From a bacterium (GTDB lineage Bacteria; Myxococcota_A; UBA9160; UBA4427), in contig JANSYR010000012.1 of the NCBI GenBank assembly GCA_024742285.1, positions 100,260-164,259 on the forward strand: a stretch of 64,000 nucleotides of DNA, in the 5' to 3' direction. The first letter of the stretch is position 1; the number at the start of each line of letters is the position of its first letter. The position numbers and the translations under genes were made by a program. The notes under the pieces were generated by a model. It was not told where the DNA came from, did no database searches, and saw nothing but the letters and a program-made list of their open reading frames with translations. Positions 1 through 64,000 of this stretch are shown piece by piece.

Positions 1-51
1 CGGTTTGCAGGTTCGCACCCGCCGACCCGATCCCGCAAGGACCGCCGCCGG

Positions 52-1266
52 TCAGTTGATCGCGCCGTCGTTCTTGAGTCGCGTGATCTCGTCCCAATCG
101 AGGCCGAGCTCGAGCAGGAGCTCCTCGGTGTGCTGACCCGCTTCGGGGGCCGGGGTCGGTTGGTTGGGTGTCTCGCCGAACTGGACCGGATTGCCGACGA
201 GCCGGAAGCGCCCACCGGAGGGTCGGTCGAGCTCCGCCACGTATCCGTTGGCCCGGGCCTGGGGATCGTTCGCGACTTCGAGGCTGTCCTGCGCGACTTC
301 CCAGACCGCCTCGAGTCCCGAGAGCCGCGTGCGCCAGGTCGCGAGGTCGTTGCTTCCGAAGAGTTCGTCGAGCTCGGCGATCAACGCCTCGCCGTTCGCT
401 TCGAACGGTTCGTCGCTCGAGAAGCGCGGATCGTCCAGCCAGTCCGCGCGCCCGACGGCCCGCGCGAACGCGGGCCACTGGTGGAAGCCCTGGAGGAGTC
501 CCAGCGCGATCCAACGCGCGTCGGCGGTTCGATAGGTCCCGGCCAGGGGATTGAAACGCGGTGCACGCGGCATCCGCGGAGAAGGCGCGCCAGCGTCCAT
601 CGCGCCCGAGATCGCCGAGGCCATCGACCACATCCCCATGCCGAGGAGCGAGAGATCGACCGTCGTGCCCCGACCGGTCCGTTCGCGCGCGAGGAGGGCG
701 GCAGCGATGCCCCCGGCGAGGACGAGTCCCGCGGTCCCGTCGCCGAACGCGCCGCTCGGCATCGGCGCGGGACGCGCGGCGTCCTCGATCGTCGCGCCGT
801 GCTGCGCCCCCGAGCGCGCCCAGAACGTCGCGTGGTCGAAGCCGCCCCGGTCCCGTTCGTCCCCGCGCTCTCCGAGGCCGGTTCCGCGGGCGTAGACGAG
901 ATGGGGGTGGTCGCGCAGCACGGTCTCGGCTTCGAGTCGCAGTCGCGCGCGGGAAGCGGGGAGCAGGTTCGTGATCAGGACGTCCGCATCGGCGAGCAGG
1001 CGGTCGAGGAGGGCGCGCCCCTCGGCGTTCGCGAGGTCGAGTCCGAGGCTCCGCTTGCTGCGGTTCGCGTGCTCCCACGCGTAGTTGACCCGGGCGCCGG
1101 TCGGGCGGTCCGCGGTTCGGCGGAGTCCGCGATAGGCGTCGCCGCGGACGGGATGCTCGATCTTGACCACGTCGGCGCCCCATTCGGCCAACACGCCCGC
1201 GCCGACCGGGACGAAGACGAACTGGGCGACCTCGATCACGCGGATGCCCGCGAGAACGCCCGGCAT
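52..1266 (-). CDS. CaiB/BaiF-type (family III) CoA-transferase
   Basis: A 404-aa cytosolic enzyme expected to move CoA between an acyl-CoA donor and a carboxylic acid, activating a substrate for breakdown. The N-terminus LAGIRVIEVAQFVFVPVGAG, the segment GADVVKIEHPVRGDAYRG and the motif GGFDHATFWARSG are typical of the family; Asp144 in that motif matches the catalytic Asp that forms the acyl anhydride. Length fits a complete single-domain member. I start at the ATG at 1266 (MPGVLAG); a longer reading adds a low-complexity Arg/Ser-rich stretch. It lies 1 base after the amidohydrolase stop, so it is the last gene of a tetR-P450-amidohydrolase-CoA transferase run. The substrate cannot be read from sequence. 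Confidence 0.93.
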   Translation of the reverse strand: MPGVLAGIRVIEVAQFVFVPVGAGVLAEWGADVVKIEHPVRGDAYRGLRRTADRPTGARVNYAWEHANRSKRSLGLDLANAEGRALLDRLLADADVLITNLLPASRARLRLEAETVLRDHPHLVYARGTGLGERGDERDRGGFDHATFWARSGAQHGATIEDAARPAPMPSGAFGDGTAGLVLAGGIAAALLARERTGRGTTVDLSLLGMGMWSMASAISGAMDAGAPSPRMPRAPRFNPLAGTYRTADARWIALGLLQGFHQWPAFARAVGRADWLDDPRFSSDEPFEANGEALIAELDELFGSNDLATWRTRLSGLEAVWEVAQDSLEVANDPQARANGYVAELDRPSGGRFRLVGNPVQFGETPNQPTPAPEAGQHTEELLLELGLDWDEITRLKNDGAIN

Positions 1267-1267
1267 G

Positions 1268-2140
1268 CTAGGCGAGCTCCCCGATCCGCGGGAAGAAGCG
1301 CGCCGCGTTGCCCCCCATGAGCGCCGATGCGATCTCGTCCTCGAGGCCCAGGGCGTCGAGCTGGGCCAGGGCATGACGATGGCCGACGGTGGGGAAGCTG
1401 GTCCCGAACATCGTCTTCCGTCGCCCCGGGCCGCGGATGAAGTCGACCAGCGCAGCGTGCCAGCGCTTCGGCGGAAGCGACGCGGTTCCCAGGTAGACGT
1501 TCGAGAACTTGAGGGCCATCGCGACCGCCTCCTCGACCCAGGGCCAGCCCGTGTGCGAGAGGAGGAAGTTCACTTCCGGAAAGTAGAGAGCCGGACGATC
1601 GATGCCGATCGGGTGTCCGCAGGCGGAGGCCATGCGGCCTCCGGAGGTGCCCGCCTGCATCACGAAGGGGAGGCCCGTCTCGTGGGCGAGCGTGTAGTAG
1701 GGGTAGTACTCGGGGGCGTCGAAGGGCAGGTCGAAGCTGTGGGTGTGGGTGTGGATCGCGACGACCCAGGGCTTCGCGGCCATCTGCCTGGCGCGGTCGA
1801 GTCCTTCGGTCCCCTCCCGCGGGTCGATGCTCCACTGGGCGACGAAGCGACCCGGGTACTTCGAGGCGAGGGGCTCGATCTCCTCGACGCGGGTCGCGAA
1901 TCCTTCGAAGTCGGTCACGCCGGCGTGGGGCGGGACGTCGCAGACCGGCAGGACGAGGGTCTGCAGACCGATCTCGTCCATCCGCGCGATCATGGTCTCC
2001 GGGTCGCAGAACGCGTCCTCGGGGTCGCTGCGCACCTTGAGCGGGATGCCCTGGGCTTCGAGGCTCGCATTCCAGAGCGCCTCGCGATCCGGTAGGAACG
2101 CGTTGGTCCACGAGTCGATCATGCCCGCGCGATCAGTCAT
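1268..2140 (-). CDS. Amidohydrolase 2 family protein lacking usual metal ligands
   Basis: A 290-aa TIM-barrel protein of the amidohydrolase 2 / decarboxylase-like family. Seen: a first strand MIDSWTNAFLP, a central VVAIHTHTHSFD, LLSHTGWPWVEE in the region of a ligand His, FGTSFP and a C-terminal GGNAARFF, which usually closes the family (GxNAxRLF). Two expected metal sites are altered: W11-T-N13 stands where HxH is normal, and Ser248 in FGTSFP where Asp is usual. It may therefore use fewer metals or be a non-hydrolytic relative. A good ribosome binding site (AAGGA) sits 8 bases before the ATG. It lies between the P450 and the CoA-transferase, so it probably acts in the same pathway, perhaps as a hydrolase or decarboxylase of an oxidised intermediate. 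Confidence 0.85.
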   Translation of the reverse strand: MTDRAGMIDSWTNAFLPDREALWNASLEAQGIPLKVRSDPEDAFCDPETMIARMDEIGLQTLVLPVCDVPPHAGVTDFEGFATRVEEIEPLASKYPGRFVAQWSIDPREGTEGLDRARQMAAKPWVVAIHTHTHSFDLPFDAPEYYPYYTLAHETGLPFVMQAGTSGGRMASACGHPIGIDRPALYFPEVNFLLSHTGWPWVEEAVAMALKFSNVYLGTASLPPKRWHAALVDFIRGPGRRKTMFGTSFPTVGHRHALAQLDALGLEDEIASALMGGNAARFFPRIGELA

Positions 2141-2210
2141 CTCGGATTCCTTCTTCGGTTGGGAACCCGGACAGAGTAGGCGCCCGCGCCGTGCGCGGGC
2201 ACCCCACTGG

Positions 2211-3476
2211 TCAGGCGCTCTCGGGCGTGTACTTCACGTGCATGTGCTGGACGCTCCGCACGAGGGCCGACTCGCCGAGCTCGGGACCGTCCGTCGCGTA
2301 CTCCATGTCCGGAAGACGTCGCAGCAGCTCTTCGAGGGCGACCCGCAGCTCCATGCGGGCGAGGTTCGCGCCGAGGCAGAAGTGGTTGCCGATCCCGAAG
2401 GCGAGGTGCTGCGGCTTGCGGTCGATGTCGAACGTCTCCGGGTTCTCGAACTCGTTCTCGTCCCGGTTCGCGGAGCCGTAGATCATCAGGATCTTCTCGC
2501 CCTGCTTGATCGGCACGCCGCCGAGCTCGGTGTCCTGCGTGGCCGTCCGCTGGAACGAGAGGACCGGCGAGATCAGACGCAGCATCTCCTCGATGGCGGC
2601 GGGGATCAACGACGGGTCCTCGACGAGCCGCTGTCTCGCTTCCGGATTCTCGATCAGGAGCTGCATGCCCCCGGAGAGACCGTTCCGGGTGGTCTCGTTG
2701 CCCGCGACCATGAGCAGGATGCTCATCTTGATGAGCTCGTCGTTGTTCATCGCGCGGTGGTCCTCGCCGCGGTCGTAGACCTCGTCGACGGAGTCGTCGC
2801 GATTCTCGTGCTCGACCAGGAAGCCCTCGTCCTTCGCCTGGACGAGGATGCTGATCAGGTCGTCCTTGGGCACGGCGCGGCGGCTCTCGATGATCTCGGT
2901 CACGTAGGTCATGTATTCCAACGCGGCCTTGCCCGAGGCGGCGACGATCTCCGGCTTGTCGAGGTTGCCCTGGGCGCTGATCATCGCGTCGCTCCACTGG
3001 TGGAAGCGCTCGCGGTCCTCGCGGCGAATGCCGATCATTTCGGCGATCAGGATCAGCGGCAGCGGGACGGCGATGTCCTCGACGAAATCGCACTCGCCCT
3101 TGCTGGCGATCGCGTCGATCGCCTCGTCCGTGATCTGCTTGAAGACCTCTTCCCACTTGCGAACCATGCGCGGGGTGAAGCCCCGGTTGATCAGGCCGCG
3201 CATCTCGCCGTGACGCGGCTCGTCCTCGTCGATCATGCCGATCTTGGCGTTGATCCGGCCCGGCAGGACACCTTCGCCCGAACAGAAGAGCTGGCTGTTC
3301 TTCGAGGCGTGTACGACGTCCGCGAAACGCGTGACGACGTACGCACCCGTCTTCTCGCTCCAATAGACCGGCGCATTCGCGCGAAGCCAGCGGGTTCGCT
3401 CGGGCATGTCCTCGTTCCAGGCATGGGCCTGGCTGAAATCGATGTCGATGTTGGTCTCGTCGAAGCGGGTGGTCAT
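2211..3476 (-). CDS. Cytochrome P450
   Basis: A 421-aa soluble bacterial P450 monooxygenase. The I-helix oxygen-binding motif AGNETTR, the K-helix ExxR (EEMLR) and the heme loop FGIGNHFCLG with Cys367 as iron ligand are all intact. Length is normal for a class I bacterial P450 that needs separate ferredoxin and ferredoxin reductase; neither is encoded nearby. The style (ETT motif, FGxGxHxCLG, GANLARMEL) resembles CYP families acting on sterols, terpenes or alkanes, but the substrate is not assignable. It follows the TetR gene by 56 bases and precedes the amidohydrolase by 70, suggesting one transcript. AAGGAG lies 11 bases before the ATG. Confidence 0.96.
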   Translation of the reverse strand: MTTRFDETNIDIDFSQAHAWNEDMPERTRWLRANAPVYWSEKTGAYVVTRFADVVHASKNSQLFCSGEGVLPGRINAKIGMIDEDEPRHGEMRGLINRGFTPRMVRKWEEVFKQITDEAIDAIASKGECDFVEDIAVPLPLILIAEMIGIRREDRERFHQWSDAMISAQGNLDKPEIVAASGKAALEYMTYVTEIIESRRAVPKDDLISILVQAKDEGFLVEHENRDDSVDEVYDRGEDHRAMNNDELIKMSILLMVAGNETTRNGLSGGMQLLIENPEARQRLVEDPSLIPAAIEEMLRLISPVLSFQRTATQDTELGGVPIKQGEKILMIYGSANRDENEFENPETFDIDRKPQHLAFGIGNHFCLGANLARMELRVALEELLRRLPDMEYATDGPELGESALVRSVQHMHVKYTPESA

Positions 3477-3532
3477 GATCAGGGGGGCTCCTTGGACGGG
3501 GCTCGTGAGTGCTCGAGAACGTTGGAATCGGG

Positions 3533-4147
3533 TCAGCGCGGCCGAAGGGTCTCGATCGCGAAGTCGGAGGCGGCGTGGAGGCCTTCCTCGACCGGGAAGT
3601 CGGGGTTGGCCAGCCAGCTCGTGATCGCCGAATTGAGCATTCCGACGATCATCTGGCTCAAGAAGGGCGCGGGATGGTCGTCGCGCACGCAGCCCTCCTT
3701 CTGGCCGTCGGCGAGCAGGTCGACGAAGGGCTCGAAGAGGCGCTCGAGGTAGGGGTGGGGTCCGGCCGGGGTTCCGTCGAGCCGGATGAACTCGAGCAGC
3801 GTCTCTCGCGCCGGGTCGCGATTCTCGCTGATGTCCTTGGCTGCCCGATCGATGAAGCGCCGCAGCCGCAGGATCGCGTCCCCCTCGCCGACGAGACTCT
3901 CGACGGTCATGGCGTGGAGGTGATCGACCACCTCCGCGGTCATCAACGAGAGGAGCGCCTGCTTGCTGTGGAAGTGGTTGAAGAACGTGGCCGGGGCGAC
4001 GTCCGCCGTGTGAGCGATCTCGTCGACGGTCGTCGCGTCGAAGCCCTGCTTCGCGAAGAGCTCGCGGGCGGCGGCGTAGATGCGGGCGCGGACCTCGAGC
4101 TTCTTGCGCTCTCGGCGTCCCAGGGGCGCGGTCGGCGTCAGCGACAT
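3533..4147 (-). CDS. TetR family transcriptional regulator
   Basis: A 204-aa repressor-type protein. Residues about 19-63 form the TetR DNA-binding domain (ARELFAKQGFDATTVDEIAH, then PATFFNHFHSKQALL); the rest is the all-helical ligand-binding and dimer domain. I start at the ATG at 4147 because GAGGAGAG lies 6 bases upstream; a TTG at 4213 would add 22 residues without a clear ribosome binding site. It is the first gene of the run that continues with P450, amidohydrolase and CoA-transferase, so it probably represses its own operon and is released by a pathway substrate or acyl-CoA. The operator is probably in the AT-rich patch just upstream. Confidence 0.93.
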   Translation of the reverse strand: MSLTPTAPLGRRERKKLEVRARIYAAARELFAKQGFDATTVDEIAHTADVAPATFFNHFHSKQALLSLMTAEVVDHLHAMTVESLVGEGDAILRLRRFIDRAAKDISENRDPARETLLEFIRLDGTPAGPHPYLERLFEPFVDLLADGQKEGCVRDDHPAPFLSQMIVGMLNSAITSWLANPDFPVEEGLHAASDFAIETLRPR

Positions 4148-4415
4148 TCGGGCTCTCCTCGCATTCGGCGCTTCACGGCGCTGGAGTCTCCTCCATGGGT
4201 AGAGTTCGGTCAATACTTGGAGTCGGCTCTTAATTTAGTGGGCCCTCCACGATAAAACGTAACGAAAGCAGTAGCTTGTGCGCAGATGAAGCGCATCGGG
4301 GACTGTGCGAACGCGTTCGCGGAGACGGAAATCCGATCATGATACCCGCGGGGCGACACGCCAGACGATCTTCGCCTGCACCGGGCGCGTCCTGCGGAGC
4401 CGGCGGCCTCGGCCG
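4148..4415 (-). promoter_or_regulatory. Intergenic region with AT-rich patch, likely tetR operon promoter
   Basis: This 268-base gap holds no gene. The part at about 4205-4290 is clearly richer in A and T than its surroundings, which marks a probable promoter for the minus-strand tetR operon. Within it, GTGG and CCAC arms flank a 5-base spacer, a weak palindrome that could be an operator. No convincing -35/-10 pair could be fixed, so only the region is given. Confidence 0.3.
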
Positions 4416-5495
4416 CTAGTCCGCGGTCGTCGGCTCGTTCGAGACCTCGCCGGCCAGGCCGATCGCGTAGCGCGCGGCGATCTCCGGCGCGCGGAGTCGC
4501 GCGATCAGCGGGAGCGGTGCGACCCGGTAGAGCGTCACCCGAAGCTTCGGTTCCGGCTCGCCCAGGAACGAGTCGAAACGAACGAAGCCGATGCTCGCCT
4601 CGAGGAAATCCGGTGCCTCGATCCGATACTCGGTCGAGGTCTGCAGCTCGGCGTGGGCGCCGGAGCCCGCGATCACCGTGAGCGAAGGCGCTGCGCCGGG
4701 AACCGCGGAAGGGATCGCACCGAGGACGTGAACGTGTCCCGCTACGTAGGCGTGTACCGGGATCCCGGCGTCCCGCGCGGCGTTCCGGACCATGCCCGAG
4801 AGCTGGGGGTGGCCCGTGATCGGCGGACGGTGTCCGACGATCACGCGGAACGGGCCCCGTGCCCGCCGGAGCGCGTCCGCGAGGGCTGCGGTCTCGGCGT
4901 CGCCCCAGGGCGACTCGGAGACGACGAAGATCAGGCTCAGACCGCCCGGCAGCTCGCGAACCGCCGGGGCGTCCGTCGTCGGCACCTCCCAGTTCGTGAG
5001 GAGCTGCGGAACGCGCGTTCGCTGGAGGTCCGGACTCTCCGCGGCCCGTACGTCGTGGTTGCCGATCACGGCGTAGAGCGGCGGCGGGTCGGGGGGCGGC
5101 TCGCACGCTCCGCCGAGCGCCGATTGGAGCTCGGGTGAGGGACGCACGAACGCGCAGTAGGGAAGGGCCACGTTCTCGACGACCCGCGGCAGGACCTCTT
5201 CCTCGGTCAAGCCGTCGGGATAGAAGTTGTCGCCGAGAAGGACGAAGGCGTCGGTGGGGAAAGCCTCGTGGACGCGTGCGAGCGCGTGACCAACGGCGAG
5301 CTGGGGCTCGAACAGGAACGGCAGAGCGCCCCAGGGTTCGCCCGTATCGCCGACCGCGAGAAAGGACCCGTTCGGATGCGGACGCGGAGCCGGATCGGAG
5401 GGCGAGCAAGCGCCGAGGGCCGCGAACGCGGCGGACGCGGCGAGCACGAGTCGGATCGTCGACCGCGAAGTCGACCGGGAGAGGGAAGCGAACAC
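4416..5495 (-). CDS. Calcineurin-like metallophosphoesterase, lipoprotein
   Basis: A 359-aa probable phosphatase anchored in the envelope. The N-terminus is a lipoprotein signal with lipobox LGAC (Cys30). The metal-binding motifs come in the family order: GDTG (about 49), GDNFYPDG, GNHD, VGHRPP and GHVH, so both metal sites look complete. The spacing and the NFYPDG motif are like purple acid phosphatase (tartrate-resistant type) enzymes, which act outside the cytoplasm. The chosen start is a GTG at 5495 because it gives the full signal peptide. It appears to be transcribed alone, upstream of and in the same direction as tetR. Confidence 0.88.
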   Translation of the reverse strand: MFASLSRSTSRSTIRLVLAASAAFAALGACSPSDPAPRPHPNGSFLAVGDTGEPWGALPFLFEPQLAVGHALARVHEAFPTDAFVLLGDNFYPDGLTEEEVLPRVVENVALPYCAFVRPSPELQSALGGACEPPPDPPPLYAVIGNHDVRAAESPDLQRTRVPQLLTNWEVPTTDAPAVRELPGGLSLIFVVSESPWGDAETAALADALRRARGPFRVIVGHRPPITGHPQLSGMVRNAARDAGIPVHAYVAGHVHVLGAIPSAVPGAAPSLTVIAGSGAHAELQTSTEYRIEAPDFLEASIGFVRFDSFLGEPEPKLRVTLYRVAPLPLIARLRAPEIAARYAIGLAGEVSNEPTTAD

Positions 5496-5657
5496 CGTCG
5501 CGTCGAGCCTTCGGGGAGTTCGGGGGCAGCGTTGGCGAGTCTAGCCGATCGACGGGGTCCAGCGTCGGGGGAGCGGCGACGCACCCGCTCGAGCCAAAAG
5601 TGCGGGCGCTTCGCGTGATAGGCTCTCCAAATGGCGATTCCTCGAGGCGGACGACGG

Positions 5658-6932
5658 ATGCGGATCGGCGCGTTCCTCTCGGGAACCGGTGGGAACATGG
5701 GTTCCTGGCGTCATCCGGACGCGGTCCTCGACGGCGCGATCAACTACGACCACTACGTGTCGATGACCCGGCGCGCGGAGGCGGCGAAGCTCGACTTCGT
5801 GTTCTTCGGGGACGGGCTCTACATCTCCGAGAAGTCCCACCCGAATTTCCTGACACGCTTCGAGCCTCTGACGCTCCTCGCCGCGCTCGCGCCGGTGACG
5901 TCGCATATCGGACTCGTCGCGACGCTCTCGACCACCTACAGCGAGCCCTTCAACGTCGCCCGTCAGTTCGGGACGATCGATCTCCTCTCGAAGGGGCGCG
6001 CGGGCTGGAACATCGTGACGTCGCCCCTCGAAGGGACCGCCGCGAACTACGGGCGCTCGGACCACCCGGACCACGATCTCCGCTACCGGATGGCGAACGA
6101 GTTCGTGGACGTGACCGAGGGGCTGTGGCGGTCGTGGGAGGAGGGGGCCTTCGTCCGCGACCGCGAGAGCGGTCGATTCATCGACGCGTCGAAGATGCAC
6201 GCGCTCGACCACCGCGGCGAGTTCTACTCCGTCGCCGGTCCGCTCAACCTGACGCGCTCGGCGCAGGGGCAGCCGATCCTCTTCCAGGCCGGGGCCTCGG
6301 AAGCCGGTCGGAGCTTCGCGGCGGCGCGGGCCGACGCGATCTTCAGCGTGTCGCCGACCGTCGAGACGGCCAAGCAGTTTCGCGCCGACATCCGGGCACG
6401 CGCTGCGAAAAATGGGCGCCCTCCGGAGTCGGTGCTGATCCTGAACGACGTCGGCCCCGTCGTCGGCCGGACGACGGCGGAGGCCGAGGAGAAGTTCCGC
6501 GCAATCGGCGAGCTCGTGGACGTGGACACGGCCCTCGCCTACCTGGGGCGCTTCTTCCAGGACATCGACTGGTCGGGATACGACCTCGACGCGCCCTTCC
6601 CGGACCTCGGCGATACCGGCCACGGCGGTTGGCAGAGCGCCTCCGACGGGATCAAGAAGCGCGCCGAGAAGGAAGGCATGACGCTTCGCGAGGTCGCCCT
6701 CGCGACGACGACGCCCCGCCATCCCTTCATCGGGACCGCCGTCGAGATCGCCGACACGATGCAGGCCTGGTTCGAGGCCGACGCGGTCGACGGTTTCATG
6801 CTCGACTGCCCGGTCCTGCCGACCGGCCTCGACGAGTTCGCCGACGAGGTCGTCCCGATCCTGGTCGAGCGGGGGCTCTTTCGCCGCGACTACGAGACGG
6901 ACACCCTACGCGGGAACCTCGGGCTGGCCTAG
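5658..6932 (+). CDS. LLM-class flavin-dependent monooxygenase (NtaA/SnaA/DszA type)
   Basis: A 424-aa luciferase-like TIM-barrel oxygenase that uses reduced FMN supplied by a separate reductase. The sequence starts like the NtaA/SnaA/DszA group (RIGAFLSGTGGNMGSWRHP) and keeps VATLSTTYSEPFNVARQFGT, GRAGWNIVTSP and DHRGEFYSVAGPLN, hallmarks of members that oxidise nitrilotriacetate, dibenzothiophene sulfone or long-chain alkanes. I prefer the ATG at 5658, preceded by AGGCGG at 7 bases, over the ATG at 5631, which adds nine residues and has a weak site. No flavin reductase gene is adjacent. It stands alone and is followed by a hairpin. Confidence 0.94.
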   Translation: MRIGAFLSGTGGNMGSWRHPDAVLDGAINYDHYVSMTRRAEAAKLDFVFFGDGLYISEKSHPNFLTRFEPLTLLAALAPVTSHIGLVATLSTTYSEPFNVARQFGTIDLLSKGRAGWNIVTSPLEGTAANYGRSDHPDHDLRYRMANEFVDVTEGLWRSWEEGAFVRDRESGRFIDASKMHALDHRGEFYSVAGPLNLTRSAQGQPILFQAGASEAGRSFAAARADAIFSVSPTVETAKQFRADIRARAAKNGRPPESVLILNDVGPVVGRTTAEAEEKFRAIGELVDVDTALAYLGRFFQDIDWSGYDLDAPFPDLGDTGHGGWQSASDGIKKRAEKEGMTLREVALATTTPRHPFIGTAVEIADTMQAWFEADAVDGFMLDCPVLPTGLDEFADEVVPILVERGLFRRDYETDTLRGNLGLA

Positions 6933-6957
6933 AGCCCGGGGCGGCCTCGACCGGGCT
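6933..6957 (+). terminator. Stem-loop after the LLM monooxygenase gene
   Basis: A perfect 7-bp stem (AGCCCGG with CCGGGCT) around an 11-base GC-rich loop begins right after the stop codon. It lacks a T-tract, so termination is probable rather than certain. Confidence 0.5.
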
Positions 6958-7091
6958 GCGTTCGTGCCTCCGGGCGGCTCCGATTTCGGGCGCCCTGGCC
7001 GGAAGTTGCGGCGGGCGGGGGAGACTCGGCACACTCCAGCGTGAACCTGCCCGAGCGCCCGGATCTGCGATCCGCGAGGAGCCCCCCATCT

Positions 7092-7763
7092 ATGGCCGCC
7101 GAAGCAACTCTCGACAACGATGTCCGGCCGGACGCCCAGCCGACGCCGGATCCCGCCGCGATGCGTGAATTCGCCGCGAAGCTCGACCGCGCGAACATGA
7201 AGAAGATCGGGGCGCTCCACTTCGCCATGGTCATGGGGGCGCTCACGCTATGGGGCGCGGCGGAAGCCTGGGCGCAGACGACGGGCTGGGTGATCGCCGG
7301 CGTCGCCGCGGTCGCCAACGCCGTGATCGCCGGGACGGTGATCGCGTCGACCCTCCACGAGTGGGGCCACTTCGCGGGCGCGCGCCTCTCGGACGCACCG
7401 TCGCCGGTGCTGGATTCGCCACGCAACCACTACTTCATGTTCGATTTCAAGATGGCGGACGCGGACGTGCGCCAGTTCACCTGGATGAGCTGGGGCGGGA
7501 TCCTCGTGCCGTGGGTGCTCGTGCTCGGCGCGCTGATCCTGATTCCCGTCGGGCTGACCAGCGGCGCGGCGCTGGTCGCGACCCTCGTCGCCAAGGCGAC
7601 CGCGGCGAGTCACTTCGAGGTGCCGATCGTGCGCGACGCCAACGACTGCGGCGATCACAACGCCGCCTTCGGACGGGGGATCGCCGGTGGTCTCGACAAG
7701 AGCGGCCGCGTCGGGAACCTGACGGGACTCGCGGTCTTCGTGCTGCTCGTCCTCATCTTCTAG
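7092..7763 (+). CDS. Membrane protein with HExxH motif (possible M50-like peptidase)
   Basis: A 223-aa integral membrane protein I cannot assign to a named family. Seen: a charged N-terminal 45 residues, a first hydrophobic block (about 45-90) that ends in LHEWGHFAGARLSD with His89, Glu90 and His93, then a loop with SPRNHYFMFDFK, a second block (about 130-180), HFEVP, a conserved-looking DCGDHNAAFG stretch and a last helix at the C-terminus. HExxH next to or in a membrane segment is the zinc site of site-2-type proteases; the second M50 motif (NPDG-like) is not clear. The start at 7092 has GAGGAG 10 bases upstream. The methyltransferase-like gene follows after 50 bases, so the two may be co-expressed. 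Confidence 0.75.
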   Translation: MAAEATLDNDVRPDAQPTPDPAAMREFAAKLDRANMKKIGALHFAMVMGALTLWGAAEAWAQTTGWVIAGVAAVANAVIAGTVIASTLHEWGHFAGARLSDAPSPVLDSPRNHYFMFDFKMADADVRQFTWMSWGGILVPWVLVLGALILIPVGLTSGAALVATLVAKATAASHFEVPIVRDANDCGDHNAAFGRGIAGGLDKSGRVGNLTGLAVFVLLVLIF

Positions 7764-7813
7764 GCCCGCAGAGGAATGCGCGGCCGGGTGCGCGGTGGGT
7801 GGAGGAGACGACG

Positions 7814-8305
7814 ATGACCGAAGCCGATGCGACCGAAGAGAAGGAACGTGGCGCGGCCGTCACGATTCCGCCGCCGGTCATCCCCGTCGTGATGCTGGCT
7901 CTGGGCGTCGCCGTCGAAACCTTCGCGGCCCCGCTCGGTGCGGCGCCCGTTGGCCTGGCGCGCTGGGGCGGCGGCCTCGCGCTCACGGCATTCGGCATCG
8001 TGCTGCTCGCCGCCGCTGCCGGGCTCTTCCGGAAGACGGGACAGGATCCGAAGCCCTGGGAGCCGGCTCCGGAGCTGATCGTCGAAGGGATCTATCTCTA
8101 CACGCGCAACCCGATGTACGTGGCGTTCGGCGCGCTCCAGGCGGGGCTCGGCATGCTGCTCGGGAGCTATCTCCCCGGGCTGCTCGTCCCCGTCTCGTGG
8201 TGGATCATCTACCACATCGCGATCCAGCACGAGGAGGTCTATCTCCTCGAGAAGTTCGGCGCAGACTACGAGGCCTACCTGGGCCGCGTTCGGCGCTGGC
8301 TCTAG
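7814..8305 (+). CDS. Isoprenylcysteine carboxyl methyltransferase-like membrane protein
   Basis: A 163-aa integral membrane methyltransferase of the ICMT/PEMT group. The C-terminal half carries the signature order GIYLYTRNPMYV, then membrane helix, then HEEVYLLEKFGADYEAYLGRVRRWL, which forms the S-adenosylmethionine pocket in this family. About four membrane segments are visible. Bacterial members act on unknown lipids or small molecules, as prenylated proteins are absent. GGAGGAG lies 6 bases before the ATG. It directly follows the HExxH membrane protein; such pairing recalls CAAX-type processing (protease then methyltransferase), but this is only an analogy. Confidence 0.9.
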   Translation: MTEADATEEKERGAAVTIPPPVIPVVMLALGVAVETFAAPLGAAPVGLARWGGGLALTAFGIVLLAAAAGLFRKTGQDPKPWEPAPELIVEGIYLYTRNPMYVAFGALQAGLGMLLGSYLPGLLVPVSWWIIYHIAIQHEEVYLLEKFGADYEAYLGRVRRWL

Positions 8306-8495
8306 CTCGAGCCCGACCCACGTCCGATCTGAAATCGATCGGGCTGGAGGCCCTCGGTGGGGAGTACCCGGACCACACGACGATCGAGTTCGCGCGCCTG
8401 TGCTCGGACGTGATCGATGGATTCCAGGTGCCGCAGGGATTCGGGGACGCACCCCGTTGCTCGCCGTCGCCCCTTTGAAGGATCCGAGGTGACCC

Positions 8496-9734
8496 ATGTC
8501 CGATTCCACGCGTGATTTCGAGATCGTCTTGTGGGGCGCGAGCGGCTTCACCGGCAAGCTCACCGCCGAGTACCTGCTCCGGAAGCACGGCGCGGCCGGC
8601 GATCTCCGTTGGGCAATCGGCGGACGCAATCGCGAGAAGCTCGAGCGGGTGCGCCGGGAGCTCGCCGACGAGACTGGCGTCGATTGCGAAGCGCTGCCGA
8701 TCCTCGTCGGCGACAGCGACGACGCGGCGGCCCTCGAAGCGATCGCCCGCCGGACGAAGGTCGTCTGTACGACGGTCGGTCCCTACGCGAAGTACGGATC
8801 GAAGCTGGTCGAGGCCTGCGCGAAGACCGGGACCGACTATTGCGACCTGACCGGCGAGGTCCACTGGATGGCGCGCATGATCGAGGCCCACGCCGACGCG
8901 GCGGAGGCGAGCGGCGCGCGGATCGTGTTCACGACCGGCTTCGACTGCATCCCCTCGGATCTCGGCGTGTTCTTCCTCCAGCGCGAGACGATCGCGCGCC
9001 ACGGCACGCCGGCCTCGCAGGTCCAGCTCCGGGTGAAGGGATTCAGCGGAGGGGCGAGTGGCGGCACGATCGCGAGCATGCTGACGATGCTCGAGGAGGC
9101 AGGCCGCGACTCCGAGGTCATGCGGGTGATGAACGAGCCCTACTCGCTCAATCCGAAGGACCGGCAGACCGGGCCCGATTCCCCGGAGCGGTTCACGCCG
9201 AGCTATGACGAGGCGTTCGGACAATGGGTCGCGCCCTTCGTGATGGCGGGGATCAACACGAAGGTCGTCCGTCGTTCGAACGCGCTGCTCGGCTTTCGCT
9301 ACGGCGAGGACTTCCGATACGACGAAGCCATGTTGATGGGGGCCGGACCGGCGGGGATGGCGAAGGCCTCGGCAACGAGCTTCGGCTCGGCAGCGACGAT
9401 GGGCATGATGGCGATCGGCCCGATCCGGCGACTCGTCTCCGGGCGGCTGCCGCAGCCCGGCGACGGCCCGACGAAGGCGCAGCGCGAGAAGGGCTACTTC
9501 GACCTCCGGCTGCGCGGGACGACCCCGGACGGCCGCGTCGTGAACGCGCGCGTCCGCGGCGACCGCGACCCGGGCTACGGCTCGACCGCGAAGATGCTCG
9601 CGGAGAGCGCGCTCTGCCTGGCGCGCGACACGCTCGACTCGCCCGGCGGGATGCACACGCCGGCGAGCGCGATGGGGGAGGCGCTGCTCGCGCGGATGCC
9701 CGATGCCGGGGTGACCTTCGAGGTCGTGGGCTGA
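8496..9734 (+). CDS. Saccharopine dehydrogenase-like / trans-acting enoyl reductase family protein
   Basis: A 412-aa oxidoreductase with an N-terminal Rossmann fold: IVLWGASGFTGKLTAEYL is the nucleotide-binding motif (GxxGxxG). CTTVGPYAKYGSKLVEACAKTGTDYCDLTGE and the later FDCIPSDLGVF match the family that includes the mycobacterial trans-acting enoyl reductase, which reduces lipid double bonds for polyketide lipids. A central hydrophobic stretch around 290-320 may touch membrane or lipid. The gene is complete; GAGGTG precedes the ATG at 8496. It ends 16 bases before the convergent P450 gene. The 190-base gap before it holds no gene I can support. Function in a lipid pathway is inferred from the family. 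Confidence 0.9.
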   Translation: MSDSTRDFEIVLWGASGFTGKLTAEYLLRKHGAAGDLRWAIGGRNREKLERVRRELADETGVDCEALPILVGDSDDAAALEAIARRTKVVCTTVGPYAKYGSKLVEACAKTGTDYCDLTGEVHWMARMIEAHADAAEASGARIVFTTGFDCIPSDLGVFFLQRETIARHGTPASQVQLRVKGFSGGASGGTIASMLTMLEEAGRDSEVMRVMNEPYSLNPKDRQTGPDSPERFTPSYDEAFGQWVAPFVMAGINTKVVRRSNALLGFRYGEDFRYDEAMLMGAGPAGMAKASATSFGSAATMGMMAIGPIRRLVSGRLPQPGDGPTKAQREKGYFDLRLRGTTPDGRVVNARVRGDRDPGYGSTAKMLAESALCLARDTLDSPGGMHTPASAMGEALLARMPDAGVTFEVVG

Positions 9735-9750
9735 CCGCTCCGGCGCGATC

Positions 9751-11016
9751 TCAGCGCAGCACGACCGGCATCGCGACGTGACGATGCCAGCCGGGCCAGT
9801 TCGCGAGCTCCAGGGTGCCCGGGTCGCGGCCGAAGCGCGCTTCCGGAAAGCGCTCGAAGAGGCGTCGCAGGCCGATGCGCGCCTCCATCAAGGCGAGCTG
9901 TTTGCCCAGGCAGAAGTGGGCGCCGAATCCGAAACCCAGGTGCGGATTGGGCGAGCGGGTCTCGTCGAAGCGGAGCGGATCGTCGAACGCGGCGGGGTCG
10001 CGATTGGCCGCACCGAGCATCGGCATGATCATCGTCCCCCGCGCGATCCGCGTCCCGGCGATCTCGAGGTCTTCCATCGGACGGACCGGCTTCGTGCCGA
10101 GCACGGGGCCCTGGAGCCGAACGAGCTCTTCCATCGCCCCGGGCCATCGGTCGGGGTCGCCCTCGACTCGTGCGCGCACGTCCGGTGACTCGAGCCAGAA
10201 GCGGATGCCGTTCGTGATCAGGTGCTCGGTCGTCTCGAGGCCGGCGATGATCAGGAGGAAGACCATCGCGACGAGCTCGTCGGTCGTCAGCCGGTCGCCG
10301 TCCTCCTCGGCCTCGATCAACGCGGAGAGCAGATCGTCCGAAGGCTGCTTGCGTTTGCGCTCGATCAGCTCGCGAATGAAGGCGCCGACCCGCCGGAGAT
10401 CCCAGAGCATCGTCTTGACGATGCGAGGGCCGCTCAAGCCTCTCGACAGGATGGTGAGCCCGCTCTCCATCTCCACGGCTTCTTCGGGCCGGATCCCGAC
10501 CAGCTCGGCGATCACCTTCATCGGCACCCAGCGCGCGTAGTCCTCGAGCAGGTCGATCTCCCGACCGGGGTCTCGATCGCACTTCGCCTCGAGCGAGTCG
10601 AGGAGGCTCGATGAGATCGCTTCGACCCGTGGCTCGAAGGCGGCGACGCGTCGGGCGGTGAAGGCCTGATTGACGAGGTTGCGGTGGCGGCGGTGTTCCG
10701 GTTCGTCCTCGTAGATCATGCTCGTGGTGAGCGCGGCGATCGCCTTCGGGAGGGGGATCGGGAGCGCGCCTCCGCTCGATCGGCCGAGGGAGCGCGCGCG
10801 ATTCCGGACGAAGCGCGGATCCGTCAGGACGAAGCGGCAGTCCTCGTAGCGGGAGACGAGCTTGAGCCGCATGAGGCTGACCCGGCCGTCCGCGACGGGG
10901 GACTCGTCCCGGAGGCGCGCGTACCAGGCCTCCTTGTGGTGGAGGAAGTCCCTCGACGCGAGGTCGATCGGACGATCGAGGCGGAGTGCGGGCGTGATCT
11001 CGGCGGCGGCGGCCAT
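9751..11016 (-). CDS. Cytochrome P450
   Basis: A second 421-aa P450 that differs clearly from the one at 2211. The I-helix has AGLETTE, the K-helix has EELVR (ExxR), and the heme loop is FGFGAHFCLG with Cys369. The substrate region is not diagnostic. The same frame stays open far upstream, but the real start is the ATG at 11016 (MAAAAEITPALRLD), with GGAGGG about 8 bases before it. The gene is divergent from the TauD-type dioxygenase with 135 bases between, so the two oxygenases may share control. Redox partners are not encoded nearby. Confidence 0.96.
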   Translation of the reverse strand: MAAAAEITPALRLDRPIDLASRDFLHHKEAWYARLRDESPVADGRVSLMRLKLVSRYEDCRFVLTDPRFVRNRARSLGRSSGGALPIPLPKAIAALTTSMIYEDEPEHRRHRNLVNQAFTARRVAAFEPRVEAISSSLLDSLEAKCDRDPGREIDLLEDYARWVPMKVIAELVGIRPEEAVEMESGLTILSRGLSGPRIVKTMLWDLRRVGAFIRELIERKRKQPSDDLLSALIEAEEDGDRLTTDELVAMVFLLIIAGLETTEHLITNGIRFWLESPDVRARVEGDPDRWPGAMEELVRLQGPVLGTKPVRPMEDLEIAGTRIARGTMIMPMLGAANRDPAAFDDPLRFDETRSPNPHLGFGFGAHFCLGKQLALMEARIGLRRLFERFPEARFGRDPGTLELANWPGWHRHVAMPVVLR

Positions 11017-11151
11017 GTTCGGCCCTCCGGCTGGTGCGCGTCGATAGAATCGCATAGCCCCGGCCTCATGACCCACGGTACGCGCGGACCGTCGATGCCT
11101 CGCGATGATCGCCTGGTATCGTTCTCGCTCACCCTCCGGAGGCCCGCACCC

Positions 11152-11964
11152 ATGCCCTTCGAGATCCGCCCCGCCACCGCGGCGCTCGGCGCCGAGATCC
11201 TTGGAGTCGACCTCGCTTCCCTCGACGACGCCGGCCTGGCCGAGGTCCGGAAGCTCTGGATGGACTACAAGGTGCTCTTCTTTCGCGACCAGGACCTCAC
11301 GATCGAGGAGCACATCGCCTTCGGGCGCCGCTTCGGGGAGCTCGAGCGCCATCCCTTCGCGCCGGACCTTCCGGAGCATCCCGAGATCGTCCACATCACG
11401 TCGACCGAGGAACGCCCCTACGCCGCGAACATGTGGCACAGCGACGTGACCTGGCGGAAGGCCCCGTCCCTCGGATCGATCCTGCGCGGGCGCGTCATTC
11501 CTCCGGTCGGCGGCGACACCTGCTTTGCCAACGCGGTGATGGCGTACGAGCGTCTCTCGCCTGCGTGGAAGGAGCGGATCGACGGCCTGACCGCGTCCCA
11601 CGACTACATGAACGTCTTCGGTCGGAGCGTGCCCGAGGAGAAGAAGGCCGAGATGCGCGAGAAGTATCCGGTCCAGCACCACCCGGTCGTGCGCACCCAT
11701 CCGGAGACCGGCGAGAAGGCGATCTACACGAACTGCAGCTTCGTGACCCATGTCGACGGGGTCGACGCCGAGGAGAGCAAGGCGATCCTCGACCATCTCG
11801 AGCGGGCGATCATGAGTCCGAACGTCCAGTGCCGCTTCCGCTGGGAGAAGGATTCGATCGCGATGTGGGACAACCGCTGTACGCAGCACTTCGCGACCAA
11901 CGACTTCTGGCCCGAAGAGCGGCGGATGGAACGGGTCACGATCGTCGGCGACCAGCCGTACTAG
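11152..11964 (+). CDS. TauD/TfdA-family Fe(II)/2-oxoglutarate dioxygenase
   Basis: A 270-aa non-heme iron dioxygenase. The iron triad is visible as His96-x-Asp98 in MWHSDVTW and His246 in TQHFATND; the Arg-rich RRMERVTIVG near the C-terminus supplies the 2-oxoglutarate carboxylate contact. Members hydroxylate taurine, 2,4-D, alkyl sulfates or similar acids and release the product by collapse of the hydroxylated carbon. The N-terminus (FEIRPATAALGAEILGVDL) matches the family start, so I use the ATG at 11152 preceded by GGAGG. Its last 4 bases overlap the end of the convergent PQQ dehydrogenase gene. The substrate is unknown. Confidence 0.95.
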   Translation: MPFEIRPATAALGAEILGVDLASLDDAGLAEVRKLWMDYKVLFFRDQDLTIEEHIAFGRRFGELERHPFAPDLPEHPEIVHITSTEERPYAANMWHSDVTWRKAPSLGSILRGRVIPPVGGDTCFANAVMAYERLSPAWKERIDGLTASHDYMNVFGRSVPEEKKAEMREKYPVQHHPVVRTHPETGEKAIYTNCSFVTHVDGVDAEESKAILDHLERAIMSPNVQCRFRWEKDSIAMWDNRCTQHFATNDFWPEERRMERVTIVGDQPY

Positions 11965-13499
11965 GGCGCTTCCGCGGGAACCATTCGCACGATCTGGCCT
12001 CCGCTCTCGTGCTCGAGGAGCAGGAGGACGTGGCCCTGCGCGTCGACCTCGACGTCGCGGATGCGCGCGAGGTCGCGAACGAGGAGCTCCGTTCGGACGT
12101 GGCGATCGTCCTCGATCAGGACGCGGAAGAGGTCGCTGCCCTTGAGTGAGCCGACGAGGAAGGCCCCCTGCCAGTCGGAGAACGCGTCGCCTTCGTAGAT
12201 CACGAAGCTCGAGATCGCGGGGGAGGGCGTGATGTCGACGATGGGCTGTACGATCGAGGTGAGGTCGAGCTCGATCCCCAGGATGTTCCCGTACTCGACC
12301 GGCGTGCCGTCGTAGTCCTGTCCGAGGGAGTAGAGGGGCCAGCCGTAGTTGCGGCCGGGGCGGAGCAGATTGATCTCGTCGCCGCCGCGTGGGCCCATCT
12401 CGGCCTCCCAGAGCTTGCCGGTCTCCGGCTCGAACTCGAGGCCCTGGGGGCTCCGGTGGCCGTAGGTCCAGATCGCCGGGATCACGCCTTCGACGTCCAC
12501 GAAGGGGTTGTCGCGAGGGATCCGCCCGTCGTCGTGGAGTCGCAGGACCTTCCCGTAGGGCTTGCCGAGATCCTGGACGCCGTCGAAGTTGGAGAGACCC
12601 TTGATGCCGATGCTCATGAAGACGTAGCCGGCGGGATCGAAGGCGATCCGCCCCCCGGAGCCGAGATCGGGGGTCACGGTGTAGTGCTCGGGGTCCGCCT
12701 GCCAGATCGTCTCTTCGTCGACCCAGGCGCCGTCGCGGATCCGGCCGCGGATCAGCTTGTTCATCGAGACCGGGAGCGGCGTCGCGCGACTGACGGCGTT
12801 GCAGTCCTCGCAGCGGTCGGTGTAGTGGAGGTAGACCCAGCCGTTGTTCTCGAAGTCGGGGTGGAGGTCGACGTCCAGCAGCCAGCCGAGTCCGAGCGGG
12901 AGCGAGACGAGCTCGAGCCCATGGTCGTGGCCGCGCGGGGTGTCGCGCACGACCGTCCGGTCGCCGTCCGGGTGGACGAGGACGAGGCCGCCCGTCTTCT
13001 CGGTCATCAGGATGTCGCCGTTCGGGAGCGGCGCGATCGAGAACGGGAGCGGCGCGAGGCCGTCCGCGACGACCTCCAGGCGATAGGCGTGCGCCTCGGT
13101 CTCGACGACCTGAGTCGGAACGGCGAGCTCCGTGTCGGTCTCCATGTCGAGGAAGCGCTGGCCGTCGCGGCGCTCGGCGACGTAGAGGGCGATGCTCTTG
13201 ATCTCGTCCTCGTCGAGGACGGCCCCCCACGGCGGCATGCCCTTCGCGGCGTAGCCGTCGCGGATGCTCGCGATCAGGTCGGGCATCGTGTCGCCGTGGA
13301 CGAGCGGTCGTCCGGCCAGGGGCGGCCCCTGGGCCGCGCCCTCGAGATTCGAGCCGTGGCACACCGCGCAGTTGTCGGTGTAGAGGTGCTCGATCGGATC
13401 CCGCTGCGAGAATCGCCAGACGAGGAACGCGCCCGAGGCGGCGACCGCGACGAGAACGGCGAGGAGGCCACCGACGATCCAGAGCACGCGTTTCAGCAT
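11961..13499 (-). CDS. Cytochrome c-PQQ sugar dehydrogenase fusion, membrane anchored
   Basis: A 512-aa protein facing the periplasm. Residues 5-29 form an N-terminal membrane anchor or signal. Residues about 35-115 are a c-type cytochrome with one heme site, Cys44-x-x-Cys47-His48 (CAVCH), and MPPWG as likely sixth-ligand region. From about 150 to the end is a soluble glucose/sorbosone dehydrogenase-like beta-propeller (PLPNGDILMTEKTGGLVLV, LDVDLHPDFENNGWVYLHYT, WTYGHRSPQGLEFEPETGKLWEAE split over blades), which binds PQQ. The fusion lets electrons pass from PQQ to heme within one chain. The sugar or alcohol substrate is unknown. The gene is convergent with, and overlaps by 4 bases, the dioxygenase. 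Confidence 0.9.
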   Translation of the reverse strand: MLKRVLWIVGGLLAVLVAVAASGAFLVWRFSQRDPIEHLYTDNCAVCHGSNLEGAAQGPPLAGRPLVHGDTMPDLIASIRDGYAAKGMPPWGAVLDEDEIKSIALYVAERRDGQRFLDMETDTELAVPTQVVETEAHAYRLEVVADGLAPLPFSIAPLPNGDILMTEKTGGLVLVHPDGDRTVVRDTPRGHDHGLELVSLPLGLGWLLDVDLHPDFENNGWVYLHYTDRCEDCNAVSRATPLPVSMNKLIRGRIRDGAWVDEETIWQADPEHYTVTPDLGSGGRIAFDPAGYVFMSIGIKGLSNFDGVQDLGKPYGKVLRLHDDGRIPRDNPFVDVEGVIPAIWTYGHRSPQGLEFEPETGKLWEAEMGPRGGDEINLLRPGRNYGWPLYSLGQDYDGTPVEYGNILGIELDLTSIVQPIVDITPSPAISSFVIYEGDAFSDWQGAFLVGSLKGSDLFRVLIEDDRHVRTELLVRDLARIRDVEVDAQGHVLLLLEHESGGQIVRMVPAEAP

Positions 13500-13681
13500 C
13501 GGGTTCCCAGACTCGAAGGGGAGGAGCGGATTCGAGAGTATCGGACATCGTCCGACCGCGGCGAAGGCTGAAGCGCGTCGTTCGTCCAGCGCAAGGGCGG
13601 CTCGGGGGGCGTCGGCGGCGGGGCGAAGCGCCTCGTGCTCACTACACTGCGAGGGCGAAGGAACCCTCCCGGAAGGCGCCC

Positions 13682-14908
13682 ATGGAAACCGTGCGACCCG
13701 AGTCCGTCGGCCTGTCGAGCGAACAGCTCGCCCACGTCGACCGCCACCTGAAAGAGAACTACGTCGATCCCGGCAAGATTCCCGGCTGCCAGGTCCTGGT
13801 GTTCCGCCGCGGCGGACTCGCCCATCACAGCGTGCTCGGAAAGGCGGACCTCGAACGCGGAACCGCCGCCGCCGAGGACACGATCTACCGCATCTATTCC
13901 ATGACGAAGCCGATCACCTCGGTGGCGCTCATGCAGCTCCACGAGGAGGCGCGCTTCTCGCTCTCGGATCCCGTCCATCGCTACATCCCCGAGTTCCGGG
14001 ACCTGCGCGTCTACGAACAGGGTGTGTATCCGCACTACGTGACGGTGCCCTGCGAGCGGCCGATGACGATCCGGGACCTGCTCACCCACCAGTCGGGCCT
14101 GACCTACGGGTTCATGGCGCGGACGAACGTCGACGCCGGGTACCGCAAGGCAGGGATCGGGGACAAGAAGCGGAGCGCGACCCTCGAGGAAATGACGACC
14201 GACCTCGCCGCGCTGCCGCTCGAGTTCTCGCCGGGGACGGCCTGGAACTACTCCGTCTCGACCGACGTCTGCGGTCGTCTCGTCGAGGTCCTCTCGGGCC
14301 AGTCGCTGGACGCCTATTTTCGCGAGCGGATCCTCGACCCCCTCGGCATGGCAGACACCGGCTTCAGCGTGCCCGATGCGGACCTCCCGCGCTTCGCCGC
14401 GAACTACGAGCGGCGGCGGAACAAGACGCTTCGCCTCGTCGACGACCCGCTCGACAGCGAGTACAAGGAAGGCGTGACGCTCCTGTCGGGCGGCGGCGGC
14501 CTCGTCTCGACCGCGGCGGACTACCTCCGTTTCTGCCGCATGCTGCTCGGGGGTGGGACGCTCGACGGAACGCGCATCCTCGGCCGGAAGACCCTCGATC
14601 TGATGACCCGCAATCATCTTCCGGAGGGACGTGACCTGACCGAAACGAGCATCGGCTCCTTCGCCGAGACGCCCTACGAGGGGACGGGCTTCGGCCTCGG
14701 TTTCTCGGTCATCCTCGATACCGTGCGGGGGCAGAACGTGGGCACGCCCGGCGAGTTCGCCTGGGGCGGCGCGGCCAGCACGGTCTTCTGGGTGGACCCC
14801 GTGGAAGACCTCACGGTCGTGTTCCTGACCCAGCTCATGCCTTCCCGGACCTTCGATTTCCGCGGGCAGCTCAAGTCGATCGTCTACGGCGCCCTGCTGA
14901 ACGACTGA
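13682..14908 (+). CDS. Serine hydrolase, beta-lactamase class C / esterase EstB fold
   Basis: A 408-aa enzyme of the penicillin-binding-protein-like esterase group. The nucleophile motif S73-M-T-K76 (YSMTKP) and the Tyr190 motif (NYSVST) form the catalytic core. No signal peptide is visible, which favours a cytosolic esterase or carboxylesterase over a secreted beta-lactamase. RDLLTHQSGLTYGF and the glycine-rich LLSGGGGLVSTAADYLRFCRMLLGG split as typical family blocks. The ATG at 13682 has GGAAGG 6 bases upstream. It is divergent from the PQQ dehydrogenase (182 bases apart) and is followed by a stem-loop. Confidence 0.92.
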   Translation: METVRPESVGLSSEQLAHVDRHLKENYVDPGKIPGCQVLVFRRGGLAHHSVLGKADLERGTAAAEDTIYRIYSMTKPITSVALMQLHEEARFSLSDPVHRYIPEFRDLRVYEQGVYPHYVTVPCERPMTIRDLLTHQSGLTYGFMARTNVDAGYRKAGIGDKKRSATLEEMTTDLAALPLEFSPGTAWNYSVSTDVCGRLVEVLSGQSLDAYFRERILDPLGMADTGFSVPDADLPRFAANYERRRNKTLRLVDDPLDSEYKEGVTLLSGGGGLVSTAADYLRFCRMLLGGGTLDGTRILGRKTLDLMTRNHLPEGRDLTETSIGSFAETPYEGTGFGLGFSVILDTVRGQNVGTPGEFAWGGAASTVFWVDPVEDLTVVFLTQLMPSRTFDFRGQLKSIVYGALLND

Positions 14909-14909
14909 G

Positions 14910-14926
14910 CGGGACCCGCCGTCCCG
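14910..14926 (+). terminator. Stem-loop after the serine hydrolase gene
   Basis: A perfect 6-bp stem CGGGAC/GTCCCG with a 5-base loop lies directly after the stop codon. There is no T-tract. It probably separates the hydrolase from the acyl-CoA dehydrogenase pair. Confidence 0.45.
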
Positions 14927-15037
14927 TGCGCTGGCCCGGCCCCGGTTCAGCGCCGCCCGGGCCGCCCCGCGCGCAGGACGGGGGAGGGCGAATCGTCGCG
15001 TCGGCCGGCCTCGGAGTGACGCGCGGTTCGGCCGGCA

Positions 15038-15066
15038 TTGCCGACGAAGGCCCCCGCATCTGATAC
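15038..15066 (+). promoter_or_regulatory. Possible promoter of the acyl-CoA dehydrogenase pair, within a 305-base gene-free stretch
   Basis: The stretch 14909-15213 holds no gene: it has the stem-loop at its left end, then very GC-rich DNA with two GCCGGC-type repeats near 15003 and 15031. TTGCCG at 15038 and TGATAC at 15061, spaced by 17 bases, are a weak match to a sigma-70 promoter in the right place and direction. Confidence 0.25.
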
Positions 15067-15213
15067 CCCTCTCTTTCGCGCGCGCCGCTCCCGGCGCGAC
15101 TCCGCCGGGCTGGATCCGATTCTCCCGGCCAGCACAGGCGACCGGACCGACGCCGAGCGACCCCGCTCCGCATCTCCCGGCGCTCCGCATCGCCCGGAAA
15201 GGAGACCCCCGAG

Positions 15214-16329
15214 ATGGCCGTCATCCTCAGCGAAGAGCAGCTGATGCTGCGCGAGAGCGCGCAGACCTTCCTCGCAGACCAATCCCCCGTCACCCGGATG
15301 CGCGAGCTCCGCGATGCTTTCGACGAGAAGGGCTACACGCCCGAGATCTGGCGTCAGATGGCCGACCTCGGCTGGCTGGGCATCCTGCTCGACGAAGACC
15401 ACGGCGGGAGCGGGATGGGCGTCGCCGACCTCGGCGTCGTGCTGTGGGAATGCGGCAGGGTGCTCGCCCCCGAGCCGCTTCTCTCGACGTTGCTGCTCGG
15501 CGCCAACGCCGTCCGACTGAGCGGCAACGAGCCGCTCCAGAAGGACGTGTTGCCGGCGGTCGCGGAAGGGGACCGGATCGTCGCCTTCGCCCTCGAGGAG
15601 ACGGGCCGCTTCGATCCCTACGGTGTGGCGACGAAGGTCGAGGGCGGCGCGATCAGCGGCACGAAGCTTCACGTGCTCGATGCCCACGTGGCCGACCAGA
15701 TCGTCGTCGTCGCGCGGACGGCCGGTGCGGTCGGCGATCGGGACGGTCTCGCGCTCTATCTCGTCGACGCGAGCGCCTCGGGCGTGACGATCACGCGCAA
15801 CAACCGCGTGGACGGACGGAACGTCGCGCAGGTGGAGTTCGACGGCGTCGAGGTCGGGGCGGATCGCCTGCTCGGCAACGCAGACCTCCTCGATCGGGTG
15901 ATCGACCAGGCGACGGTCGGTCTGGCTGCGGAGATGCTGGGGACGGCGGAAGAAGCCTTCGAGCGGACGCTGCAGTACCTGAAGGACCGCGAGCAGTTCG
16001 GCGAGAAGATCGGGACGTTCCAGGCGCTCCGACACCGCGCCGCCGAGATGTTCTCCGAGCTCGAGTTCGCTCGCTCGATCGTGCGCGACGCCCTCTCGGC
16101 CGTCGACGAGGGACGCGAGGACGCGGCCCAGTGCGTGAGCGCGGCGAAGGCCCAGGCCAGCAAGGCCGGTCGACTGATCGGCGCCGAAGCGATCCAGATG
16201 CACGGTGGGATCGGCATGACCGACGAAGAGGAGATCGGTCTCTTCTTCAAGCGACTCAAGGCCGCCGAGCTCAGCCTCGGTGACGAGACCTATCACCAGC
16301 GCCGCTTCGCGACGCTGCAGGGCTACTAG
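15214..16329 (+). CDS. Acyl-CoA dehydrogenase family protein (first of a pair)
   Basis: A 371-aa flavoprotein of the acyl-CoA dehydrogenase fold: N-terminal helical domain (LSEEQLMLRESAQTFL), middle beta domain, and C-terminal helical domain with REQFGEKIGTFQALRHRAAEMF and QMHGGIGMTDEEEIGLFFKR. In the last helix, where many short-chain enzymes have the base Glu in YEGTSEIQ, this protein reads SLGDETYHQ, so the usual base is missing there. Such members can be the partner chain of a heteromeric enzyme, as known for adjacent fadE pairs in steroid side-chain breakdown. AAAGGAG precedes the ATG. The second dehydrogenase starts 26 bases after its stop. Confidence 0.93.
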   Translation: MAVILSEEQLMLRESAQTFLADQSPVTRMRELRDAFDEKGYTPEIWRQMADLGWLGILLDEDHGGSGMGVADLGVVLWECGRVLAPEPLLSTLLLGANAVRLSGNEPLQKDVLPAVAEGDRIVAFALEETGRFDPYGVATKVEGGAISGTKLHVLDAHVADQIVVVARTAGAVGDRDGLALYLVDASASGVTITRNNRVDGRNVAQVEFDGVEVGADRLLGNADLLDRVIDQATVGLAAEMLGTAEEAFERTLQYLKDREQFGEKIGTFQALRHRAAEMFSELEFARSIVRDALSAVDEGREDAAQCVSAAKAQASKAGRLIGAEAIQMHGGIGMTDEEEIGLFFKRLKAAELSLGDETYHQRRFATLQGY

Positions 16330-16355
16330 ACCCGGTAAAGAAGAGGAGCACTCCG

Positions 16356-17513
16356 ATGGCAGACCTCGAAGCGTTCAAGGAAGAAGTCCGCGCGATCATC
16401 GCAGAGCACCTCCCCGAGGAGCTCCGCGTCGGCAATCGCCCCGACCTCCCCAAGGAGCCCCTCGGCAAGTGGATCAGCGTGATGGCCGACCACGGCTGGA
16501 TCACGCCGGATTGGCCGAAGGAGTACGGCGGTGGCGGCCTCGATCGCAAGCACACCGCGGCGCTCAAGGCGGAGCTCAAGAAGGTGCGCGCGCCGGTCGT
16601 CAGCAGCTTCGGCGTGTCGATGCTCGGTCCGACGCTGCTCGAGTACGGGACCGAGGAACAGAAGCAGGAGTTCCTGCCGAAGATCTCGAAGCACACGATG
16701 CGATGGTGTCAGGGCTTCAGCGAGCCCGGCTCGGGCTCCGACCTCGCGAGCCTGCAGTGCCGCGCGGAGAAGGAAGGCGACGAGTACGTCATCACGGGTC
16801 AGAAGATCTGGACGACCGGCGCCGATCGCGCCGATTGGATCTTCTGCCTCGTCCGGACCGATTTCGACGCGCCGAAGCACGAGGGCATCAGCTTCATCCT
16901 CTTCCCGATGCACCAGGACGGCGTCGAGGTGGCGCCGCTCACGCTGATCGACGGCTCCGCGCACTTCTCGCAGGTCTTCTTCGACAACGCCCGGGCCAAG
17001 GCGGAGCACGTCGTGGGTCCGCTGAACGGCGGATGGACGGTGGCCAAGCGCCTCCTCCAGCACGAGCGGAGCACGGACGGCTCGAGCGACGGCGGGATCG
17101 GTGGCGCCGCCAAGGAGACGATCAGCGACTTCGTGAAGCGTGAGGTCGGGCTCGAAGGCGGGGTCCTGGCGGACTCCACCCTTCGCGAGCGCCTCGCCGC
17201 GCACGAGATCGACAAGCGCGCGCTCGGACTGACGATGCGCCGCGCCGCGGAAGAGGCGCGCGCCGGTCAGAAGGGACGCGACATCGGATCCCTGGGCAAG
17301 TTCCGCTGGGCCAACATGGTCAAGAACGAGCAGGACATCGCGGTCGATGCAGCCGGGACCCAGAGCCTCGGATGGGATGGACCGGGGTACGAGTCCGCCC
17401 AGCTCGAGCGAACGAAGAAGTGGCTGATCACGCGGGCCGACTCGATCTGGGGCGGAACGAACGAGATCCAGCTCAACGTGATCGCCAAGCGCGTCCTCGG
17501 CCTCCCCGAGTAG
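16356..17513 (+). CDS. Acyl-CoA dehydrogenase family protein (second of a pair)
   Basis: A 385-aa flavin-dependent acyl-CoA dehydrogenase. WCQGFSEPGSGSDLASL and VITGQKIWTTGADRADWIFCLVRT (seen as two adjacent blocks) form the FAD and substrate contacts, and the C-terminus has SIWGGTNEIQLNVIAKRVLGL. GGTNEIQ replaces the short-chain EGTSEIQ, which is common in the FadE26/29-like group where the base lies elsewhere. AAGAGGAG lies 8 bases before the ATG. With the preceding gene it forms a clear two-gene operon and probably a heteromer for alpha,beta-oxidation of a bulky or branched acyl-CoA. A bidirectional stem-loop follows. Confidence 0.95.
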   Translation: MADLEAFKEEVRAIIAEHLPEELRVGNRPDLPKEPLGKWISVMADHGWITPDWPKEYGGGGLDRKHTAALKAELKKVRAPVVSSFGVSMLGPTLLEYGTEEQKQEFLPKISKHTMRWCQGFSEPGSGSDLASLQCRAEKEGDEYVITGQKIWTTGADRADWIFCLVRTDFDAPKHEGISFILFPMHQDGVEVAPLTLIDGSAHFSQVFFDNARAKAEHVVGPLNGGWTVAKRLLQHERSTDGSSDGGIGGAAKETISDFVKREVGLEGGVLADSTLRERLAAHEIDKRALGLTMRRAAEEARAGQKGRDIGSLGKFRWANMVKNEQDIAVDAAGTQSLGWDGPGYESAQLERTKKWLITRADSIWGGTNEIQLNVIAKRVLGLPE

Positions 17514-17524
17514 GATCCCCCGAC

Positions 17525-17556
17525 GACGAGCGATCGGCCCGGGCCCTTCGCTCGTC
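17525..17556. terminator. Bidirectional stem-loop between convergent genes
   Basis: A perfect 9-bp stem GACGAGCGA/TCGCTCGTC encloses a further GGCCCGGGCC palindrome. It sits between the ends of the acyl-CoA dehydrogenase gene (+) and the giant surface-protein gene (-), where a shared terminator is expected. Confidence 0.6.
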
Positions 17557-17633
17557 TCGCGCGGATCTCGCCCGGCTTCGCATCGCGCTGCGTCGCAGAC
17601 CCGCTGCGGGCGGAGTCGTGCGACCGCGCAGGG

Positions 17634-20600
17634 CTAGAACGTGCCCACGATGTTGAAGAAGAAGCCGTGGTGGTCGTAGGAGAGGTCCGTCAGGTCTTCC
17701 GAGAAGTCGGTGAAGTTGTACCCGACGCCGGCCTTCAGGTGGTCGCCGAAGTAGCGGTAGACGGCGGTGAGCGCGCCGGCGCGGCGCTCGTCGAGATCGG
17801 GGAGGGCGAGGACGCGGCCCTCGGCCATGGCTTCCCAGTCCTCGAGGAATCGCCAGTCGAGGCGCACGATCCCGAGGTGCGCGTCGTTGTCGAAATAGTC
17901 CGGGTCCTCGCGGTCGAGGCTGACCTGGCTCAGCCGGTAGGCGTAGCGGGCACCGATCGTCCAGCAGTCGGTCAGGTCGTAGCTCGCATCGATCGAGGCG
18001 ATGTGGCTCTTCTGCAGGAACTGGGCGGAGGTGCCGTTCTGCCCCGTCTGGTCCGCGGTCGGGACGTTGTAGAAGTAGGTGTACTTCACGAGCGAGAAGA
18101 AGCGGTCGTGGGCCACCGGTCGGTAGGCGTAGCCGAGAATCGCCTCCGTGAAGCCGCCGTCGAAGAAGTCCCCTTCGGAGCTGTCGCTGATCGCGTGGTT
18201 GAACTTCGCGAGCAGGCGTCCGTCCTCGTCCATCTGCCACTTCAGATTGTTGCGGAAGAGCCAGGTCGACTGCTCCGAATGCGAACCATCCCCCTGCTCG
18301 GTGTCGAGGAAGACGTATTCGATCCCGCTCGAGAACTGGAGGTCCTCGCCGGAGAAGCCCCCCCGAAGGCCGGCGGCGCGGCGAGTGGTGTCCGCCGCCG
18401 TCCGTCGATCCCGCGTCTCGCCGTCCTCCCAGCTCACGCCGACCGTCCAGCGCTCGGCCGGCGCGTAGTCGACGCCGACCGCGCGAGTGAGACCGACGAC
18501 CGACGCGTGCTGGTACTGGTTCTCGGCGTAGACGCTGGCGCTGTCGCCGAATCGTGATCGTGCGCCGGTGGTCAGGCTCCCGCGTCGCGCGCTGAGCCCG
18601 TCGAAGCCACGCTCGTTGTCGAGCGCGTAGTTCATGTAGAGCTGGGTCCGTTCGTCGTGCTGGTAGTGGCTGCCCGCTCGCGCGGCCGGACCGAGGTCGC
18701 CGTGGGAGACCTCGCCGTCCAGACTGAGGCGGTCGCTGATCCGGTACTCGCCGCCGACGCCGCCGCGGTGGTTGTCGTCGCGGTCACCCGTCGATCGGAC
18801 CGTGGCCTGTCCGAAGGCATAGGCCTGGACTCGTCCGTCGCCGTCCCAGCCGACCTGGAGAACGGCATCGGTCCGGTCGCCTTCCTCCTGGGTCACCGCC
18901 ACGACCGCCGAGTCGTCGCGACGATCCTCGTGCCGCGCGCCCGCCTCGATCTGCCAGTCGTTCGCGATCGTCACCCGGACGTCGACCTCGGCGGCCGTCA
19001 GGACGAGGCCGTCCTCCTGTTCGGTATGGTCGGCCTTCGCGCGGAGCTCGATGTCTTCGCCCACGGGAAGATCGAGGGTGGCGCCGAACTGCTCGGTGTC
19101 CGTTGCGGCGTTGAGCCCCGGCGCGGAGTAGCCGGCGTCGAGCCGCTGGCCGTAGGCGGTCAAGCGGCCCCGCATCGCGGCGATCCACTCCGCGAATTCG
19201 ACGCTCGCGTCGACGCGATAGGCGTAGGCGTCGTCCTCTTCGAGGGCGGGATCCGCCGACGGCTCGAAGTCGAATCCGCCGTCGTTCGAGAGGAGCGAGG
19301 TCGAAAGGCGTCCCTCGCTCCGGCTCGCCTGGATCTTGAGCCAGGAGCCGGCACTGCGTCGCAAGGTCAGGTCGGCGGCGTAGAGGCTGGTGTCGGTCGA
19401 GGACGCCTCGTTGCGGTTGACCGTGATGCCGAGCTTCGCGAGGTCTCCAATCCAATAGTGAGCGCGCGCACCGGCGTTCAGGACGTCGACCTCGTCGAAG
19501 CCCGGTGTGTACTCGTACTGGACGACCAGCCAGACTTCGTCGCCGCTCAGTCCGTCGTTCCGGACGAGCAGGCGATCGTCGGCGATCGCCGAGAGCGGTT
19601 CGCTCAGGAGCACACGGCCCTGGATGTAGTCGACGTCGTAGTCGAGCTCGGGCTGGAGACGCGCGACCTCGCGCACGAGACCCGTTGCCTTGTCGCGGAC
19701 CTCGACGCGGAGTCGCTCGGAGCCGATCAGGAGGTCGCGGCGATTCAGGAAGTAGAGCGAGCCGCCCGTTCCGCGGAATTCCTCGCGGCTCGGGACGGTC
19801 CCGGGCTCCGAGGCGAACGCGTCGAGGAGGATCCGGCGCTCGCCGAAGCTCGTCGTGTCCGTGGACTGCGTCCGCAGGTTGGCACCGTAGAGTCCGCGCT
19901 CGACCAGGGCGAGCTCGTTGTCGTCGTAGCGAACGAGGAAGTTGCCCCAGAGCAGGTGGTCGTCGCCCTTTTCGAGCTTCACGTAGAACTTGCCGAGGGT
20001 CGGTGCGAGCTCTTCGACCGAGCTGTCGTCGCCGAAGGTCGGGAGGTGGTAGTCGGGATCGAGCCGACGGAAGAGCTGGCGAGGCGACTTGTCGAGGAAG
20101 TTCGAGAACAGGTTGTCGATCGGCCCTTCACGCGTATCGGCGCTGGCGGTGAGCTCCCAGTCCTCGCCCCACTTCCCGTTCGTGAAGAAGGCGAGCCGGC
20201 CGTTCGCCCAGTCATCGAGGTCCGGGCCGTTGGTGCCGTCGAGCGCATCCGACGGTCCGTCGCCGAGATCCGTGGACAGGGTGAGATCGGCCAGGCCGAC
20301 GAAGAACCAGTCGTTCCGTTCGAGCTCGAGGTCGCGCAGGAAGAGCTCGCCGTTGCCTTCCTCGTCGAGGACCGCCACCTCGACCGTGTGCAGACCGGCC
20401 GGCAGCAGCACTTCGCCGGTGAACTGACCGTCCGGGTTCACGGGCAGCTCGGTTCCGGCCAGCCAGACGGTGTGGCCCGCCGGGATGTCGTCGCCGGTAA
20501 TGCGCACGCTGCTGGCGCTTCCGATCGGGATGTTGCGGACGGTGCGGTCGCTCTCGCCGTAGCCGGCGAGGAGTGCTTCGCCCTCCGTGATCTCCGGCTC

Positions 20601-23600
20601 GAAGGCGTCCAGCGGGCCTTCGCCGCTCTCGCTGGGCGCCAGCCAGAGCGACTGCGGGGCCGTCTCGTCCCAGAGGCCGTCCTCGTCGTAGACGCGAAGC
20701 ACGACCGCGAGCGCTTCGAAGGGCGATCGGGCGAGGCTCGGATCCGGGGTCCAGCTGCCTTCTCCGTCGGCGTCGAGCTCGGCGATCGCGATCGGCTCGT
20801 CCCGGACCGAGTCGCCCTGCACGAAGATCCGGACCTCCGCCCGCTCGATGAAGTGCGGGTAGTTGTTGTACATGCGGAAGCGAACGGGCTCGCCGGTCGA
20901 CGTCATGGGTGTCGAGGAGAGGCTCAGTCTTCGCTCGGACTCGAGGTCGTCGAAGCGGAAGGCGATCTCTGCGTCTTCGAGCGCGACGTCGGTGCAGCGC
21001 TGGATGTCGGCCGAGTTGCGACGGGGGTCGTCGATCGGCACGCCGTCGACGGTGATGCGCATCGGGTTCAGTGAGAGCGGCGCCTGCGGCTCGAGCTCGC
21101 GCGTCAGGGCGAGGGCCTCGATGCCGTCGCGTCGATCGTCGATCGCCGGCTCGTCGTAGACCACCTGGACCCGGATGTGATCGGAATCGCCCTGGAAGAA
21201 GCCCCCGTTCACGACGTCGTCCGCGTGAACGAAGCCCCGTCCCTCGTGCTCGACCTGGTCGTCACGCAGCGTGAGCAGCTCCTGCACCCGCTCGAGCGTC
21301 CGCCGCGCCCGCGACGTCGACAGGCCGATGTCGTCGCCGTAGACATCGGCGACGCGACGCGTGAGGCCCGCGTTCCGCGTGTAGCCGATGAAGCGCACGC
21401 GCGGCGCCTCGCGCTCGGCGATCTCCGAGAGAGCGCGCTCGAGTCGGTCCAGGAAGTCCGCCGGAATCACGGCCTCGCCGTCGACGAATGCGAGCGGAGG
21501 GAGACTTCCCTCGCTCGGCTCGTGGATCCGGGTCACCGCCGTATCCGCGTCATCGTCGCTCGGACAGATCTGCGGCTCGTTCGGGAGCTCGAGGAGCGCA
21601 TCGTCGTACCAGAACTCGACCTCGATCCGTCGGTTGAGTGCGCGTCCGCGTTCCGTCGCGTTCGAGGCGACCGGCCGCGAAGCGCCGAGTCCGTCGCTGT
21701 CGACGGCGGCGGAGGGCAGATCGAGGGCGTCCATCAGCTGGAGCGCGACCCGGCGGGCGCGAGCCTTCGAGAGGGAGCGGGCGTCGCCGTAGATCCGGGC
21801 GGCGCGACCCTCGAGCGGGACGTCGTCCGTGTGGGCGATGAGCTTGATCGTCACGTTCCGGCGATCCGCCAGACGCTCGAGGGTCTCCCGGATCTGTGCG
21901 ACGAAACGGTTCGGAAGATCGGTCAGCTCGTCTCGGTACGGGAGCGGCTGGATCAGGTTGCGGATACGCGCGCGCTTCTCGTGGCCGTCGCGGTAGCGGA
22001 GCTTGCAGACGGTCTCGGTCCGGCAGACCTTGAATCGACGCACGTCCTCGCGAACCACGACGTCTTCGGTCCCCGCGACGGCGCGGGGCTCGTCGTACCA
22101 GATCTCGACCTCGACGCGACGGTTCAGCGCTCGGCCCTCGGGTGTGTCGTTCGAGGAGAGGGGCTGGGTGGCTCCGACCCAGGAGAACGAGATCGATTCC
22201 GGCGGGAGGGAGAGGGCGCGCTGGAGCAGCTCCGCCATCTCGCCGGCCCGTTCGCGCGAGAGCCCCTCGTTGTCGCCGAATCGCGCGCGGAGCTCGGCGG
22301 AGAGCGCCTGGTCGTCGGCGTGGCCCACGAGGTGGAGTCGCACGTTCTGCAGGTGCTGCATCGACGCGAGCTGGTCGCGGATCGCCGCGACCACGTCCGG
22401 CGGGAGGTCCGCGCGACCCGACTCGAAGCGGATCGGCGGGACGACGTCGGTCAGCTTGATCGTGTCGACGGCGTCCTCGAGGACCGCACGGGACTCGAGA
22501 CGGTCGGAGGTCGACTCGCGGGCCGCCTCCGGATCGGTTGCCCAGAGGGTCGACGTCTCGTCCGGCGAGAGGTGGCGCTCCCCCGACTGCCCGGCGTCCG
22601 GCGCGATCTCCGAGAGGAGGGCAGGGGGACCGGCGCCCACGTGGGGCAGGGCGCCCTGGATCGCGCTGGTCTCGTCCGCACTCGGGCGCCGCAGGGGCGT
22701 TCGGGTCGCGCGACCATCCGCGCGACGGAAGATCTCGGTCTCGATCTCGAGCTTATCGCCGTCTCGATCCTGCCAACGTTCGCGGATGAGCGCCTCGACC
22801 GCCTTCAGTCGCGCGCGAACGAGGGCTTCGTCCTCGCGGTCCGCGAGATAGGAGAGCCGCAGGATCGATTCCGCCTTCCCGAGCTCGTCGAGGAGGAGCG
22901 GCAGGCGCGATGCCCAGTGGGCGCGCAGGGTCGTTCCGCCGGGCTCGAAGACGACGTCCGAGAGGTCGAGACCGACCACGCGCTGAATCGCCGCGCCGAA
23001 GTCGAGCTCGAGCGTCTTGCCCCGCGTCGCGCGTCCGACCTTCGTCTGGCGCGTGGTCATGCGGTAGCCGCTCGGGAGCGTGCGGTCGTCGAGTTTGAGG
23101 ACGAAGTTGCTGCCTCGGCGTTCGTTCGGGACGATCGCGCAGGTGATGTGGAAGCGACCGTGGGGATCCGTGCGGACGGCGAGGCCCCGCAGCGTGACCA
23201 GCCGGACGTCGGGAAGGCCGAGCTCTCCGGGATCCTGACGGCCGTCGCGGTTCCGGTCGTCGAAGACCTTGCCGATCACGTCGGTACAGTCGAAGGTGGG
23301 GTCGGGAGAGACACGGACGGTCGCGCTCGCCTGGGCCGAGACGGCGCCGCCGCTGATCGTGTTCAGTGCGAAGGCGCGATTCGTGAACTCGCCTTCCGTC
23401 ACGCCGGCGCCGACCGCAAGGAGCAGGACGATCGTGCGCGGCGTGGAGGGGGCGAGCGTGAGGCCGGTCCACACGAGCTCGTTACCCGTCCGGACGGGCT
23501 CCGTCGGGGCGCCGTCGAGCCGCGCCGAGCCCTCGACATAGCGGAAGCCGGCGGGGAAGCGGTCGATGATCTCGAGGTCGCCGAGGGGGACGCCCAGGGT

Positions 23601-26600
23601 GTTGTTCACGACGATCTCGTAGGGGACGAGCTCGCCGCGGGTGACGTCGATCTTCGGGGTGGTCTTGCGGATCGAGACGGCGCCACCGAGGACCGGATCG
23701 AGCGGGATCGCGTTGTTGAAGATCTGATTCGTTCCGCTCGAGGCACTGCTGAGCGTCACGTGGAGCTGGTAGTTCGTGCCCGGATCGCCCGACGGCTCGC
23801 TCGGCGCGTTCGCGTCGGGGCGGACTTCGCAGTGCTGGTTCGTGGCGGGGATCGCGTCGATGCCGGCGTTCCCGGGACACGCGGGGACGGAGAAGGGCGG
23901 CGTCGAGTCGTCGCTCTGCGGCGGGATCAGGAGGGAGAGCGAATCGCTGAAGGCGCCCCCGGTCGGTATTCGGGGTTCGATCAGGTAGGCGCCGCCGTCG
24001 GGACACGACGGACCGAAGACCAGGTCGAATTTGTACCAGCCGCTCGTCGGGGTCACCTGGCCCTGCTGGTTCGGGTCCGCGAAGCAGCTGGAGGGAAGCA
24101 GGGTCCCCGAGCCGGCGTTGCGCATCTGGAGCGTCGCGCCGGCGACCGGGGTCCGCGCGATCGACTCGTAGATGAGTCCGTTCGGCGTCACCGGCAGGTT
24201 CAGGTCGGTCGCGAGTCCGCCCGAGGCGAGTACGATCGCGGTGATCTCCTGCTGCCCGTCGGTGTAGGGCGATACGGTCGCGCCCATCGACGCGGCATTC
24301 ACCCCCGCCCCCGGCGCCCGGAAGCGCACTGCGTAGGTGTCGGGGCTCAGGTCGTTCGGCGGGATCGCCCGGAATACCCAGGCGCCGTTCGTATCGGTCG
24401 TCGCGGTCTGGATCGTCGCGCCGTTGCGCACGAGCTCGACCGTCCAGCCGGCCAGCGCGTCGTCGGTCGGGCCGCCGTTCACGTCGTCGAAGTCCTGGTC
24501 GTGCCAGACGCTGCCGCTCAGGGTGCCGACGCCGGGCGTACCGCCGACGGTGATGGTGACGCTGGCGTTCGCCATGCCCGCGGCGCCCCAGGTGACGTCG
24601 GCGGTGTTGGTGATCGGCGTGCCCATGAGGGCGGTGATCACGACCTGGAAGCGCAGCGTGACCACGCCGCCGACCGCGAGGTCGCCGTAGGTGGCGCCGT
24701 AGTCCGCCGTCAGGAGGGCACCGCCGCCGTCGACGATGCCGGCGGTCGCGCCATTCATCGTGGCGGAGCCGGGGACGTAGGTCGTGCCCGCCGGGATCGG
24801 ATCGGTCACGACGACGTTCATCGCCGGGGCGCTGCCCACGTTGCGGACCGTGACGAGATACTCGAGCGTGCCCCCGGTCAGCGCCGGACCGCCGCCGACG
24901 ACGCTCACCTGCTTCGCGATGGTGACCTGCTCGGCGCCGCCGATCACGACGACCGTCGGCTCGGGTCCCGTCGCGGGATTCCCGTCGCCATCCGTCAGCG
25001 TGGGAGGCAGCTCGTCGGTCGTGACGCGGGCCTGGTTGCTGATGATCCCGCCGACGGGCGCCGTCCCCTCGACGTCGAGATCGAACGTGACGACCGCGTT
25101 CTCACCCGGCGCGATCACCCCCGCGCCCGCGATGGGGAGCGGCGGCGTGAGGCCCGACGAAGCGATCGGGAGGCCCCCGGGCTCGGCGAGCGGACCGTCC
25201 GCGCCCGGCGGGTCGGTCACGGCGAGGCCGTTCAGCGTCGTAGAGCCGAGGACGTAGTCGGTGTAGGTCGGGATCGCGTCGAAGAGTGCGACCTGGGTCG
25301 CGGGGACCGCGCCGTCGTTGTAGACCGTGATCGTGTAGCGGAGGCGATCGCCCGGATCGACCTGGCCGATCACGCCGCCGTCCGTCACGAGGACGACGCT
25401 CTTCGGCGCGAAGAGCAGCGGGGTGCGGCCGACGACGTCGCGGGTCGGATCGTCCGGGAGCGGCGTGCGAGGATCGTCGGAGGGCTGGTCGATCACGTTC
25501 GCGACCGGTGCGCTCACGAAAGCCTGGTTCGCGATGACCGTACCGTCGAGGACACCGGCGTCGACGAGGACCTCGAACACGATCGTCGCGACGTTGTCCG
25601 CCGTCGGCGAGGTGTCGGCGCGCATCGCTCCCGGCGTCGGGTCCTCGGGCGCATTCAGCAGGATGCCTGCCGTGAGCGGCGAGATCCCGCCCGGTCCATC
25701 GGCCACCGGCGCGCCGTTCAGCGTCGTGCTGCCCGCCACGTACGTCGTGTTCGTGGGAATCGGGTCACGGAGGATCGCGTCGACCGCGTCGTCGGTGCCG
25801 ACGTTCTTGACGGTGATCGTGTAGCGGAGGCGCTCGCCCGCCAGGAGCTCGGCGGGGTCGCCGTCGGGATAGGCCGAGATCTTCTCCACCTGGAAGTCCG
25901 GCGCGGAGTCGATCGTCACGACCGTCGGGTCCTCGTCGCCGGCGACGAAGGGGTCGGCGGCGCCGTTCACACTCGGGTCGTCGCTCTGCGCGAAGGCCAC
26001 GTCGGCGATCGCGAGCGCCGACTGGTTCGTCGCGAGCGTCCCGTCCGGGATCGGCGTTGCGAGCGTGACGTCGAACTCGACGAGCAGGCTACCGCCCGCC
26101 GCGACCGCGAGGTCACGGACGTCCAGCAGCCCCGTGCCCGCGGCCCCGCCCGACGGATTCGTGCCGCTCGCGTCGACGCCGGCGGGCAGGGTCACGAGAA
26201 CGAGGGAGCCCGGCTCGAAGACCGGGGTCGCATTCAGCGCATCGATTTCGTCGCGGAGATCGAACCCGCTCAAGGCATTCGGCGAGCGGTTCTCGAAGGA
26301 GAGTCGGTAGCGGAGCGTGTCGCCCGGCACCGCGTTCGTGATCGGCGTGAACGCGACCGGGTCCACGACCGTCTTCTCGAAGAGGTAGTCGAGGGGATCC
26401 GTGCTGACGGTGTGGGCATCCTCGTGGTCGACGGTGCCGACGGTGCCGTCGCTGAGCGTGCGCGTGTAGACCCCACGACCGGCATTCGTCGACGCGTCGT
26501 CGTACCACTCGGTCGCGCCGGCGACGTTCGTGAGCGAGACACCGGCCTGCGTGTCGCCGTCGAGCTGTGCGCGATAGGTGACGATCAGGCGTTCGTCTTC

Positions 26601-27581
26601 GGCGATCACCGAAGCCGCCGAGAGCATCGTCAGCTCGAGCTCGCACGTCGGCGCTCCCGCGTACGCGCGCGTGTAGTCCACGCCCTCGACGAGGGGACCC
26701 TTCCCGGGGACCGGCGTGACGCCGTCGGCCGCGAAGACCCGGGCCGAGAGGATCTCGGGCGGGACGTCGCAGAGGCCGCCGGTCGCGCCGTCGGGGAGGA
26801 CGTCGAGCAGGGTGGCGTTCCAGGCGTCGTTCGGCCCGGTGTTCTGGACGTCGAGGGTGAAGGTCCCGGGCTGGGCGAGGGTGAGCGTCGCCGGCCCGGT
26901 CTTCGTCATCTCGAGGACCGGCGGGACGAGCGCGAACTCGGTCTCGAGGTCCGCCGTGTTGACGACGCCACCCTCGCGGGTGATGAACTCGCCGACCGGG
27001 TCGCCGCTCGGGTCGAGGAAGCTGAGCCCGAGAGTGTAGGTCTTGCCGCCGATCGTGAACGTCGTCGGATCCGGCGCTTCGAAGAAGATCACGCGGTCGG
27101 TACAGCCCTCTCCGGGCGGCGTCGGATAGGGACAGGGGTCGAGGTTGTTCGGCGTCTCCTCGTGGGTGAACGAGAAGGTGAAGGTGAGCGGACCGGTCGG
27201 GACGCCGTCGACGTCGAACTCGAGCACGAAGTCGAGATCGACCGACGTGAGGGACGGATCGGGGACCGTGAAGTTCCGGTGCGCGAAGTCGGCGACCGGG
27301 AACTGGTTCGGGTCCGGGATCGTGATCGTGACGTCGTAGCCACTCTGCGGAAACGCCCCGCCCCAGCTGATGCTCGAGGTCGGCACGCCGTTCGTGATCG
27401 CGGGATCGCCGGGCTGGACGCCGGGGACGTTGTCCTGGGCGTTCCGCCAGGAGGCGGTGGCCGAGTTGAAGGTGACGACCTGAGCGGCCGCGGTCCCGGG
27501 GAGCGACAACAGGACGATCGCGGCCAGGGTGCGCAACACCCTGCCGAATCTCCCGGCGCTTCTCCGTTCCCACGTTCGCAT
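17634..27581 (-). CDS. Giant surface protein: DUF11 repeats, OmpA-like modules, outer-membrane barrel
   Basis: A 3315-aa exported protein. Residues 1-33 are a signal peptide (cleavage after TAAA). Residues 35-205 resemble choice-of-anchor-type domains (FTIGGKTYTLGLSF). From about 220 to 1420 come at least six DUF11-like Ig modules (for example LRYTITVKNVGTDDAVDAIL, RYTITVYNDGAVPATQVALF) and SdrD-like domains near 1020 and 1430. OmpA-like modules follow: a degenerate one (about 1534-1612) and three with LSxxRA helices (about 1707-1829, 1874-1992, 2024-2144), expected to bind peptidoglycan. From about 2424 alternating strands form a barrel ending in NIVGTF; the C-terminal Phe fits BAM insertion. 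I choose the ATG at 27581 because the possible ribosome binding site GGAACGAGAG lies just upstream; a GTG at 27599 falls inside that element. The leader has a c-di-GMP riboswitch. It is probably an adhesin or the outer part of the upstream motor complex. Confidence 0.9.
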   Translation of the reverse strand: MRTWERRSAGRFGRVLRTLAAIVLLSLPGTAAAQVVTFNSATASWRNAQDNVPGVQPGDPAITNGVPTSSISWGGAFPQSGYDVTITIPDPNQFPVADFAHRNFTVPDPSLTSVDLDFVLEFDVDGVPTGPLTFTFSFTHEETPNNLDPCPYPTPPGEGCTDRVIFFEAPDPTTFTIGGKTYTLGLSFLDPSGDPVGEFITREGGVVNTADLETEFALVPPVLEMTKTGPATLTLAQPGTFTLDVQNTGPNDAWNATLLDVLPDGATGGLCDVPPEILSARVFAADGVTPVPGKGPLVEGVDYTRAYAGAPTCELELTMLSAASVIAEDERLIVTYRAQLDGDTQAGVSLTNVAGATEWYDDASTNAGRGVYTRTLSDGTVGTVDHEDAHTVSTDPLDYLFEKTVVDPVAFTPITNAVPGDTLRYRLSFENRSPNALSGFDLRDEIDALNATPVFEPGSLVLVTLPAGVDASGTNPSGGAAGTGLLDVRDLAVAAGGSLLVEFDVTLATPIPDGTLATNQSALAIADVAFAQSDDPSVNGAADPFVAGDEDPTVVTIDSAPDFQVEKISAYPDGDPAELLAGERLRYTITVKNVGTDDAVDAILRDPIPTNTTYVAGSTTLNGAPVADGPGGISPLTAGILLNAPEDPTPGAMRADTSPTADNVATIVFEVLVDAGVLDGTVIANQAFVSAPVANVIDQPSDDPRTPLPDDPTRDVVGRTPLLFAPKSVVLVTDGGVIGQVDPGDRLRYTITVYNDGAVPATQVALFDAIPTYTDYVLGSTTLNGLAVTDPPGADGPLAEPGGLPIASSGLTPPLPIAGAGVIAPGENAVVTFDLDVEGTAPVGGIISNQARVTTDELPPTLTDGDGNPATGPEPTVVVIGGAEQVTIAKQVSVVGGGPALTGGTLEYLVTVRNVGSAPAMNVVVTDPIPAGTTYVPGSATMNGATAGIVDGGGALLTADYGATYGDLAVGGVVTLRFQVVITALMGTPITNTADVTWGAAGMANASVTITVGGTPGVGTLSGSVWHDQDFDDVNGGPTDDALAGWTVELVRNGATIQTATTDTNGAWVFRAIPPNDLSPDTYAVRFRAPGAGVNAASMGATVSPYTDGQQEITAIVLASGGLATDLNLPVTPNGLIYESIARTPVAGATLQMRNAGSGTLLPSSCFADPNQQGQVTPTSGWYKFDLVFGPSCPDGGAYLIEPRIPTGGAFSDSLSLLIPPQSDDSTPPFSVPACPGNAGIDAIPATNQHCEVRPDANAPSEPSGDPGTNYQLHVTLSSASSGTNQIFNNAIPLDPVLGGAVSIRKTTPKIDVTRGELVPYEIVVNNTLGVPLGDLEIIDRFPAGFRYVEGSARLDGAPTEPVRTGNELVWTGLTLAPSTPRTIVLLLAVGAGVTEGEFTNRAFALNTISGGAVSAQASATVRVSPDPTFDCTDVIGKVFDDRNRDGRQDPGELGLPDVRLVTLRGLAVRTDPHGRFHITCAIVPNERRGSNFVLKLDDRTLPSGYRMTTRQTKVGRATRGKTLELDFGAAIQRVVGLDLSDVVFEPGGTTLRAHWASRLPLLLDELGKAESILRLSYLADREDEALVRARLKAVEALIRERWQDRDGDKLEIETEIFRRADGRATRTPLRRPSADETSAIQGALPHVGAGPPALLSEIAPDAGQSGERHLSPDETSTLWATDPEAARESTSDRLESRAVLEDAVDTIKLTDVVPPIRFESGRADLPPDVVAAIRDQLASMQHLQNVRLHLVGHADDQALSAELRARFGDNEGLSRERAGEMAELLQRALSLPPESISFSWVGATQPLSSNDTPEGRALNRRVEVEIWYDEPRAVAGTEDVVVREDVRRFKVCRTETVCKLRYRDGHEKRARIRNLIQPLPYRDELTDLPNRFVAQIRETLERLADRRNVTIKLIAHTDDVPLEGRAARIYGDARSLSKARARRVALQLMDALDLPSAAVDSDGLGASRPVASNATERGRALNRRIEVEFWYDDALLELPNEPQICPSDDDADTAVTRIHEPSEGSLPPLAFVDGEAVIPADFLDRLERALSEIAEREAPRVRFIGYTRNAGLTRRVADVYGDDIGLSTSRARRTLERVQELLTLRDDQVEHEGRGFVHADDVVNGGFFQGDSDHIRVQVVYDEPAIDDRRDGIEALALTRELEPQAPLSLNPMRITVDGVPIDDPRRNSADIQRCTDVALEDAEIAFRFDDLESERRLSLSSTPMTSTGEPVRFRMYNNYPHFIERAEVRIFVQGDSVRDEPIAIAELDADGEGSWTPDPSLARSPFEALAVVLRVYDEDGLWDETAPQSLWLAPSESGEGPLDAFEPEITEGEALLAGYGESDRTVRNIPIGSASSVRITGDDIPAGHTVWLAGTELPVNPDGQFTGEVLLPAGLHTVEVAVLDEEGNGELFLRDLELERNDWFFVGLADLTLSTDLGDGPSDALDGTNGPDLDDWANGRLAFFTNGKWGEDWELTASADTREGPIDNLFSNFLDKSPRQLFRRLDPDYHLPTFGDDSSVEELAPTLGKFYVKLEKGDDHLLWGNFLVRYDDNELALVERGLYGANLRTQSTDTTSFGERRILLDAFASEPGTVPSREEFRGTGGSLYFLNRRDLLIGSERLRVEVRDKATGLVREVARLQPELDYDVDYIQGRVLLSEPLSAIADDRLLVRNDGLSGDEVWLVVQYEYTPGFDEVDVLNAGARAHYWIGDLAKLGITVNRNEASSTDTSLYAADLTLRRSAGSWLKIQASRSEGRLSTSLLSNDGGFDFEPSADPALEEDDAYAYRVDASVEFAEWIAAMRGRLTAYGQRLDAGYSAPGLNAATDTEQFGATLDLPVGEDIELRAKADHTEQEDGLVLTAAEVDVRVTIANDWQIEAGARHEDRRDDSAVVAVTQEEGDRTDAVLQVGWDGDGRVQAYAFGQATVRSTGDRDDNHRGGVGGEYRISDRLSLDGEVSHGDLGPAARAGSHYQHDERTQLYMNYALDNERGFDGLSARRGSLTTGARSRFGDSASVYAENQYQHASVVGLTRAVGVDYAPAERWTVGVSWEDGETRDRRTAADTTRRAAGLRGGFSGEDLQFSSGIEYVFLDTEQGDGSHSEQSTWLFRNNLKWQMDEDGRLLAKFNHAISDSSEGDFFDGGFTEAILGYAYRPVAHDRFFSLVKYTYFYNVPTADQTGQNGTSAQFLQKSHIASIDASYDLTDCWTIGARYAYRLSQVSLDREDPDYFDNDAHLGIVRLDWRFLEDWEAMAEGRVLALPDLDERRAGALTAVYRYFGDHLKAGVGYNFTDFSEDLTDLSYDHHGFFFNIVGTF

Positions 27582-27586
27582 CACGT

Positions 27587-27637
27587 TCTCTCGTTCCACC
27601 GGGAACTTCGAGCGGGTGCGCGCGTCGGAACGAGAGA
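27587..27637 (-). promoter_or_regulatory. RBS-sequestering hairpin (probable riboswitch expression platform)
   Basis: On the minus strand TCTCTCGTTCC (27637-27627) is perfectly complementary to GGAACGAGAGA (27597-27587), an 11-bp stem with a 29-base loop. The 3' arm contains the only purine-rich ribosome binding site and ends 5 bases before the ATG at 27581. Folded, it would block translation of the giant surface protein. Confidence 0.65.
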
Positions 27638-27656
27638 GCCCTCGGAATCGGGCCTC

Positions 27657-27755
27657 GATTCGTCGGCGGTCCCGCTGTCATGGGGCCCGTGCGGGGCCCG
27701 TTAGACCGGTGACTTTGCGTCGCCACCTTTCGATGGCTTTGCCTTTTTCTGAATC
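27657..27755 (-). promoter_or_regulatory. Cyclic-di-GMP-I (GEMM-I) riboswitch
   Basis: Read on the minus strand, the RNA carries the conserved GEMM-I parts in order: A-rich AGGCAAAGCC, a GAAA-capped hairpin (CCATCGAAAGGTGG), the conserved GACGCAAAG joining segment, then CACCGGTCTAA and a G/C-rich second hairpin (CGGGCCCCGC with GCGGGACCG). GATTC and GAATC at the two ends pair to form P1. This aligns closely with the known Vibrio Vc2 aptamer. It lies in the leader of the 3315-aa surface protein gene, 75 bases before its ATG, with a ribosome-binding-site hairpin in between, so c-di-GMP is expected to control translation of that gene. Confidence 0.88.
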
Positions 27756-27821
27756 TCTGTGTCGGCGGCGAGTCTCGCGCCGACCCTGGAAGTCGGTCGG
27801 GGTCGTTTCCTCGAGTTGGGG

Positions 27822-29225
27822 TCAGCTGGCCGGCAGGAAGTCGATCGGATAGACGATCGTGACGGGCGGGATGCCTTCCTTGGCGCCGAAGTCGAAGGTC
27901 TTCACGCGTTCGACGACGCGGCTGGCGAGCTCGGGCGCCTTCATGTCGGTGGACTTGACCTCGCAGAGCGAGACCGATCCGTCGGGCTCGATCACGAGAC
28001 GGAGGACGATCTGACCCCGGAGCGTGGGGTTGCTTCGCAGCGCACGGTTGTAGAGTCGGTAGAGCGCCGCCTTGTGGCGATCGAAGACGATCTGGATCTC
28101 CTCGTCCGTGCGCGACGCCGAAGGTCCACCGCCGGCGAGGGGGCGGTCACCGTTTCCGCCTCCGGTGCCGATCGAGCTGGTCGCGCGCTGGATCGCGACG
28201 CCCTCCAGACGCTCGCCGGTTCCGCCGGAGCCGCGGCTCAGCTCGGCGACGTTAATGCCACCGCTCGAACCCGCGGCCTGGGAGGCGACCATCGACCGCG
28301 TGGGCAGGTCGGCGGCAGCGCGCCCGTCATCCGTGATGCGTGCGTTCGAGCCGAGTCGATCGACGGTTTCGGTCGTCGCGAGGCCGGAGAGCTGCTCGCT
28401 GAAGGCGAGGAGGCCGCTGCTCGCGATGTCCTTCTTTCGAGCGGCCGGGCTCGACGCGCTCGCCGGGGCCGGCTCCGCCGCTTCCGCGACCGACTGGCTG
28501 TCGTTCGGCGCGACGGGCTCCTGCTCTTCACTCGGGCGGACGGGCTCCGGCTCGCGAACGGCCACGGTCGGCGGCACGGCCACGCGCTCGTCGCGGATCA
28601 GCTGGGTGAGGCGGTCCTGCTCGTCGAAGACCTCCCAGCGATCGGGAATCGGCAGATCGATCATCGGGAGAAGGAGGCCGAGCAGGAGGCTGACGAGGAG
28701 CGAGATCGCGAGGGTCTTGCGGAAACGCTCGTCGTCCTCGCCGCCGCGCGCCCAGGGCATGATCGAGGTCCGGATCGAGATCGCCCCAGGATCCCGCTCG
28801 ATCTCCCATTCGTTCTGTCGTTCCTCGACCTTGCGTTCCAGCTCGAGGATCTCGCCCGCGACCCAGTCGGCTTCGTCCTGCTTGCGCTCGATCTCGTCGA
28901 GGAGCTCCTCGCGCCGGGCCTCGACGTTCGCGATCTCCTTCTCGAAGCCTTCGATGCGAGTGCGAACGCGCTCGAGATGTCGTTCCGAATCGAGGCTCGG
29001 CTGGGACGCCTGCCAGAAGAGGTCGCTCGCGCCCAGCTCGTCGAGTTTCTCGAGAGACGAACAGACGGTCTCGAGATGGACGAATCGCGGGCGCTCCGCC
29101 TCGAGCGATTCGAGGCGTGCGTCGACCTCACGCAGGGATGCGAGCGTCGTGTCCAGGTCCGCGCGCGAGCGTCGCAGCTCGTCGCGGAGTTCCTGGCCAT
29201 GTCTTTCGTCGGCTTCTTCGATCAT
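27822..29225 (-). CDS. TonB-like energy transducer with AgmX/PglI-type C-terminal domain
   Basis: A 467-aa inner-membrane protein. Residues 1-165 are cytoplasmic and strongly coiled-coil (heptads rich in E, R and L); one membrane helix follows at about 170-187 (ISLLVSLLLGLLLPMI). A long periplasmic linker leads to a C-terminal domain (about 373-467) starting EEIQIVFDRHKAALYRLYNR and ending in VKTFDFGAKEG and a hydrophobic YPIDFLP, as in the TonB-like ends of AgmX/PglI proteins. A cytoplasmic coiled coil before the membrane helix is unusual for TonB. It follows the second ExbD gene by 18 bases, so it is probably the transducer driven by that ExbB/ExbD motor, reaching outer-membrane or surface partners. 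Confidence 0.88.
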   Translation of the reverse strand: MIEEADERHGQELRDELRRSRADLDTTLASLREVDARLESLEAERPRFVHLETVCSSLEKLDELGASDLFWQASQPSLDSERHLERVRTRIEGFEKEIANVEARREELLDEIERKQDEADWVAGEILELERKVEERQNEWEIERDPGAISIRTSIMPWARGGEDDERFRKTLAISLLVSLLLGLLLPMIDLPIPDRWEVFDEQDRLTQLIRDERVAVPPTVAVREPEPVRPSEEQEPVAPNDSQSVAEAAEPAPASASSPAARKKDIASSGLLAFSEQLSGLATTETVDRLGSNARITDDGRAAADLPTRSMVASQAAGSSGGINVAELSRGSGGTGERLEGVAIQRATSSIGTGGGNGDRPLAGGGPSASRTDEEIQIVFDRHKAALYRLYNRALRSNPTLRGQIVLRLVIEPDGSVSLCEVKSTDMKAPELASRVVERVKTFDFGAKEGIPPVTIVYPIDFLPAS

Positions 29226-29243
29226 GGTGTGGGATCCGCGCGG

Positions 29244-29756
29244 CTATCGGCCGGCCAGCGCCTGCTCCTCGCTGGCCTGCATCACCGCGAGGGAGATCTT
29301 CGTGTATCCCTGTCCGGTGCACGTCGACATCACGCGCTTCACGATTTCGAAGGGGACGGATCGATCGGCGAGGACCGTGACTTCCTGACTCTGCGCGACG
29401 GCCTGGGTGCTGGTGCCGATCACGCTCTGGCGGAGGTTCTGGAGGCGCGCTGCGATCGCGGGGATCTCGACGCCGGTTTGCGAGAGGATGGCGTCGACGG
29501 TCGTCGCGACCTCTCCCTGGACCGTCACCTGCTCGGGGCTCACGAAGACGACCACGGTCTCACGCGGCTTGTCCTCGACCGTCGAGGCCGGAAGCGTGAT
29601 CTGCTTCGGCGTCTCCAGGACCTCGGTCGTGGCCGAGTTCACGAGCAGGAAGAACACCAGGATCGTGAAGACGTCCATCAGCGACGTGAGGTTCATCTTG
29701 GGGACGGCATTCGAGAGGTTGCGGGACATCCGCTTCATTCGGCGGGAGGTGTTCAC
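29244..29756 (-). CDS. ExbD/TolR family protein (membrane Asp present)
   Basis: A 170-aa single-span inner-membrane protein of the proton-driven ExbB/ExbD and TolQ/TolR motors. The membrane helix LTSLMDVFTILVFFLLVNSA keeps the essential Asp (Asp28), the residue that carries protons in ExbD. The rest is a small periplasmic domain. It overlaps the preceding ExbD gene by 4 bases, so translation is coupled. The pair contrasts with the upstream ExbD copy, which has Asn at the same site. Having one TolQ-like and two TolR-like proteins matches the AglR-AglQ-AglS motor of Myxococcus gliding, which is why I compare this cluster to it. Confidence 0.92.
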   Translation of the reverse strand: MNTSRRMKRMSRNLSNAVPKMNLTSLMDVFTILVFFLLVNSATTEVLETPKQITLPASTVEDKPRETVVVFVSPEQVTVQGEVATTVDAILSQTGVEIPAIAARLQNLRQSVIGTSTQAVAQSQEVTVLADRSVPFEIVKRVMSTCTGQGYTKISLAVMQASEEQALAGR

Positions 29757-30283
29757 GGCGCGTCTCCGATCGAGATGTCGGTGAAGAGCGCGACTCGCAT
29801 GGGCTGCTCCTCGGCGTCCTCCGGCATGTCGGACGTGTCCGCCACGACCTCGCCGTAACCGTCGAGGGAGGCACTCCGGACGGCGTCCATCACCTGGATC
29901 AGGTGGTCGTATTCGACCTGCGGCTCGAGGAGGACGGAGGCCTGCGTCGAGTCGGGATGATCCCGCTTGAGAGAGACCGCCAACTCCTTGAGCGTCAAGA
30001 GGTCGTAGGCGTCTTCGACCATCGGGATCGTCGCGATCGTCACGTTCCCGTTCGTGATCTCGAGCCCGGCGTCCCGGACGATCACCTCGATCCGGAACTC
30101 GGGCGTATCCGATTCCGGGCCGCCCTGGCTCGACGGCATGTCGAGCTCGACGATCGTGATCCGCGAGAAGACGGCCGTGATCAGCAGGAACGGGACGAGC
30201 ACCACCATCAGGTTGAGGAAGGTGGTCATGTCCAGCTCCGAGGGCTGGGCGTTCGCGCGTCTGTAGTGATGACGTCGCGTCAC
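29753..30283 (-). CDS. ExbD/TolR family protein with Asn in place of the membrane Asp
   Basis: A 176-aa single-span protein of the ExbD/TolR family. The membrane helix is MTTFLNLMVVLVPFLLITAVF; Asn24 lies where ExbD, TolR and MotB have the proton-carrying Asp. The periplasmic part is of normal size and continues with RITIVELDMPSS, typical of this ExbD subgroup. It probably serves as a structural half of a mixed ExbD dimer with the next gene product, which keeps the Asp. It starts 5 bases after the ExbB stop and overlaps the next ExbD by 4 bases. Alternative: it alone could use a nearby acid such as Asp18, at the membrane edge. Confidence 0.9.
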   Translation of the reverse strand: MTRRHHYRRANAQPSELDMTTFLNLMVVLVPFLLITAVFSRITIVELDMPSSQGGPESDTPEFRIEVIVRDAGLEITNGNVTIATIPMVEDAYDLLTLKELAVSLKRDHPDSTQASVLLEPQVEYDHLIQVMDAVRSASLDGYGEVVADTSDMPEDAEEQPMRVALFTDISIGDAP

Positions 30284-30288
30284 GGTGT

Positions 30289-30939
30289 TCAGGCCTCCAC
30301 GCGTCGCTTCGAGCTCGTCGAGATCACGTTGAGGGCCTTGACCGAAGCCATCTCGAGGCCGTTGATGATCTCCGTCGTCTTGGCGACGAGGACCTGGTTC
30401 GTGATCAGGAGCGGGATCGCGACGATGAGACCGAAGGCCGTCGTGTTCATCGCGACCGAGATGCTCGCGGAGAGCAGATCCGCTTTCTCCGCCGGGTTCG
30501 CGTTCGCGACCGCGGTGAACGCCGAGATCAGGCCCATGATCGTTCCGAGAAGGCCCAGGAGGGTCGCGATGTTGGAGGCGAGCGCCACGTAGGGCGTCCG
30601 CTTCTCGAGGCTCGGGATGATCTCCATCATCCGCTCCTCCATCGCGATCTCGATGTCCTCACGTCGCCGGACGACGCCCTGGAGGTCGAGGCCCATGTTG
30701 AGCAGGCGGCCGACCGTGGACTCGTCCTGGCTGGTCAGCTCGCGGGCGCGATCGAAGTCGCCGTCGACGAGGGCGGGCTCGACCTGGGACCAGACGTCGC
30801 GGTTGCGCGCCGTGACCTGGGAGAGGGTGACGTAGCGCTCGATGGCGATCGCGGCACCCACCGCGAAGACCACGAGGATCGGGTACATGAAGGGGCCGCC
30901 GGTCAAGAAGAATCCGACGATCGAGTAGAACGTATCCAT
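30289..30939 (-). CDS. MotA/TolQ/ExbB proton channel family protein
   Basis: A 216-aa inner-membrane channel protein. Three membrane segments are visible: about 10-32 (FFLTGGPFMYPILVVFAVGA), about 117-142 (YVALASNIATLLGLLGTIMG) and about 160-185 (AMNTTAFGLIVAIPLLITNQ), with a cytoplasmic helical domain between the first two. LLGLLGTIMGLISAF and AMNTTAFGLIVAIP are the family signatures, including the Thr residues lining the proton path. With the two ExbD genes it would form the motor that turns proton flow into force on the TonB-like protein or the periplasmic TPR proteins. Confidence 0.95.
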   Translation of the reverse strand: MDTFYSIVGFFLTGGPFMYPILVVFAVGAAIAIERYVTLSQVTARNRDVWSQVEPALVDGDFDRARELTSQDESTVGRLLNMGLDLQGVVRRREDIEIAMEERMMEIIPSLEKRTPYVALASNIATLLGLLGTIMGLISAFTAVANANPAEKADLLSASISVAMNTTAFGLIVAIPLLITNQVLVAKTTEIINGLEMASVKALNVISTSSKRRVEA

Positions 30940-31019
30940 GGCGGTTGCCTCCTGCTTCGTGTCGAAGTCGTCGTCGACGACGCGTTCCGACGCGAGGTTC
31001 GTGAGACGGGTCGCGGGCC

Positions 31020-31328
31020 CTAGCGGGCTTCGTGTCCCGTGCGGATGTCGTGATAGTCGAGGCTTCGACGGAAGACCTCGGGGTCGAGAGCGCTGCGGTC
31101 CTGGCCGAAGCGCCGCGTGAGGTCGAGATCGTCGCCGAGATCCGAGGACTTCCAGGGGACGATGACCAACGACTTCGGGGACTCGTCGTTGCCGAGGATC
31201 GACATGCCGGAGATGTGCTTCTCCTCGTCACTCGAGTTGCCGTCGTCGGCATTCGCCGCTGAAGCGAAGAGCCCGACGCCGAGTAGGACGGCGAGCGCGA
31301 GGGGAAGGAATCGGGGTGAGTCGAACAT
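31020..31328 (-). CDS. Small exported protein of unknown function
   Basis: A 102-aa protein with a clear signal peptide (LPLALAVLLGVGLFASAANA, cleavage near ANA-DD). The mature 76 residues are acidic and polar (DDGNSSDEEKH, then KSLVIVPWKSSDLGDDLDL and a DPEVFRRSLDYHDIR end). I do not recognise a family. It lies 10 bases after the TPR lipoprotein and 80 bases before ExbB, in the middle of the motor operon, so a periplasmic accessory role is likely. The VIVPWKSS segment resembles a short strand that could dock on a TPR groove; this is a guess. Confidence 0.7.
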   Translation of the reverse strand: MFDSPRFLPLALAVLLGVGLFASAANADDGNSSDEEKHISGMSILGNDESPKSLVIVPWKSSDLGDDLDLTRRFGQDRSALDPEVFRRSLDYHDIRTGHEAR

Positions 31329-31338
31329 CTTCGTCCTC

Positions 31339-31959
31339 CTACTGCGACGCCCGTAGTTCGAGATCGGCGATCCAGATGGCGACCTGAGGGTCTTCGGGGA
31401 CGATCTCCTGGTAGCGTCGATAGTGGGCGAGGGCGCACCGGGCGTCGTCGAGGAAGAGGTCGCAGAGGATGCCCAGGTTGCGGTGCGCAGGATGGAAGTC
31501 GGAATAGAGCGCGATCGCTCGTTCGTAGCTCTCGCGCGACGCCTCGAGTCGGCCGAGCTTCCGGTAGACGAGACCCAGCTCGTTGTGTGCGACGACGTGG
31601 CGCGGGTGGAGCGCGATCGCCTGAAGCAGGGCGCGCTCCGCGTCCTCGAATCGCTCGGCGCGCCGGAGGGCGATCGCGAGGTTCACGCGCGGGGTTGCGC
31701 GCTCGGGAAGCGCTTCTGCCGAGGCCTCGAGGGCGGCGATCGCCGCGTCGAGATCGTCGCCGGCGAGGGAATCGAGCGCTTCACGGAATCGTGCGCGTTC
31801 GCCGAGTCCGACACCGCCGGATTCGGTCAGCCGGAAGCCGTCGTCCGTCCGGACGAGCGTGCCGCCCGAACCCCCGGTGCACGCGATCGTGAAGGAAACA
31901 ACGACGCCGACCAGCAGGAGGAGTGCAGGCAGGCGGCGGAACGGATGCGTCGGGCTCAT
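31339..31959 (-). CDS. TPR-repeat lipoprotein
   Basis: A 206-aa envelope lipoprotein. The signal ends in FTIAC (lipid-modified Cys27), followed by a Gly/Ser/Thr linker. Residues about 55-200 contain three to four tetratricopeptide repeats (ATPRVNLAIALRRAERFEDA, VVAHNELGLVYRKLGRLEAS, FHPAHRNLGILCDLFLDDA). Such small TPR lipoproteins act as assembly or docking factors, for example AglT/GltE in Myxococcus gliding. It overlaps the 1075-aa TPR lipoprotein gene by 4 bases and is followed by the small exported protein. Confidence 0.88.
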   Translation of the reverse strand: MSPTHPFRRLPALLLLVGVVVSFTIACTGGSGGTLVRTDDGFRLTESGGVGLGERARFREALDSLAGDDLDAAIAALEASAEALPERATPRVNLAIALRRAERFEDAERALLQAIALHPRHVVAHNELGLVYRKLGRLEASRESYERAIALYSDFHPAHRNLGILCDLFLDDARCALAHYRRYQEIVPEDPQVAIWIADLELRASQ

Positions 31960-34900
31960 CGTTCGACCTCCTCGCTCGTTTCCTCGACGGACGCCGTCGA
32001 CGGCGCTCCGCTCGCGGGGGCGATCGCTGCGGGCGGCGCGGGGGCGACGTCGGGCGACGCGGCTTCGTCTCCGGGCGTGACGAGCTCGTCCTCGGTCGGC
32101 GCCTCGACCTCGGCGAGGACCGCGGGCTCCTCGGCCTCGGCCTCGGTCGGCGTCGGCACGGCCTCGCGGAGCGGTGTGCGATAGACGTACCCGTCGAGGG
32201 ACTCGAGCGGGCCGGTGCTCATCTCCTGCTTCGCGTAGCGACCAGGAGAGACCTCGGCGAGTCGGGAGAGGCTGCGTTCGATCCAGGCGTTCGCGAGACC
32301 GGTCCGGGCCAGCTCGAGGTTCTTTTCGTGGAGAGAGATGGTCCGCTCCTCGAAAGGGAAGGCCTGCTCTTCGAGCATGTCGTCGTAGTCGAGGCGGTCT
32401 CCACCCGAGAGATCGGCAGGGCGCTCCGACTCGACGAGGGCACGGCCGAATTCGCCGTAGGCTTCGGCGATGTAGAAGGTCGCCGCCGCGGTGACGTCGC
32501 CCACGCCGTAGTCCACCAGCGCTTCGAAGTCCGCCACGACCTGCTCGAGGCTTCGCTTCTTGCGCGCGAGACTCCGGTCGAAGGGCTGGTCCAGCTCGAT
32601 CACCGCGTAGCGATCGAAGCCGGGCTCGACGAGCTCGAGAGCGGCCTTCGCGGCGAGCCCGCGGACGACGGGCGTACGATCCGATCCCGCCTTCGCATCG
32701 AGTGCGACGACGTGCCGGAGTGCTTCGCTCCGCTCGCGCGATTCTTTCAGCTTGCCGTGAATCTCTGCCATCTTGAAACGTGTTACGACCAGTCGTTCCA
32801 GCGGGTCGGTGTATTCCGTCACAAGAACCCGGAGAATGTCGAGGGCTCGACGCAGCTCGCCGGCATCTTCGTGCAGCGCTGCGGCAGTCGTGAGCGCTTC
32901 GGCTCGTTCCTCGGAGGTTTCGGCGCCGTCGGCGACACGTACGTACTCGACGGCGGCACTCGAGAGGTCACCCTCGGAGCGCCGTACGAACGCCATCTGG
33001 CGCGTGACGTCACGCTGAAGCACGTGGTCGGGATGATCGACACGGAAGGCTTCGAGCACCCCGGCGGCAGCGCCCCAGTCCTCGAGGGCGATCAGCGCGG
33101 CCGCCGCATCGTACTCGGCCATCGGTCGGATCGTCGAGTCGGGCGCGACCGCCGCGATCCGGAGGAAGTGGTCCGCGGCTGCCTTCGAGTCGCCAGCGAC
33201 CTTCGCGATCTCGCCCTGCTTGTAGACGGCGGCCGCGAGGTTGTCCGTCACGTCCTCGTCTTCGGGAAGCGCGAGCTCGGTCACGCGCAGGTAGGCGCGC
33301 TCTGCTTCCTCGAAGAGCTCGCTGTCGAAGGAGGCGTGCGCGATCGTGAGCCATGCGCCTCGGAGCGTCTTCTGCTCGGTGTCCGGGTAGTCCTCGACGA
33401 GTCGCGTCGCATGCCGAATGGCCTCGGCGTGGTCGCCCAGCGTATAGAGATCGTCGGCGGCCGCGCCCAGGACGAGGACCGCTCGCTCGTCCGCGGGGAA
33501 GGTCGTCGCGAACTGCAGGGAGGTTCCGACGACCGCACGAAGCGCGGGCTCCGATTCCTCGGGGTTCGTGCCTGCGTGCGCCTCGCGGCGGGCGAAGACG
33601 GCGGCGTAGCCGGCATCCGTCGCCTCGTCGTGGGCGGGGTATCCGTAGGCCACGGTCTCGAACGCCTCGGCGGCCTCCGTGAAGCGCTGGTCCTCGAGGA
33701 GGAGGTCGGCGAAGCGTCGATGGAGGCCCGGGGTCGCCGGGTTCTCGGGGAACGAGACGAGATACGTTCGGTACCAGCGGCTCGCCTCCGCGAAGTGTTC
33801 GGGGCGTCGCGGGGCCTCGTCGTCTTCCTGGTAGAGCGCATGCGCGTGCGTGGCGAGGTCGCGCAGGTTCGTCTCGAGATGGGCGAGGGTCTCCGTGGCG
33901 GCCTCGATGTCATGGTGCTCCCAGTAGGGAGAGGACACGCCGTAGGACTCGGCGAAGTCACGCTTGGCCTCGAGCACGAGTCGGGGGAAGTCGCCGGCCT
34001 CGTAGATCTCGACGATTCGCATGCCGAAGCGCGGCGCCATCGCGTGGTTCGGATAGCGCGCCGTGAAGGCCTGGTAGGTCTGCGCGGCGTCGGCATAGCG
34101 GAGCTTGTCGAGGAAGAACTCGCCCAGCTCGCGGTAGACACGGTGTTCGTAGGGACGGGAACCCTGCCCATCGAAGAACTGCGTGATGACTTCGGGCCCA
34201 CCCAGCTCGGAGAAGCAGAGGCTGAGTACCCGGAAGGTGTCCGCGACGCGCTGCGCCTCGGCTTCGTCCTCCACCTGATCGAAGTCGTAGTCGGTCGCGA
34301 CCTTGTGGTCGAGGAGCATGACGTAGCTGTGGAGCGCCTCTTCGAGCAGCATCTGCTTGTAGAGACTCCAGCCGAGCTTGTAGAGAGCGAGCTCGTAGTA
34401 GTCGGACGCCGGACCGAGCTCCACGATCGAGGAATAGGAGGACTCCGCATCGAAGAAGCGGCGGCGGACGAAGTGATACTCGCCCCGACGGAAGAGGAGC
34501 TCGTCCAGGTGGCGCGAGCCTGGTCGTTCCGCGATCAGCCGGTCCGCGACGGCGACCGCCTCGTCGACGCGTCCGAGCTCGTCGAGGGCCCGCGCCTTCT
34601 GGTAGAGCACCTGGTCGAGATACGGGTAGTCGGGATAGCGCGCGAGGATCCGGTCGTAGAGGGCGATCGCTTCGGCGGGCCCGGCGGTGTCTTCCGCGCG
34701 GACCGACGGATCGATCTCGGCGGGGTCGAGCTCTTCGTAGGCGAGTGGCTGCGCCGCGAACGTGCGGGACTCGAGCTGAGCTTCGGTCTCGCGCGGGGCG
34801 CGCTTCGTCGTTCGCGCCTCGCGTCGCGGGGTCGGCGCCGCGGCGGCAGGAACGGGTAGGGAGGCGCCCGACGGCTCGGACGTTCCGCGCGTCGCACGCG

Positions 34901-35183
34901 CCCCCAGGCTTCCGTAGGACTTCTCGAGGGCCAGGTCGGCGAGGCGTCGCATCGCTTCCGGCGTCAACGACGACTCGGGTGCCTCCGCGAGGAACTGCCG
35001 ATAGCCCTCCATCGCCTGTGCGAGACCGTCTCCGACCTCGACCTCCTCGAGGTCGGGCTGCCGTCCCTCGAGATCGGCGAGGGTGGCCTCTCCGCCGAGG
35101 CGGGCGCAGCCGACCGCCGAAGTCGCGGCCAGCAGGAACACGAGGGGGCCCGCTCGGAGCGATGGACGAACGGGGCGGCTCAT
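31956..35183 (-). CDS. Large TPR-repeat lipoprotein (1075 aa)
   Basis: A lipoprotein with lipobox SAVGC (Cys26) and a very long array of tetratricopeptide-like repeats through most of its length. Visible repeats include ALYDRILARYPDYPYLDQVL, ELFFRRGEYHFVRRR-like blocks, ADAAQTYQAFTARYPNHAMA, RYLRVTELALPEDED and ILRVLVTEYTDPLERLVVTR. The C-terminus is a low-complexity Ala/Pro/Glu/Thr-rich tail of about 80 residues (PTPTEAEAEEPAVLAEVEAP and onward), likely flexible. It is coupled by 4-base overlaps to genes on both sides. Role: probably a periplasmic scaffold between the inner-membrane motor and outer-membrane parts, as proposed for long TPR proteins of the Glt complex; inferred from context only. 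Confidence 0.88.
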   Translation of the reverse strand: MSRPVRPSLRAGPLVFLLAATSAVGCARLGGEATLADLEGRQPDLEEVEVGDGLAQAMEGYRQFLAEAPESSLTPEAMRRLADLALEKSYGSLGARATRGTSEPSGASLPVPAAAAPTPRREARTTKRAPRETEAQLESRTFAAQPLAYEELDPAEIDPSVRAEDTAGPAEAIALYDRILARYPDYPYLDQVLYQKARALDELGRVDEAVAVADRLIAERPGSRHLDELLFRRGEYHFVRRRFFDAESSYSSIVELGPASDYYELALYKLGWSLYKQMLLEEALHSYVMLLDHKVATDYDFDQVEDEAEAQRVADTFRVLSLCFSELGGPEVITQFFDGQGSRPYEHRVYRELGEFFLDKLRYADAAQTYQAFTARYPNHAMAPRFGMRIVEIYEAGDFPRLVLEAKRDFAESYGVSSPYWEHHDIEAATETLAHLETNLRDLATHAHALYQEDDEAPRRPEHFAEASRWYRTYLVSFPENPATPGLHRRFADLLLEDQRFTEAAEAFETVAYGYPAHDEATDAGYAAVFARREAHAGTNPEESEPALRAVVGTSLQFATTFPADERAVLVLGAAADDLYTLGDHAEAIRHATRLVEDYPDTEQKTLRGAWLTIAHASFDSELFEEAERAYLRVTELALPEDEDVTDNLAAAVYKQGEIAKVAGDSKAAADHFLRIAAVAPDSTIRPMAEYDAAAALIALEDWGAAAGVLEAFRVDHPDHVLQRDVTRQMAFVRRSEGDLSSAAVEYVRVADGAETSEERAEALTTAAALHEDAGELRRALDILRVLVTEYTDPLERLVVTRFKMAEIHGKLKESRERSEALRHVVALDAKAGSDRTPVVRGLAAKAALELVEPGFDRYAVIELDQPFDRSLARKKRSLEQVVADFEALVDYGVGDVTAAATFYIAEAYGEFGRALVESERPADLSGGDRLDYDDMLEEQAFPFEERTISLHEKNLELARTGLANAWIERSLSRLAEVSPGRYAKQEMSTGPLESLDGYVYRTPLREAVPTPTEAEAEEPAVLAEVEAPTEDELVTPGDEAASPDVAPAPPAAIAPASGAPSTASVEETSEEVER

Positions 35184-37069
35184 CGCTCGTCTCCCTCGAC
35201 GTTGCGCTCCGCCTGCTTCTTGACCGCGCGGTCATAGCTGTCCGCGAACGCGAAGCGGGCCTTGTTCTGGTATTCCTCGAGTCGACCGCGGCGCTTCCCG
35301 AGCTCGCTCGCGGCGAGTCGCTCGAGCGCACGGCCCTGCGCTTCTCGGACGTCGTCGATCTGTTCGATCGCGCCGTCGATGCGTCTTCGCAGGTCGCCGA
35401 TCGAATCGTCGAATCCGGTGTGGTCGTGCTGGGCCGCCTGGCGGACGCGGACGAAGCGTTCATACGTCTCTTCGAGCGCTTCGACGTCCCCGTCGAGGCG
35501 GCGAAGGGCTTCGTGGACGTGGGTGAGGCGATCGTGGTAGCGGGTCTCGAGGCGCCAGCCGACGACCCCCTCGAGGCGCGCCAGGCGACGGCGCAACGCG
35601 TCGGACTCCGGTCCCGATCCGATGCGCGCGCGGAGCGCGTCGAGTCGCTCCGAGATCTCGAGCTCCTCGCCGGTCGCCAGGAGCCGCGGCGCGGGTCGGG
35701 TCAGCATCCCGTCGAGCTTCGCGGCGAGATGCTGTCGCTGTTCATGGCGCAGCCGCTTGCGGGCATCGAGGTTGCGGAAGGCACGGTCGATGGACGGGAG
35801 GCGGGGGGCGTAGTACGCGCGGCGGGTGCGGACGAGGTCTTCGAATGCGTCGAGGCTCCGGCGACCGTCGACGAGGTGCCGTCGCATGTCGCTCAGGTCC
35901 AGGTAGTTCTGGAGGGCGGTCTGGAAGGGATGCGACGCGATCAGGGTCGTCAGGTAGAACGTCTCGGGCATGTCGGGCAGCTCGCGCATCCGCAGCACCC
36001 AGTCCCGGTCGAGACGGATCCGCTCGTCGTCGAGCATCGCGAGGAAACGCCCGCTCTCGATGCTGCCGATCGACGCGTCGATCTTCTCGAGCTCCAGGCC
36101 GAAGGTCCCGGCAGCGCGTTCGTAGAGCTGGGCGGCACGGCCGTGGACCTCGAGCTCTCCGTAGGCATAGGGGAGCGCGAGCAGCGCTTCCTGCACCGCT
36201 TCCTCCGTCGGGTCGCGGTCGGCGAGCAGCGACCAGGGGACGACCGCGCGCTCGAACCGTTCCGCCGAGGCCGCGCTCCATCCGGCGCGCAGCAACGCCT
36301 CGTTCGAATGCAGGCCCGAGAGTCGCACACGCTCGAGTACGTCCGTGGCCCGGTCGAACTGTCCCGCTTCGAAGAGGAGGGTCCCGAGCAGCAGGTTCGC
36401 CTTGTCTCGGATCGAGGCCGACTCGTCGTCGACGACGGAGAGTCGCCCCGTCCGATCGAGCTGACGAATCGCATCGATCGGCGCGTCCTGTCCGAGCATC
36501 GCGATCGCCAGGTTGTAGGCGGCGAAGAAGTCGAGTCGCTCGTCGCCGCGAAGCGGACGAAGCGTCTCGATCGCGTCTTCGAAGCGCCCGAGCGCCATGA
36601 GCGCGCTCGCGCGGACGAAATGCGCCTCCTTGCGAAGCGACTCGGGGAGGGGCTCGTCGAGGAGCGCGAGGGTCTCCAGCGCGAGGGTCGGACCCTCCTT
36701 CTGCTGGTGGAGGCGTGCGAGCCGGATGATCGCGTCCGCCCGGACCACGGGCGGCACGTCCGCTTCGAGGACCGCGGCCATCGCCCGACCTGCGCGCTGG
36801 TGCATGCGGTAGCGCAGCTCGAAGTCGCCGACGGAGAACTCGGCGCGGGGCAGGTCGCCGTAGAGCAGATCCCGCTCGCGCTCGTCGACGTCGCGATGGA
36901 GGGCGAGCTCGGTATCGAGGCGCGCGAGCGCTTCGAAGGGATCACCGAGATGCGCATGGAAGAGCGCCTCACGATAGTGGTGATCGACCGCCCGCTCTCC
37001 GGCGAAAGCCGGAAGCGCGACGAGCGCCGACACCAGCGCGAGCCCCCTCCTCAAGCCGATCCCCAACAT
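35180..37069 (-). CDS. Exported TPR/coiled-coil protein
   Basis: A 629-aa protein with a signal peptide (LRRGLALVSALVALPAFAGE, cleavage at AFA-GE). Residues about 25-330 hold degenerate TPR repeats (YREALFHAHLGDPFEALARL, HFVRASALMALGRFEDAIET, LLGTLLFEAGQFDRATDVLE). Residues about 370-629 are highly charged and helical, with a long coiled coil (RRLARLEGVVGWRLETRYHD, EALEETYERFVRVRQAA, RRRIDGAIEQIDDVREAQGR). No lipobox is present, so it should be soluble in the periplasm. It begins 6 bases after the preceding coiled-coil gene and overlaps the large TPR lipoprotein gene by 4 bases, so the three are probably made together. Confidence 0.85.
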   Translation of the reverse strand: MLGIGLRRGLALVSALVALPAFAGERAVDHHYREALFHAHLGDPFEALARLDTELALHRDVDERERDLLYGDLPRAEFSVGDFELRYRMHQRAGRAMAAVLEADVPPVVRADAIIRLARLHQQKEGPTLALETLALLDEPLPESLRKEAHFVRASALMALGRFEDAIETLRPLRGDERLDFFAAYNLAIAMLGQDAPIDAIRQLDRTGRLSVVDDESASIRDKANLLLGTLLFEAGQFDRATDVLERVRLSGLHSNEALLRAGWSAASAERFERAVVPWSLLADRDPTEEAVQEALLALPYAYGELEVHGRAAQLYERAAGTFGLELEKIDASIGSIESGRFLAMLDDERIRLDRDWVLRMRELPDMPETFYLTTLIASHPFQTALQNYLDLSDMRRHLVDGRRSLDAFEDLVRTRRAYYAPRLPSIDRAFRNLDARKRLRHEQRQHLAAKLDGMLTRPAPRLLATGEELEISERLDALRARIGSGPESDALRRRLARLEGVVGWRLETRYHDRLTHVHEALRRLDGDVEALEETYERFVRVRQAAQHDHTGFDDSIGDLRRRIDGAIEQIDDVREAQGRALERLAASELGKRRGRLEEYQNKARFAFADSYDRAVKKQAERNVEGDER

Positions 37070-37075
37070 GGTCGT

Positions 37076-37645
37076 CTACCAGTCCGCGATCGCGACCTGC
37101 GCGCCGCCGGTCAGTGAGTCGCTGAGGGTGACGCCGACCTTCTTCGGGCCGACGGCCTTCTCTACGACGAACTCTTCGCTCGTGGCGAAGCGGCCGGTGG
37201 TGGTCCGTCGTCCTTCGACCTCGACGCGGAGCGTGTGCGCGCCCTCGCGAAGATTTCCGGTGTAGATCCGCTGGACGCCGCCGTTGCGCAGCGCTTCGAG
37301 TTCCCGGTGGGTGTAGACGTGCTGGGCGACGGGCTCGCCGTCGATCCACACGCGGGTCGCATCGACCTTCACGTCCTGGTCGGTACCGACTTCCACGAAG
37401 ACCGAGACCTGGGTGCTCGAGGGATGGAGCAACTGCTCTTCGAGCGCACGCAGCTCTGCGGCAATGGCGAGCACGTCCGACTTGATGTCCTGCACCTGCT
37501 GATCGAGGCTCTGCACGTCGGCCTTGCCGCGTGCGTCGCTGCTCCAAGTGGGAAGCGCGGCCACGAATACGAGCGCAGCCGCAATCGACGCGACGGCGAT
37601 TCGCATTCCCGCGGACCTGCTGTCGTGGTTCCGTGATCGAGGCAT
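37076..37645 (-). CDS. Exported or membrane-anchored coiled-coil protein with beta domain
   Basis: A 189-aa protein of no named family that I recognise. An N-terminal hydrophobic segment (MRIAVASIAAALVFVAALPT, residues 14-33) exports or anchors it. A short coiled coil follows (VQSLDQQVQDIKSDVLAIAA, then LRALEEQLL). Residues about 75-189 look like one Ig-like or PEGA-like beta domain (VSVFVEVGTDQDVKVDATRV, REGAHTLRVEVEGRRTTTG). The ATG at 37645 has GGAGG 9 bases upstream, so I prefer it to Met14. Similar two-part proteins sit in front of TPR/ExbB clusters; a periplasmic link role is inferred. Confidence 0.78.
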   Translation of the reverse strand: MPRSRNHDSRSAGMRIAVASIAAALVFVAALPTWSSDARGKADVQSLDQQVQDIKSDVLAIAAELRALEEQLLHPSSTQVSVFVEVGTDQDVKVDATRVWIDGEPVAQHVYTHRELEALRNGGVQRIYTGNLREGAHTLRVEVEGRRTTTGRFATSEEFVVEKAVGPKKVGVTLSDSLTGGAQVAIADW

Positions 37646-37698
37646 TGGGGGGTCCTCCAGATTCCTTACCCGTCCTCGTCGGCCCGTCGCTTTCTTAC

Positions 37699-37714
37699 CA
37701 TGATGTCAATCACA
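37699..37714 (-). promoter_or_regulatory. Degenerate CRP-like palindrome upstream of the motor operon
   Basis: On the minus strand TGTGA-N6-TCATG lies 54 bases before the ATG at 37645; the left half is perfect and the right half matches 3 of 5 bases of the CRP consensus TCACA. The N6 spacer is TTGACA, which also resembles a -35 box, but no -10 box follows at the right distance. Confidence 0.25.
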
Positions 37715-37782
37715 CCCGGTATGCGTCGAAGAAAGGGGTGATTGCACATCGTTTGCATGCGAGCGGGCCGGGGATTCGCAGG

Positions 37783-38469
37783 TCAGGCGAGCTCGATCTT
37801 CGGGCGCCGACCGCGGGACGCCCCGTCCTGCCGAGGCCCGTGGAGCCAGGCCCAGAGGTTCCGGAAGGTCGGGTCGATTCGGAGCCGCAGGCGACGTGCA
37901 CGAAGGAGCTCGTCCATCGACGCGCGACCTTCGAGCTGGTCGAGCCAGTAGAGCGCTTCGGCGGGCTGACCGTCGCGGAAGAGCAGGCGCGCGAGCCGGA
38001 TCAGGACTGCTGGATGACGCGATTCGATCTGGTTGGCCTCGCGGAGCAGGATGATGGCCTCGCCCCGCCGTCGGCGTGCGATGCGATCGCTGACCTCGAC
38101 GAGAATCCGCATCGCGACGTCGGGACGCCCCTGGGAATGCTCGAAGCGAGCGCGGGTCCGAGCGACGTCGGCATCCCTGGGGAGCGCGATCGAAGCAGCG
38201 AGATAGGTGGCTTCGAGTTGCTTCGCATCTTCCTGTCTTTTGAAGCCTGCCTGCGCGATGCGGAACGATTCGCGCGCCTCGTAGCCACGGTTGGATCGCG
38301 CGAGGAGCGGTGCGATTCGTGCGTGCAGCTCGGGGTCGTGGGGCTCGGCAGCGAGCACGTGACGATAGAGCGTGAGCGCCCGGCGCCATCGCCAGCCCGA
38401 TTCGAGCTGGCCGGCGCGCTCGAGCAGGCGCTTCCGGTCGAAGGGAATCTGTCGGCTGAAGAGGGGCAT
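37783..38469 (-). CDS. TPR-repeat protein, cytoplasmic
   Basis: A 228-aa protein without signal peptide. It is built of TPR-like helix pairs: LESGWRWRRALTLYRHVLAA, HARIAPLLARSNRGYEARES, ARFEHSQGRPDVAMRILVEV, LIRLARLLFRDGQPAEALYW, then a basic tail (RRLRLRIDPTFRNLWAWLHG). The frame stays open far upstream, but the ATG at 38469 (MPLFSRQIPFDR) with GAGG 8 bases before it is the sensible start. It is 137 bases ahead of the exported coiled-coil gene, with the CRP-like site between, so it may be the first gene of the motor cluster or a separate unit. A cytoplasmic TPR protein also occurs in the Glt system (AgnA/GltD). Confidence 0.85.
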   Translation of the reverse strand: MPLFSRQIPFDRKRLLERAGQLESGWRWRRALTLYRHVLAAEPHDPELHARIAPLLARSNRGYEARESFRIAQAGFKRQEDAKQLEATYLAASIALPRDADVARTRARFEHSQGRPDVAMRILVEVSDRIARRRRGEAIILLREANQIESRHPAVLIRLARLLFRDGQPAEALYWLDQLEGRASMDELLRARRLRLRIDPTFRNLWAWLHGPRQDGASRGRRPKIELA

Positions 38470-38697
38470 GCCGAGCCTCGCGGATCGTGTGATTCGTGGG
38501 GGAGGCTCTGCTTTCGGTCGCGTGTCACAACCGCGGCGTGATCGGGAGCACGGCAAGAAGGAGATCGAACCTGCGCATCTCATGCCGATCCGGAGCCGTG
38601 CGGCGGGACATCGAGGGCTCGACGTCCACTTCCTCCGGGCGGACGCCTGGCCCGGCGCGGTAGACTCCCCGTGCGCTCCCGGAAAGAAGGAGGCTTC

Positions 38698-39732
38698 GTG
38701 TCGGTTCCCAAGATCGCGATCAACGGCTTCGGACGGATCGGACGAACGATCGCGCGGATCGCGAAGCTCCGCGGCCACTTCGACCTGGTCGCCGTGAACG
38801 ACATCGCGCCGCCCGAATCTCTGCTCTACGCCTTTCGCTTCGACAGCATCCACGGCCGCTACCCGGGCGATGTCCACCTTCACGAGGGACGGATGAACAT
38901 CGACGGCGACCCCTTCGAGATCTTCTCGGAGCGGGACCCGGCGAAGCTCCCGTGGAAACAGCTCGGCGTCGACTACGTCATCGAGAGCTCCGGCGCCTTC
39001 CGACGCCTCGAACAGCTCGAGCAGCACCTCGCCGCCGGCGCCCGCCGCGTCGTCCTCACGGTCCCCTGCAAGGACCCCCTCGATGCGACCCTCGTCATGG
39101 GCGTGAACGACGGCGTCGTGAACGCGGACTCGACGATCATCAGCAACGCGAGCTGCACGACGAACTGCGCCGCCCCGATCGCGAAGGTCGTGAACGACGC
39201 GTTCGGGATCCGCCGCGGGCTGCTGACGACGGTCCATGCCTATACCTCGGACCAGCGTCTGATCGACGCCCCCCACGCGAGCGACCTGCGCCGCTCGCGC
39301 AACGCCGCGACGAACATCGTGCCGACTTCGACGGGGGCCGCGAGGGCGATCGGCGAGGTGATCCCCGAGCTCGCGGGGCGACTGGACGGGCTCGCGATGC
39401 GCGTGCCAGTCCCGGACGGGAGCGTGATCGATCTGACGGTCGAGCTCGAGAGCGACGTGACCGTCGAGAGCCTGAACCGGGTGGTCCAGCAGGCCGCCGA
39501 GGGCCCCCTCCGCGGGATCCTCGCCTACAACACCGAGCCGATCGTCTCCTCCGACATCATCGGCGACACCCACTCCTCCCTCTTCGACGCACCGCTCACG
39601 CAGGTCCTCGATGGCCGGATGGCGAAGCTCGTGGCCTGGTACGACAACGAATACGGCTACAGCGCGCGGGTCGAGGAGCTCCTGGTCCGCCTCGCGCGGA
39701 TCGACGGGATGGACGTCGATCTGCGGGACTGA
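38698..39732 (+). CDS. gap: Glyceraldehyde-3-phosphate dehydrogenase, type I
   Basis: A 344-aa NAD-dependent glycolytic enzyme that converts glyceraldehyde 3-phosphate to 1,3-bisphosphoglycerate. The nucleotide motif INGFGRIGR, the catalytic segment SNASCTTNCAAP with Cys153, LLTTVHAYTSDQ with His180 and the C-terminal WYDNEYGYS are all intact. The start is a GTG at 38698 with AAGGAGG 5 bases upstream; an earlier start would add nine unrelated residues. It is divergent from the TPR gene and not in an operon with pgk or tpi, as often seen in scattered genomes. The region 38470-38697 between the two holds no gene. Confidence 0.97.
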   Translation: MSVPKIAINGFGRIGRTIARIAKLRGHFDLVAVNDIAPPESLLYAFRFDSIHGRYPGDVHLHEGRMNIDGDPFEIFSERDPAKLPWKQLGVDYVIESSGAFRRLEQLEQHLAAGARRVVLTVPCKDPLDATLVMGVNDGVVNADSTIISNASCTTNCAAPIAKVVNDAFGIRRGLLTTVHAYTSDQRLIDAPHASDLRRSRNAATNIVPTSTGAARAIGEVIPELAGRLDGLAMRVPVPDGSVIDLTVELESDVTVESLNRVVQQAAEGPLRGILAYNTEPIVSSDIIGDTHSSLFDAPLTQVLDGRMAKLVAWYDNEYGYSARVEELLVRLARIDGMDVDLRD

Positions 39733-39780
39733 GGCGCACGGGTCCGGCGATCAGGCGGAAAGGCGCACGCATCTACGTCG

Positions 39781-39796
39781 TGTGAACGGCTTCACG
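39781..39796 (+). promoter_or_regulatory. CRP-like palindrome upstream of a PEP-CTERM gene
   Basis: TGTGAACGGCTTCACG matches TGTGA-N6-TCACA at 9 of 10 positions and ends 56 bases before the ATG at 39853. A copy differing at one base stands in the same orientation upstream of the other PEP-CTERM gene (43771-43786). A CRP/FNR-family regulator is the natural candidate. Confidence 0.5.
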
Positions 39797-39852
39797 GTCG
39801 CGGGTGCACGGAGGGTCGAGTATTCCTCGAAACCTCCGAAAGGACCCATCCG

Positions 39853-40842
39853 ATGCGCCTCCCGCTCTTTTCACGCCGTACCCTTCCGATCGGGGCCTTC
39901 GCTCTCGGCCTCCTGGTCGCGAGCGACGCCCTCGCCATCCAGCTCCTGAGCCGCGTCGCGAACGCGTCGATCCGATCGGGCAACGTCACGCTGACCGACG
40001 ACAGCGTGTCCGGCTTCGCCCCCGGGCCGGTCGGGTCCACCGGACTCGTCGAAGCCAACGGTGCGAACATCGTCCCCGAGATGCCGCTCATCGATTCCGG
40101 CGCGATCACCGACCACGATCTCCCGATCGGCGCGCTCGGCGTGAGCGGTGGCTTCGATTCGATCTCGAACGGTCCCGGCGACAATCGGATCTTCGATTCC
40201 GGCGGCGGTGCGAGCGTGAGCTGGTTCGACGACCTGACCGTGACCTCGTCGACGCTCCCGTTCGGGACGCCCGTGGACGTCCGCTTCGTCGTCGATCTGG
40301 CCTACACCGCCAGCGCGCAGAGCTCGCTCTCCCTGGCGACGGCGTCCGCCGACTGCACCTCGACCGCCGCAGGCGTCCAGGGGATCGTCCCCGCCGACAA
40401 CCGCTACTTCGATTCGCTCGAGTTCGGGATCTTCATCCAGAACGGGCTCTTCCTCCCGCCGTACCAGGCCGAGTACACGATCTCGACGACCGTCGGTGCG
40501 GTCTTTCCCTTCGGTTTCGCCTGCGACGTGTCGAGCTTCGGTGAGGTCTTCCCGACCGGCCCGCCCAACAACCGGATCAACAACACCGCGAGCGGCTGGT
40601 CCGCGCTCGGCGTCGCGATCGGCGCCGAGGTCGTGGGCGCGGACGCCGAGCTCGTCTCGGGGCTGATCGGCGGGCCGTTCCCGGCGGTCTCGGCGTCGGG
40701 ACCCGCAGCGGCGCAGGCGGCGCTGCCCGTGAACCCGTACGTGGTCCCGGAGCCGGCTTTCGGCGCGGGGCTCTCGCTCGGGGGCCTGTTGCTCGCGGCG
40801 ACGCGGCGGACGCGGCGACAGGGCGTTCGCGTCGACGGCTAG
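39853..40842 (+). CDS. PEP-CTERM sorting-signal protein of unknown function
   Basis: A 329-aa exported protein. An N-terminal signal (FALGLLVASDALA) leads to a beta-rich, Ser/Thr/Gly-rich body with a probable disulfide (Cys residues near 177 and 215) and many short strands. The last 30 residues form a PEP-CTERM signal: VPEPAFGAGLSLGGLLLAAT followed by the basic RRTRRQG. Such proteins are cut by an exosortase and sent to the surface or extracellular matrix; no exosortase gene lies in this window. AAAGGA precedes the ATG by about 10 bases. The stop overlaps by 4 bases the end of the convergent RidA-like gene. The body does not match any domain I know. Confidence 0.82.
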   Translation: MRLPLFSRRTLPIGAFALGLLVASDALAIQLLSRVANASIRSGNVTLTDDSVSGFAPGPVGSTGLVEANGANIVPEMPLIDSGAITDHDLPIGALGVSGGFDSISNGPGDNRIFDSGGGASVSWFDDLTVTSSTLPFGTPVDVRFVVDLAYTASAQSSLSLATASADCTSTAAGVQGIVPADNRYFDSLEFGIFIQNGLFLPPYQAEYTISTTVGAVFPFGFACDVSSFGEVFPTGPPNNRINNTASGWSALGVAIGAEVVGADAELVSGLIGGPFPAVSASGPAAAQAALPVNPYVVPEPAFGAGLSLGGLLLAATRRTRRQGVRVDG

Positions 40843-41291
40843 GGGCCCGCGGCCGCGATGCACTCGACCTCGACCCGGGCACCTGCGGCGAGTCCGTTGG
40901 CGCCGAGGGCGCTGCGCGCGGGCAACGCGCCGGGGACGAAGTACCCGACGTAGACTTCGTTGAAGTCCGCCCACTCCGAGACGTCCGCAAGGAAGACGGT
41001 GCACTTCACGACCCGGTCCATCGAGGAGCCGTGGCGAGCCAGGACCGCGGCGATGTTGTCGAGGGCCTGCCGCGTCTCGGCCTGGATCCCGCCCGGCACG
41101 ACCGAGAGCGAGCCGGGGGCGGCCCCGATCTGACCCGAGACGAAGAGCAGCCCACCCGTACGGACGGCTTCGGAGAAGGGCAGGTTCGTCTCGCTCGCGG
41201 TGTCGTCCGAAAGGAAGACCGGCTCGCCGGGTGTTCCGGAGCCCGCGCACGCGCAGAGTACGAGAGCGAGTCCGATGAGGGCGCGGGCCAT
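40839..41291 (-). CDS. RidA/YjgF family protein with a lipoprotein signal
   Basis: A 150-aa protein. The fold is clear: FSEAVRTGGLLFVSGQIG, IQAETRQALDNIAAVLARHG, VVKCTVFLADVSEWADFNEV, and ARSALGANGLAAGARVEVEC, with the Arg in PARSA at the position of the RidA substrate Arg. RidA proteins deaminate reactive enamines/imines in the cytosol. Here the start at 41291 gives a lipobox (LCAC, Cys15), so this copy would act in the periplasm or on a membrane, which is unusual. GGAGG lies about 11 bases before that ATG. It follows the truncated oxidase-like gene by 24 bases and may be cotranscribed with it. Confidence 0.88.
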   Translation of the reverse strand: MARALIGLALVLCACAGSGTPGEPVFLSDDTASETNLPFSEAVRTGGLLFVSGQIGAAPGSLSVVPGGIQAETRQALDNIAAVLARHGSSMDRVVKCTVFLADVSEWADFNEVYVGYFVPGALPARSALGANGLAAGARVEVECIAAAGP

Positions 41292-41315
41292 GGCGGGCGA
41301 TCCTCCCATGCGATC

Positions 41316-41540
41316 TCAATCCGAGCCGCTGCGCGGCTCGAGCCGGCGACCCGAGAGTGAGTCGATCGACCGGCGGATCCGTTCCTCCGTGCGGTGGATG
41401 GCGTAGTTGATGGGGCGCTGCTCGATCTCGCCGTCGACGAGCATCCCGAGGATGCCGATGCGTTCCTCACGGAGGAGCTGCGTGCACTCGGCCTCGTCGA
41501 TGGCGACGAAGCCGTCGCCGTTCTCGAGTTCCCCGGTCAT
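41316..41540 (-). CDS. Truncated pyridoxamine-5'-phosphate-oxidase-like protein
   Basis: A 74-aa protein. AIDEAECTQLLREERIGILG followed by a short strand and RPINYAIH matches the first 45 or so residues of the split-barrel flavin (PPOX-like) family, where the strand continues into a full 130-150 residue barrel. Here the rest is absent and replaced by a charged helical tail (RTEERIRRSIDSLSG). It may be a decayed gene or a small regulator that kept the N-terminal part. GGAGG stands 9 bases before the ATG at 41540, so it is still likely translated. It lies 24 bases ahead of the RidA-like gene. Confidence 0.55.
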   Translation of the reverse strand: MTGELENGDGFVAIDEAECTQLLREERIGILGMLVDGEIEQRPINYAIHRTEERIRRSIDSLSGRRLEPRSGSD

Positions 41541-41662
41541 CTGCGTATTCCTCCGCGGGCAGGATTCGGACGCGCTCCTCCATGCTAGCGCCCGCGAGCG
41601 TGTCGCGGTGCACACCGCTTCCGTTCCTGCGTCGCCGTGTCGACCGGACGCCGAACGCACGA

Positions 41663-41702
41663 GACCCGAGCGACGGCGAGTCTCCTCGCCTCCGCTCGGG
41701 TC
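41663..41702 (-). terminator. Strong stem-loop after the metalloprotease gene
   Basis: A perfect 10-bp stem GACCCGAGCG/CGCTCGGGTC encloses a second 6-bp stem GGCGAG/CTCGCC. It starts 27 bases after the stop of the minus-strand metalloprotease gene. No T-tract follows. Confidence 0.65.
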
Positions 41703-41729
41703 CGTGGTCGGGTGCGGTTCGCGCGGGCC

Positions 41730-43628
41730 CTAGCGACGTCCGCGACGCGCGATCCGCGCAAGCGCCGCCGCGGCCCCGAGGAGTCCGAGGCCGAACCCCG
41801 GCTCCGGCGCGTCGTAGATCGCCGCTTCCGTGGTCAGGTCCTCGACGTCCGCCGAGACCGTGTTCAGTCCGTCGCTGAGGAAGACCCGGATCATGCCGTC
41901 CGCCTTGGCCATCTGGATCTCGGTCGTGTTGACCTCGAACTCGCGGGTGGTTCCGGGCAGCTGCACGGCGAGCGGGACCCAGGTCTCGCCCGCGTCCGGG
42001 CTGTAGGCGACGTTCATCATCATCTCCTCGGGATCCGTGTCGGGATCGTCGATCTCGAGCTCGATGATCGTCGTCTCGCCCAGCGCTTCCCCGGGCTGAG
42101 GGGATCGGATCTCGATCCGCGGCGACTCCGAGGCCTCGCGCGCGGCCATGAGCCCCTGTCCGTTGTAGATCTCCATGCTCACGATCCGGGCCTCCGGATT
42201 CACGGGGACCCTCACCTGGAAGGCACCGAACTCCGTCTCGGGGCCCTGCGGATCCTCGGTGAAGGAAGTGGCGTCGAACTCCTGGACGTATTCCTCGCCG
42301 AACTCGTCGACCAGTCGAAGCGTGAACGGACCGCGCTGGAACTCCGGCGGCGTAGGCGGCGACGGCCACGGGTAGCGGAAGATCGGGTTCAGTCGAACCA
42401 GCTCGAAGCCACGCGGATCGAAGATGCCCTGGATGACCGCGATGTAGCGGGACAGATCCGGGGCGGTGCACTGGACGGTATGGTCGTCGAGCATCAGGTC
42501 GTAGGTCGTCGTGTCGACCCAGGCCTGGTTGCTGAGCAGCCCGGGCACCATGATGTCGTTCCGCTCGAGATCCTTGAGGCGACCGCTGACGTTGTTCGTC
42601 GTCGGGTTGCCGTCGAGCCGGGCGGTCACGTCCCAGCCCAGCTCGTCGAGGGTCCGGTTGTTGTGGGAGTAGCCGAAGAGATGGCCGAGCTCGTGGGCGA
42701 AGGTCCGCTGGGAGCGGCTGTCCTGCGTGTTGCCCCAGGCCGCGTAGCCGGGAATCGTCGCCCGGCCGTTCCCGGTCGTCGGATTGTCCTTGATCCAGCC
42801 GTAGAGGAAGGTCCGGTCGTCGGCCCCGAGGCCGGCGCTCACGATCAGCTGACGGCAGCTCTCGAGAAAGTCCACGAGGGCGGCGCCGTCGGTCGAGCCG
42901 TCGATCACGCCGTCGCCGTCCGCGTCGTCCGAGAAGTTGGCCGACGGGAAGAGACCCTGGGTATAGAGACCCGCGTCTCCGTCCTGGAAGGGGAAGATGC
43001 CCCGGACGAAGGCGTCACCGACGCCGGGCTCGATCTTCGACGTCTCGGGGAGCCCGAGGCCCCCCGGTAGCCAGTTGACCCGCGTGTAGTAGATCTTCGG
43101 GTTGCATCGCCGCTCGAACTCGATGTTCTGGAGCGAGCCCGTGTTGTTTGCGGTGTTGAATTCGCCGACGGCAGGGTCGAGCTCGACGAAGAAGTCGACG
43201 TCGGTCGACGGTCCGATGCCCGTGGGCGCCGCCAGCTCGAAGTTCAGCGTGCCGTTCTCGCTCGCGAAGTTCGAGAAGATCGTCGCCGTGATCGGGCCGT
43301 TGATCGGTGCGAGGCCCGCGACGGGCGTGATTTCGCTCCCATTCACGAAGACGTGCAGGCGGCCGTTCACGCCCGTCACGGGGACGACCGTGCCGGAGAC
43401 GTTCACTTCCGCGCGGATGACCGTGCTCCGCTGGGAGATCAGCCTGATCGAGTTCGCGTCGTCCTGGATCGCTTGACTGACCCGGATGTCGCCCACCGAG
43501 ATGTCGACCTGCGCCTGGGCGGCGGAGGCCATGAGTACGAGGCTGCCTGCCAGCAGGCCGATCACGACCCGCCACCGACCGACGACGGACGTCGGTCTCT
43601 TTTTCGATCCGGATTGCACACTTTGCAT
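41730..43628 (-). CDS. PEP-CTERM zinc metalloprotease
   Basis: A 632-aa exported protein. Residues about 18-40 are a signal peptide (GLLAGSLVLMASAAQA). Residues about 40-160 form a beta domain (Ig/CARDB-like: VSGTVVPVTGVNGRLHVFVN). The catalytic site is His312-Glu313-x-x-His316-x-x-Gly-x-x-His322 in AHELGHLFGYSHN, the metzincin-type zinc motif, preceded by a calcium-type DDADGDGVIDG loop. The C-terminal part has further beta domains (IEIRSPQPGEALGETTIIEL) and ends in APEPGFGLGLLGAAAALA-RIARRGRR, a variant PEP-CTERM signal. It would be a surface or matrix protease. The leader holds a CRP-like site and stable hairpins. Confidence 0.88.
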   Translation of the reverse strand: MQSVQSGSKKRPTSVVGRWRVVIGLLAGSLVLMASAAQAQVDISVGDIRVSQAIQDDANSIRLISQRSTVIRAEVNVSGTVVPVTGVNGRLHVFVNGSEITPVAGLAPINGPITATIFSNFASENGTLNFELAAPTGIGPSTDVDFFVELDPAVGEFNTANNTGSLQNIEFERRCNPKIYYTRVNWLPGGLGLPETSKIEPGVGDAFVRGIFPFQDGDAGLYTQGLFPSANFSDDADGDGVIDGSTDGAALVDFLESCRQLIVSAGLGADDRTFLYGWIKDNPTTGNGRATIPGYAAWGNTQDSRSQRTFAHELGHLFGYSHNNRTLDELGWDVTARLDGNPTTNNVSGRLKDLERNDIMVPGLLSNQAWVDTTTYDLMLDDHTVQCTAPDLSRYIAVIQGIFDPRGFELVRLNPIFRYPWPSPPTPPEFQRGPFTLRLVDEFGEEYVQEFDATSFTEDPQGPETEFGAFQVRVPVNPEARIVSMEIYNGQGLMAAREASESPRIEIRSPQPGEALGETTIIELEIDDPDTDPEEMMMNVAYSPDAGETWVPLAVQLPGTTREFEVNTTEIQMAKADGMIRVFLSDGLNTVSADVEDLTTEAAIYDAPEPGFGLGLLGAAAALARIARRGRR

Positions 43629-43655
43629 ACGTCACCTCTCCCACCCGTCCGCACC

Positions 43656-43736
43656 GGCGCGCTCGCTCGCGCCGCCGGGTGGATCCGGGTAGACGATGCC
43701 GACGCTCTCCGTCCCGAAGAGGGAGCGCCGACGGAT
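43656..43736 (-). promoter_or_regulatory. Structured 5' leader of the metalloprotease mRNA (two stable hairpins)
   Basis: On the minus strand GTCGGCGCTC (43732-43723) pairs over 10 bp (two G-U pairs) with GAGCGTCGGC (43707-43698), and an outer ATCC/GGAT pairing joins 43736-43733 with 43686-43683, leaving an unpaired ATCGTCTACC strand. A second hairpin with a perfect 6-bp GGCGCG/CGCGCC stem lies at 43673-43656, just before the ribosome binding site GGGAGAGG. It does not match a riboswitch class I recognise, but it is more structured than other leaders here. Confidence 0.4.
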
Positions 43737-43770
43737 TGCCTTCAGGCTACGAAGCGGGTTCGAGCGGGGC

Positions 43771-43786
43771 CGTGAAGGCGTTCACA
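43771..43786 (-). promoter_or_regulatory. CRP-like palindrome upstream of the PEP-CTERM metalloprotease gene
   Basis: On the minus strand TGTGAACGCCTTCACG is identical at 15 of 16 positions to the site at 39781-39796 and has the same direction relative to its gene. It lies 142 bases before the ATG, in the gap after the Sel1-repeat gene. Confidence 0.5.
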
Positions 43787-43838
43787 GAGGCGATCGTTTT
43801 CTGCTCGCCGGTCGCGCGGCGGGACCTCGGGCCTGCGC

Positions 43839-46019
43839 CTACCGATCACGCTCGAGCGCTTCCAGGACACGCCGGACTTCTGCGCTCTCGACGTATCCCC
43901 CGCGTCGAGCAGCTTCGTCGTGTCGGCGTGCCTTGGCGGGGTCGCGCGGCGTTCCTCCGAGCCCGTCCGCGTAGATGCGCGCGAGGAGTCCGTGCGAGAA
44001 CGCGAAGTCCTGGGCCGCCGCCTTCTCGAGCCACGGGAGCGCTCCCGACACGTCGACCTGGCCCGTGTCGCCACGGAGCATCCCGTACCCGACATTGTTC
44101 TGCGAAAGGGGGAGCCCCGCCTCGGCGGCAACCCGGTAGTACGTCACGGCCCGGGCGAAGTCCACGGGCACGCCTCGCCCGGTGACGTACAGGTCGCCCA
44201 GGACCTCGTTCGCTTGCGCTTCGCCCGTTGCCGCCACCTCTCCAAGGAGCCGGTGCGCTCGCTCGAAATCTGCCGTGCGTGGATCCGCGATCCCGTTTCG
44301 CACCAGACACAGTCCGACGAGGAGCTTGCCTCGGCGCGAACCCGCTGCGAGGGCACGCTCGGCCCACATGCAGCCTTCCTGGCGGCTCGACGGTCTCGCT
44401 TCCCGCATCAGAACTGCGGCCAGCGTATCCATTCCTTCAGGATGTCCGGACTCGGCGGCGACGCGGGCCCATCGGCGCAGCTCCGCCTTGTCGATCCGAG
44501 GCGCGAGGCCGCGCGCCTCGAGGCTCACGAGGGCATCCACGGCCAGGGCGTCTCCGCCGCTCGCCGCGAAACGAAGCAGGCGGACGACCTCGGTCCAGTC
44601 GGCCTCCGTCGTCGCGACGCGTTCGAGTCGATAGGCGAGCCAACGGGACAACACCACGTTGCCCGAGTTCGCCCCTTCGCGGAGTCGTTCGTCGATCCAG
44701 GGGCCCGAGTGCTCCTCGAACACGCCGGCGAATTCGTGGGCGAGGAGACGGTCGAGCGCTGGGATGAATCCCTGTCGGGCGGCGTCCTGGTAGTAGACGC
44801 GGGCCTTGGCGAGGTCGTTCGCGTCGATCGCCTCCTCGGCGAGGACGTAGAGCGCTTTTCCGTCGCCGAGCTCGGCGGCGCGCTGCCGTAGCGAGGCGGC
44901 CTTCTCGGCGGAGCGTTCGACGCCGCGCCCGAGCTGGTAGTGCAACGCGAGGGCCTCGAGCGCCGCGGGCAGGCCGGACGCTGCCAGGCGTTCGTGAAGG
45001 TCGAGCGCTTCCCGGTCCGCGGCCTCGGTCGCCGGCTCCCGCTTCTCGAGGAGCAAGGCAGCGAGGGCCATCATACTGGCCGGGTCGTCTGCGGCCACGC
45101 CCTTGCGGTACCAGGCTTCCGCGCGCGCGATGTCCACGCGCCCTCGACCGTCGGCGCCCCCCTCGAAGAGCTGTCCGATCCAGAGGAAGTTCGCGGGGTC
45201 GCTCGATGCGCCCGCGAGCTCGAGCCAGCGCAGCGCCCTGGCGTCCGTCTCCGCACCACGATCGAGCAGCCAGAGGACTTCGCCGGCGCGGACACGCGCC
45301 CCCGGGTGCCCCTGCGCTGCGGCGAGTTCGTAGAGCTCGATCGCTCTGCGGCGCGATCGAACGGCGCCCTTTCCCAGTTGGTAGCGCCAGCCGAGATTGA
45401 ACTGGCCCTCGCGATCGCCGAGCTCGGCCGCACGTCGATAGAGTCGAACCGCCTTCGGGTCATCGAGCAGGACACCGGTTCCATTCGCATGAAGGACACC
45501 CAGTGCAGAGATGGAAGGAGCGAAGCCCTCCTCGACGTTTCGTTCGTAGAGGCGTGCCGCCTTCCGGGCATCGACGGGGACGCCGCGGCCGAGCTCGTAG
45601 ATCTTGGCGAGCGCGTGCCGGGCGGGTGCGCTGCCCCGTGCGACGCCTCCTTCGAGCATGCGGCGCGCTTCGTCCGGCGCGTAGTGTCCGAGGGATGGAT
45701 CGAGCAGAATCGCCGCGAGCTCGGCCTCCGCGGCGTTCCGAAGGGTGCGAGAAGCCGTCTCGTTCGATGCCACGCTTTGAAACAGCTCGACTGCACGCGC
45801 CCGCTCGTGCGCGTCGTCCGAGCCTCGGGCGTACACGAGGCCCAGATCGAGCTGGGCGAGGGGGTCGCCTCGCTCCGCGGCGCGTTCCAGGAAGGCTTCG
45901 GCCTCCTCGGTGTCTCCGGCGGCGAGCGCGCGCTGCGCACGGCCGTGGAGATCGGCCGTCTGCGTCGCGCAGCTGCTGAGCGCGAGAGCGAAAGCGAATG
46001 AGAGCGCCGCAACGCGCAT
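43839..46019 (-). CDS. Sel1-repeat lipoprotein
   Basis: A 726-aa envelope lipoprotein with lipobox LSSC (Cys17). The whole mature part is made of Sel1-like repeats of about 36 residues with the usual Gly/Ala pattern: LAQLDLGLVYARGSDDAHER, ARHALAKIYELGRGVPVDAR, SISALGVLHANGTGVLLDDP, GQFNLGWRYQLGKGAVRSRR, NNVGYGMLRGDTGQVDVSGA. These superhelical scaffolds mediate protein-protein contacts in signalling or cell-wall assembly. Length is large for the family (about 18 repeats). It is followed by a 210-base gap before the metalloprotease gene and preceded by the MscS gene with 156 bases between, so it is probably transcribed alone. Confidence 0.9.
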   Translation of the reverse strand: MRVAALSFAFALALSSCATQTADLHGRAQRALAAGDTEEAEAFLERAAERGDPLAQLDLGLVYARGSDDAHERARAVELFQSVASNETASRTLRNAAEAELAAILLDPSLGHYAPDEARRMLEGGVARGSAPARHALAKIYELGRGVPVDARKAARLYERNVEEGFAPSISALGVLHANGTGVLLDDPKAVRLYRRAAELGDREGQFNLGWRYQLGKGAVRSRRRAIELYELAAAQGHPGARVRAGEVLWLLDRGAETDARALRWLELAGASSDPANFLWIGQLFEGGADGRGRVDIARAEAWYRKGVAADDPASMMALAALLLEKREPATEAADREALDLHERLAASGLPAALEALALHYQLGRGVERSAEKAASLRQRAAELGDGKALYVLAEEAIDANDLAKARVYYQDAARQGFIPALDRLLAHEFAGVFEEHSGPWIDERLREGANSGNVVLSRWLAYRLERVATTEADWTEVVRLLRFAASGGDALAVDALVSLEARGLAPRIDKAELRRWARVAAESGHPEGMDTLAAVLMREARPSSRQEGCMWAERALAAGSRRGKLLVGLCLVRNGIADPRTADFERAHRLLGEVAATGEAQANEVLGDLYVTGRGVPVDFARAVTYYRVAAEAGLPLSQNNVGYGMLRGDTGQVDVSGALPWLEKAAAQDFAFSHGLLARIYADGLGGTPRDPAKARRHDEAARRGGYVESAEVRRVLEALERDR

Positions 46020-46175
46020 GGATCCTCCCGTCGGCGAGCCGGGTTCGGCTCGGGACCCGCCGCCCAGCCTAGCAACCGGGAGATCGTCTCGATGCGACCG
46101 GACGCGCCGAGACGTCGACGTGCTCCGGGGGCAGGGCGGGCGTTCGCGCCAGCCGCGGCGCGCGGATAGGAAGCG

Positions 46176-48035
46176 CTACCCCTCCGACGCCGTCTCCGCC
46201 CGGGCCCCCGCCTCGGCGTAGAAGTGCACGTCGCGCTGCGGGAACGGGATCGACACCCCTTCCCGATCGAAGCGCAGCTTGACCTCGCGGGTGACGTCCC
46301 AGTACACGTCCCAGTAGTCGTCGCGGGCGCACCAGGGACGGACGATGAAGTTGACCGACGAGTCGCCGAGCTCCGACAGCTTCACGACGGGCTCGGGATC
46401 GCCGAGCACCATGGGATGGTCGGCCACGATCGACGCGAGGATCCCTTCCGCCTTCGGGATGTCGTCGGCATATCCGATGCCGAAGACCAGGTCGACGCGG
46501 CGGATGCGCTGGGCCGTGACGTTGGTGATCACGTCGCCCCAGATCTTGCTGTTGGGCACGATCAGGGTCTTGTTGTCGATCGTCAGGATCGTGGTCGAGA
46601 CGAGGCTCATTTCGTTGACCCTGCCGAAGACGCCGCCGGCGCAGTCGATCATGTCACCCACGTCGTAGGGGCGATAGATCAGGACCATGATGCCCGCGGC
46701 GAAGTTGCCGAGGGTGTCCTGGAGGGCGAAGCCCAGGACGAAGCCGGCGATCCCGAGTCCGGCGAGCATGGGGCCGATCTCGATCCCGAGCTGTGAGAGG
46801 GCGATCAGGAAGCCCAACGCGAGGACGGCGCCCGAGCTCAAGGAGACGAGCATCCGCTTCAGCAGTTGGGAGAAGCGGAGGTGGGGCGCTTCGACGGCGC
46901 GCGCGACCACGCGACGGGCGAGGCGCGAGAGCCAGAGGAAGACGAAGACGATCACGCCGAAGACGATCGCCTGGAAGGCGAGCCCGGGGCCGTTCTCCAC
47001 GAGCCCCCCGCGCAGATTCGAGATCCACTGACTGATCAAGTCGCCGGCGACGTCCCGGTCGAGGGCGTCGAGCGTGATCTCCCCGCTCGAGGTGACGAGG
47101 ATCTGCCGGTAGGGCGCGTCGTCGAGGCCGAGGCGCGGCATGAGGTCGAGCAGGGCCTCGAGGCGATCCATCGAGCCTTCCATCCGCGTGCGGATCGCCC
47201 ACTCGTCGGGTGAGGGGGCGAGTGGCGCGCCGCCCAGATCGGCGCGAGCGGCGAGATCGTCGGCGCGGTCGCGTAGGAGGCCGATCCGGCTCGTGACGAG
47301 ACGGACCTCGCTCGCGACGCCCGCCGCGAGCCACTCCTGCTTCGCCGGCCGGGCGCCGAGGCGCGAATCGAGCTCGACGAGATCGACGGTGAGGGTGAGG
47401 AGCTCGACTTCGGTCTGCTCTGCGCGCTCGAGGCGGTTCACGGCGCTCGCGAGCGCGTCTCCCTCTGCGGTCGCCGACGCGTCACTGAGCTCGCGGATGC
47501 GCGCGCGCTGATTCTTCATGTCGAGTCCGAGCTGGGCCTCGGCCTCGTCGAGTCGCGCGAGGAGAGAGGCCTTCTCCCGCTCCGCGGTCGGGTCGTTCGC
47601 CGACTCGTCGATCAGCTCGGCCTGCTCCCGCAACGCTTCGAAGGCCTTCATCCGAAGCTCGAGGCCGCGTCTCTCGAGCGCGCGGGCGTCGAAGGCGGAG
47701 GCCTTCAGGGCGTCCGCGTCGACGGTGGCCGCCTCGGCCAGGCGGGACCGTCGCGTCTCTTCGAGGCGGTCGAGTCGGTCGCCGAGCGTCTCCGGCCCGC
47801 TCTCCTCGGCGGGCGCCGCCTCATCGGCGGCGGTCGCCGCGTTCGGAACCCCGCCCGTGAGCGCCAGCGCGAGGAGGGCGCAGAGGAGCCAGCCGAGACG
47901 CACCGGGGGCGGTGCCGCCTTCGTGTGCGATTGCGTCGAAGCTGTTCGTTCCACTCCTTGCGCTCCCTGTGCCGTTCGATCCTGGGTCGCCCTCGCGTCC
48001 CGGTTCCGGGACGGGCGTCCGCGGGAGCGTGACAC
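46176..48035 (-). CDS. MscS family mechanosensitive ion channel with N-terminal coiled-coil domain
   Basis: A 619-aa inner-membrane channel that opens under membrane tension and releases solutes in osmotic downshock. A signal/first hydrophobic segment (LGWLLCALLALALTGGV) is followed by a periplasmic coiled-coil domain of about 230 residues (GDRLDRLEETRRSRLAEAAT). Membrane helices begin at about 350; the pore helix is GLGIAGFVLGFALQDTLGNF and the beta domain follows with RPYDVGDMIDCAGGVFGRVNEM and KTLIVPNSKIWGDVITN, the family signature. It resembles the larger MscK/YbdG-type members. The GTG at codon 28 (47954) is an alternative start nearer the signal segment. It follows the alpha/beta hydrolase gene by 42 bases. 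Confidence 0.93.
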   Translation of the reverse strand: MSRSRGRPSRNRDARATQDRTAQGAQGVERTASTQSHTKAAPPPVRLGWLLCALLALALTGGVPNAATAADEAAPAEESGPETLGDRLDRLEETRRSRLAEAATVDADALKASAFDARALERRGLELRMKAFEALREQAELIDESANDPTAEREKASLLARLDEAEAQLGLDMKNQRARIRELSDASATAEGDALASAVNRLERAEQTEVELLTLTVDLVELDSRLGARPAKQEWLAAGVASEVRLVTSRIGLLRDRADDLAARADLGGAPLAPSPDEWAIRTRMEGSMDRLEALLDLMPRLGLDDAPYRQILVTSSGEITLDALDRDVAGDLISQWISNLRGGLVENGPGLAFQAIVFGVIVFVFLWLSRLARRVVARAVEAPHLRFSQLLKRMLVSLSSGAVLALGFLIALSQLGIEIGPMLAGLGIAGFVLGFALQDTLGNFAAGIMVLIYRPYDVGDMIDCAGGVFGRVNEMSLVSTTILTIDNKTLIVPNSKIWGDVITNVTAQRIRRVDLVFGIGYADDIPKAEGILASIVADHPMVLGDPEPVVKLSELGDSSVNFIVRPWCARDDYWDVYWDVTREVKLRFDREGVSIPFPQRDVHFYAEAGARAETASEG

Positions 48036-48077
48036 GGCGCGGCCCGACGAGCCATCGCGCGCTGCGGCCCGGTCCGC

Positions 48078-48986
48078 CTATTCGTCCTCGTCCGGCCAGT
48101 GGTCGAGCATCGCGTCGATCAGCTCCTCCGCGGCGCCGAGCCCGCCGAGGTGCCCTTCGCCCGGGCGTCGCTTGAAGACCGCCCCCGGGATCCGCTCTGC
48201 GAGATGCTCTCCGTGCTCGACCGGGACGATGTTGTCGGCGTCGCCGTACCAGAGATGGACCGGCACCTCGATCTCGTCGAGGGAGAAGCCCCAATGGCGC
48301 CCGAAGAGGGAGGCATCGTGGACGAGCGCCTGCATCTGGCGACGGGCGCCGCGTTGCAGGTCTTCGATGAACATCAAGCGCATGGCGGGGTCTCGGAAGA
48401 CCTCCCGATCGCCCTCCGGCATGAACCGGGCGAAGGCATCGACCGCCTCGTCGGACCACGGCTCGAGGACGCGGACCAGTCGGGTCAGAACCCTGTTCAG
48501 CGGCGACCGCATCCGTAGCAGCAGGTCCGGCGCGAGGCGCACGAGGGGAGAGACACCGCCCTCCGCCGCGTCTTCGCCGACGGAGGGCGCCACGCCGCCG
48601 AGCACGACCGCGGCGACGACGCGGTCGGGCATGCGGTGTGCGCAGGAGAGCGCGTAGGGTCCGCCGCCCGAGAGGCCCGCGACGGCGAAGCGGTCGATGT
48701 CCTTGGCGTCGCAGAACTGCTCGATGTCTGCGGCCCATTCGCCCACGTTCGTGTAGGCGTGCGGCGTCGAGGCGCCGATTCCCGGGCGCTCGATCGCGAG
48801 GATGCGGACGTTGCGCTCGTCGGCGAGCTGTCGCGCGCGGGGTGCGATCTGGCGCCGGGCGCCGGGCGTGCCGTGGAACCAGATCAGGGGACGACCCACG
48901 GCGGGGCCGTATTCGGCGTATCCGAGGTCGCGTCCGTCGCTCAGGTGGAACGCGCCCTCGAAGCGGGGCGGGCGGAGTTCGCTCAT
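48078..48986 (-). CDS. Alpha/beta hydrolase
   Basis: A 302-aa cytosolic hydrolase. The oxyanion segment WFHGTPGARRQ, the nucleophile elbow AGLSGGGPYAL with Ser106, an acid in WYGDADNIVP and a His in GEGHLGGLG complete the catalytic triad in normal order. It belongs to the general epoxide hydrolase/proline iminopeptidase-like group; the substrate is not readable. It lies 31 bases after the double-MarR gene and 42 bases before the MscS gene on the same strand, so these three could be one transcript. Confidence 0.93.
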   Translation of the reverse strand: MSELRPPRFEGAFHLSDGRDLGYAEYGPAVGRPLIWFHGTPGARRQIAPRARQLADERNVRILAIERPGIGASTPHAYTNVGEWAADIEQFCDAKDIDRFAVAGLSGGGPYALSCAHRMPDRVVAAVVLGGVAPSVGEDAAEGGVSPLVRLAPDLLLRMRSPLNRVLTRLVRVLEPWSDEAVDAFARFMPEGDREVFRDPAMRLMFIEDLQRGARRQMQALVHDASLFGRHWGFSLDEIEVPVHLWYGDADNIVPVEHGEHLAERIPGAVFKRRPGEGHLGGLGAAEELIDAMLDHWPDEDE

Positions 48987-49017
48987 CTCTCGATGGTCGC
49001 CGATGCCGGCCGCTTCG

Positions 49018-50115
49018 TCATGCGCGGCGAGCGTCCGCGGCGACGCGCAGGAGGTCGCCGAGTCGGCTCGAAGCCTCTGGGCCGAGGTGTTCTACGAGGC
49101 GCTCGGCGACGCCACGAAGCTCGGGCTCGCTGGGCGTGATCCGGCCCGTCGCCGCCGCCACCGCCACATCGAGCGTCTCGTCCTCGGCGAGCAGCGTGGC
49201 ATGGAGGTCCGCCGCCACGTCGCGCAGGTCGCGCCAACGTCGGGTGCCGAGGATCCCTCGGAAGCGTCCCTCGAGTTCGTCGAGCGCGCTGAGCGAGTCC
49301 CCGATCAACGTCCGGCCACGGCGCGTGAGAACGACGCGAACGCCCCGGCCGTCGCTCTCGTCGGCTTCGCGGCGCGCGTACCCGAGCGTCTCGATGCTCC
49401 GGACCGTCGCACTGGTCGCCTGCCGGCTGACGCCCTGAAGCCGCGAGAGCTCGGAGACACGCGCCCCCTCGTGTCCGATCAACGCGATGAGTCTTGCATG
49501 AGAGAGCTGGAGAACGTCGTGTCCTTTCGCGCGCGTCGTCTCACGAAGCTCTTCTTCGACGCGACGGGCGATCAGGGGAAGCACGCCGATCGATCGGCGC
49601 GCCGTCTCTCCGAGCGTCGGGTCCGTCTGTTCGTGGAGGCCGAGGTCGAAGAAGACGGACGCGGCGGCGGTGATGAATCGGTCGAGACGGGCCTTTCCGA
49701 CGCGGTCCGCGTACGCGCTCTGGGCTTCCAGGATCATTCGGACCGCCTCCCGAACGAGTTGTCTCCCTCGGCGGGTCAGTCGCACCTGCTGCGCGCGTTC
49801 TCCGTCGACGCGCTCGACGTACCCCGACTGCTCAATCGACTGGACCAGCTTGGTGCACGCCTGGCGGCTGATCGACAGGGCCTGGGCGAGCTGCATCAGG
49901 GGGCGCGGTTCGTTCCAGACGAGCGAGAGAACGGGGCCCTGGCTGGCGCGGAGCGGCGCGTATCCGCCCTCGACGGCGAGGCGCGTCACGACCCGTCGTT
50001 CGAGATCGTGCGCGATCCCGAGCAGGTGGCGCACCCAGTTGTCGCGATAGCGCTCGACATCCGTGGCGAACGCGGCTCCGGGCCCGGTCGGCGCGTGGGC
50101 GGCAGCTCGAGGCAT
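49018..50115 (-). CDS. Fused double MarR-type transcriptional regulator
   Basis: A 365-aa protein with two complete winged-helix MarR domains in tandem. Domain 1 (about 20-150) has LMQLAQALSISRQACTKLVQ as DNA-reading helix and GYVERVDGERAQQVRLTRRG as wing; domain 2 (about 185-330) has VSELSRLQGVSRQATSATVR and the wing ARREADESDGRGVRVVLTRR. MarR proteins normally act as homodimers of a single domain of about 150 residues, so the fused chain can be a one-chain dimer with two different DNA half-site preferences. It is divergent from the flavin monooxygenase gene and probably controls it and the genes that follow. Confidence 0.9.
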   Translation of the reverse strand: MPRAAAHAPTGPGAAFATDVERYRDNWVRHLLGIAHDLERRVVTRLAVEGGYAPLRASQGPVLSLVWNEPRPLMQLAQALSISRQACTKLVQSIEQSGYVERVDGERAQQVRLTRRGRQLVREAVRMILEAQSAYADRVGKARLDRFITAAASVFFDLGLHEQTDPTLGETARRSIGVLPLIARRVEEELRETTRAKGHDVLQLSHARLIALIGHEGARVSELSRLQGVSRQATSATVRSIETLGYARREADESDGRGVRVVLTRRGRTLIGDSLSALDELEGRFRGILGTRRWRDLRDVAADLHATLLAEDETLDVAVAAATGRITPSEPELRGVAERLVEHLGPEASSRLGDLLRVAADARRA

Positions 50116-50153
50116 GGCGCAACGGTAACGTGGGTGACACGGAAGGCAACTCG

Positions 50154-50185
50154 GATTGACAAAGTAATCAGGTTGGGTTTAGTCT
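50154..50185 (+). promoter_or_regulatory. Probable promoter and operator of the monooxygenase operon
   Basis: TTGACA at 50156 is a perfect -35 box; TAGTCT at 50180 is a possible -10 box with 18-base spacing. The -35 lies inside the imperfect palindrome GATT-N8-AATC (50154-50169), a size suited to MarR proteins. The gap between the divergent genes is only 144 bases, so a bound double-MarR could block both promoters. Confidence 0.5.
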
Positions 50186-50259
50186 CGGGGCGAGCACGAT
50201 GGAAGTCATCCGCCGGTGCGCGCGGTGCCCGCGCGCGTCGCCCCCGAGGAGCCCGACCG

Positions 50260-51720
50260 ATGTCCCCCGAAACGAACTCCGAACGGACGATCCGCGTCGC
50301 GATCGTCGGCGCCGGCCCCGGTGGCCTCTGCATGGGCATCCGTCTCAAGGAGGCCGGCTTCGAAGACTTCGCGATCTTCGACAAGGCCGAGGGCGTGGGG
50401 GGAACCTGGTTCCACAACCGCTACCCCGGATGCGCCGTCGACCTGCCTTCCTTCCTTTATTCCTTCTCGTTCGAGAAGAAATACGACTGGCCGCGGCCCT
50501 ACGCCCCGCAGTCCGAGCTGCTCGAATACATGGAAGGGGTCGCGGATCGGTACGGCCTGCTTCCGCACTGTCGTCTCGGCAACGGGGTGAAGCGACTCGC
50601 GTGGCTGGAAGACGAGGCGGTCTGGCGGCTCGAACTCGACTCGGGAGACGTGCACGAGGCCGAGGTCGTCGTCTCGGCCGTCGGGATGTTCAACGACCTG
50701 ACCTATCCCGAGATCGAGGGGCGGGACGCGTTCGAGGGTGTCGCCTTCCACTCGGCGCGCTGGGACTGGGACGTGCGGCTCGCGGGCAAGCGGATCGGCG
50801 TGATCGGGAGCGCGGCCAGCGCCGTCCAGCTCGTGCCCGAGATCGCGAAGGAGGCCGAGCAGGTCCACGTCTTCCAGCGGACGGCGAACTGGGTCCTCCC
50901 GAAGGACGACCAGCCCTATACGGAAGAGCAGCTCGCGGCCTTCGTCGCGGACCCGACGCTCCTCGATGCCCAGCGCGACGAGGTCTACCGCTCCGTCGAC
51001 GAGGGGATGACCTTCGGCGACACCGCGCAGCTCGCCGAGATGGAACGGATCGGCATGGAAGCGCTCGAGCAGGTCGAGGATCCGGTCGTGCGCGAGAAGC
51101 TGCGGCCCCAGCACCCCTACGGCTGCAAGCGCCCGCTGCTCTCGAACGAGTTCCTCCCCGCCTTCAATCGACCGAATCTCGAGCTCGTGACCGAGCCGAT
51201 CGAGTGCCTCACCAAGTCCGGCATCCGGACCACCGACGGTCGCGAGCGCGAGGTCGACCTGATCGTGTATGCGACGGGCTTCTCCGCGACGAAGTACCTG
51301 TCCGCTCTCGACGTGACCGGGCGGGACGGACGGCACATCGACGAGGCCTGGGACGACGGTGCCCACGCCTATCTGGGAATCACGACGGCGGGCTTCCCGA
51401 ACCTCTTCATGCTCTACGGGCCGAACACCAACAACGGATCGATCCTCGAGATGATCGAGCACCAGACGAACCACGTGCTTCGTCACGTGGAACGGCTCGC
51501 CGCATCCGATCTGCGATGGGTCGACGTGAAGCCGCAGGCCCAGGAGGCCTACAACGCGAGGATCCAGCAGGCGATCGCGGGTGTTTCGGTCTGGAACCAC
51601 GAGGTGAACGGCTACTACCGTTCGGCGTCGGGGCGGGTCGTGACCCAGTGGCCCTTCTCGATGACCGAGTTCAAGAACATGACGGAGACGATCGACCCCG
51701 ACGCCTTCGACGTCGGTTAG
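50260..51720 (+). CDS. Flavin-containing (Baeyer-Villiger type) monooxygenase
   Basis: A 486-aa FAD and NADPH enzyme. The FAD motif VAIVGAGPGGLCMG opens the protein; GGTWFHNRYPGCAVDLPSFL is the next conserved block; FEGVAFHSARWDW matches the Baeyer-Villiger signature FxGxxxHxxxW; VIGSAASAVQLVPEIA is the NADPH Rossmann motif with the first Gly pair altered. Such enzymes turn ketones into esters or lactones, for example in cyclic ketone and steroid breakdown. The frame is open far upstream, but the ATG at 50260 with GAGGAG 9 bases before it is the real start. It heads a three-gene run with the amidohydrolase and the short-chain dehydrogenase. Confidence 0.95.
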   Translation: MSPETNSERTIRVAIVGAGPGGLCMGIRLKEAGFEDFAIFDKAEGVGGTWFHNRYPGCAVDLPSFLYSFSFEKKYDWPRPYAPQSELLEYMEGVADRYGLLPHCRLGNGVKRLAWLEDEAVWRLELDSGDVHEAEVVVSAVGMFNDLTYPEIEGRDAFEGVAFHSARWDWDVRLAGKRIGVIGSAASAVQLVPEIAKEAEQVHVFQRTANWVLPKDDQPYTEEQLAAFVADPTLLDAQRDEVYRSVDEGMTFGDTAQLAEMERIGMEALEQVEDPVVREKLRPQHPYGCKRPLLSNEFLPAFNRPNLELVTEPIECLTKSGIRTTDGREREVDLIVYATGFSATKYLSALDVTGRDGRHIDEAWDDGAHAYLGITTAGFPNLFMLYGPNTNNGSILEMIEHQTNHVLRHVERLAASDLRWVDVKPQAQEAYNARIQQAIAGVSVWNHEVNGYYRSASGRVVTQWPFSMTEFKNMTETIDPDAFDVG

Positions 51721-51767
51721 GCCGGATCGAGCGATACGCGCGAGATCAGAGAAAGACGAGACGAGAC

Positions 51768-53498
51768 ATGGCAGAGAACCAGGAACTCCTCATTCGCGGC
51801 GGCAGGATCGTCGACGGCAGCGGCGCCCCCGCCTACGAAGCCGACCTCCGGATCCGGGGTGCTTCGATCGCCGAGATCGGCCCGAACCTCGCGCCGGCGC
51901 CCGGTGAGCGCGTCGTCGACGCCGCCGGCTGCATCGTTTCCCCGGGCTTCATCGAGAGCCACACCCACCTCGACGGCGTCATGTGGTGGCAGTCCGATCT
52001 CGCGCCGCTTCCCGGCAACGGCGTGACGAGCGTGATCGGTGGGAACTGCGGCTTCGCGCTCGCGCCGGCCCACGACGACCCGAAGGTCCGCGACGAGGTG
52101 ATCAAGATCTTCTCGTTCTTCGAGGATTTTCCCGAAGGCCCCTTCAAGAGCCATCTGCCCTGGGACTGGCGGACGTGGTCCGAGTACCGACGGTCGATGG
52201 AGGAGAACGTGAAGACGCCGATCCACTTCGGCGCCTTCGTGGGCCATATCGCCTTGCGGCTGGCCGCGATGGGCCTCGACGCCTGGGAGCGCCCCGCGAA
52301 GCCCGACGAGATCACCCGGATGGCCGAGCTGCTCGAGGACGCGCTCGCTGCGGGCGCGATGGGACTCTCCACGAACCTGATGGATCACGACGGACAGGAT
52401 CGTCCCGTGCCCTCGCTCCACGCCGACGACGCCGAATTCGAAGCGCTCCTCGCCGTACTCGCGCGCCATCCCGGCGTGACCCTCCAGGTCGTCGTGGACA
52501 GCCTGATGCGGATGACGGCGCAGCAATCGACGGAGCGGCTCGCGCGGCTTTCTGACCGGCTCCCGATCCGGATGCAGTGGGCCGGCGTGCCGACGCTGCA
52601 GTGGCAGCGGGACTTCGGCCTCCAGGCGCCGCTCGCGGAGCTGCACGAGCGCTTCGGTGCCGAGGGTCGCGACATCTGGACCGGCTACATGCACGTCCCG
52701 ATCACGACGGTCGCGTCGATTGAGCACTCGCTCCTCTTCGCGCAGTCGAACGACTACGTGTGGCACGAAGTCGTGACCGCAGAGAGCGAAGAGGCGAAGC
52801 TCGCGCTGCTGAAGGATCCCGAGTGGCGGGCCCGCGCGCGACACTCCTGGGACAAAGAGGCGAACCCGATCTCGCCCTTCCCGAAGCCGCAGGGGACGGT
52901 CCTCGACAACTCGGCGAATGACGTCGGACCGATCGGTGTGACCCTCGGCGAGTTCGCGGAAGAGCTCGGGGTCCACTGCTCCGACGCCCTCGCCGAGTGG
53001 TTCGTGCGGAACGGGGTGGCCTCGACGGTCACCATGCCGCCCTGGGAGAAAGACGAGGAGATGGTGGTTCGGTTGATGCGCGATCCGCGCTCGGTCGGGA
53101 ACATCAGCGACGCCGGGGCCCACGGTCAGATGTTCTGCGGGATCGGCTACAACCTCATGCTCTTCGACCACTACGTGCGCAACGGACTGATCACCGTCGA
53201 GGAAGCGGTCCACGTCCAGACCGGGAAGCTCGCTGATCATTTCGGGCTCGCGGATCGCGGGAAGCTCGCCCCCGGCAAGCGCGCCGACGTGACCGTCTTC
53301 TCCCTCGACGAGGTCGAGATGCGTCCCCAGGAGAAGACCTACGACGTGCCCGACGGCAAGGGCGGGACGACCTGGCGTTGGACCCGGGCGCCCGGCCCCG
53401 TCCGACTGACCGTCGCGAACGGCGAGGTGACCTTCGACCACGGCCGATTCACCGACGCCCGTCCGGGCGAGGTCCTGCAGCCCGAAGCGGTCGCGTGA
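51768..53498 (+). CDS. D-aminoacylase-like amidohydrolase (amidohydrolase 3 family)
   Basis: A 576-aa cytosolic metal hydrolase of the N-acyl-D-amino-acid deacylase group. The N-terminal small beta domain (LLIRGGRIVDGSGAPAYEAD) leads to SPGFIESHTHLDG with His65-x-His67 as metal ligands; TSVIGGNCGFALAP and the later NISDAGAHGQMFCGIGYN (ligand Asp) are typical. The protein is about 80-90 residues longer than the classical D-aminoacylases but fits the actinobacterial and proteobacterial sub-group. The substrate is unknown; position between a Baeyer-Villiger enzyme and a dehydrogenase suggests hydrolysis of a lactone or amide in the same path. It begins 47 bases after the monooxygenase stop. Confidence 0.92.
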   Translation: MAENQELLIRGGRIVDGSGAPAYEADLRIRGASIAEIGPNLAPAPGERVVDAAGCIVSPGFIESHTHLDGVMWWQSDLAPLPGNGVTSVIGGNCGFALAPAHDDPKVRDEVIKIFSFFEDFPEGPFKSHLPWDWRTWSEYRRSMEENVKTPIHFGAFVGHIALRLAAMGLDAWERPAKPDEITRMAELLEDALAAGAMGLSTNLMDHDGQDRPVPSLHADDAEFEALLAVLARHPGVTLQVVVDSLMRMTAQQSTERLARLSDRLPIRMQWAGVPTLQWQRDFGLQAPLAELHERFGAEGRDIWTGYMHVPITTVASIEHSLLFAQSNDYVWHEVVTAESEEAKLALLKDPEWRARARHSWDKEANPISPFPKPQGTVLDNSANDVGPIGVTLGEFAEELGVHCSDALAEWFVRNGVASTVTMPPWEKDEEMVVRLMRDPRSVGNISDAGAHGQMFCGIGYNLMLFDHYVRNGLITVEEAVHVQTGKLADHFGLADRGKLAPGKRADVTVFSLDEVEMRPQEKTYDVPDGKGGTTWRWTRAPGPVRLTVANGEVTFDHGRFTDARPGEVLQPEAVA

Positions 53499-53556
53499 GC
53501 ACGGCTTCGGCTCGCTAGCGCGGCGACGCGAGACGATCCCGAGAGGAGAGCCCGGC

Positions 53557-54336
53557 ATGGGACGATTGGATGGCAAGGTGGCCCTGGTGAGCGGCGGCGC
53601 GCGCGGGCTGGGTCTCGCGATGGTCGAGGAGTTCCACGAGGAGGGAGCGCAGGTCGTGATCGGCGATCTGCTGATCGAGGAGGCCCGCGCGGCGGCCGAC
53701 GAGCTCGGGTCGGGATGCGAGGTCGTGACCCTCGACGTCACGAGCGAGGAGAGCTGGGCGGCGGCCATGCAGGCCACGGTGGCGGCGTTCGGGGGCCTCG
53801 ACGTGCTCGTGAACAACGCCGGCACGGCGGAGGGATCCGCCTTCGCAGACACCACCCTCGAGAGCTATCGGCGCGTCACCGAGGTGAACCAGACGGGCGT
53901 CTTCCTGGGCATGCGCGCGGCGGTCGAACCGATGACGGCCCGGGGCGGCGGCTCGATCGTGAACATCTCCTCGATCGACGGCCTGGTCGGTGCGACCGGC
54001 ATCATCTCCTACATCGCGAGCAAGTGGGCCGTCCGCGGCATGACCAAGGCGGTCGCGATGGAGCTCGCGCCCCTCGGCATTCGTGTGAACTCGATTCATC
54101 CGGGGCACGTGCATACGCTGCTTGCTTCCGAGCCCGGCCAGGATCGTGCGCCGATCGAGGCGATGATCGAAGAGCACACGCGTCGCTATGCGGCGATGCG
54201 ACGGACCGGGACGCCGCGTGAGATCGCGAAGCTCGCGGCCTTCCTCGCCTCGGACGACAGCTCCTACAGCACCGGCTCCGAGTTCGTCGCCGACGGCGGA
54301 TTCACCGCGGGCTACCCGTCTCCGGGATCGTCCTAG
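53557..54336 (+). CDS. Short-chain dehydrogenase/reductase (SDR)
   Basis: A 259-aa classical SDR oxidoreductase. The cofactor motif VSGGARGLGLAM (GxxxGxG), the NNAG motif (VLVNNAGTAEG), catalytic Ser139 (NISSIDG), Tyr152 and Lys156 (YIASK) are all present. The Asp at the end of the second strand (IGDLLIEEA) favours NAD(H). It resembles 3-alpha/20-beta-hydroxysteroid and cyclic alcohol dehydrogenases, fitting a role just before the Baeyer-Villiger step (alcohol to ketone). It starts 58 bases after the amidohydrolase and closes the run. The 244-base gap after it shows no gene. Confidence 0.95.
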   Translation: MGRLDGKVALVSGGARGLGLAMVEEFHEEGAQVVIGDLLIEEARAAADELGSGCEVVTLDVTSEESWAAAMQATVAAFGGLDVLVNNAGTAEGSAFADTTLESYRRVTEVNQTGVFLGMRAAVEPMTARGGGSIVNISSIDGLVGATGIISYIASKWAVRGMTKAVAMELAPLGIRVNSIHPGHVHTLLASEPGQDRAPIEAMIEEHTRRYAAMRRTGTPREIAKLAAFLASDDSSYSTGSEFVADGGFTAGYPSPGSS

Positions 54337-54580
54337 CTCGCCTGAGGGCCTCGCGGCGGCGAAGTGCGGCCCGATACCCGCGTCCATCCACCGCCCCTCG
54401 TCGGGCGCGCGCGTGCGGGCGATCGCGCGCGGTCGCATTCGGCCTCGAACCGTCCCCGGCGTCCCGGAACGCGCTTCCCGGTTGCGGGAAACGGTACTCG
54501 CGTCCCCCATTTCCTGCTGGACTCCGCGACGCGAATCGGGTCATGATGCCTCGATCCAGCTTCCGAGGAGACCGACCCGC

Positions 54581-56008
54581 ATGCGATCGATTTTGACGAT
54601 GACCCTTCTGCTCTGCCTGAGCTGGGCGACGACCGCGTCTGCCTGGTTCGAGCAGGAAGTCGAAGTCCCCCAGGACACGCGCGAATTCTTCGTCGACGAG
54701 ACGAAGCTTCCCTTCGACCCGGTTCCCTTCCTGCCCGCGCAGCAGTACTGGGGCATCGACGAGGGGGCGGGCTATCGGATCGAGGTGCCGGAGGCCTGGA
54801 ACGGCGATCTCGTCGTCTATACCCACGGCTTCCGCGGCGAGTCGCCGGAGCTGACCGTCGACAACCCGCCGCTCCGCGAGTACCTCCTCGCCAACGGCTA
54901 CGCCTGGCTCGCGTCGAGCTATTCGAGGAACTACTACGACGTGCGTGCCGGCGTCGAGAGCACGAACAGCCTGGTCCGGTTCTTCAAGGCGAACATCGCC
55001 GAGCCGAATCGGATCTACATGACGGGCTTCTCGATGGGCGGGCACGTGATCGGGGCCGCGATCGAGCAGTTCCCGAACTTCGCCTGTCCAGACGGCCGAC
55101 GCGGTCGCTTCTGCCGCCGGATCGTCGACCTGCTCGGGAAATTCTCGGGTGGCGTCAAGTACGACGGTGCGAACCCGCTCTGCGGCGTGATGGGCGACGA
55201 AGCCCTCTTCGACTACTTCGGCGACTTCGCCTACGCCGCCGAGACGCTCGCCGGCGCGCCGTCGGAGTTTCCGCCGCCCCCCGACTACTTCGACCGGATC
55301 TTCCTGCCGACGATCTCGGCGCTCTACCTGAACCCGCTGGAACTCCTCGGTCCCAACGGCGCCGCGGCGATCCCGAACGCACAGGGGGAGAAGCTCCGCA
55401 CGTTCACGACGCAGATCTCGGGTGGTCCTCGGCCGCTCGGGGACGCGGCCTTCCCGTTCTTCCAGCAGCTGCTCTTCAGCTTCGCCGGCGCGGACGGCAC
55501 CCTCGACGGGATCGTGTCGGGCAACATCTTCGACAACACCGATCGCGCCTATCAGCTCGATGCGGACCCGGCGGTCTCCGCCGAGGAGCAGGCCTTCAAC
55601 GATGCGATCCTGCGAGTCGCGCGAGACCCGGGTGTCAATCCGCCTCAGTTCCTGCGCGTGAGCCGCGTGCCGATCATCACGGGCCGGGTCGACATCCCGG
55701 TCGTCTCCGTGCACACGACGGGCGATCTCTTCGTGCCCTTCAAGATGCAGCAGATCTACGCCGAGGAAGCCGCGTCTCGCGGTCGCTCGCACAATCTGGT
55801 CAGCCGCGCGACGCGCGCGATCGGCCACTGCGAGTTCTCGCCGGAGGAGCTGATCGAGAGCTTCGACGACATGGTGAGCTGGGTGGAAGACGGCGTGCGT
55901 CCGGCCGGGGACGACATCCTCGATCCGGCCACGGTCGCGGACCCGCTCTTCGGCTGCGGCTTCTCTCGCGGCACGACGGCCTCGCGCCCCTTCGCGCCCT
56001 GTCCCTGA
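54581..56008 (+). CDS. Secreted alpha/beta hydrolase
   Basis: A 475-aa exported hydrolase. The signal peptide is MTLLLCLSWATTASAWF (cleavage near SAW or ASA). The fold has VVYTHGFRGESPEL (oxyanion region), nucleophile elbow TGFSMGGHVIG with Ser151, acid Asp382 in HTTGDLFVPF and His416 in AIGHCEF. Cys pairs (for example around 169-178, 204 and near the C-terminus) suggest disulfides, as in secreted depolymerases and lipases. It could cleave a polymer or lipid outside the cell; the exact substrate is unknown. I start at the ATG at 54581 with GAGGAG upstream. A strong terminator hairpin follows. Confidence 0.88.
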   Translation: MRSILTMTLLLCLSWATTASAWFEQEVEVPQDTREFFVDETKLPFDPVPFLPAQQYWGIDEGAGYRIEVPEAWNGDLVVYTHGFRGESPELTVDNPPLREYLLANGYAWLASSYSRNYYDVRAGVESTNSLVRFFKANIAEPNRIYMTGFSMGGHVIGAAIEQFPNFACPDGRRGRFCRRIVDLLGKFSGGVKYDGANPLCGVMGDEALFDYFGDFAYAAETLAGAPSEFPPPPDYFDRIFLPTISALYLNPLELLGPNGAAAIPNAQGEKLRTFTTQISGGPRPLGDAAFPFFQQLLFSFAGADGTLDGIVSGNIFDNTDRAYQLDADPAVSAEEQAFNDAILRVARDPGVNPPQFLRVSRVPIITGRVDIPVVSVHTTGDLFVPFKMQQIYAEEAASRGRSHNLVSRATRAIGHCEFSPEELIESFDDMVSWVEDGVRPAGDDILDPATVADPLFGCGFSRGTTASRPFAPCP

Positions 56009-56046
56009 TCGGGCCTCGCCCCGATCCGCTCGCCTGAGCGAGTCCG

Positions 56047-56112
56047 GGTCCCACGACGCCCCGCCCGCTGCTCCCACCCGGGAGTGCGGCGCGGGGCGTT
56101 CTCGTGGGGACC
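56047..56112. terminator. Strong bidirectional terminator hairpin
   Basis: A perfect 9-bp stem ACGCCCCGC/GCGGGGCGT is extended by GGTCCCACG/CGTGGGGACC with one bulge. It stands between the convergent hydrolase (+) and coiled-coil (-) genes. Confidence 0.75.
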
Positions 56113-56144
56113 GGCCGTGAGCGCATCGGCCCGCTGCGGCGCGT

Positions 56145-56675
56145 CTATTCCGATGCAGGGGCCCGCGAGACAGCGGCCTCGGCGCGACCCACGCGCGCTT
56201 CGGCGGCGGCGAGGGCCTCCTCCGCCTCGACGACCTTCGCGAAGCGCGCTTCGTAGCGCTCGATGATCGGGTTCAGCTGATCCATGCCTTCGAAGGCGTA
56301 GCGCGCCGGGTCCTCGCCGCGTTCCTCGATGTTCTCGACGAACTGCTCGACCGCTTCGACCTCGCGCTCGAGTTCGTCGAGCTGGCGTTCGGCCTCGCGG
56401 AGGGTCTCGCGCGCACCGGCCAGCTGGCTTCGAGCGGCTTCGAGCTCCGCCTCCGGGTCGAGGGCGATGGCGGCTTCGGCCGCCGAGTCGTCTGCGGACC
56501 TCGTTTCGCGAGTCGCGCCGAGGCCGCGGGTCCCAGCGCCGTCTTCTGTCGCCGCACCGGGCCGCGGCGCCGCGTCGCCCGCGGGCGCTTCGGGCGCGGA
56601 CGGTCGCAGGAGCGCGACCGCAACGCCGAGGGCGAGGATTCCGAACAATCCGAGGATGACGCCACGCGCGTTCAC
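56145..56675 (-). CDS. Membrane-anchored coiled-coil protein of unknown function
   Basis: A 176-aa protein. Residues 5-23 (GVILGLFGILALGVAVALL) are one membrane helix; a low-complexity Ala/Pro/Gly/Thr linker (25-65) follows, then a long acidic coiled coil (about 72-170: ELEAARSQLAGARETLREAE, LDELEREVEAVEQFVEN, VVEAEEALAAAEARVGRAEA). No catalytic motif and no known family. It probably faces the periplasm as a spacer or sensor. It is convergent with the secreted hydrolase and lies 90 bases downstream of the small cytochrome c gene on the same strand. Confidence 0.75.
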   Translation of the reverse strand: MNARGVILGLFGILALGVAVALLRPSAPEAPAGDAAPRPGAATEDGAGTRGLGATRETRSADDSAAEAAIALDPEAELEAARSQLAGARETLREAERQLDELEREVEAVEQFVENIEERGEDPARYAFEGMDQLNPIIERYEARFAKVVEAEEALAAAEARVGRAEAAVSRAPASE

Positions 56676-56765
56676 GACCGACCGATGACCTCCGCGGCCA
56701 GAACCTAGCGTGGTCTCCGGGGCACAGAGCCGACGATTCTTCTTCGGCTGCGCCCGGAAGGGCCG

Positions 56766-57134
56766 CTACCGCTCCTGGACCGACTGCAGGTCGTTGGCGA
56801 CGCGCCAGATGAGACCGACGGCCTCGCCGTCGCTGCCGTCCTCGCCCGCGAGGTTCCTGCCCCAGACGGGCATGTCGCTGGTTCCCTGGGCCCGCGGCAT
56901 CGTCGTCCCCGGCACGTAGGCGACGAATCGGGTCCCCAATGGGTGCCCGTACTTCGAGCGGAGCCGGGTCAGCGCCGGGGGCGGCGGCGTCAGCGCGTTC
57001 GCGACCGGCCCCTGCCCATCGGCCTCCGCGCCGTGACAGGCACTGCAATCGCGGAGGTACGGCCCGTGTCCGCGGAGTGCGTTCGCCTCCGCGATCGAGG
57101 CCACGCGCATCAGGACCGCGACCCGAGTCGCCAT
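56766..57134 (-). CDS. Small c-type cytochrome
   Basis: A 122-aa single-heme cytochrome c. GPYLRDCSACHGAEADGQGP holds the heme site CSACH, and TTMPRAQGTSDMPVWGRNLA gives the likely Met ligand region; the spacing is typical of class I cytochromes of about 90-100 residues. A clear signal peptide is missing with the ATG at 57134, yet heme attachment occurs in the periplasm, so the true start may lie further upstream (an ATG at 57254 adds an Arg/Ala-rich stretch) or the signal has decayed. It is divergent from the double CoA-transferase gene. Role: electron carrier for a periplasmic dehydrogenase. Confidence 0.72.
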   Translation of the reverse strand: MATRVAVLMRVASIAEANALRGHGPYLRDCSACHGAEADGQGPVANALTPPPPALTRLRSKYGHPLGTRFVAYVPGTTMPRAQGTSDMPVWGRNLAGEDGSDGEAVGLIWRVANDLQSVQER

Positions 57135-57326
57135 CCGCGGGGATCGACGGCCCGACCGAACCGCTGCGTGCCGGGCTGGAAGCGACGCGGCTCGCACTGA
57201 GCGTCGAGCAGCTGCTGCCCGCGGGCGCGTCGCCGTCGGTGAGGGCCGGTTCATCGTCGCGGCCCGCAGGCCGTCTTTCCCGGTACGCTCTGGACCGGGC
57301 CCCGAGCGGGCCCGGGGAGGGCGCCC

Positions 57327-59720
57327 ATGAGGACTGGTTCGGGGATCGCGTCGGAGCTTCGAGTCGTCGAGATCGGGTCGAGTCTGTCGGTCGCGTTGGC
57401 GGGCATGACGCTGGCCGACGCGGGCGCGGAAGTGATCTCGATCGAGAAGCCGGGCGGCAGCCTGCTTCGGCACGAGCCCGGCTTCGCGATGTGGGGCCGG
57501 GGCAAGCGCAGCTGCGAGCTCGATCTCGCCGTGCCGGCCGGGCACGACCGGATGCTCGAGCTCGTCCGATCGGCCGACGTCGTGTTGCTCGGAATGAAGC
57601 CGGCGAGCCTGGATCGCCTGCAGCTGGGCTACGAGCACCTCGCGGACGGCGCCGACCATCTCGTCCATGCAACGCTTACGGGCTTCGGGCCGAGCGGGCC
57701 CTACCGTGACGTGCCGGTCTACGATGCGGTCATGCAGGCCCGGGGCGGAAGGATGTACGACTTCTCGCCCATGCACGGCGGAACGCGTCCCGCGTTCGCG
57801 GCGGCGATGGTGCCGACCTACGGCGCGGCGATGGCGCTCCTGACCGGTGTGTTCGGGGCGCTGCGCGAACGGCTGCGGAACGGCGGGCGCGGTCAGCGAA
57901 TCGAGACGAGCATGGCCCGGGCCCTCACGGTCTACGACCTGACGGGATGGATGCCCGGTGGCCCGCCGCCGCTTCGCACGGAGGACGTGCCCTTCCTGCC
58001 CTACAGCGTCGCGCGCACCCGCGACGGGGTCTGGATCCAGTTCGCGCAGAACGGTCCCGCGCTCTTCGCGGACTTCCTGCGCGTCCTCGGGCTCGAGGAC
58101 GAGATCGCCTACCTGGACGCGATGTCGCCCACGGCGGATCCCGCGCTCAAGCGGCACCACCGCGATCTCGTGCAGGCGAAGATCCGGGAGAAGACCTGGC
58201 AGGAGTGGCAGGCGATCTTCGCCGACGAGCGGAACCTCTCCGCGGAGCCTTTCCACGCGCCGGGTGAAGCGCTCTCCCACGCGCAGTTCGAGGCGATCGG
58301 AGACGTCGCCCTGGTCGCCGACGCGGAAGGGCGACCGACGCGGCAGCTCGGTCCCCTCTTCGACGTGCCTTCCCGCCCGCTCGCGCCGGCGGGGTCCGCA
58401 CCCGGCGCAGCGGAGGCGACGGTGGCCTTCTCGGGACCGCCGGCGGCGGACGTTCCCGAAGCGAAGCCGACCGGGGACGACGTCGGAGCAGGTCTGCTCG
58501 CGGGCGTGACCGTGCTCGAGCTCGGCATGTGGATCGCCCTGCCTTTTGCGGCGACCCAGCTCGCCGAGCTCGGCGCGCGCGTGATCAAGCTCGAGCCGCT
58601 CGAAGGCGATCCGATGCGCACGACGGGACCGGTCGCGTTCAAGATCGTGCAGGGCAAGGAGAGTCTGGCCCTCGATCTCAAGCGACCCGAGGCGACCGAG
58701 ATCGTGCATCGCCTGGCCGAGCGTGCTGACGCGGTCCTCCACAGCTACCGACCCGGCGTCCCGGAACGACTCGGTATCGACTTCGCGACGCTCTCCGAGA
58801 GGAATCCGAGCCTCGTCTATCTGTACAACGGCTCCTACGGCTCGCGCGGACCGAAGAGTCCGGCCCCGGCCTTTCACGTCACGGGTGGAGCCGTCGCGGG
58901 TGGCGCCTGGGCGCAGGCGGGTGCGGGCTGCCCACCGCCGCCCGATGCGGTGCTCTCGGACGAAGAACGCGCGCAGGTGTCGCGACGGCTCGAGCTCGCG
59001 AACGAAGCGAACCCGGACTTCAACTCGGCGGTCACGGCGGCCGCCGCGACGGCGATGGGCCTCTATCACCTCGAAAGAACGGGGGAGGCCATCGAGCTCG
59101 AGACGCGCATGATGCTCTCGAACGCCATGATGATGTCGCCGGACTTCGTGGCGTTCGCGGGGCGGCCTCCGTCGCGAGAGGTGGACGCGGAGCTCGACGG
59201 CTACGGGCCGCTCTACCGTCTCTATCCCGCCGCGACGGGCTGGGTATTCGTCGCGGCGCCACAGCAGCGGGACTTCGAGCGGTTGTGTGCGGCGCTCGGG
59301 CTCGAGACGGCCGCGACGGACGATCGTTTCGCGAACGCCGAAGCGCGTGAGCGAAACGCCGACGCGCTCGTGGAGGCGCTCGGCGCGGCGATCGCGAAGC
59401 GCGACGCCGACGCGCTCGAGGCGGAGCTCTCGGCGCGAGGCGTCGCCTGCATGCGGGCGGACGCGGGCACGTACCGGACCTGGCTCTTCGAGCAGGATTG
59501 GGCCCTCGAGCAGGGCGTCGTCGTCGACGTCGCCGAATCGATGGCGGGCGGATATCGACGCTACGGCGCGCCGCTCACGAACGATCACCCGGCCGAGCTG
59601 CGCGGCGCCCGACCGGCCGGCGCCGAGACGCGTTCGCTCCTCGCCGAGCTCGGCTATTCGCCGGTCGAGATCGAGGGACTGCTCGCGGAGAGGGTCGTGG
59701 CCGTGGCCGAGGAGGGCTGA
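57327..59720 (+). CDS. Double CaiB/BaiF CoA-transferase (two domains in one chain)
   Basis: A 797-aa protein made of two family III CoA-transferase halves. Half 1 (about 5-380): LRVVEIGSSLSVALAGMTLA, GAEVISIEKPGGSLLR, and PVYDAVMQARGG with Asp133 as catalytic residue. Half 2 (about 395-790): VTVLELGMWIALPFAATQLA, GARVIKLEPLEGDPMRTTGP, and PAFHVTGGAVAGG, where His517 replaces the catalytic Asp. So only the first half looks active, and the second may be structural, replacing one subunit of the interlocked homodimer usual for the family. The substrate is unknown; context suggests activation of steroid- or terpenoid-like acids. Confidence 0.93.
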   Translation: MRTGSGIASELRVVEIGSSLSVALAGMTLADAGAEVISIEKPGGSLLRHEPGFAMWGRGKRSCELDLAVPAGHDRMLELVRSADVVLLGMKPASLDRLQLGYEHLADGADHLVHATLTGFGPSGPYRDVPVYDAVMQARGGRMYDFSPMHGGTRPAFAAAMVPTYGAAMALLTGVFGALRERLRNGGRGQRIETSMARALTVYDLTGWMPGGPPPLRTEDVPFLPYSVARTRDGVWIQFAQNGPALFADFLRVLGLEDEIAYLDAMSPTADPALKRHHRDLVQAKIREKTWQEWQAIFADERNLSAEPFHAPGEALSHAQFEAIGDVALVADAEGRPTRQLGPLFDVPSRPLAPAGSAPGAAEATVAFSGPPAADVPEAKPTGDDVGAGLLAGVTVLELGMWIALPFAATQLAELGARVIKLEPLEGDPMRTTGPVAFKIVQGKESLALDLKRPEATEIVHRLAERADAVLHSYRPGVPERLGIDFATLSERNPSLVYLYNGSYGSRGPKSPAPAFHVTGGAVAGGAWAQAGAGCPPPPDAVLSDEERAQVSRRLELANEANPDFNSAVTAAAATAMGLYHLERTGEAIELETRMMLSNAMMMSPDFVAFAGRPPSREVDAELDGYGPLYRLYPAATGWVFVAAPQQRDFERLCAALGLETAATDDRFANAEARERNADALVEALGAAIAKRDADALEAELSARGVACMRADAGTYRTWLFEQDWALEQGVVVDVAESMAGGYRRYGAPLTNDHPAELRGARPAGAETRSLLAELGYSPVEIEGLLAERVVAVAEEG

Positions 59721-59757
59721 CCGCCACGAACCGCTGGGACTCGGCGAAGGCCCGAAC

Positions 59758-60234
59758 TCAGGCCCGGGTCCAGCGACTCTCGAACAGGTCGCCCGGCTCG
59801 AAGGGCCGCAGGTCGACGTAGATCCGCTCGTAGCCGGTCTTCTGGATCAACCATTCGCCGTCGCGCTTCACGTACTCATCGGCATAGAAGGCCGTGCCGG
59901 TCAGGATCGATCGAGCCGGCATCTCGGGTAGCGCTGGGCCGTTGTTGATGACGCGATCCTCGAGATACCAGGTGCCGGTCGCGGCAGTCTCGCTGGTCAG
60001 TCGGATTTCGGGGTGGTGGACCTGATGCATCGTGACCAGCTCGTTCTCCATCGCGTCGCGGAGCCAGGCGACGATCGCGTCTCGTCCCTCATAGGCGTTC
60101 TTCCCACCGTCGTACGCGGAGACGGCGTCCGGGGCGAAGGTGCTGGCGAGCAGATCCCAGAGCTTGCAGTCGACGGCGCGCAGATAGCGGTACTTGAGCT
60201 GGCGGATCGCTTCGATCTCTTCGAGGGGATTCAT
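59758..60234 (-). CDS. SnoaL/NTF2-like protein
   Basis: A 158-aa member of the NTF2-like alpha+beta barrel family (SnoaL/ring-hydroxylating dioxygenase beta/ketosteroid isomerase fold). EEIEAIRQLKYRYLRAVDCK, FAPDAVSAYDGGKNAYEGRD, HQVHHPEIRLTSETAATGTW and KRDGEWLIQKTGYERIY fit the family pattern. The ATG at 60234 has AGGAG 8 bases upstream; the longer open frame has no support. It ends 38 bases after the double CoA-transferase on the opposite strand. These folds bind small hydrophobic ligands and may isomerise or dehydrate them. Confidence 0.9.
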   Translation of the reverse strand: MNPLEEIEAIRQLKYRYLRAVDCKLWDLLASTFAPDAVSAYDGGKNAYEGRDAIVAWLRDAMENELVTMHQVHHPEIRLTSETAATGTWYLEDRVINNGPALPEMPARSILTGTAFYADEYVKRDGEWLIQKTGYERIYVDLRPFEPGDLFESRWTRA

Positions 60235-60393
60235 CGGAGTCTCCTGCATGGGGAACGGGTGGGGAAGAGGGCTCCGATGATGTTGGCAAGCTCTGGGCGG
60301 ATCGCCAGGATCGATCGATGACCGACATCGCCAGGCCTGGCGGGTGGTACGCTCGGGTGGGTCGATCCGCGATCGGGAAGAGAAGGGGGCGTC

Positions 60394-60873
60394 ATGACTG
60401 TCGATGAACGCGAGCTCAAGGAAACCGTGGCTTGCATCGCGATCCAGAGGCTGCTGGCTGCCTACGCCGATGCAGTCAACCGCAGGGCCTGGGGCGAGTT
60501 CACGGATCTCTTCCAGGACGATGCGGTGATCGAGATTACGCCGTCGAAGAGCCAGGCCCTCGTCGTCGAGGGGCCCCGCGCGCTCGGCGACTTCATCGGT
60601 GAGGCGATCGAGGGCTTCGAGTTCTTCCAGCTCGTCTTCCTGAACTCCCACTTCGAGATCCAGGCGTCGGAGGGGACGGCGACGGGCCGGAACTTCATGG
60701 TGGAGATGCGCCAGGACCGGGCATCGGGTCGATGGACCCGCGTCTTCGGCGTCTATCACGATCGCTACCGCCGGGTCGACACCCGCTGGCGCTTCGAGCA
60801 TCGCGCCTTCCATGCGCTGGCGGCCACCGCCGGACGCGACAACCACGTCTTCGACTTCCCCTCGGTCGGCTGA
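60394..60873 (+). CDS. SnoaL/NTF2-like protein
   Basis: A 159-aa NTF2-fold protein. ACIAIQRLLAAYADAVNRRA, EFTDLFQDDAVIEITPSKSQ, ALGDFIGEAIEGFEFFQLVF and GVYHDRYRRVDTRWRFEHRA show the barrel with the conserved Asp/His-like pocket. It is divergent from another NTF2-like gene (159 bases between), about 30% alike at a glance only in the general pattern, so the two are relatives rather than a recent duplication. A possible hairpin terminator follows. Confidence 0.9.
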   Translation: MTVDERELKETVACIAIQRLLAAYADAVNRRAWGEFTDLFQDDAVIEITPSKSQALVVEGPRALGDFIGEAIEGFEFFQLVFLNSHFEIQASEGTATGRNFMVEMRQDRASGRWTRVFGVYHDRYRRVDTRWRFEHRAFHALAATAGRDNHVFDFPSVG

Positions 60874-60875
60874 TC

Positions 60876-60894
60876 GCGCGCGAGGGGCGCGCGC
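60876..60894 (+). terminator. Stem-loop after the second SnoaL-like gene
   Basis: GCGCGC pairs with GCGCGC over a 7-base loop just after the stop codon. The repeat is simple and lacks a T-tract, so support is moderate. Confidence 0.35.
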
Positions 60895-61055
60895 CGGCAA
60901 CCCGAGCGTCCCCTGGGCCCCGTGCTCGCCCGAATGGTGCCCGGGTGGGATCCGTCCCGAATCGGATCGAGGTCGCTCGGCGGCAGGCAGGAGCGTGCTT
61001 CAGGCACCCACGCCCCCGGCCGATACGAAGGTCGAAGAGGGCGAGGGCGACGAGG

Positions 61056-62141
61056 GTGAGCGGCGAACGGAAGCGGATCGAGGGGCTGGATGGGTTGCGT
61101 GCGATCGCGCTGCTCTCGGTCGTCTTCTTCCACCTCGAGACCAAGCCCTGGATTCCCGGCGGCTTCGTCGGCGTCGACCTCTTCTTCGTGCTCTCCGGAT
61201 TCCTGATCACGGGACTGCTGCTCGACGAGCTCGACCGCCGCCAGACGATCGACCTCACGGCCTTCTATCTCCGCCGGGCGCGAAGACTGCTTCCCGCCTT
61301 CGCTGCGATGCTCCTGGGCGTGTTGAGCGTGAGCCTTCTCGTGCTCGACCCCGACGCCCGCGCGTACCCGACGCTCGAGGAACTCAATGCCTCGGTCCTC
61401 CTCGCGGTGCTCTACGGATTCAACTGGTTGGTCGCCTTCGATCTGCCCTACATGCGCGCGATCGCGCACGTCTGGTCGCTGTCGATCGAGGAGCAGTTCT
61501 ATCTCGTCTGGCCGGTCGCCCTGATCTTTCTCACGCGCCACGCCGGATCGGAAGCCGCGATCCGTCGCGTCGTCGTGCTCGGGATCCTCCTCTCCCTCTC
61601 GATTCCGTTCTGGGACACGGACTGGGGCTGGAATCGCCTCTACTACGGGAGCGACTACCGCGCGAGCGGGCTGCTCCTGGGGTGCCTCGTCGCGCTCGCT
61701 CGCCGGGATCCCGAACTGCGGCAATCCCTCACCGAGCCCTCCGTGCTCGGCCCGGTCGCCGCGGCGTCCTGCGCGTTCCTCGTGTTCGTCGCCGCGACCA
61801 CCGCTCCCGATCAGCCCTATCTCTACCTCGGCGGATTCCTCTGCATCGGGCTCGCCAGCGCCGCGATCCTTCTCTTCGTCGTCGAGGCAGCCCCCGGGCA
61901 CCCCGTCGTCCGATTCCTGCAGCATCGGACGCTCGTCTGGATCGGTCGTCGATCCTACGCGGGATATCTCTTCCACATGCCGCTGGTGATCTGGACGCGG
62001 CGACTCGACGTTCCACTCTTCGACCAGATGGTTCTCGTCCTCGGTCTGACCTTCTTGCTGGTCGAGGCCTCCTGGCGCTGGATCGAGCGGCCGATGCTGG
62101 AAGGACGCGCGGGGACCGCTCCGCAGGCCGGCGAGCGGTAG
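61056..62141 (+). CDS. Acyltransferase family 3 membrane protein (OafA/YrhL type)
   Basis: A 361-aa integral membrane acyltransferase. IEGLDGLRAIALLSVVFFHL is the family start with the catalytic-type His; GGFVGVDLFFVLSGFLITGL and HVWSLSIEEQFYLVWPV are the other two diagnostic blocks. About ten membrane helices are visible. It has no extra SGNH domain, so it resembles the short OafA-like enzymes that acetylate lipopolysaccharide, peptidoglycan or exopolysaccharide. The start is a GTG at 61056 with GAGG close by; the longer open frame upstream is not supported. It is convergent with the PEP-CTERM gene (41 bases between). The 182 bases before it show no gene. Confidence 0.94.
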   Translation: MSGERKRIEGLDGLRAIALLSVVFFHLETKPWIPGGFVGVDLFFVLSGFLITGLLLDELDRRQTIDLTAFYLRRARRLLPAFAAMLLGVLSVSLLVLDPDARAYPTLEELNASVLLAVLYGFNWLVAFDLPYMRAIAHVWSLSIEEQFYLVWPVALIFLTRHAGSEAAIRRVVVLGILLSLSIPFWDTDWGWNRLYYGSDYRASGLLLGCLVALARRDPELRQSLTEPSVLGPVAAASCAFLVFVAATTAPDQPYLYLGGFLCIGLASAAILLFVVEAAPGHPVVRFLQHRTLVWIGRRSYAGYLFHMPLVIWTRRLDVPLFDQMVLVLGLTFLLVEASWRWIERPMLEGRAGTAPQAGER

Positions 62142-62182
62142 TGCCCGTCGCGATCGAACTGGGCCCGGGCGCTCCAGGCGTC

Positions 62183-64000
62183 TCAGCGGACGGGGAGATG
62201 CCCGATGCGGGGCCGCCGGCGCGATGCAGCCAGGCCGGCGAGACCGATTCCCAGCAGCAGCGCGGTTCCGGGCTCGGGGACGACGCGGACCCGGAACGAC
62301 TCGACGACGCGCTCGCCGACGGACACGGTGTCGATCTCGAAGCGGGTCCGTGAGGGGTCGATCCCGACGACGTCGATCCGGTCGAAGCCACCCGAGAGAC
62401 CGCCGGGCGCCTCCGCGGTGATCAAGGGGTAGACGCCCAGCCCCGTTTTCGGACCGAAGACCACCTCGAGAACGCCGTCGAGGACCGACGTTCCGGTCCG
62501 GATCACGGCGGAACGCTCCGCGTCGGGCTCGTGGTCGAGCACGATCGAGAGCTCGGATCCGGTGCCCAGCTCCATCTCGCCGGAGACGTCGACGCGAGCT
62601 CCGGCGAGGCGAAGTGCACCGCGCGCCGAGCCGTCGTCGGACTCGGCGACCCCGATTCGCGCGCGCTGCGTGGAAAGGGATCCGCCGTTCAGCGCGACCG
62701 CTCCGTCGGCGTGGCCGTCCGCGAGCGCGACGCCGATCTCGGTTGAGGCGAAGCCTTCGATGGAACCGGAGAAGTCGAGCCGTCCCTTTGCGCTCCCCCG
62801 ATCGTCCACCTTGCCGATGGTGAGCAGGCTCGTCTCGGAGGAGGTGCCGCGAATCGACCCGCCGGCGAGATCGAGGATCCCCGTCGCGTGGCCTGCGTCC
62901 TCGCGGGCCGACCGATAGAGGCCGGCGACGAGCACGTCGACCGTCAGTTCAGTGTCGCCCTCCACGGTCAGCCTGGTGTCGTAGTCGCCGGCCCCTCGAC
63001 CAACGCCGGCCGACACGTAGCCGGTGTCGTAGAGGTCGTCGGTGAAGGGCGCGCTGCGCAGATCGCCTCCGACGCGGACCGCGGCGTGGACCCGATCCGC
63101 GGGATCGAAGTGGGATTCCGAGCGGTAACGGGTGGTGCCGAGGTAGAGGGCCAGGGTCTCGAGGTCGCCCCCGATCTCGACCGTGCCGGTCACCTCTCTC
63201 GGCGCGGAGACCGGCGTGTCGTTCCGGACGTCGAAGGCGGGAACGAGCTGCCCGACGACCATCACGGTCTGCGCGCCGACGACGTTTCCCGCGACCTCGA
63301 ACGTCCCTGTCGCGGGGCGGCCGGTCCCCGATCCGACGGTGATGTAGTCGAGGATGGCGTCTCCTCCGACTTCGAGCGTTCCGTCGACGGCGACGACCGG
63401 AGCCGACGAGACGCCGACCGCGACGTCGCGCAGGACGGGACCCGACGGCTGGGGGATGCCGAGGGTGACCTCGAGATCGCCTCCGACGGAGAGGCGCCCG
63501 ACGTTGCGGAAGTCGGGATCGAGAACGAATGAACGCTCGCTGAAGGACGTCCCCACCGCGACGCCGGAGAAACCGCGCACCGATCCGCCGACCTCGATCG
63601 CGCCCTCCGAATAGCCCGCTGGCGGGTCCGATTGGCCGATGGAGCCTCGTCCGACCGTGAGCCCGCTCCCGCGGTCGGCGTCCCGACCCGCACTGCCCGT
63701 GAGGTTGCCTCCGACACGCAGCGTGTCCGGTCCAGCCGGGTGGGTCGCCCCCTCGAGGCCGAAGTGAGGCGTTCCCACGACCACGGATCGACCGATGTCG
63801 AGGTTCCCGCCGAAGGCGGCCGCCGCCGGGCCGATCGCCGGAGGCGATCCCTGGAGTACGAGGCGCTCGAAGCGCCATGCCGTGTCGTCTGCGGCGAGAC
63901 TTCCTGGCCCGAGGAAGACGTGGTGCCAGGACGAGGGAACGTCGCCCTCCAGGAACGGGGAGTCGGCGCGGAGCGCGACGGTCGCGCCGTTCTCGACGAT
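62183..64000 (-). CDS. PEP-CTERM protein with beta-helix-like repeats, N-terminus beyond the window
   Basis: The last 605 residues of a larger exported protein; the frame is still open at base 64000, so the 5' end is missing. The body repeats an approximate unit with strands ending in VGG or IGG: LRVGGNLTGSAGRDADRG, IEVGGSVRGFSGVAVG, LSVGGDLEVTLGIPQPSGP, VEIGGDLETLALYLGTTRY, a pattern suited to a right-handed beta-helix adhesin or matrix protein. The end is a good PEP-CTERM signal: VPEPGTALLLGIGLAGLAAS followed by RRRPRIG. It would be processed by an exosortase and shown on the surface or in matrix. It is the third PEP-CTERM gene in this window. Confidence 0.85.
   Translation of the reverse strand: MVENGATVALRADSPFLEGDVPSSWHHVFLGPGSLAADDTAWRFERLVLQGSPPAIGPAAAAFGGNLDIGRSVVVGTPHFGLEGATHPAGPDTLRVGGNLTGSAGRDADRGSGLTVGRGSIGQSDPPAGYSEGAIEVGGSVRGFSGVAVGTSFSERSFVLDPDFRNVGRLSVGGDLEVTLGIPQPSGPVLRDVAVGVSSAPVVAVDGTLEVGGDAILDYITVGSGTGRPATGTFEVAGNVVGAQTVMVVGQLVPAFDVRNDTPVSAPREVTGTVEIGGDLETLALYLGTTRYRSESHFDPADRVHAAVRVGGDLRSAPFTDDLYDTGYVSAGVGRGAGDYDTRLTVEGDTELTVDVLVAGLYRSAREDAGHATGILDLAGGSIRGTSSETSLLTIGKVDDRGSAKGRLDFSGSIEGFASTEIGVALADGHADGAVALNGGSLSTQRARIGVAESDDGSARGALRLAGARVDVSGEMELGTGSELSIVLDHEPDAERSAVIRTGTSVLDGVLEVVFGPKTGLGVYPLITAEAPGGLSGGFDRIDVVGIDPSRTRFEIDTVSVGERVVESFRVRVVPEPGTALLLGIGLAGLAASRRRPRIGHLPVR

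Follow-up and report, generated by a model that had tools for sequence, protein, structure and literature searches.

The leader of the giant DUF11-OmpA surface-protein gene in the window (the whole 64,000-nucleotide stretch of DNA analysed here) is best explained as carrying a c-di-GMP-I riboswitch, most likely a translational OFF switch, for this protein of a putative ExbB/ExbD/TonB-like/TPR machine. Judged from sequence, alignment and folding, we put the probability of this reading as a whole at about 0.6.

The aptamer and its ligand type

A cmscan search of the whole window matched positions 27,753–27,662 of the minus strand to RF01051 (c-di-GMP-I) over the full length of the model (1–87 of 87), with 77.3 bits against a cutoff of 35 and an E-value of 1.9e-13, and returned no other Rfam match in the window. 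Our own covariance model, built on 31 RF01051 matches from this genome and its relatives and run with filters off, gave 90.2 bits at the window aptamer, itself one of the 31 training sequences, and 12.2 bits at the next-best stretch of the window. The aptamer is closed by P1, formed by GAUUC (27,751–27,755, minus strand) and GAAUC (27,657–27,661, minus strand), both of which are conserved in relatives. Within it lie a GAAA-capped first hairpin (27,722–27,737, minus strand), six of whose six pairs covary, the conserved joining segment GACGCAAAG, identified by sequence and alignment, and a GC-rich second hairpin (27,669–27,713, minus strand) with a CUAA...AUGAC tetraloop-receptor-like segment, identified by the Rfam match, alignment and covariation. 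Across the 31 aptamers, 98.4% of the cells in the helices were paired and 14 of 18 pairs showed changes on both sides; none of 500 shuffles reached as high a covariation score, and slid structures also scored far lower. Comparison of three closely related sequences showed that conservation begins at the 5' strand of P1, the preceding flank having diverged. The preliminary description of this DNA had listed the conserved parts of a GEMM-I RNA in order on the minus strand and had proposed a covariance-model check with RF01051; every part that it named was found by sequence and alignment, and the score lies above the threshold. Thus, as far as sequence can tell, the window RNA fits the c-di-GMP-I class on every testable feature, and we consider it very highly probable that it is a c-di-GMP-I riboswitch.

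Ligand type was read from the Vc2-numbered ligand contacts of 3IRW (PMC7288161), through which G20 corresponds to column 11 of our alignment. The window has G at the position equivalent to Vc2 G20 (27,743, minus strand), where A would point to cGAMP, and A at the position equivalent to A47 (27,716, minus strand), again the c-di-GMP type. Because both residues are of this type, and because the change A20G alone turns the selectivity of a Geobacter cGAMP riboswitch to c-di-GMP (PMC6456294), the window RNA is predicted to be of the c-di-GMP type. Among the 60 aptamers of the gene cluster, G20 is present in 59 (a regular-expression count, with four exceptions read individually) and A47 in at least 57. 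A conserved CC near the 3' end of the aptamer aligns to 27,666–27,665 in the window, the counterpart of the ligand-pairing C92 within this CC not being fixed by the alignment. That the ligand is instead cGAMP or another cyclic dinucleotide is very improbable: ligand variants do occur in the RF01051 clan, and the window RNA also passes RF03167 (c-di-GMP-I-GGC) with 61.0 bits against a cut-off of 59, but RF01051 lies much further above its own cut-off and was retained over RF03167 as the best clan family for the same stretch. Membership of the cGAMP riboswitches (GEMM-Ib), which needs A20, was rejected on the G at 27,743, and the A20 aptamers of relatives precede other genes.

Two sets of variant aptamers were observed in passing. 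The one cluster aptamer that carries A20 is a divergent copy (L069:11588–11677) that also has a changed GUGCAAUG segment, possibly reflecting an altered ligand or decay. Outside the cluster, A20 (cGAMP-type) GEMM aptamers of relatives lie before genes for small secreted proteins (L017, L018, L020, L022, L030 and L031); the three such genes tested (L017, L018 and L020) encode SLT lytic transglycosylases.

c-di-GMP is a bacterial signal for sessile versus motile life, and the genome holds 17 GGDEF and 9 EAL matches; c-di-GMP signalling is therefore present. The only other c-di-GMP-I aptamer elsewhere in the genome (G000:C1:345982–346068, equivalent to L002:1501–1587) directly precedes a gene that encodes an HDOD protein carrying an EAL-like segment, whose EAL match is below the Pfam cut-off. 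This arrangement is kept in congeners (L028 and L029), and feedback on the c-di-GMP network is a possible role.

The gene behind the window aptamer (17,634–27,581, minus strand) was defined by its open reading frame and domain matches, and encodes 3315 aa from an ATG at 27,581, 80 nt beyond the aptamer end; an alternative GTG start at 27,599 would give 3321 aa. The protein has a signal-peptide-like start, a choice-of-anchor K domain, four DUF11 domains, SdrD_B and two OmpA domains. A sub-threshold Pfam match to an OMP β-barrel makes a C-terminal β-barrel possible, and a profile search of solved structures gave no match for the C-terminus. With the RF01051 match and the c-di-GMP-type residues, the earlier view that the leader of this 3315-aa surface-protein gene holds a c-di-GMP-I aptamer is upheld. 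In most relatives the protein is split over two adjoining genes, for a DUF11 protein and then an OmpA-plus-C-terminal protein (1810 and 1834 aa in the complete examples). The window gene is a fusion, with the DUF11 and OmpA parts that most relatives encode separately joined in one frame; the congener frame likewise crosses the junction, up to the end of its contig. Antisense to the giant gene, a 2175-aa open frame (21,177–27,704, plus strand) is most likely a side effect of G+C-rich codon usage.

Recurrence of the aptamer beside a motor operon

The aptamer sits between a gene for an AgmX/GltG-like (TonB-type) protein and the gene for the secreted giant. Reading back from the aptamer, all on the minus strand, are the TonB-like energy transducer with an AgmX/PglI C-terminal domain (27,822–29,225; NCBIfam NF033768 and NF033760), two ExbD/TolR genes (29,244–29,756 and 29,753–30,283; PF02472), a MotA/TolQ/ExbB gene (30,289–30,939; PF01618) and three genes assigned by domain matches to TPR proteins (31,339–31,959; 31,956–35,183, a large protein with YbgF/BamD-like repeats; and 35,180–37,069). 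The first gene of the motor operon (37,076–37,645) encodes a 189-aa protein with an LDxQVQxIKSDVL motif common to its counterparts in relatives. The 'force-generating' character given to this envelope cluster in the preliminary description stands as a prediction from homology alone, that of ExbB, the two ExbD proteins, the AgmX/GltG-like transducer and the TPR proteins. With filters off, our covariance model gave no match in front of the motor operon of the window. No promoter-like site was found in the window between this operon and the giant gene, a result that weighs against our preferred reading.

Among relatives of this genome, the best-scoring RF01051 matches, 15 in number, immediately follow the transducer gene. 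With the transducer as query, 80 loci were collected from GTDB genomes, and our covariance model placed an aptamer 40–331 nt after the TonB-like gene in 52 of them; of the 75 loci whose downstream sequence extends for 500 nt or more, 50 had the aptamer after the transducer. The GTDB loci come partly from the same genomes as the close relatives, and the counts of 15 matches and 52 loci are therefore not independent. Most loci are labelled as Myxococcota/Deltaproteobacteria or as Gammaproteobacteria (Woeseiaceae and relatives of Steroidobacter); the few other taxon labels may be binning errors. Povalibacter uvarum and Peristeroidobacter agariperforans are cultured relatives in which the cassette is present. 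The cluster aptamers form a sublineage with the 3' end AGCGGGACCGCC, most other copies in the relatives having GGGUCGAACGGCUGCCG. The place of the aptamer after the transducer gene is thus conserved across two phyla, Myxococcota and Gammaproteobacteria. This recurring pairing of a sensor with one gene beside a motor suggests, from gene order, that the envelope machine is wired directly to the c-di-GMP signal.

A second aptamer, confirmed with Rfam, precedes the motor operon in 6 of the 47 loci with enough upstream sequence, all from gammaproteobacterial relatives (L074:1201, L092:903, L098:1182, L046:1381, L059:1491 and L084:367). The earlier statement that the surface gene has a switch which the motor genes lack therefore holds for this genome but not in general. 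At one locus, a further aptamer (L076:9209–9297) precedes a tandem second giant surface gene.

Expression platform and sign of the switch

Across relatives, the aptamer end and the start codon are mostly 51–90 nt apart. Leaders like that of the window have a strand, H, some 20–35 nt past the aptamer; H pairs with a second strand, S, that spans the presumed Shine-Dalgarno sequence (SD). In the window, H (CUCUCGUUCC; 27,627–27,636, minus strand) is the perfect complement of S (GGAACGAGAG; 27,588–27,597, minus strand) over 10 bp, a match only moderately exceptional in that 4 of 100 mono-shuffled S strands were as good. Covariation of this stem was assessed by comparing the energy of the duplex that H forms with its own S (cis) and with S of other loci (trans). 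The cis value was –25.1 kcal/mol versus –20.9 kcal/mol in trans (p = 1.3e-5), with cis better in 23 of 28 leaders; the same test on four control segments from coding regions showed no excess (p = 0.36–0.83), and in a second leader type, mostly from Woeseiaceae, the H·S excess was not significant (p = 0.18).

H can also pair with the 3' side of the aptamer. Many relatives would form GGGACCG·CGGUCCC, and the window clade GACGAAUCGAGGCCC·GGGCUCUCUCGU. The strand GACGAAUCGAGGCCC (A'; 27,650–27,664, minus strand) holds the 3' strand of P1, is predicted to pair with H when the leader folds before S is made, and may be the anti-sequestor of the window clade. In addition, CGAUUC (27,645–27,650, minus strand; conserved in L007 and L010) can replace P1 by pairing with GAAUCG at 27,661–27,656. 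Before S is made, the fold with H paired to the aptamer side (A·H) lies near the aptamer fold in predicted energy, mostly at –1 to –8 kcal/mol. The A·H duplex gave no cis-over-trans excess, because A is nearly invariant.

Since H would pair with either the aptamer side or S but not both, we propose a translational OFF switch. With c-di-GMP bound, the aptamer and P1 would keep their own 3' strand and leave H free, and the freed H would pair with S and block translation; without ligand, the 3' side of the aptamer would pair with H, S would stay open and the protein would be made. The preliminary description had the surface gene set separately by c-di-GMP and gave no direction, to which the platform adds a pointer towards translational repression. 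From the leader sequences, control at translation initiation is probable; as to its sign, the folding models incline us slightly towards OFF over ON. Thermodynamically, the case for OFF appears weak in the window's own leader. With P1 or without it, the start region there is predicted to stay closed at equilibrium (opening cost, 14.2 vs 15.6 kcal/mol), and a ligand effect would therefore have to be mainly kinetic. Over 49 leaders, mean predicted SD accessibility hardly differed between bound-like and free-like folds (0.36 vs 0.39), and we set this equilibrium measure aside as an uninformative guide to the sign of the switch.

In an ON switch, the bound aptamer would prevent the A·H hairpin, which without ligand would terminate transcription, and c-di-GMP would then raise expression of an adhesin. 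Adhesin expression is in fact often raised by c-di-GMP. A UUUU run follows the GGGACCG...CGGUCCC hairpin in several relatives (L033, L035, L037, L038 and L039), and the pilM cGAMP riboswitch of Geobacter works in this way (PMC9262584). In the window, however, H is not followed by a U-run and the minus strand lacks a terminator-like site, the U residues of some relatives (for example L035, L037 and L039) fall inside the predicted H·S stem, and termination would leave the covarying H·S stem without a role; we therefore regard an ON switch as unlikely. Less likely still is that c-di-GMP is bound but acts by way of transcript stability, Rho access or some other mechanism in place of the start-codon hairpin. 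Such a route would accord with the low accessibility predicted for the start region in both states of the window, and Vc1 of V. cholerae has no obvious terminator or anti-SD yet still regulates (PMC4744006); against it stand the compact, conserved length of the platform and the covariation of the SD-covering stem. For the translational OFF switch that we prefer, a broader reading is more tentative, and we would sooner doubt than accept it in full: that the locus is a phylum-spanning cassette in which a dedicated c-di-GMP-I translational OFF switch controls an undescribed proton-driven envelope machine at its surface effector (in some lineages at its motor operon too), rising c-di-GMP shutting the machine down as cells become sessile.

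Significance and comparison with known systems

As a member of its class the RNA is ordinary; the conserved cassette is of more interest. It ties a widespread, uncharacterised motor-plus-giant-surface-protein locus to c-di-GMP and so offers a handle on its function. If c-di-GMP does shut the locus off, a motility or active-surface machine would be likelier than a plain adhesin, and the covarying start-codon hairpin provides a concrete platform to test. In the open-licence literature we found no description of a riboswitch tied to an ExbB/ExbD/TonB-like/TPR and DUF11-OmpA cluster, an absence that is weak evidence; there, DUF11 and riboswitches came together in one review only, in which the two were unrelated.

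The motor resembles the Myxococcus Agl-Glt machinery (GltG/AgmX and GltE) and the Tol-Pal/Ton motors in its ExbB/ExbD stator-like proteins, its AgmX/GltG C-terminal domain and its TPR proteins. Its homology to Agl-Glt is partial. The giant DUF11-OmpA protein sets the present locus apart, and any part that this locus has in motility is putative. Membership of Agl-Glt was rejected on the scores for GltG (35.5 bits against a cut-off of 650) and GltE (23.9 against 225), only the model of the AgmX/PglI C-terminal domain being passed.

The aptamer shares with Vc2 and the c-di-GMP-I class a full-length match, the GAAA tetraloop, the receptor-like segment, G20 and A47, and differs in that its sublineage is linked with a single gene cluster. 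The pilM riboswitch of Geobacter metallireducens uses the same alternative pairing, in which the 3' strand of the aptamer pairs with a downstream strand to the exclusion of the aptamer; in pilM, however, cGAMP switches transcription on (PMC9262584), whereas the window has G20 and a predicted start-codon hairpin. Surface-protein genes behind such RNAs are also known: GEMM-regulated fibronectin-type-III surface proteins occur in Geobacter (PMC2996986) and the Bc2-cap c-di-GMP-I riboswitch of B. thuringiensis precedes a collagen adhesion protein gene (PMC4933901). Unlike these cases, the window protein is a DUF11-OmpA giant adjoining an ExbB/ExbD/TonB-like/TPR motor, and its expression platform appears to act on translation, more likely as an OFF switch.
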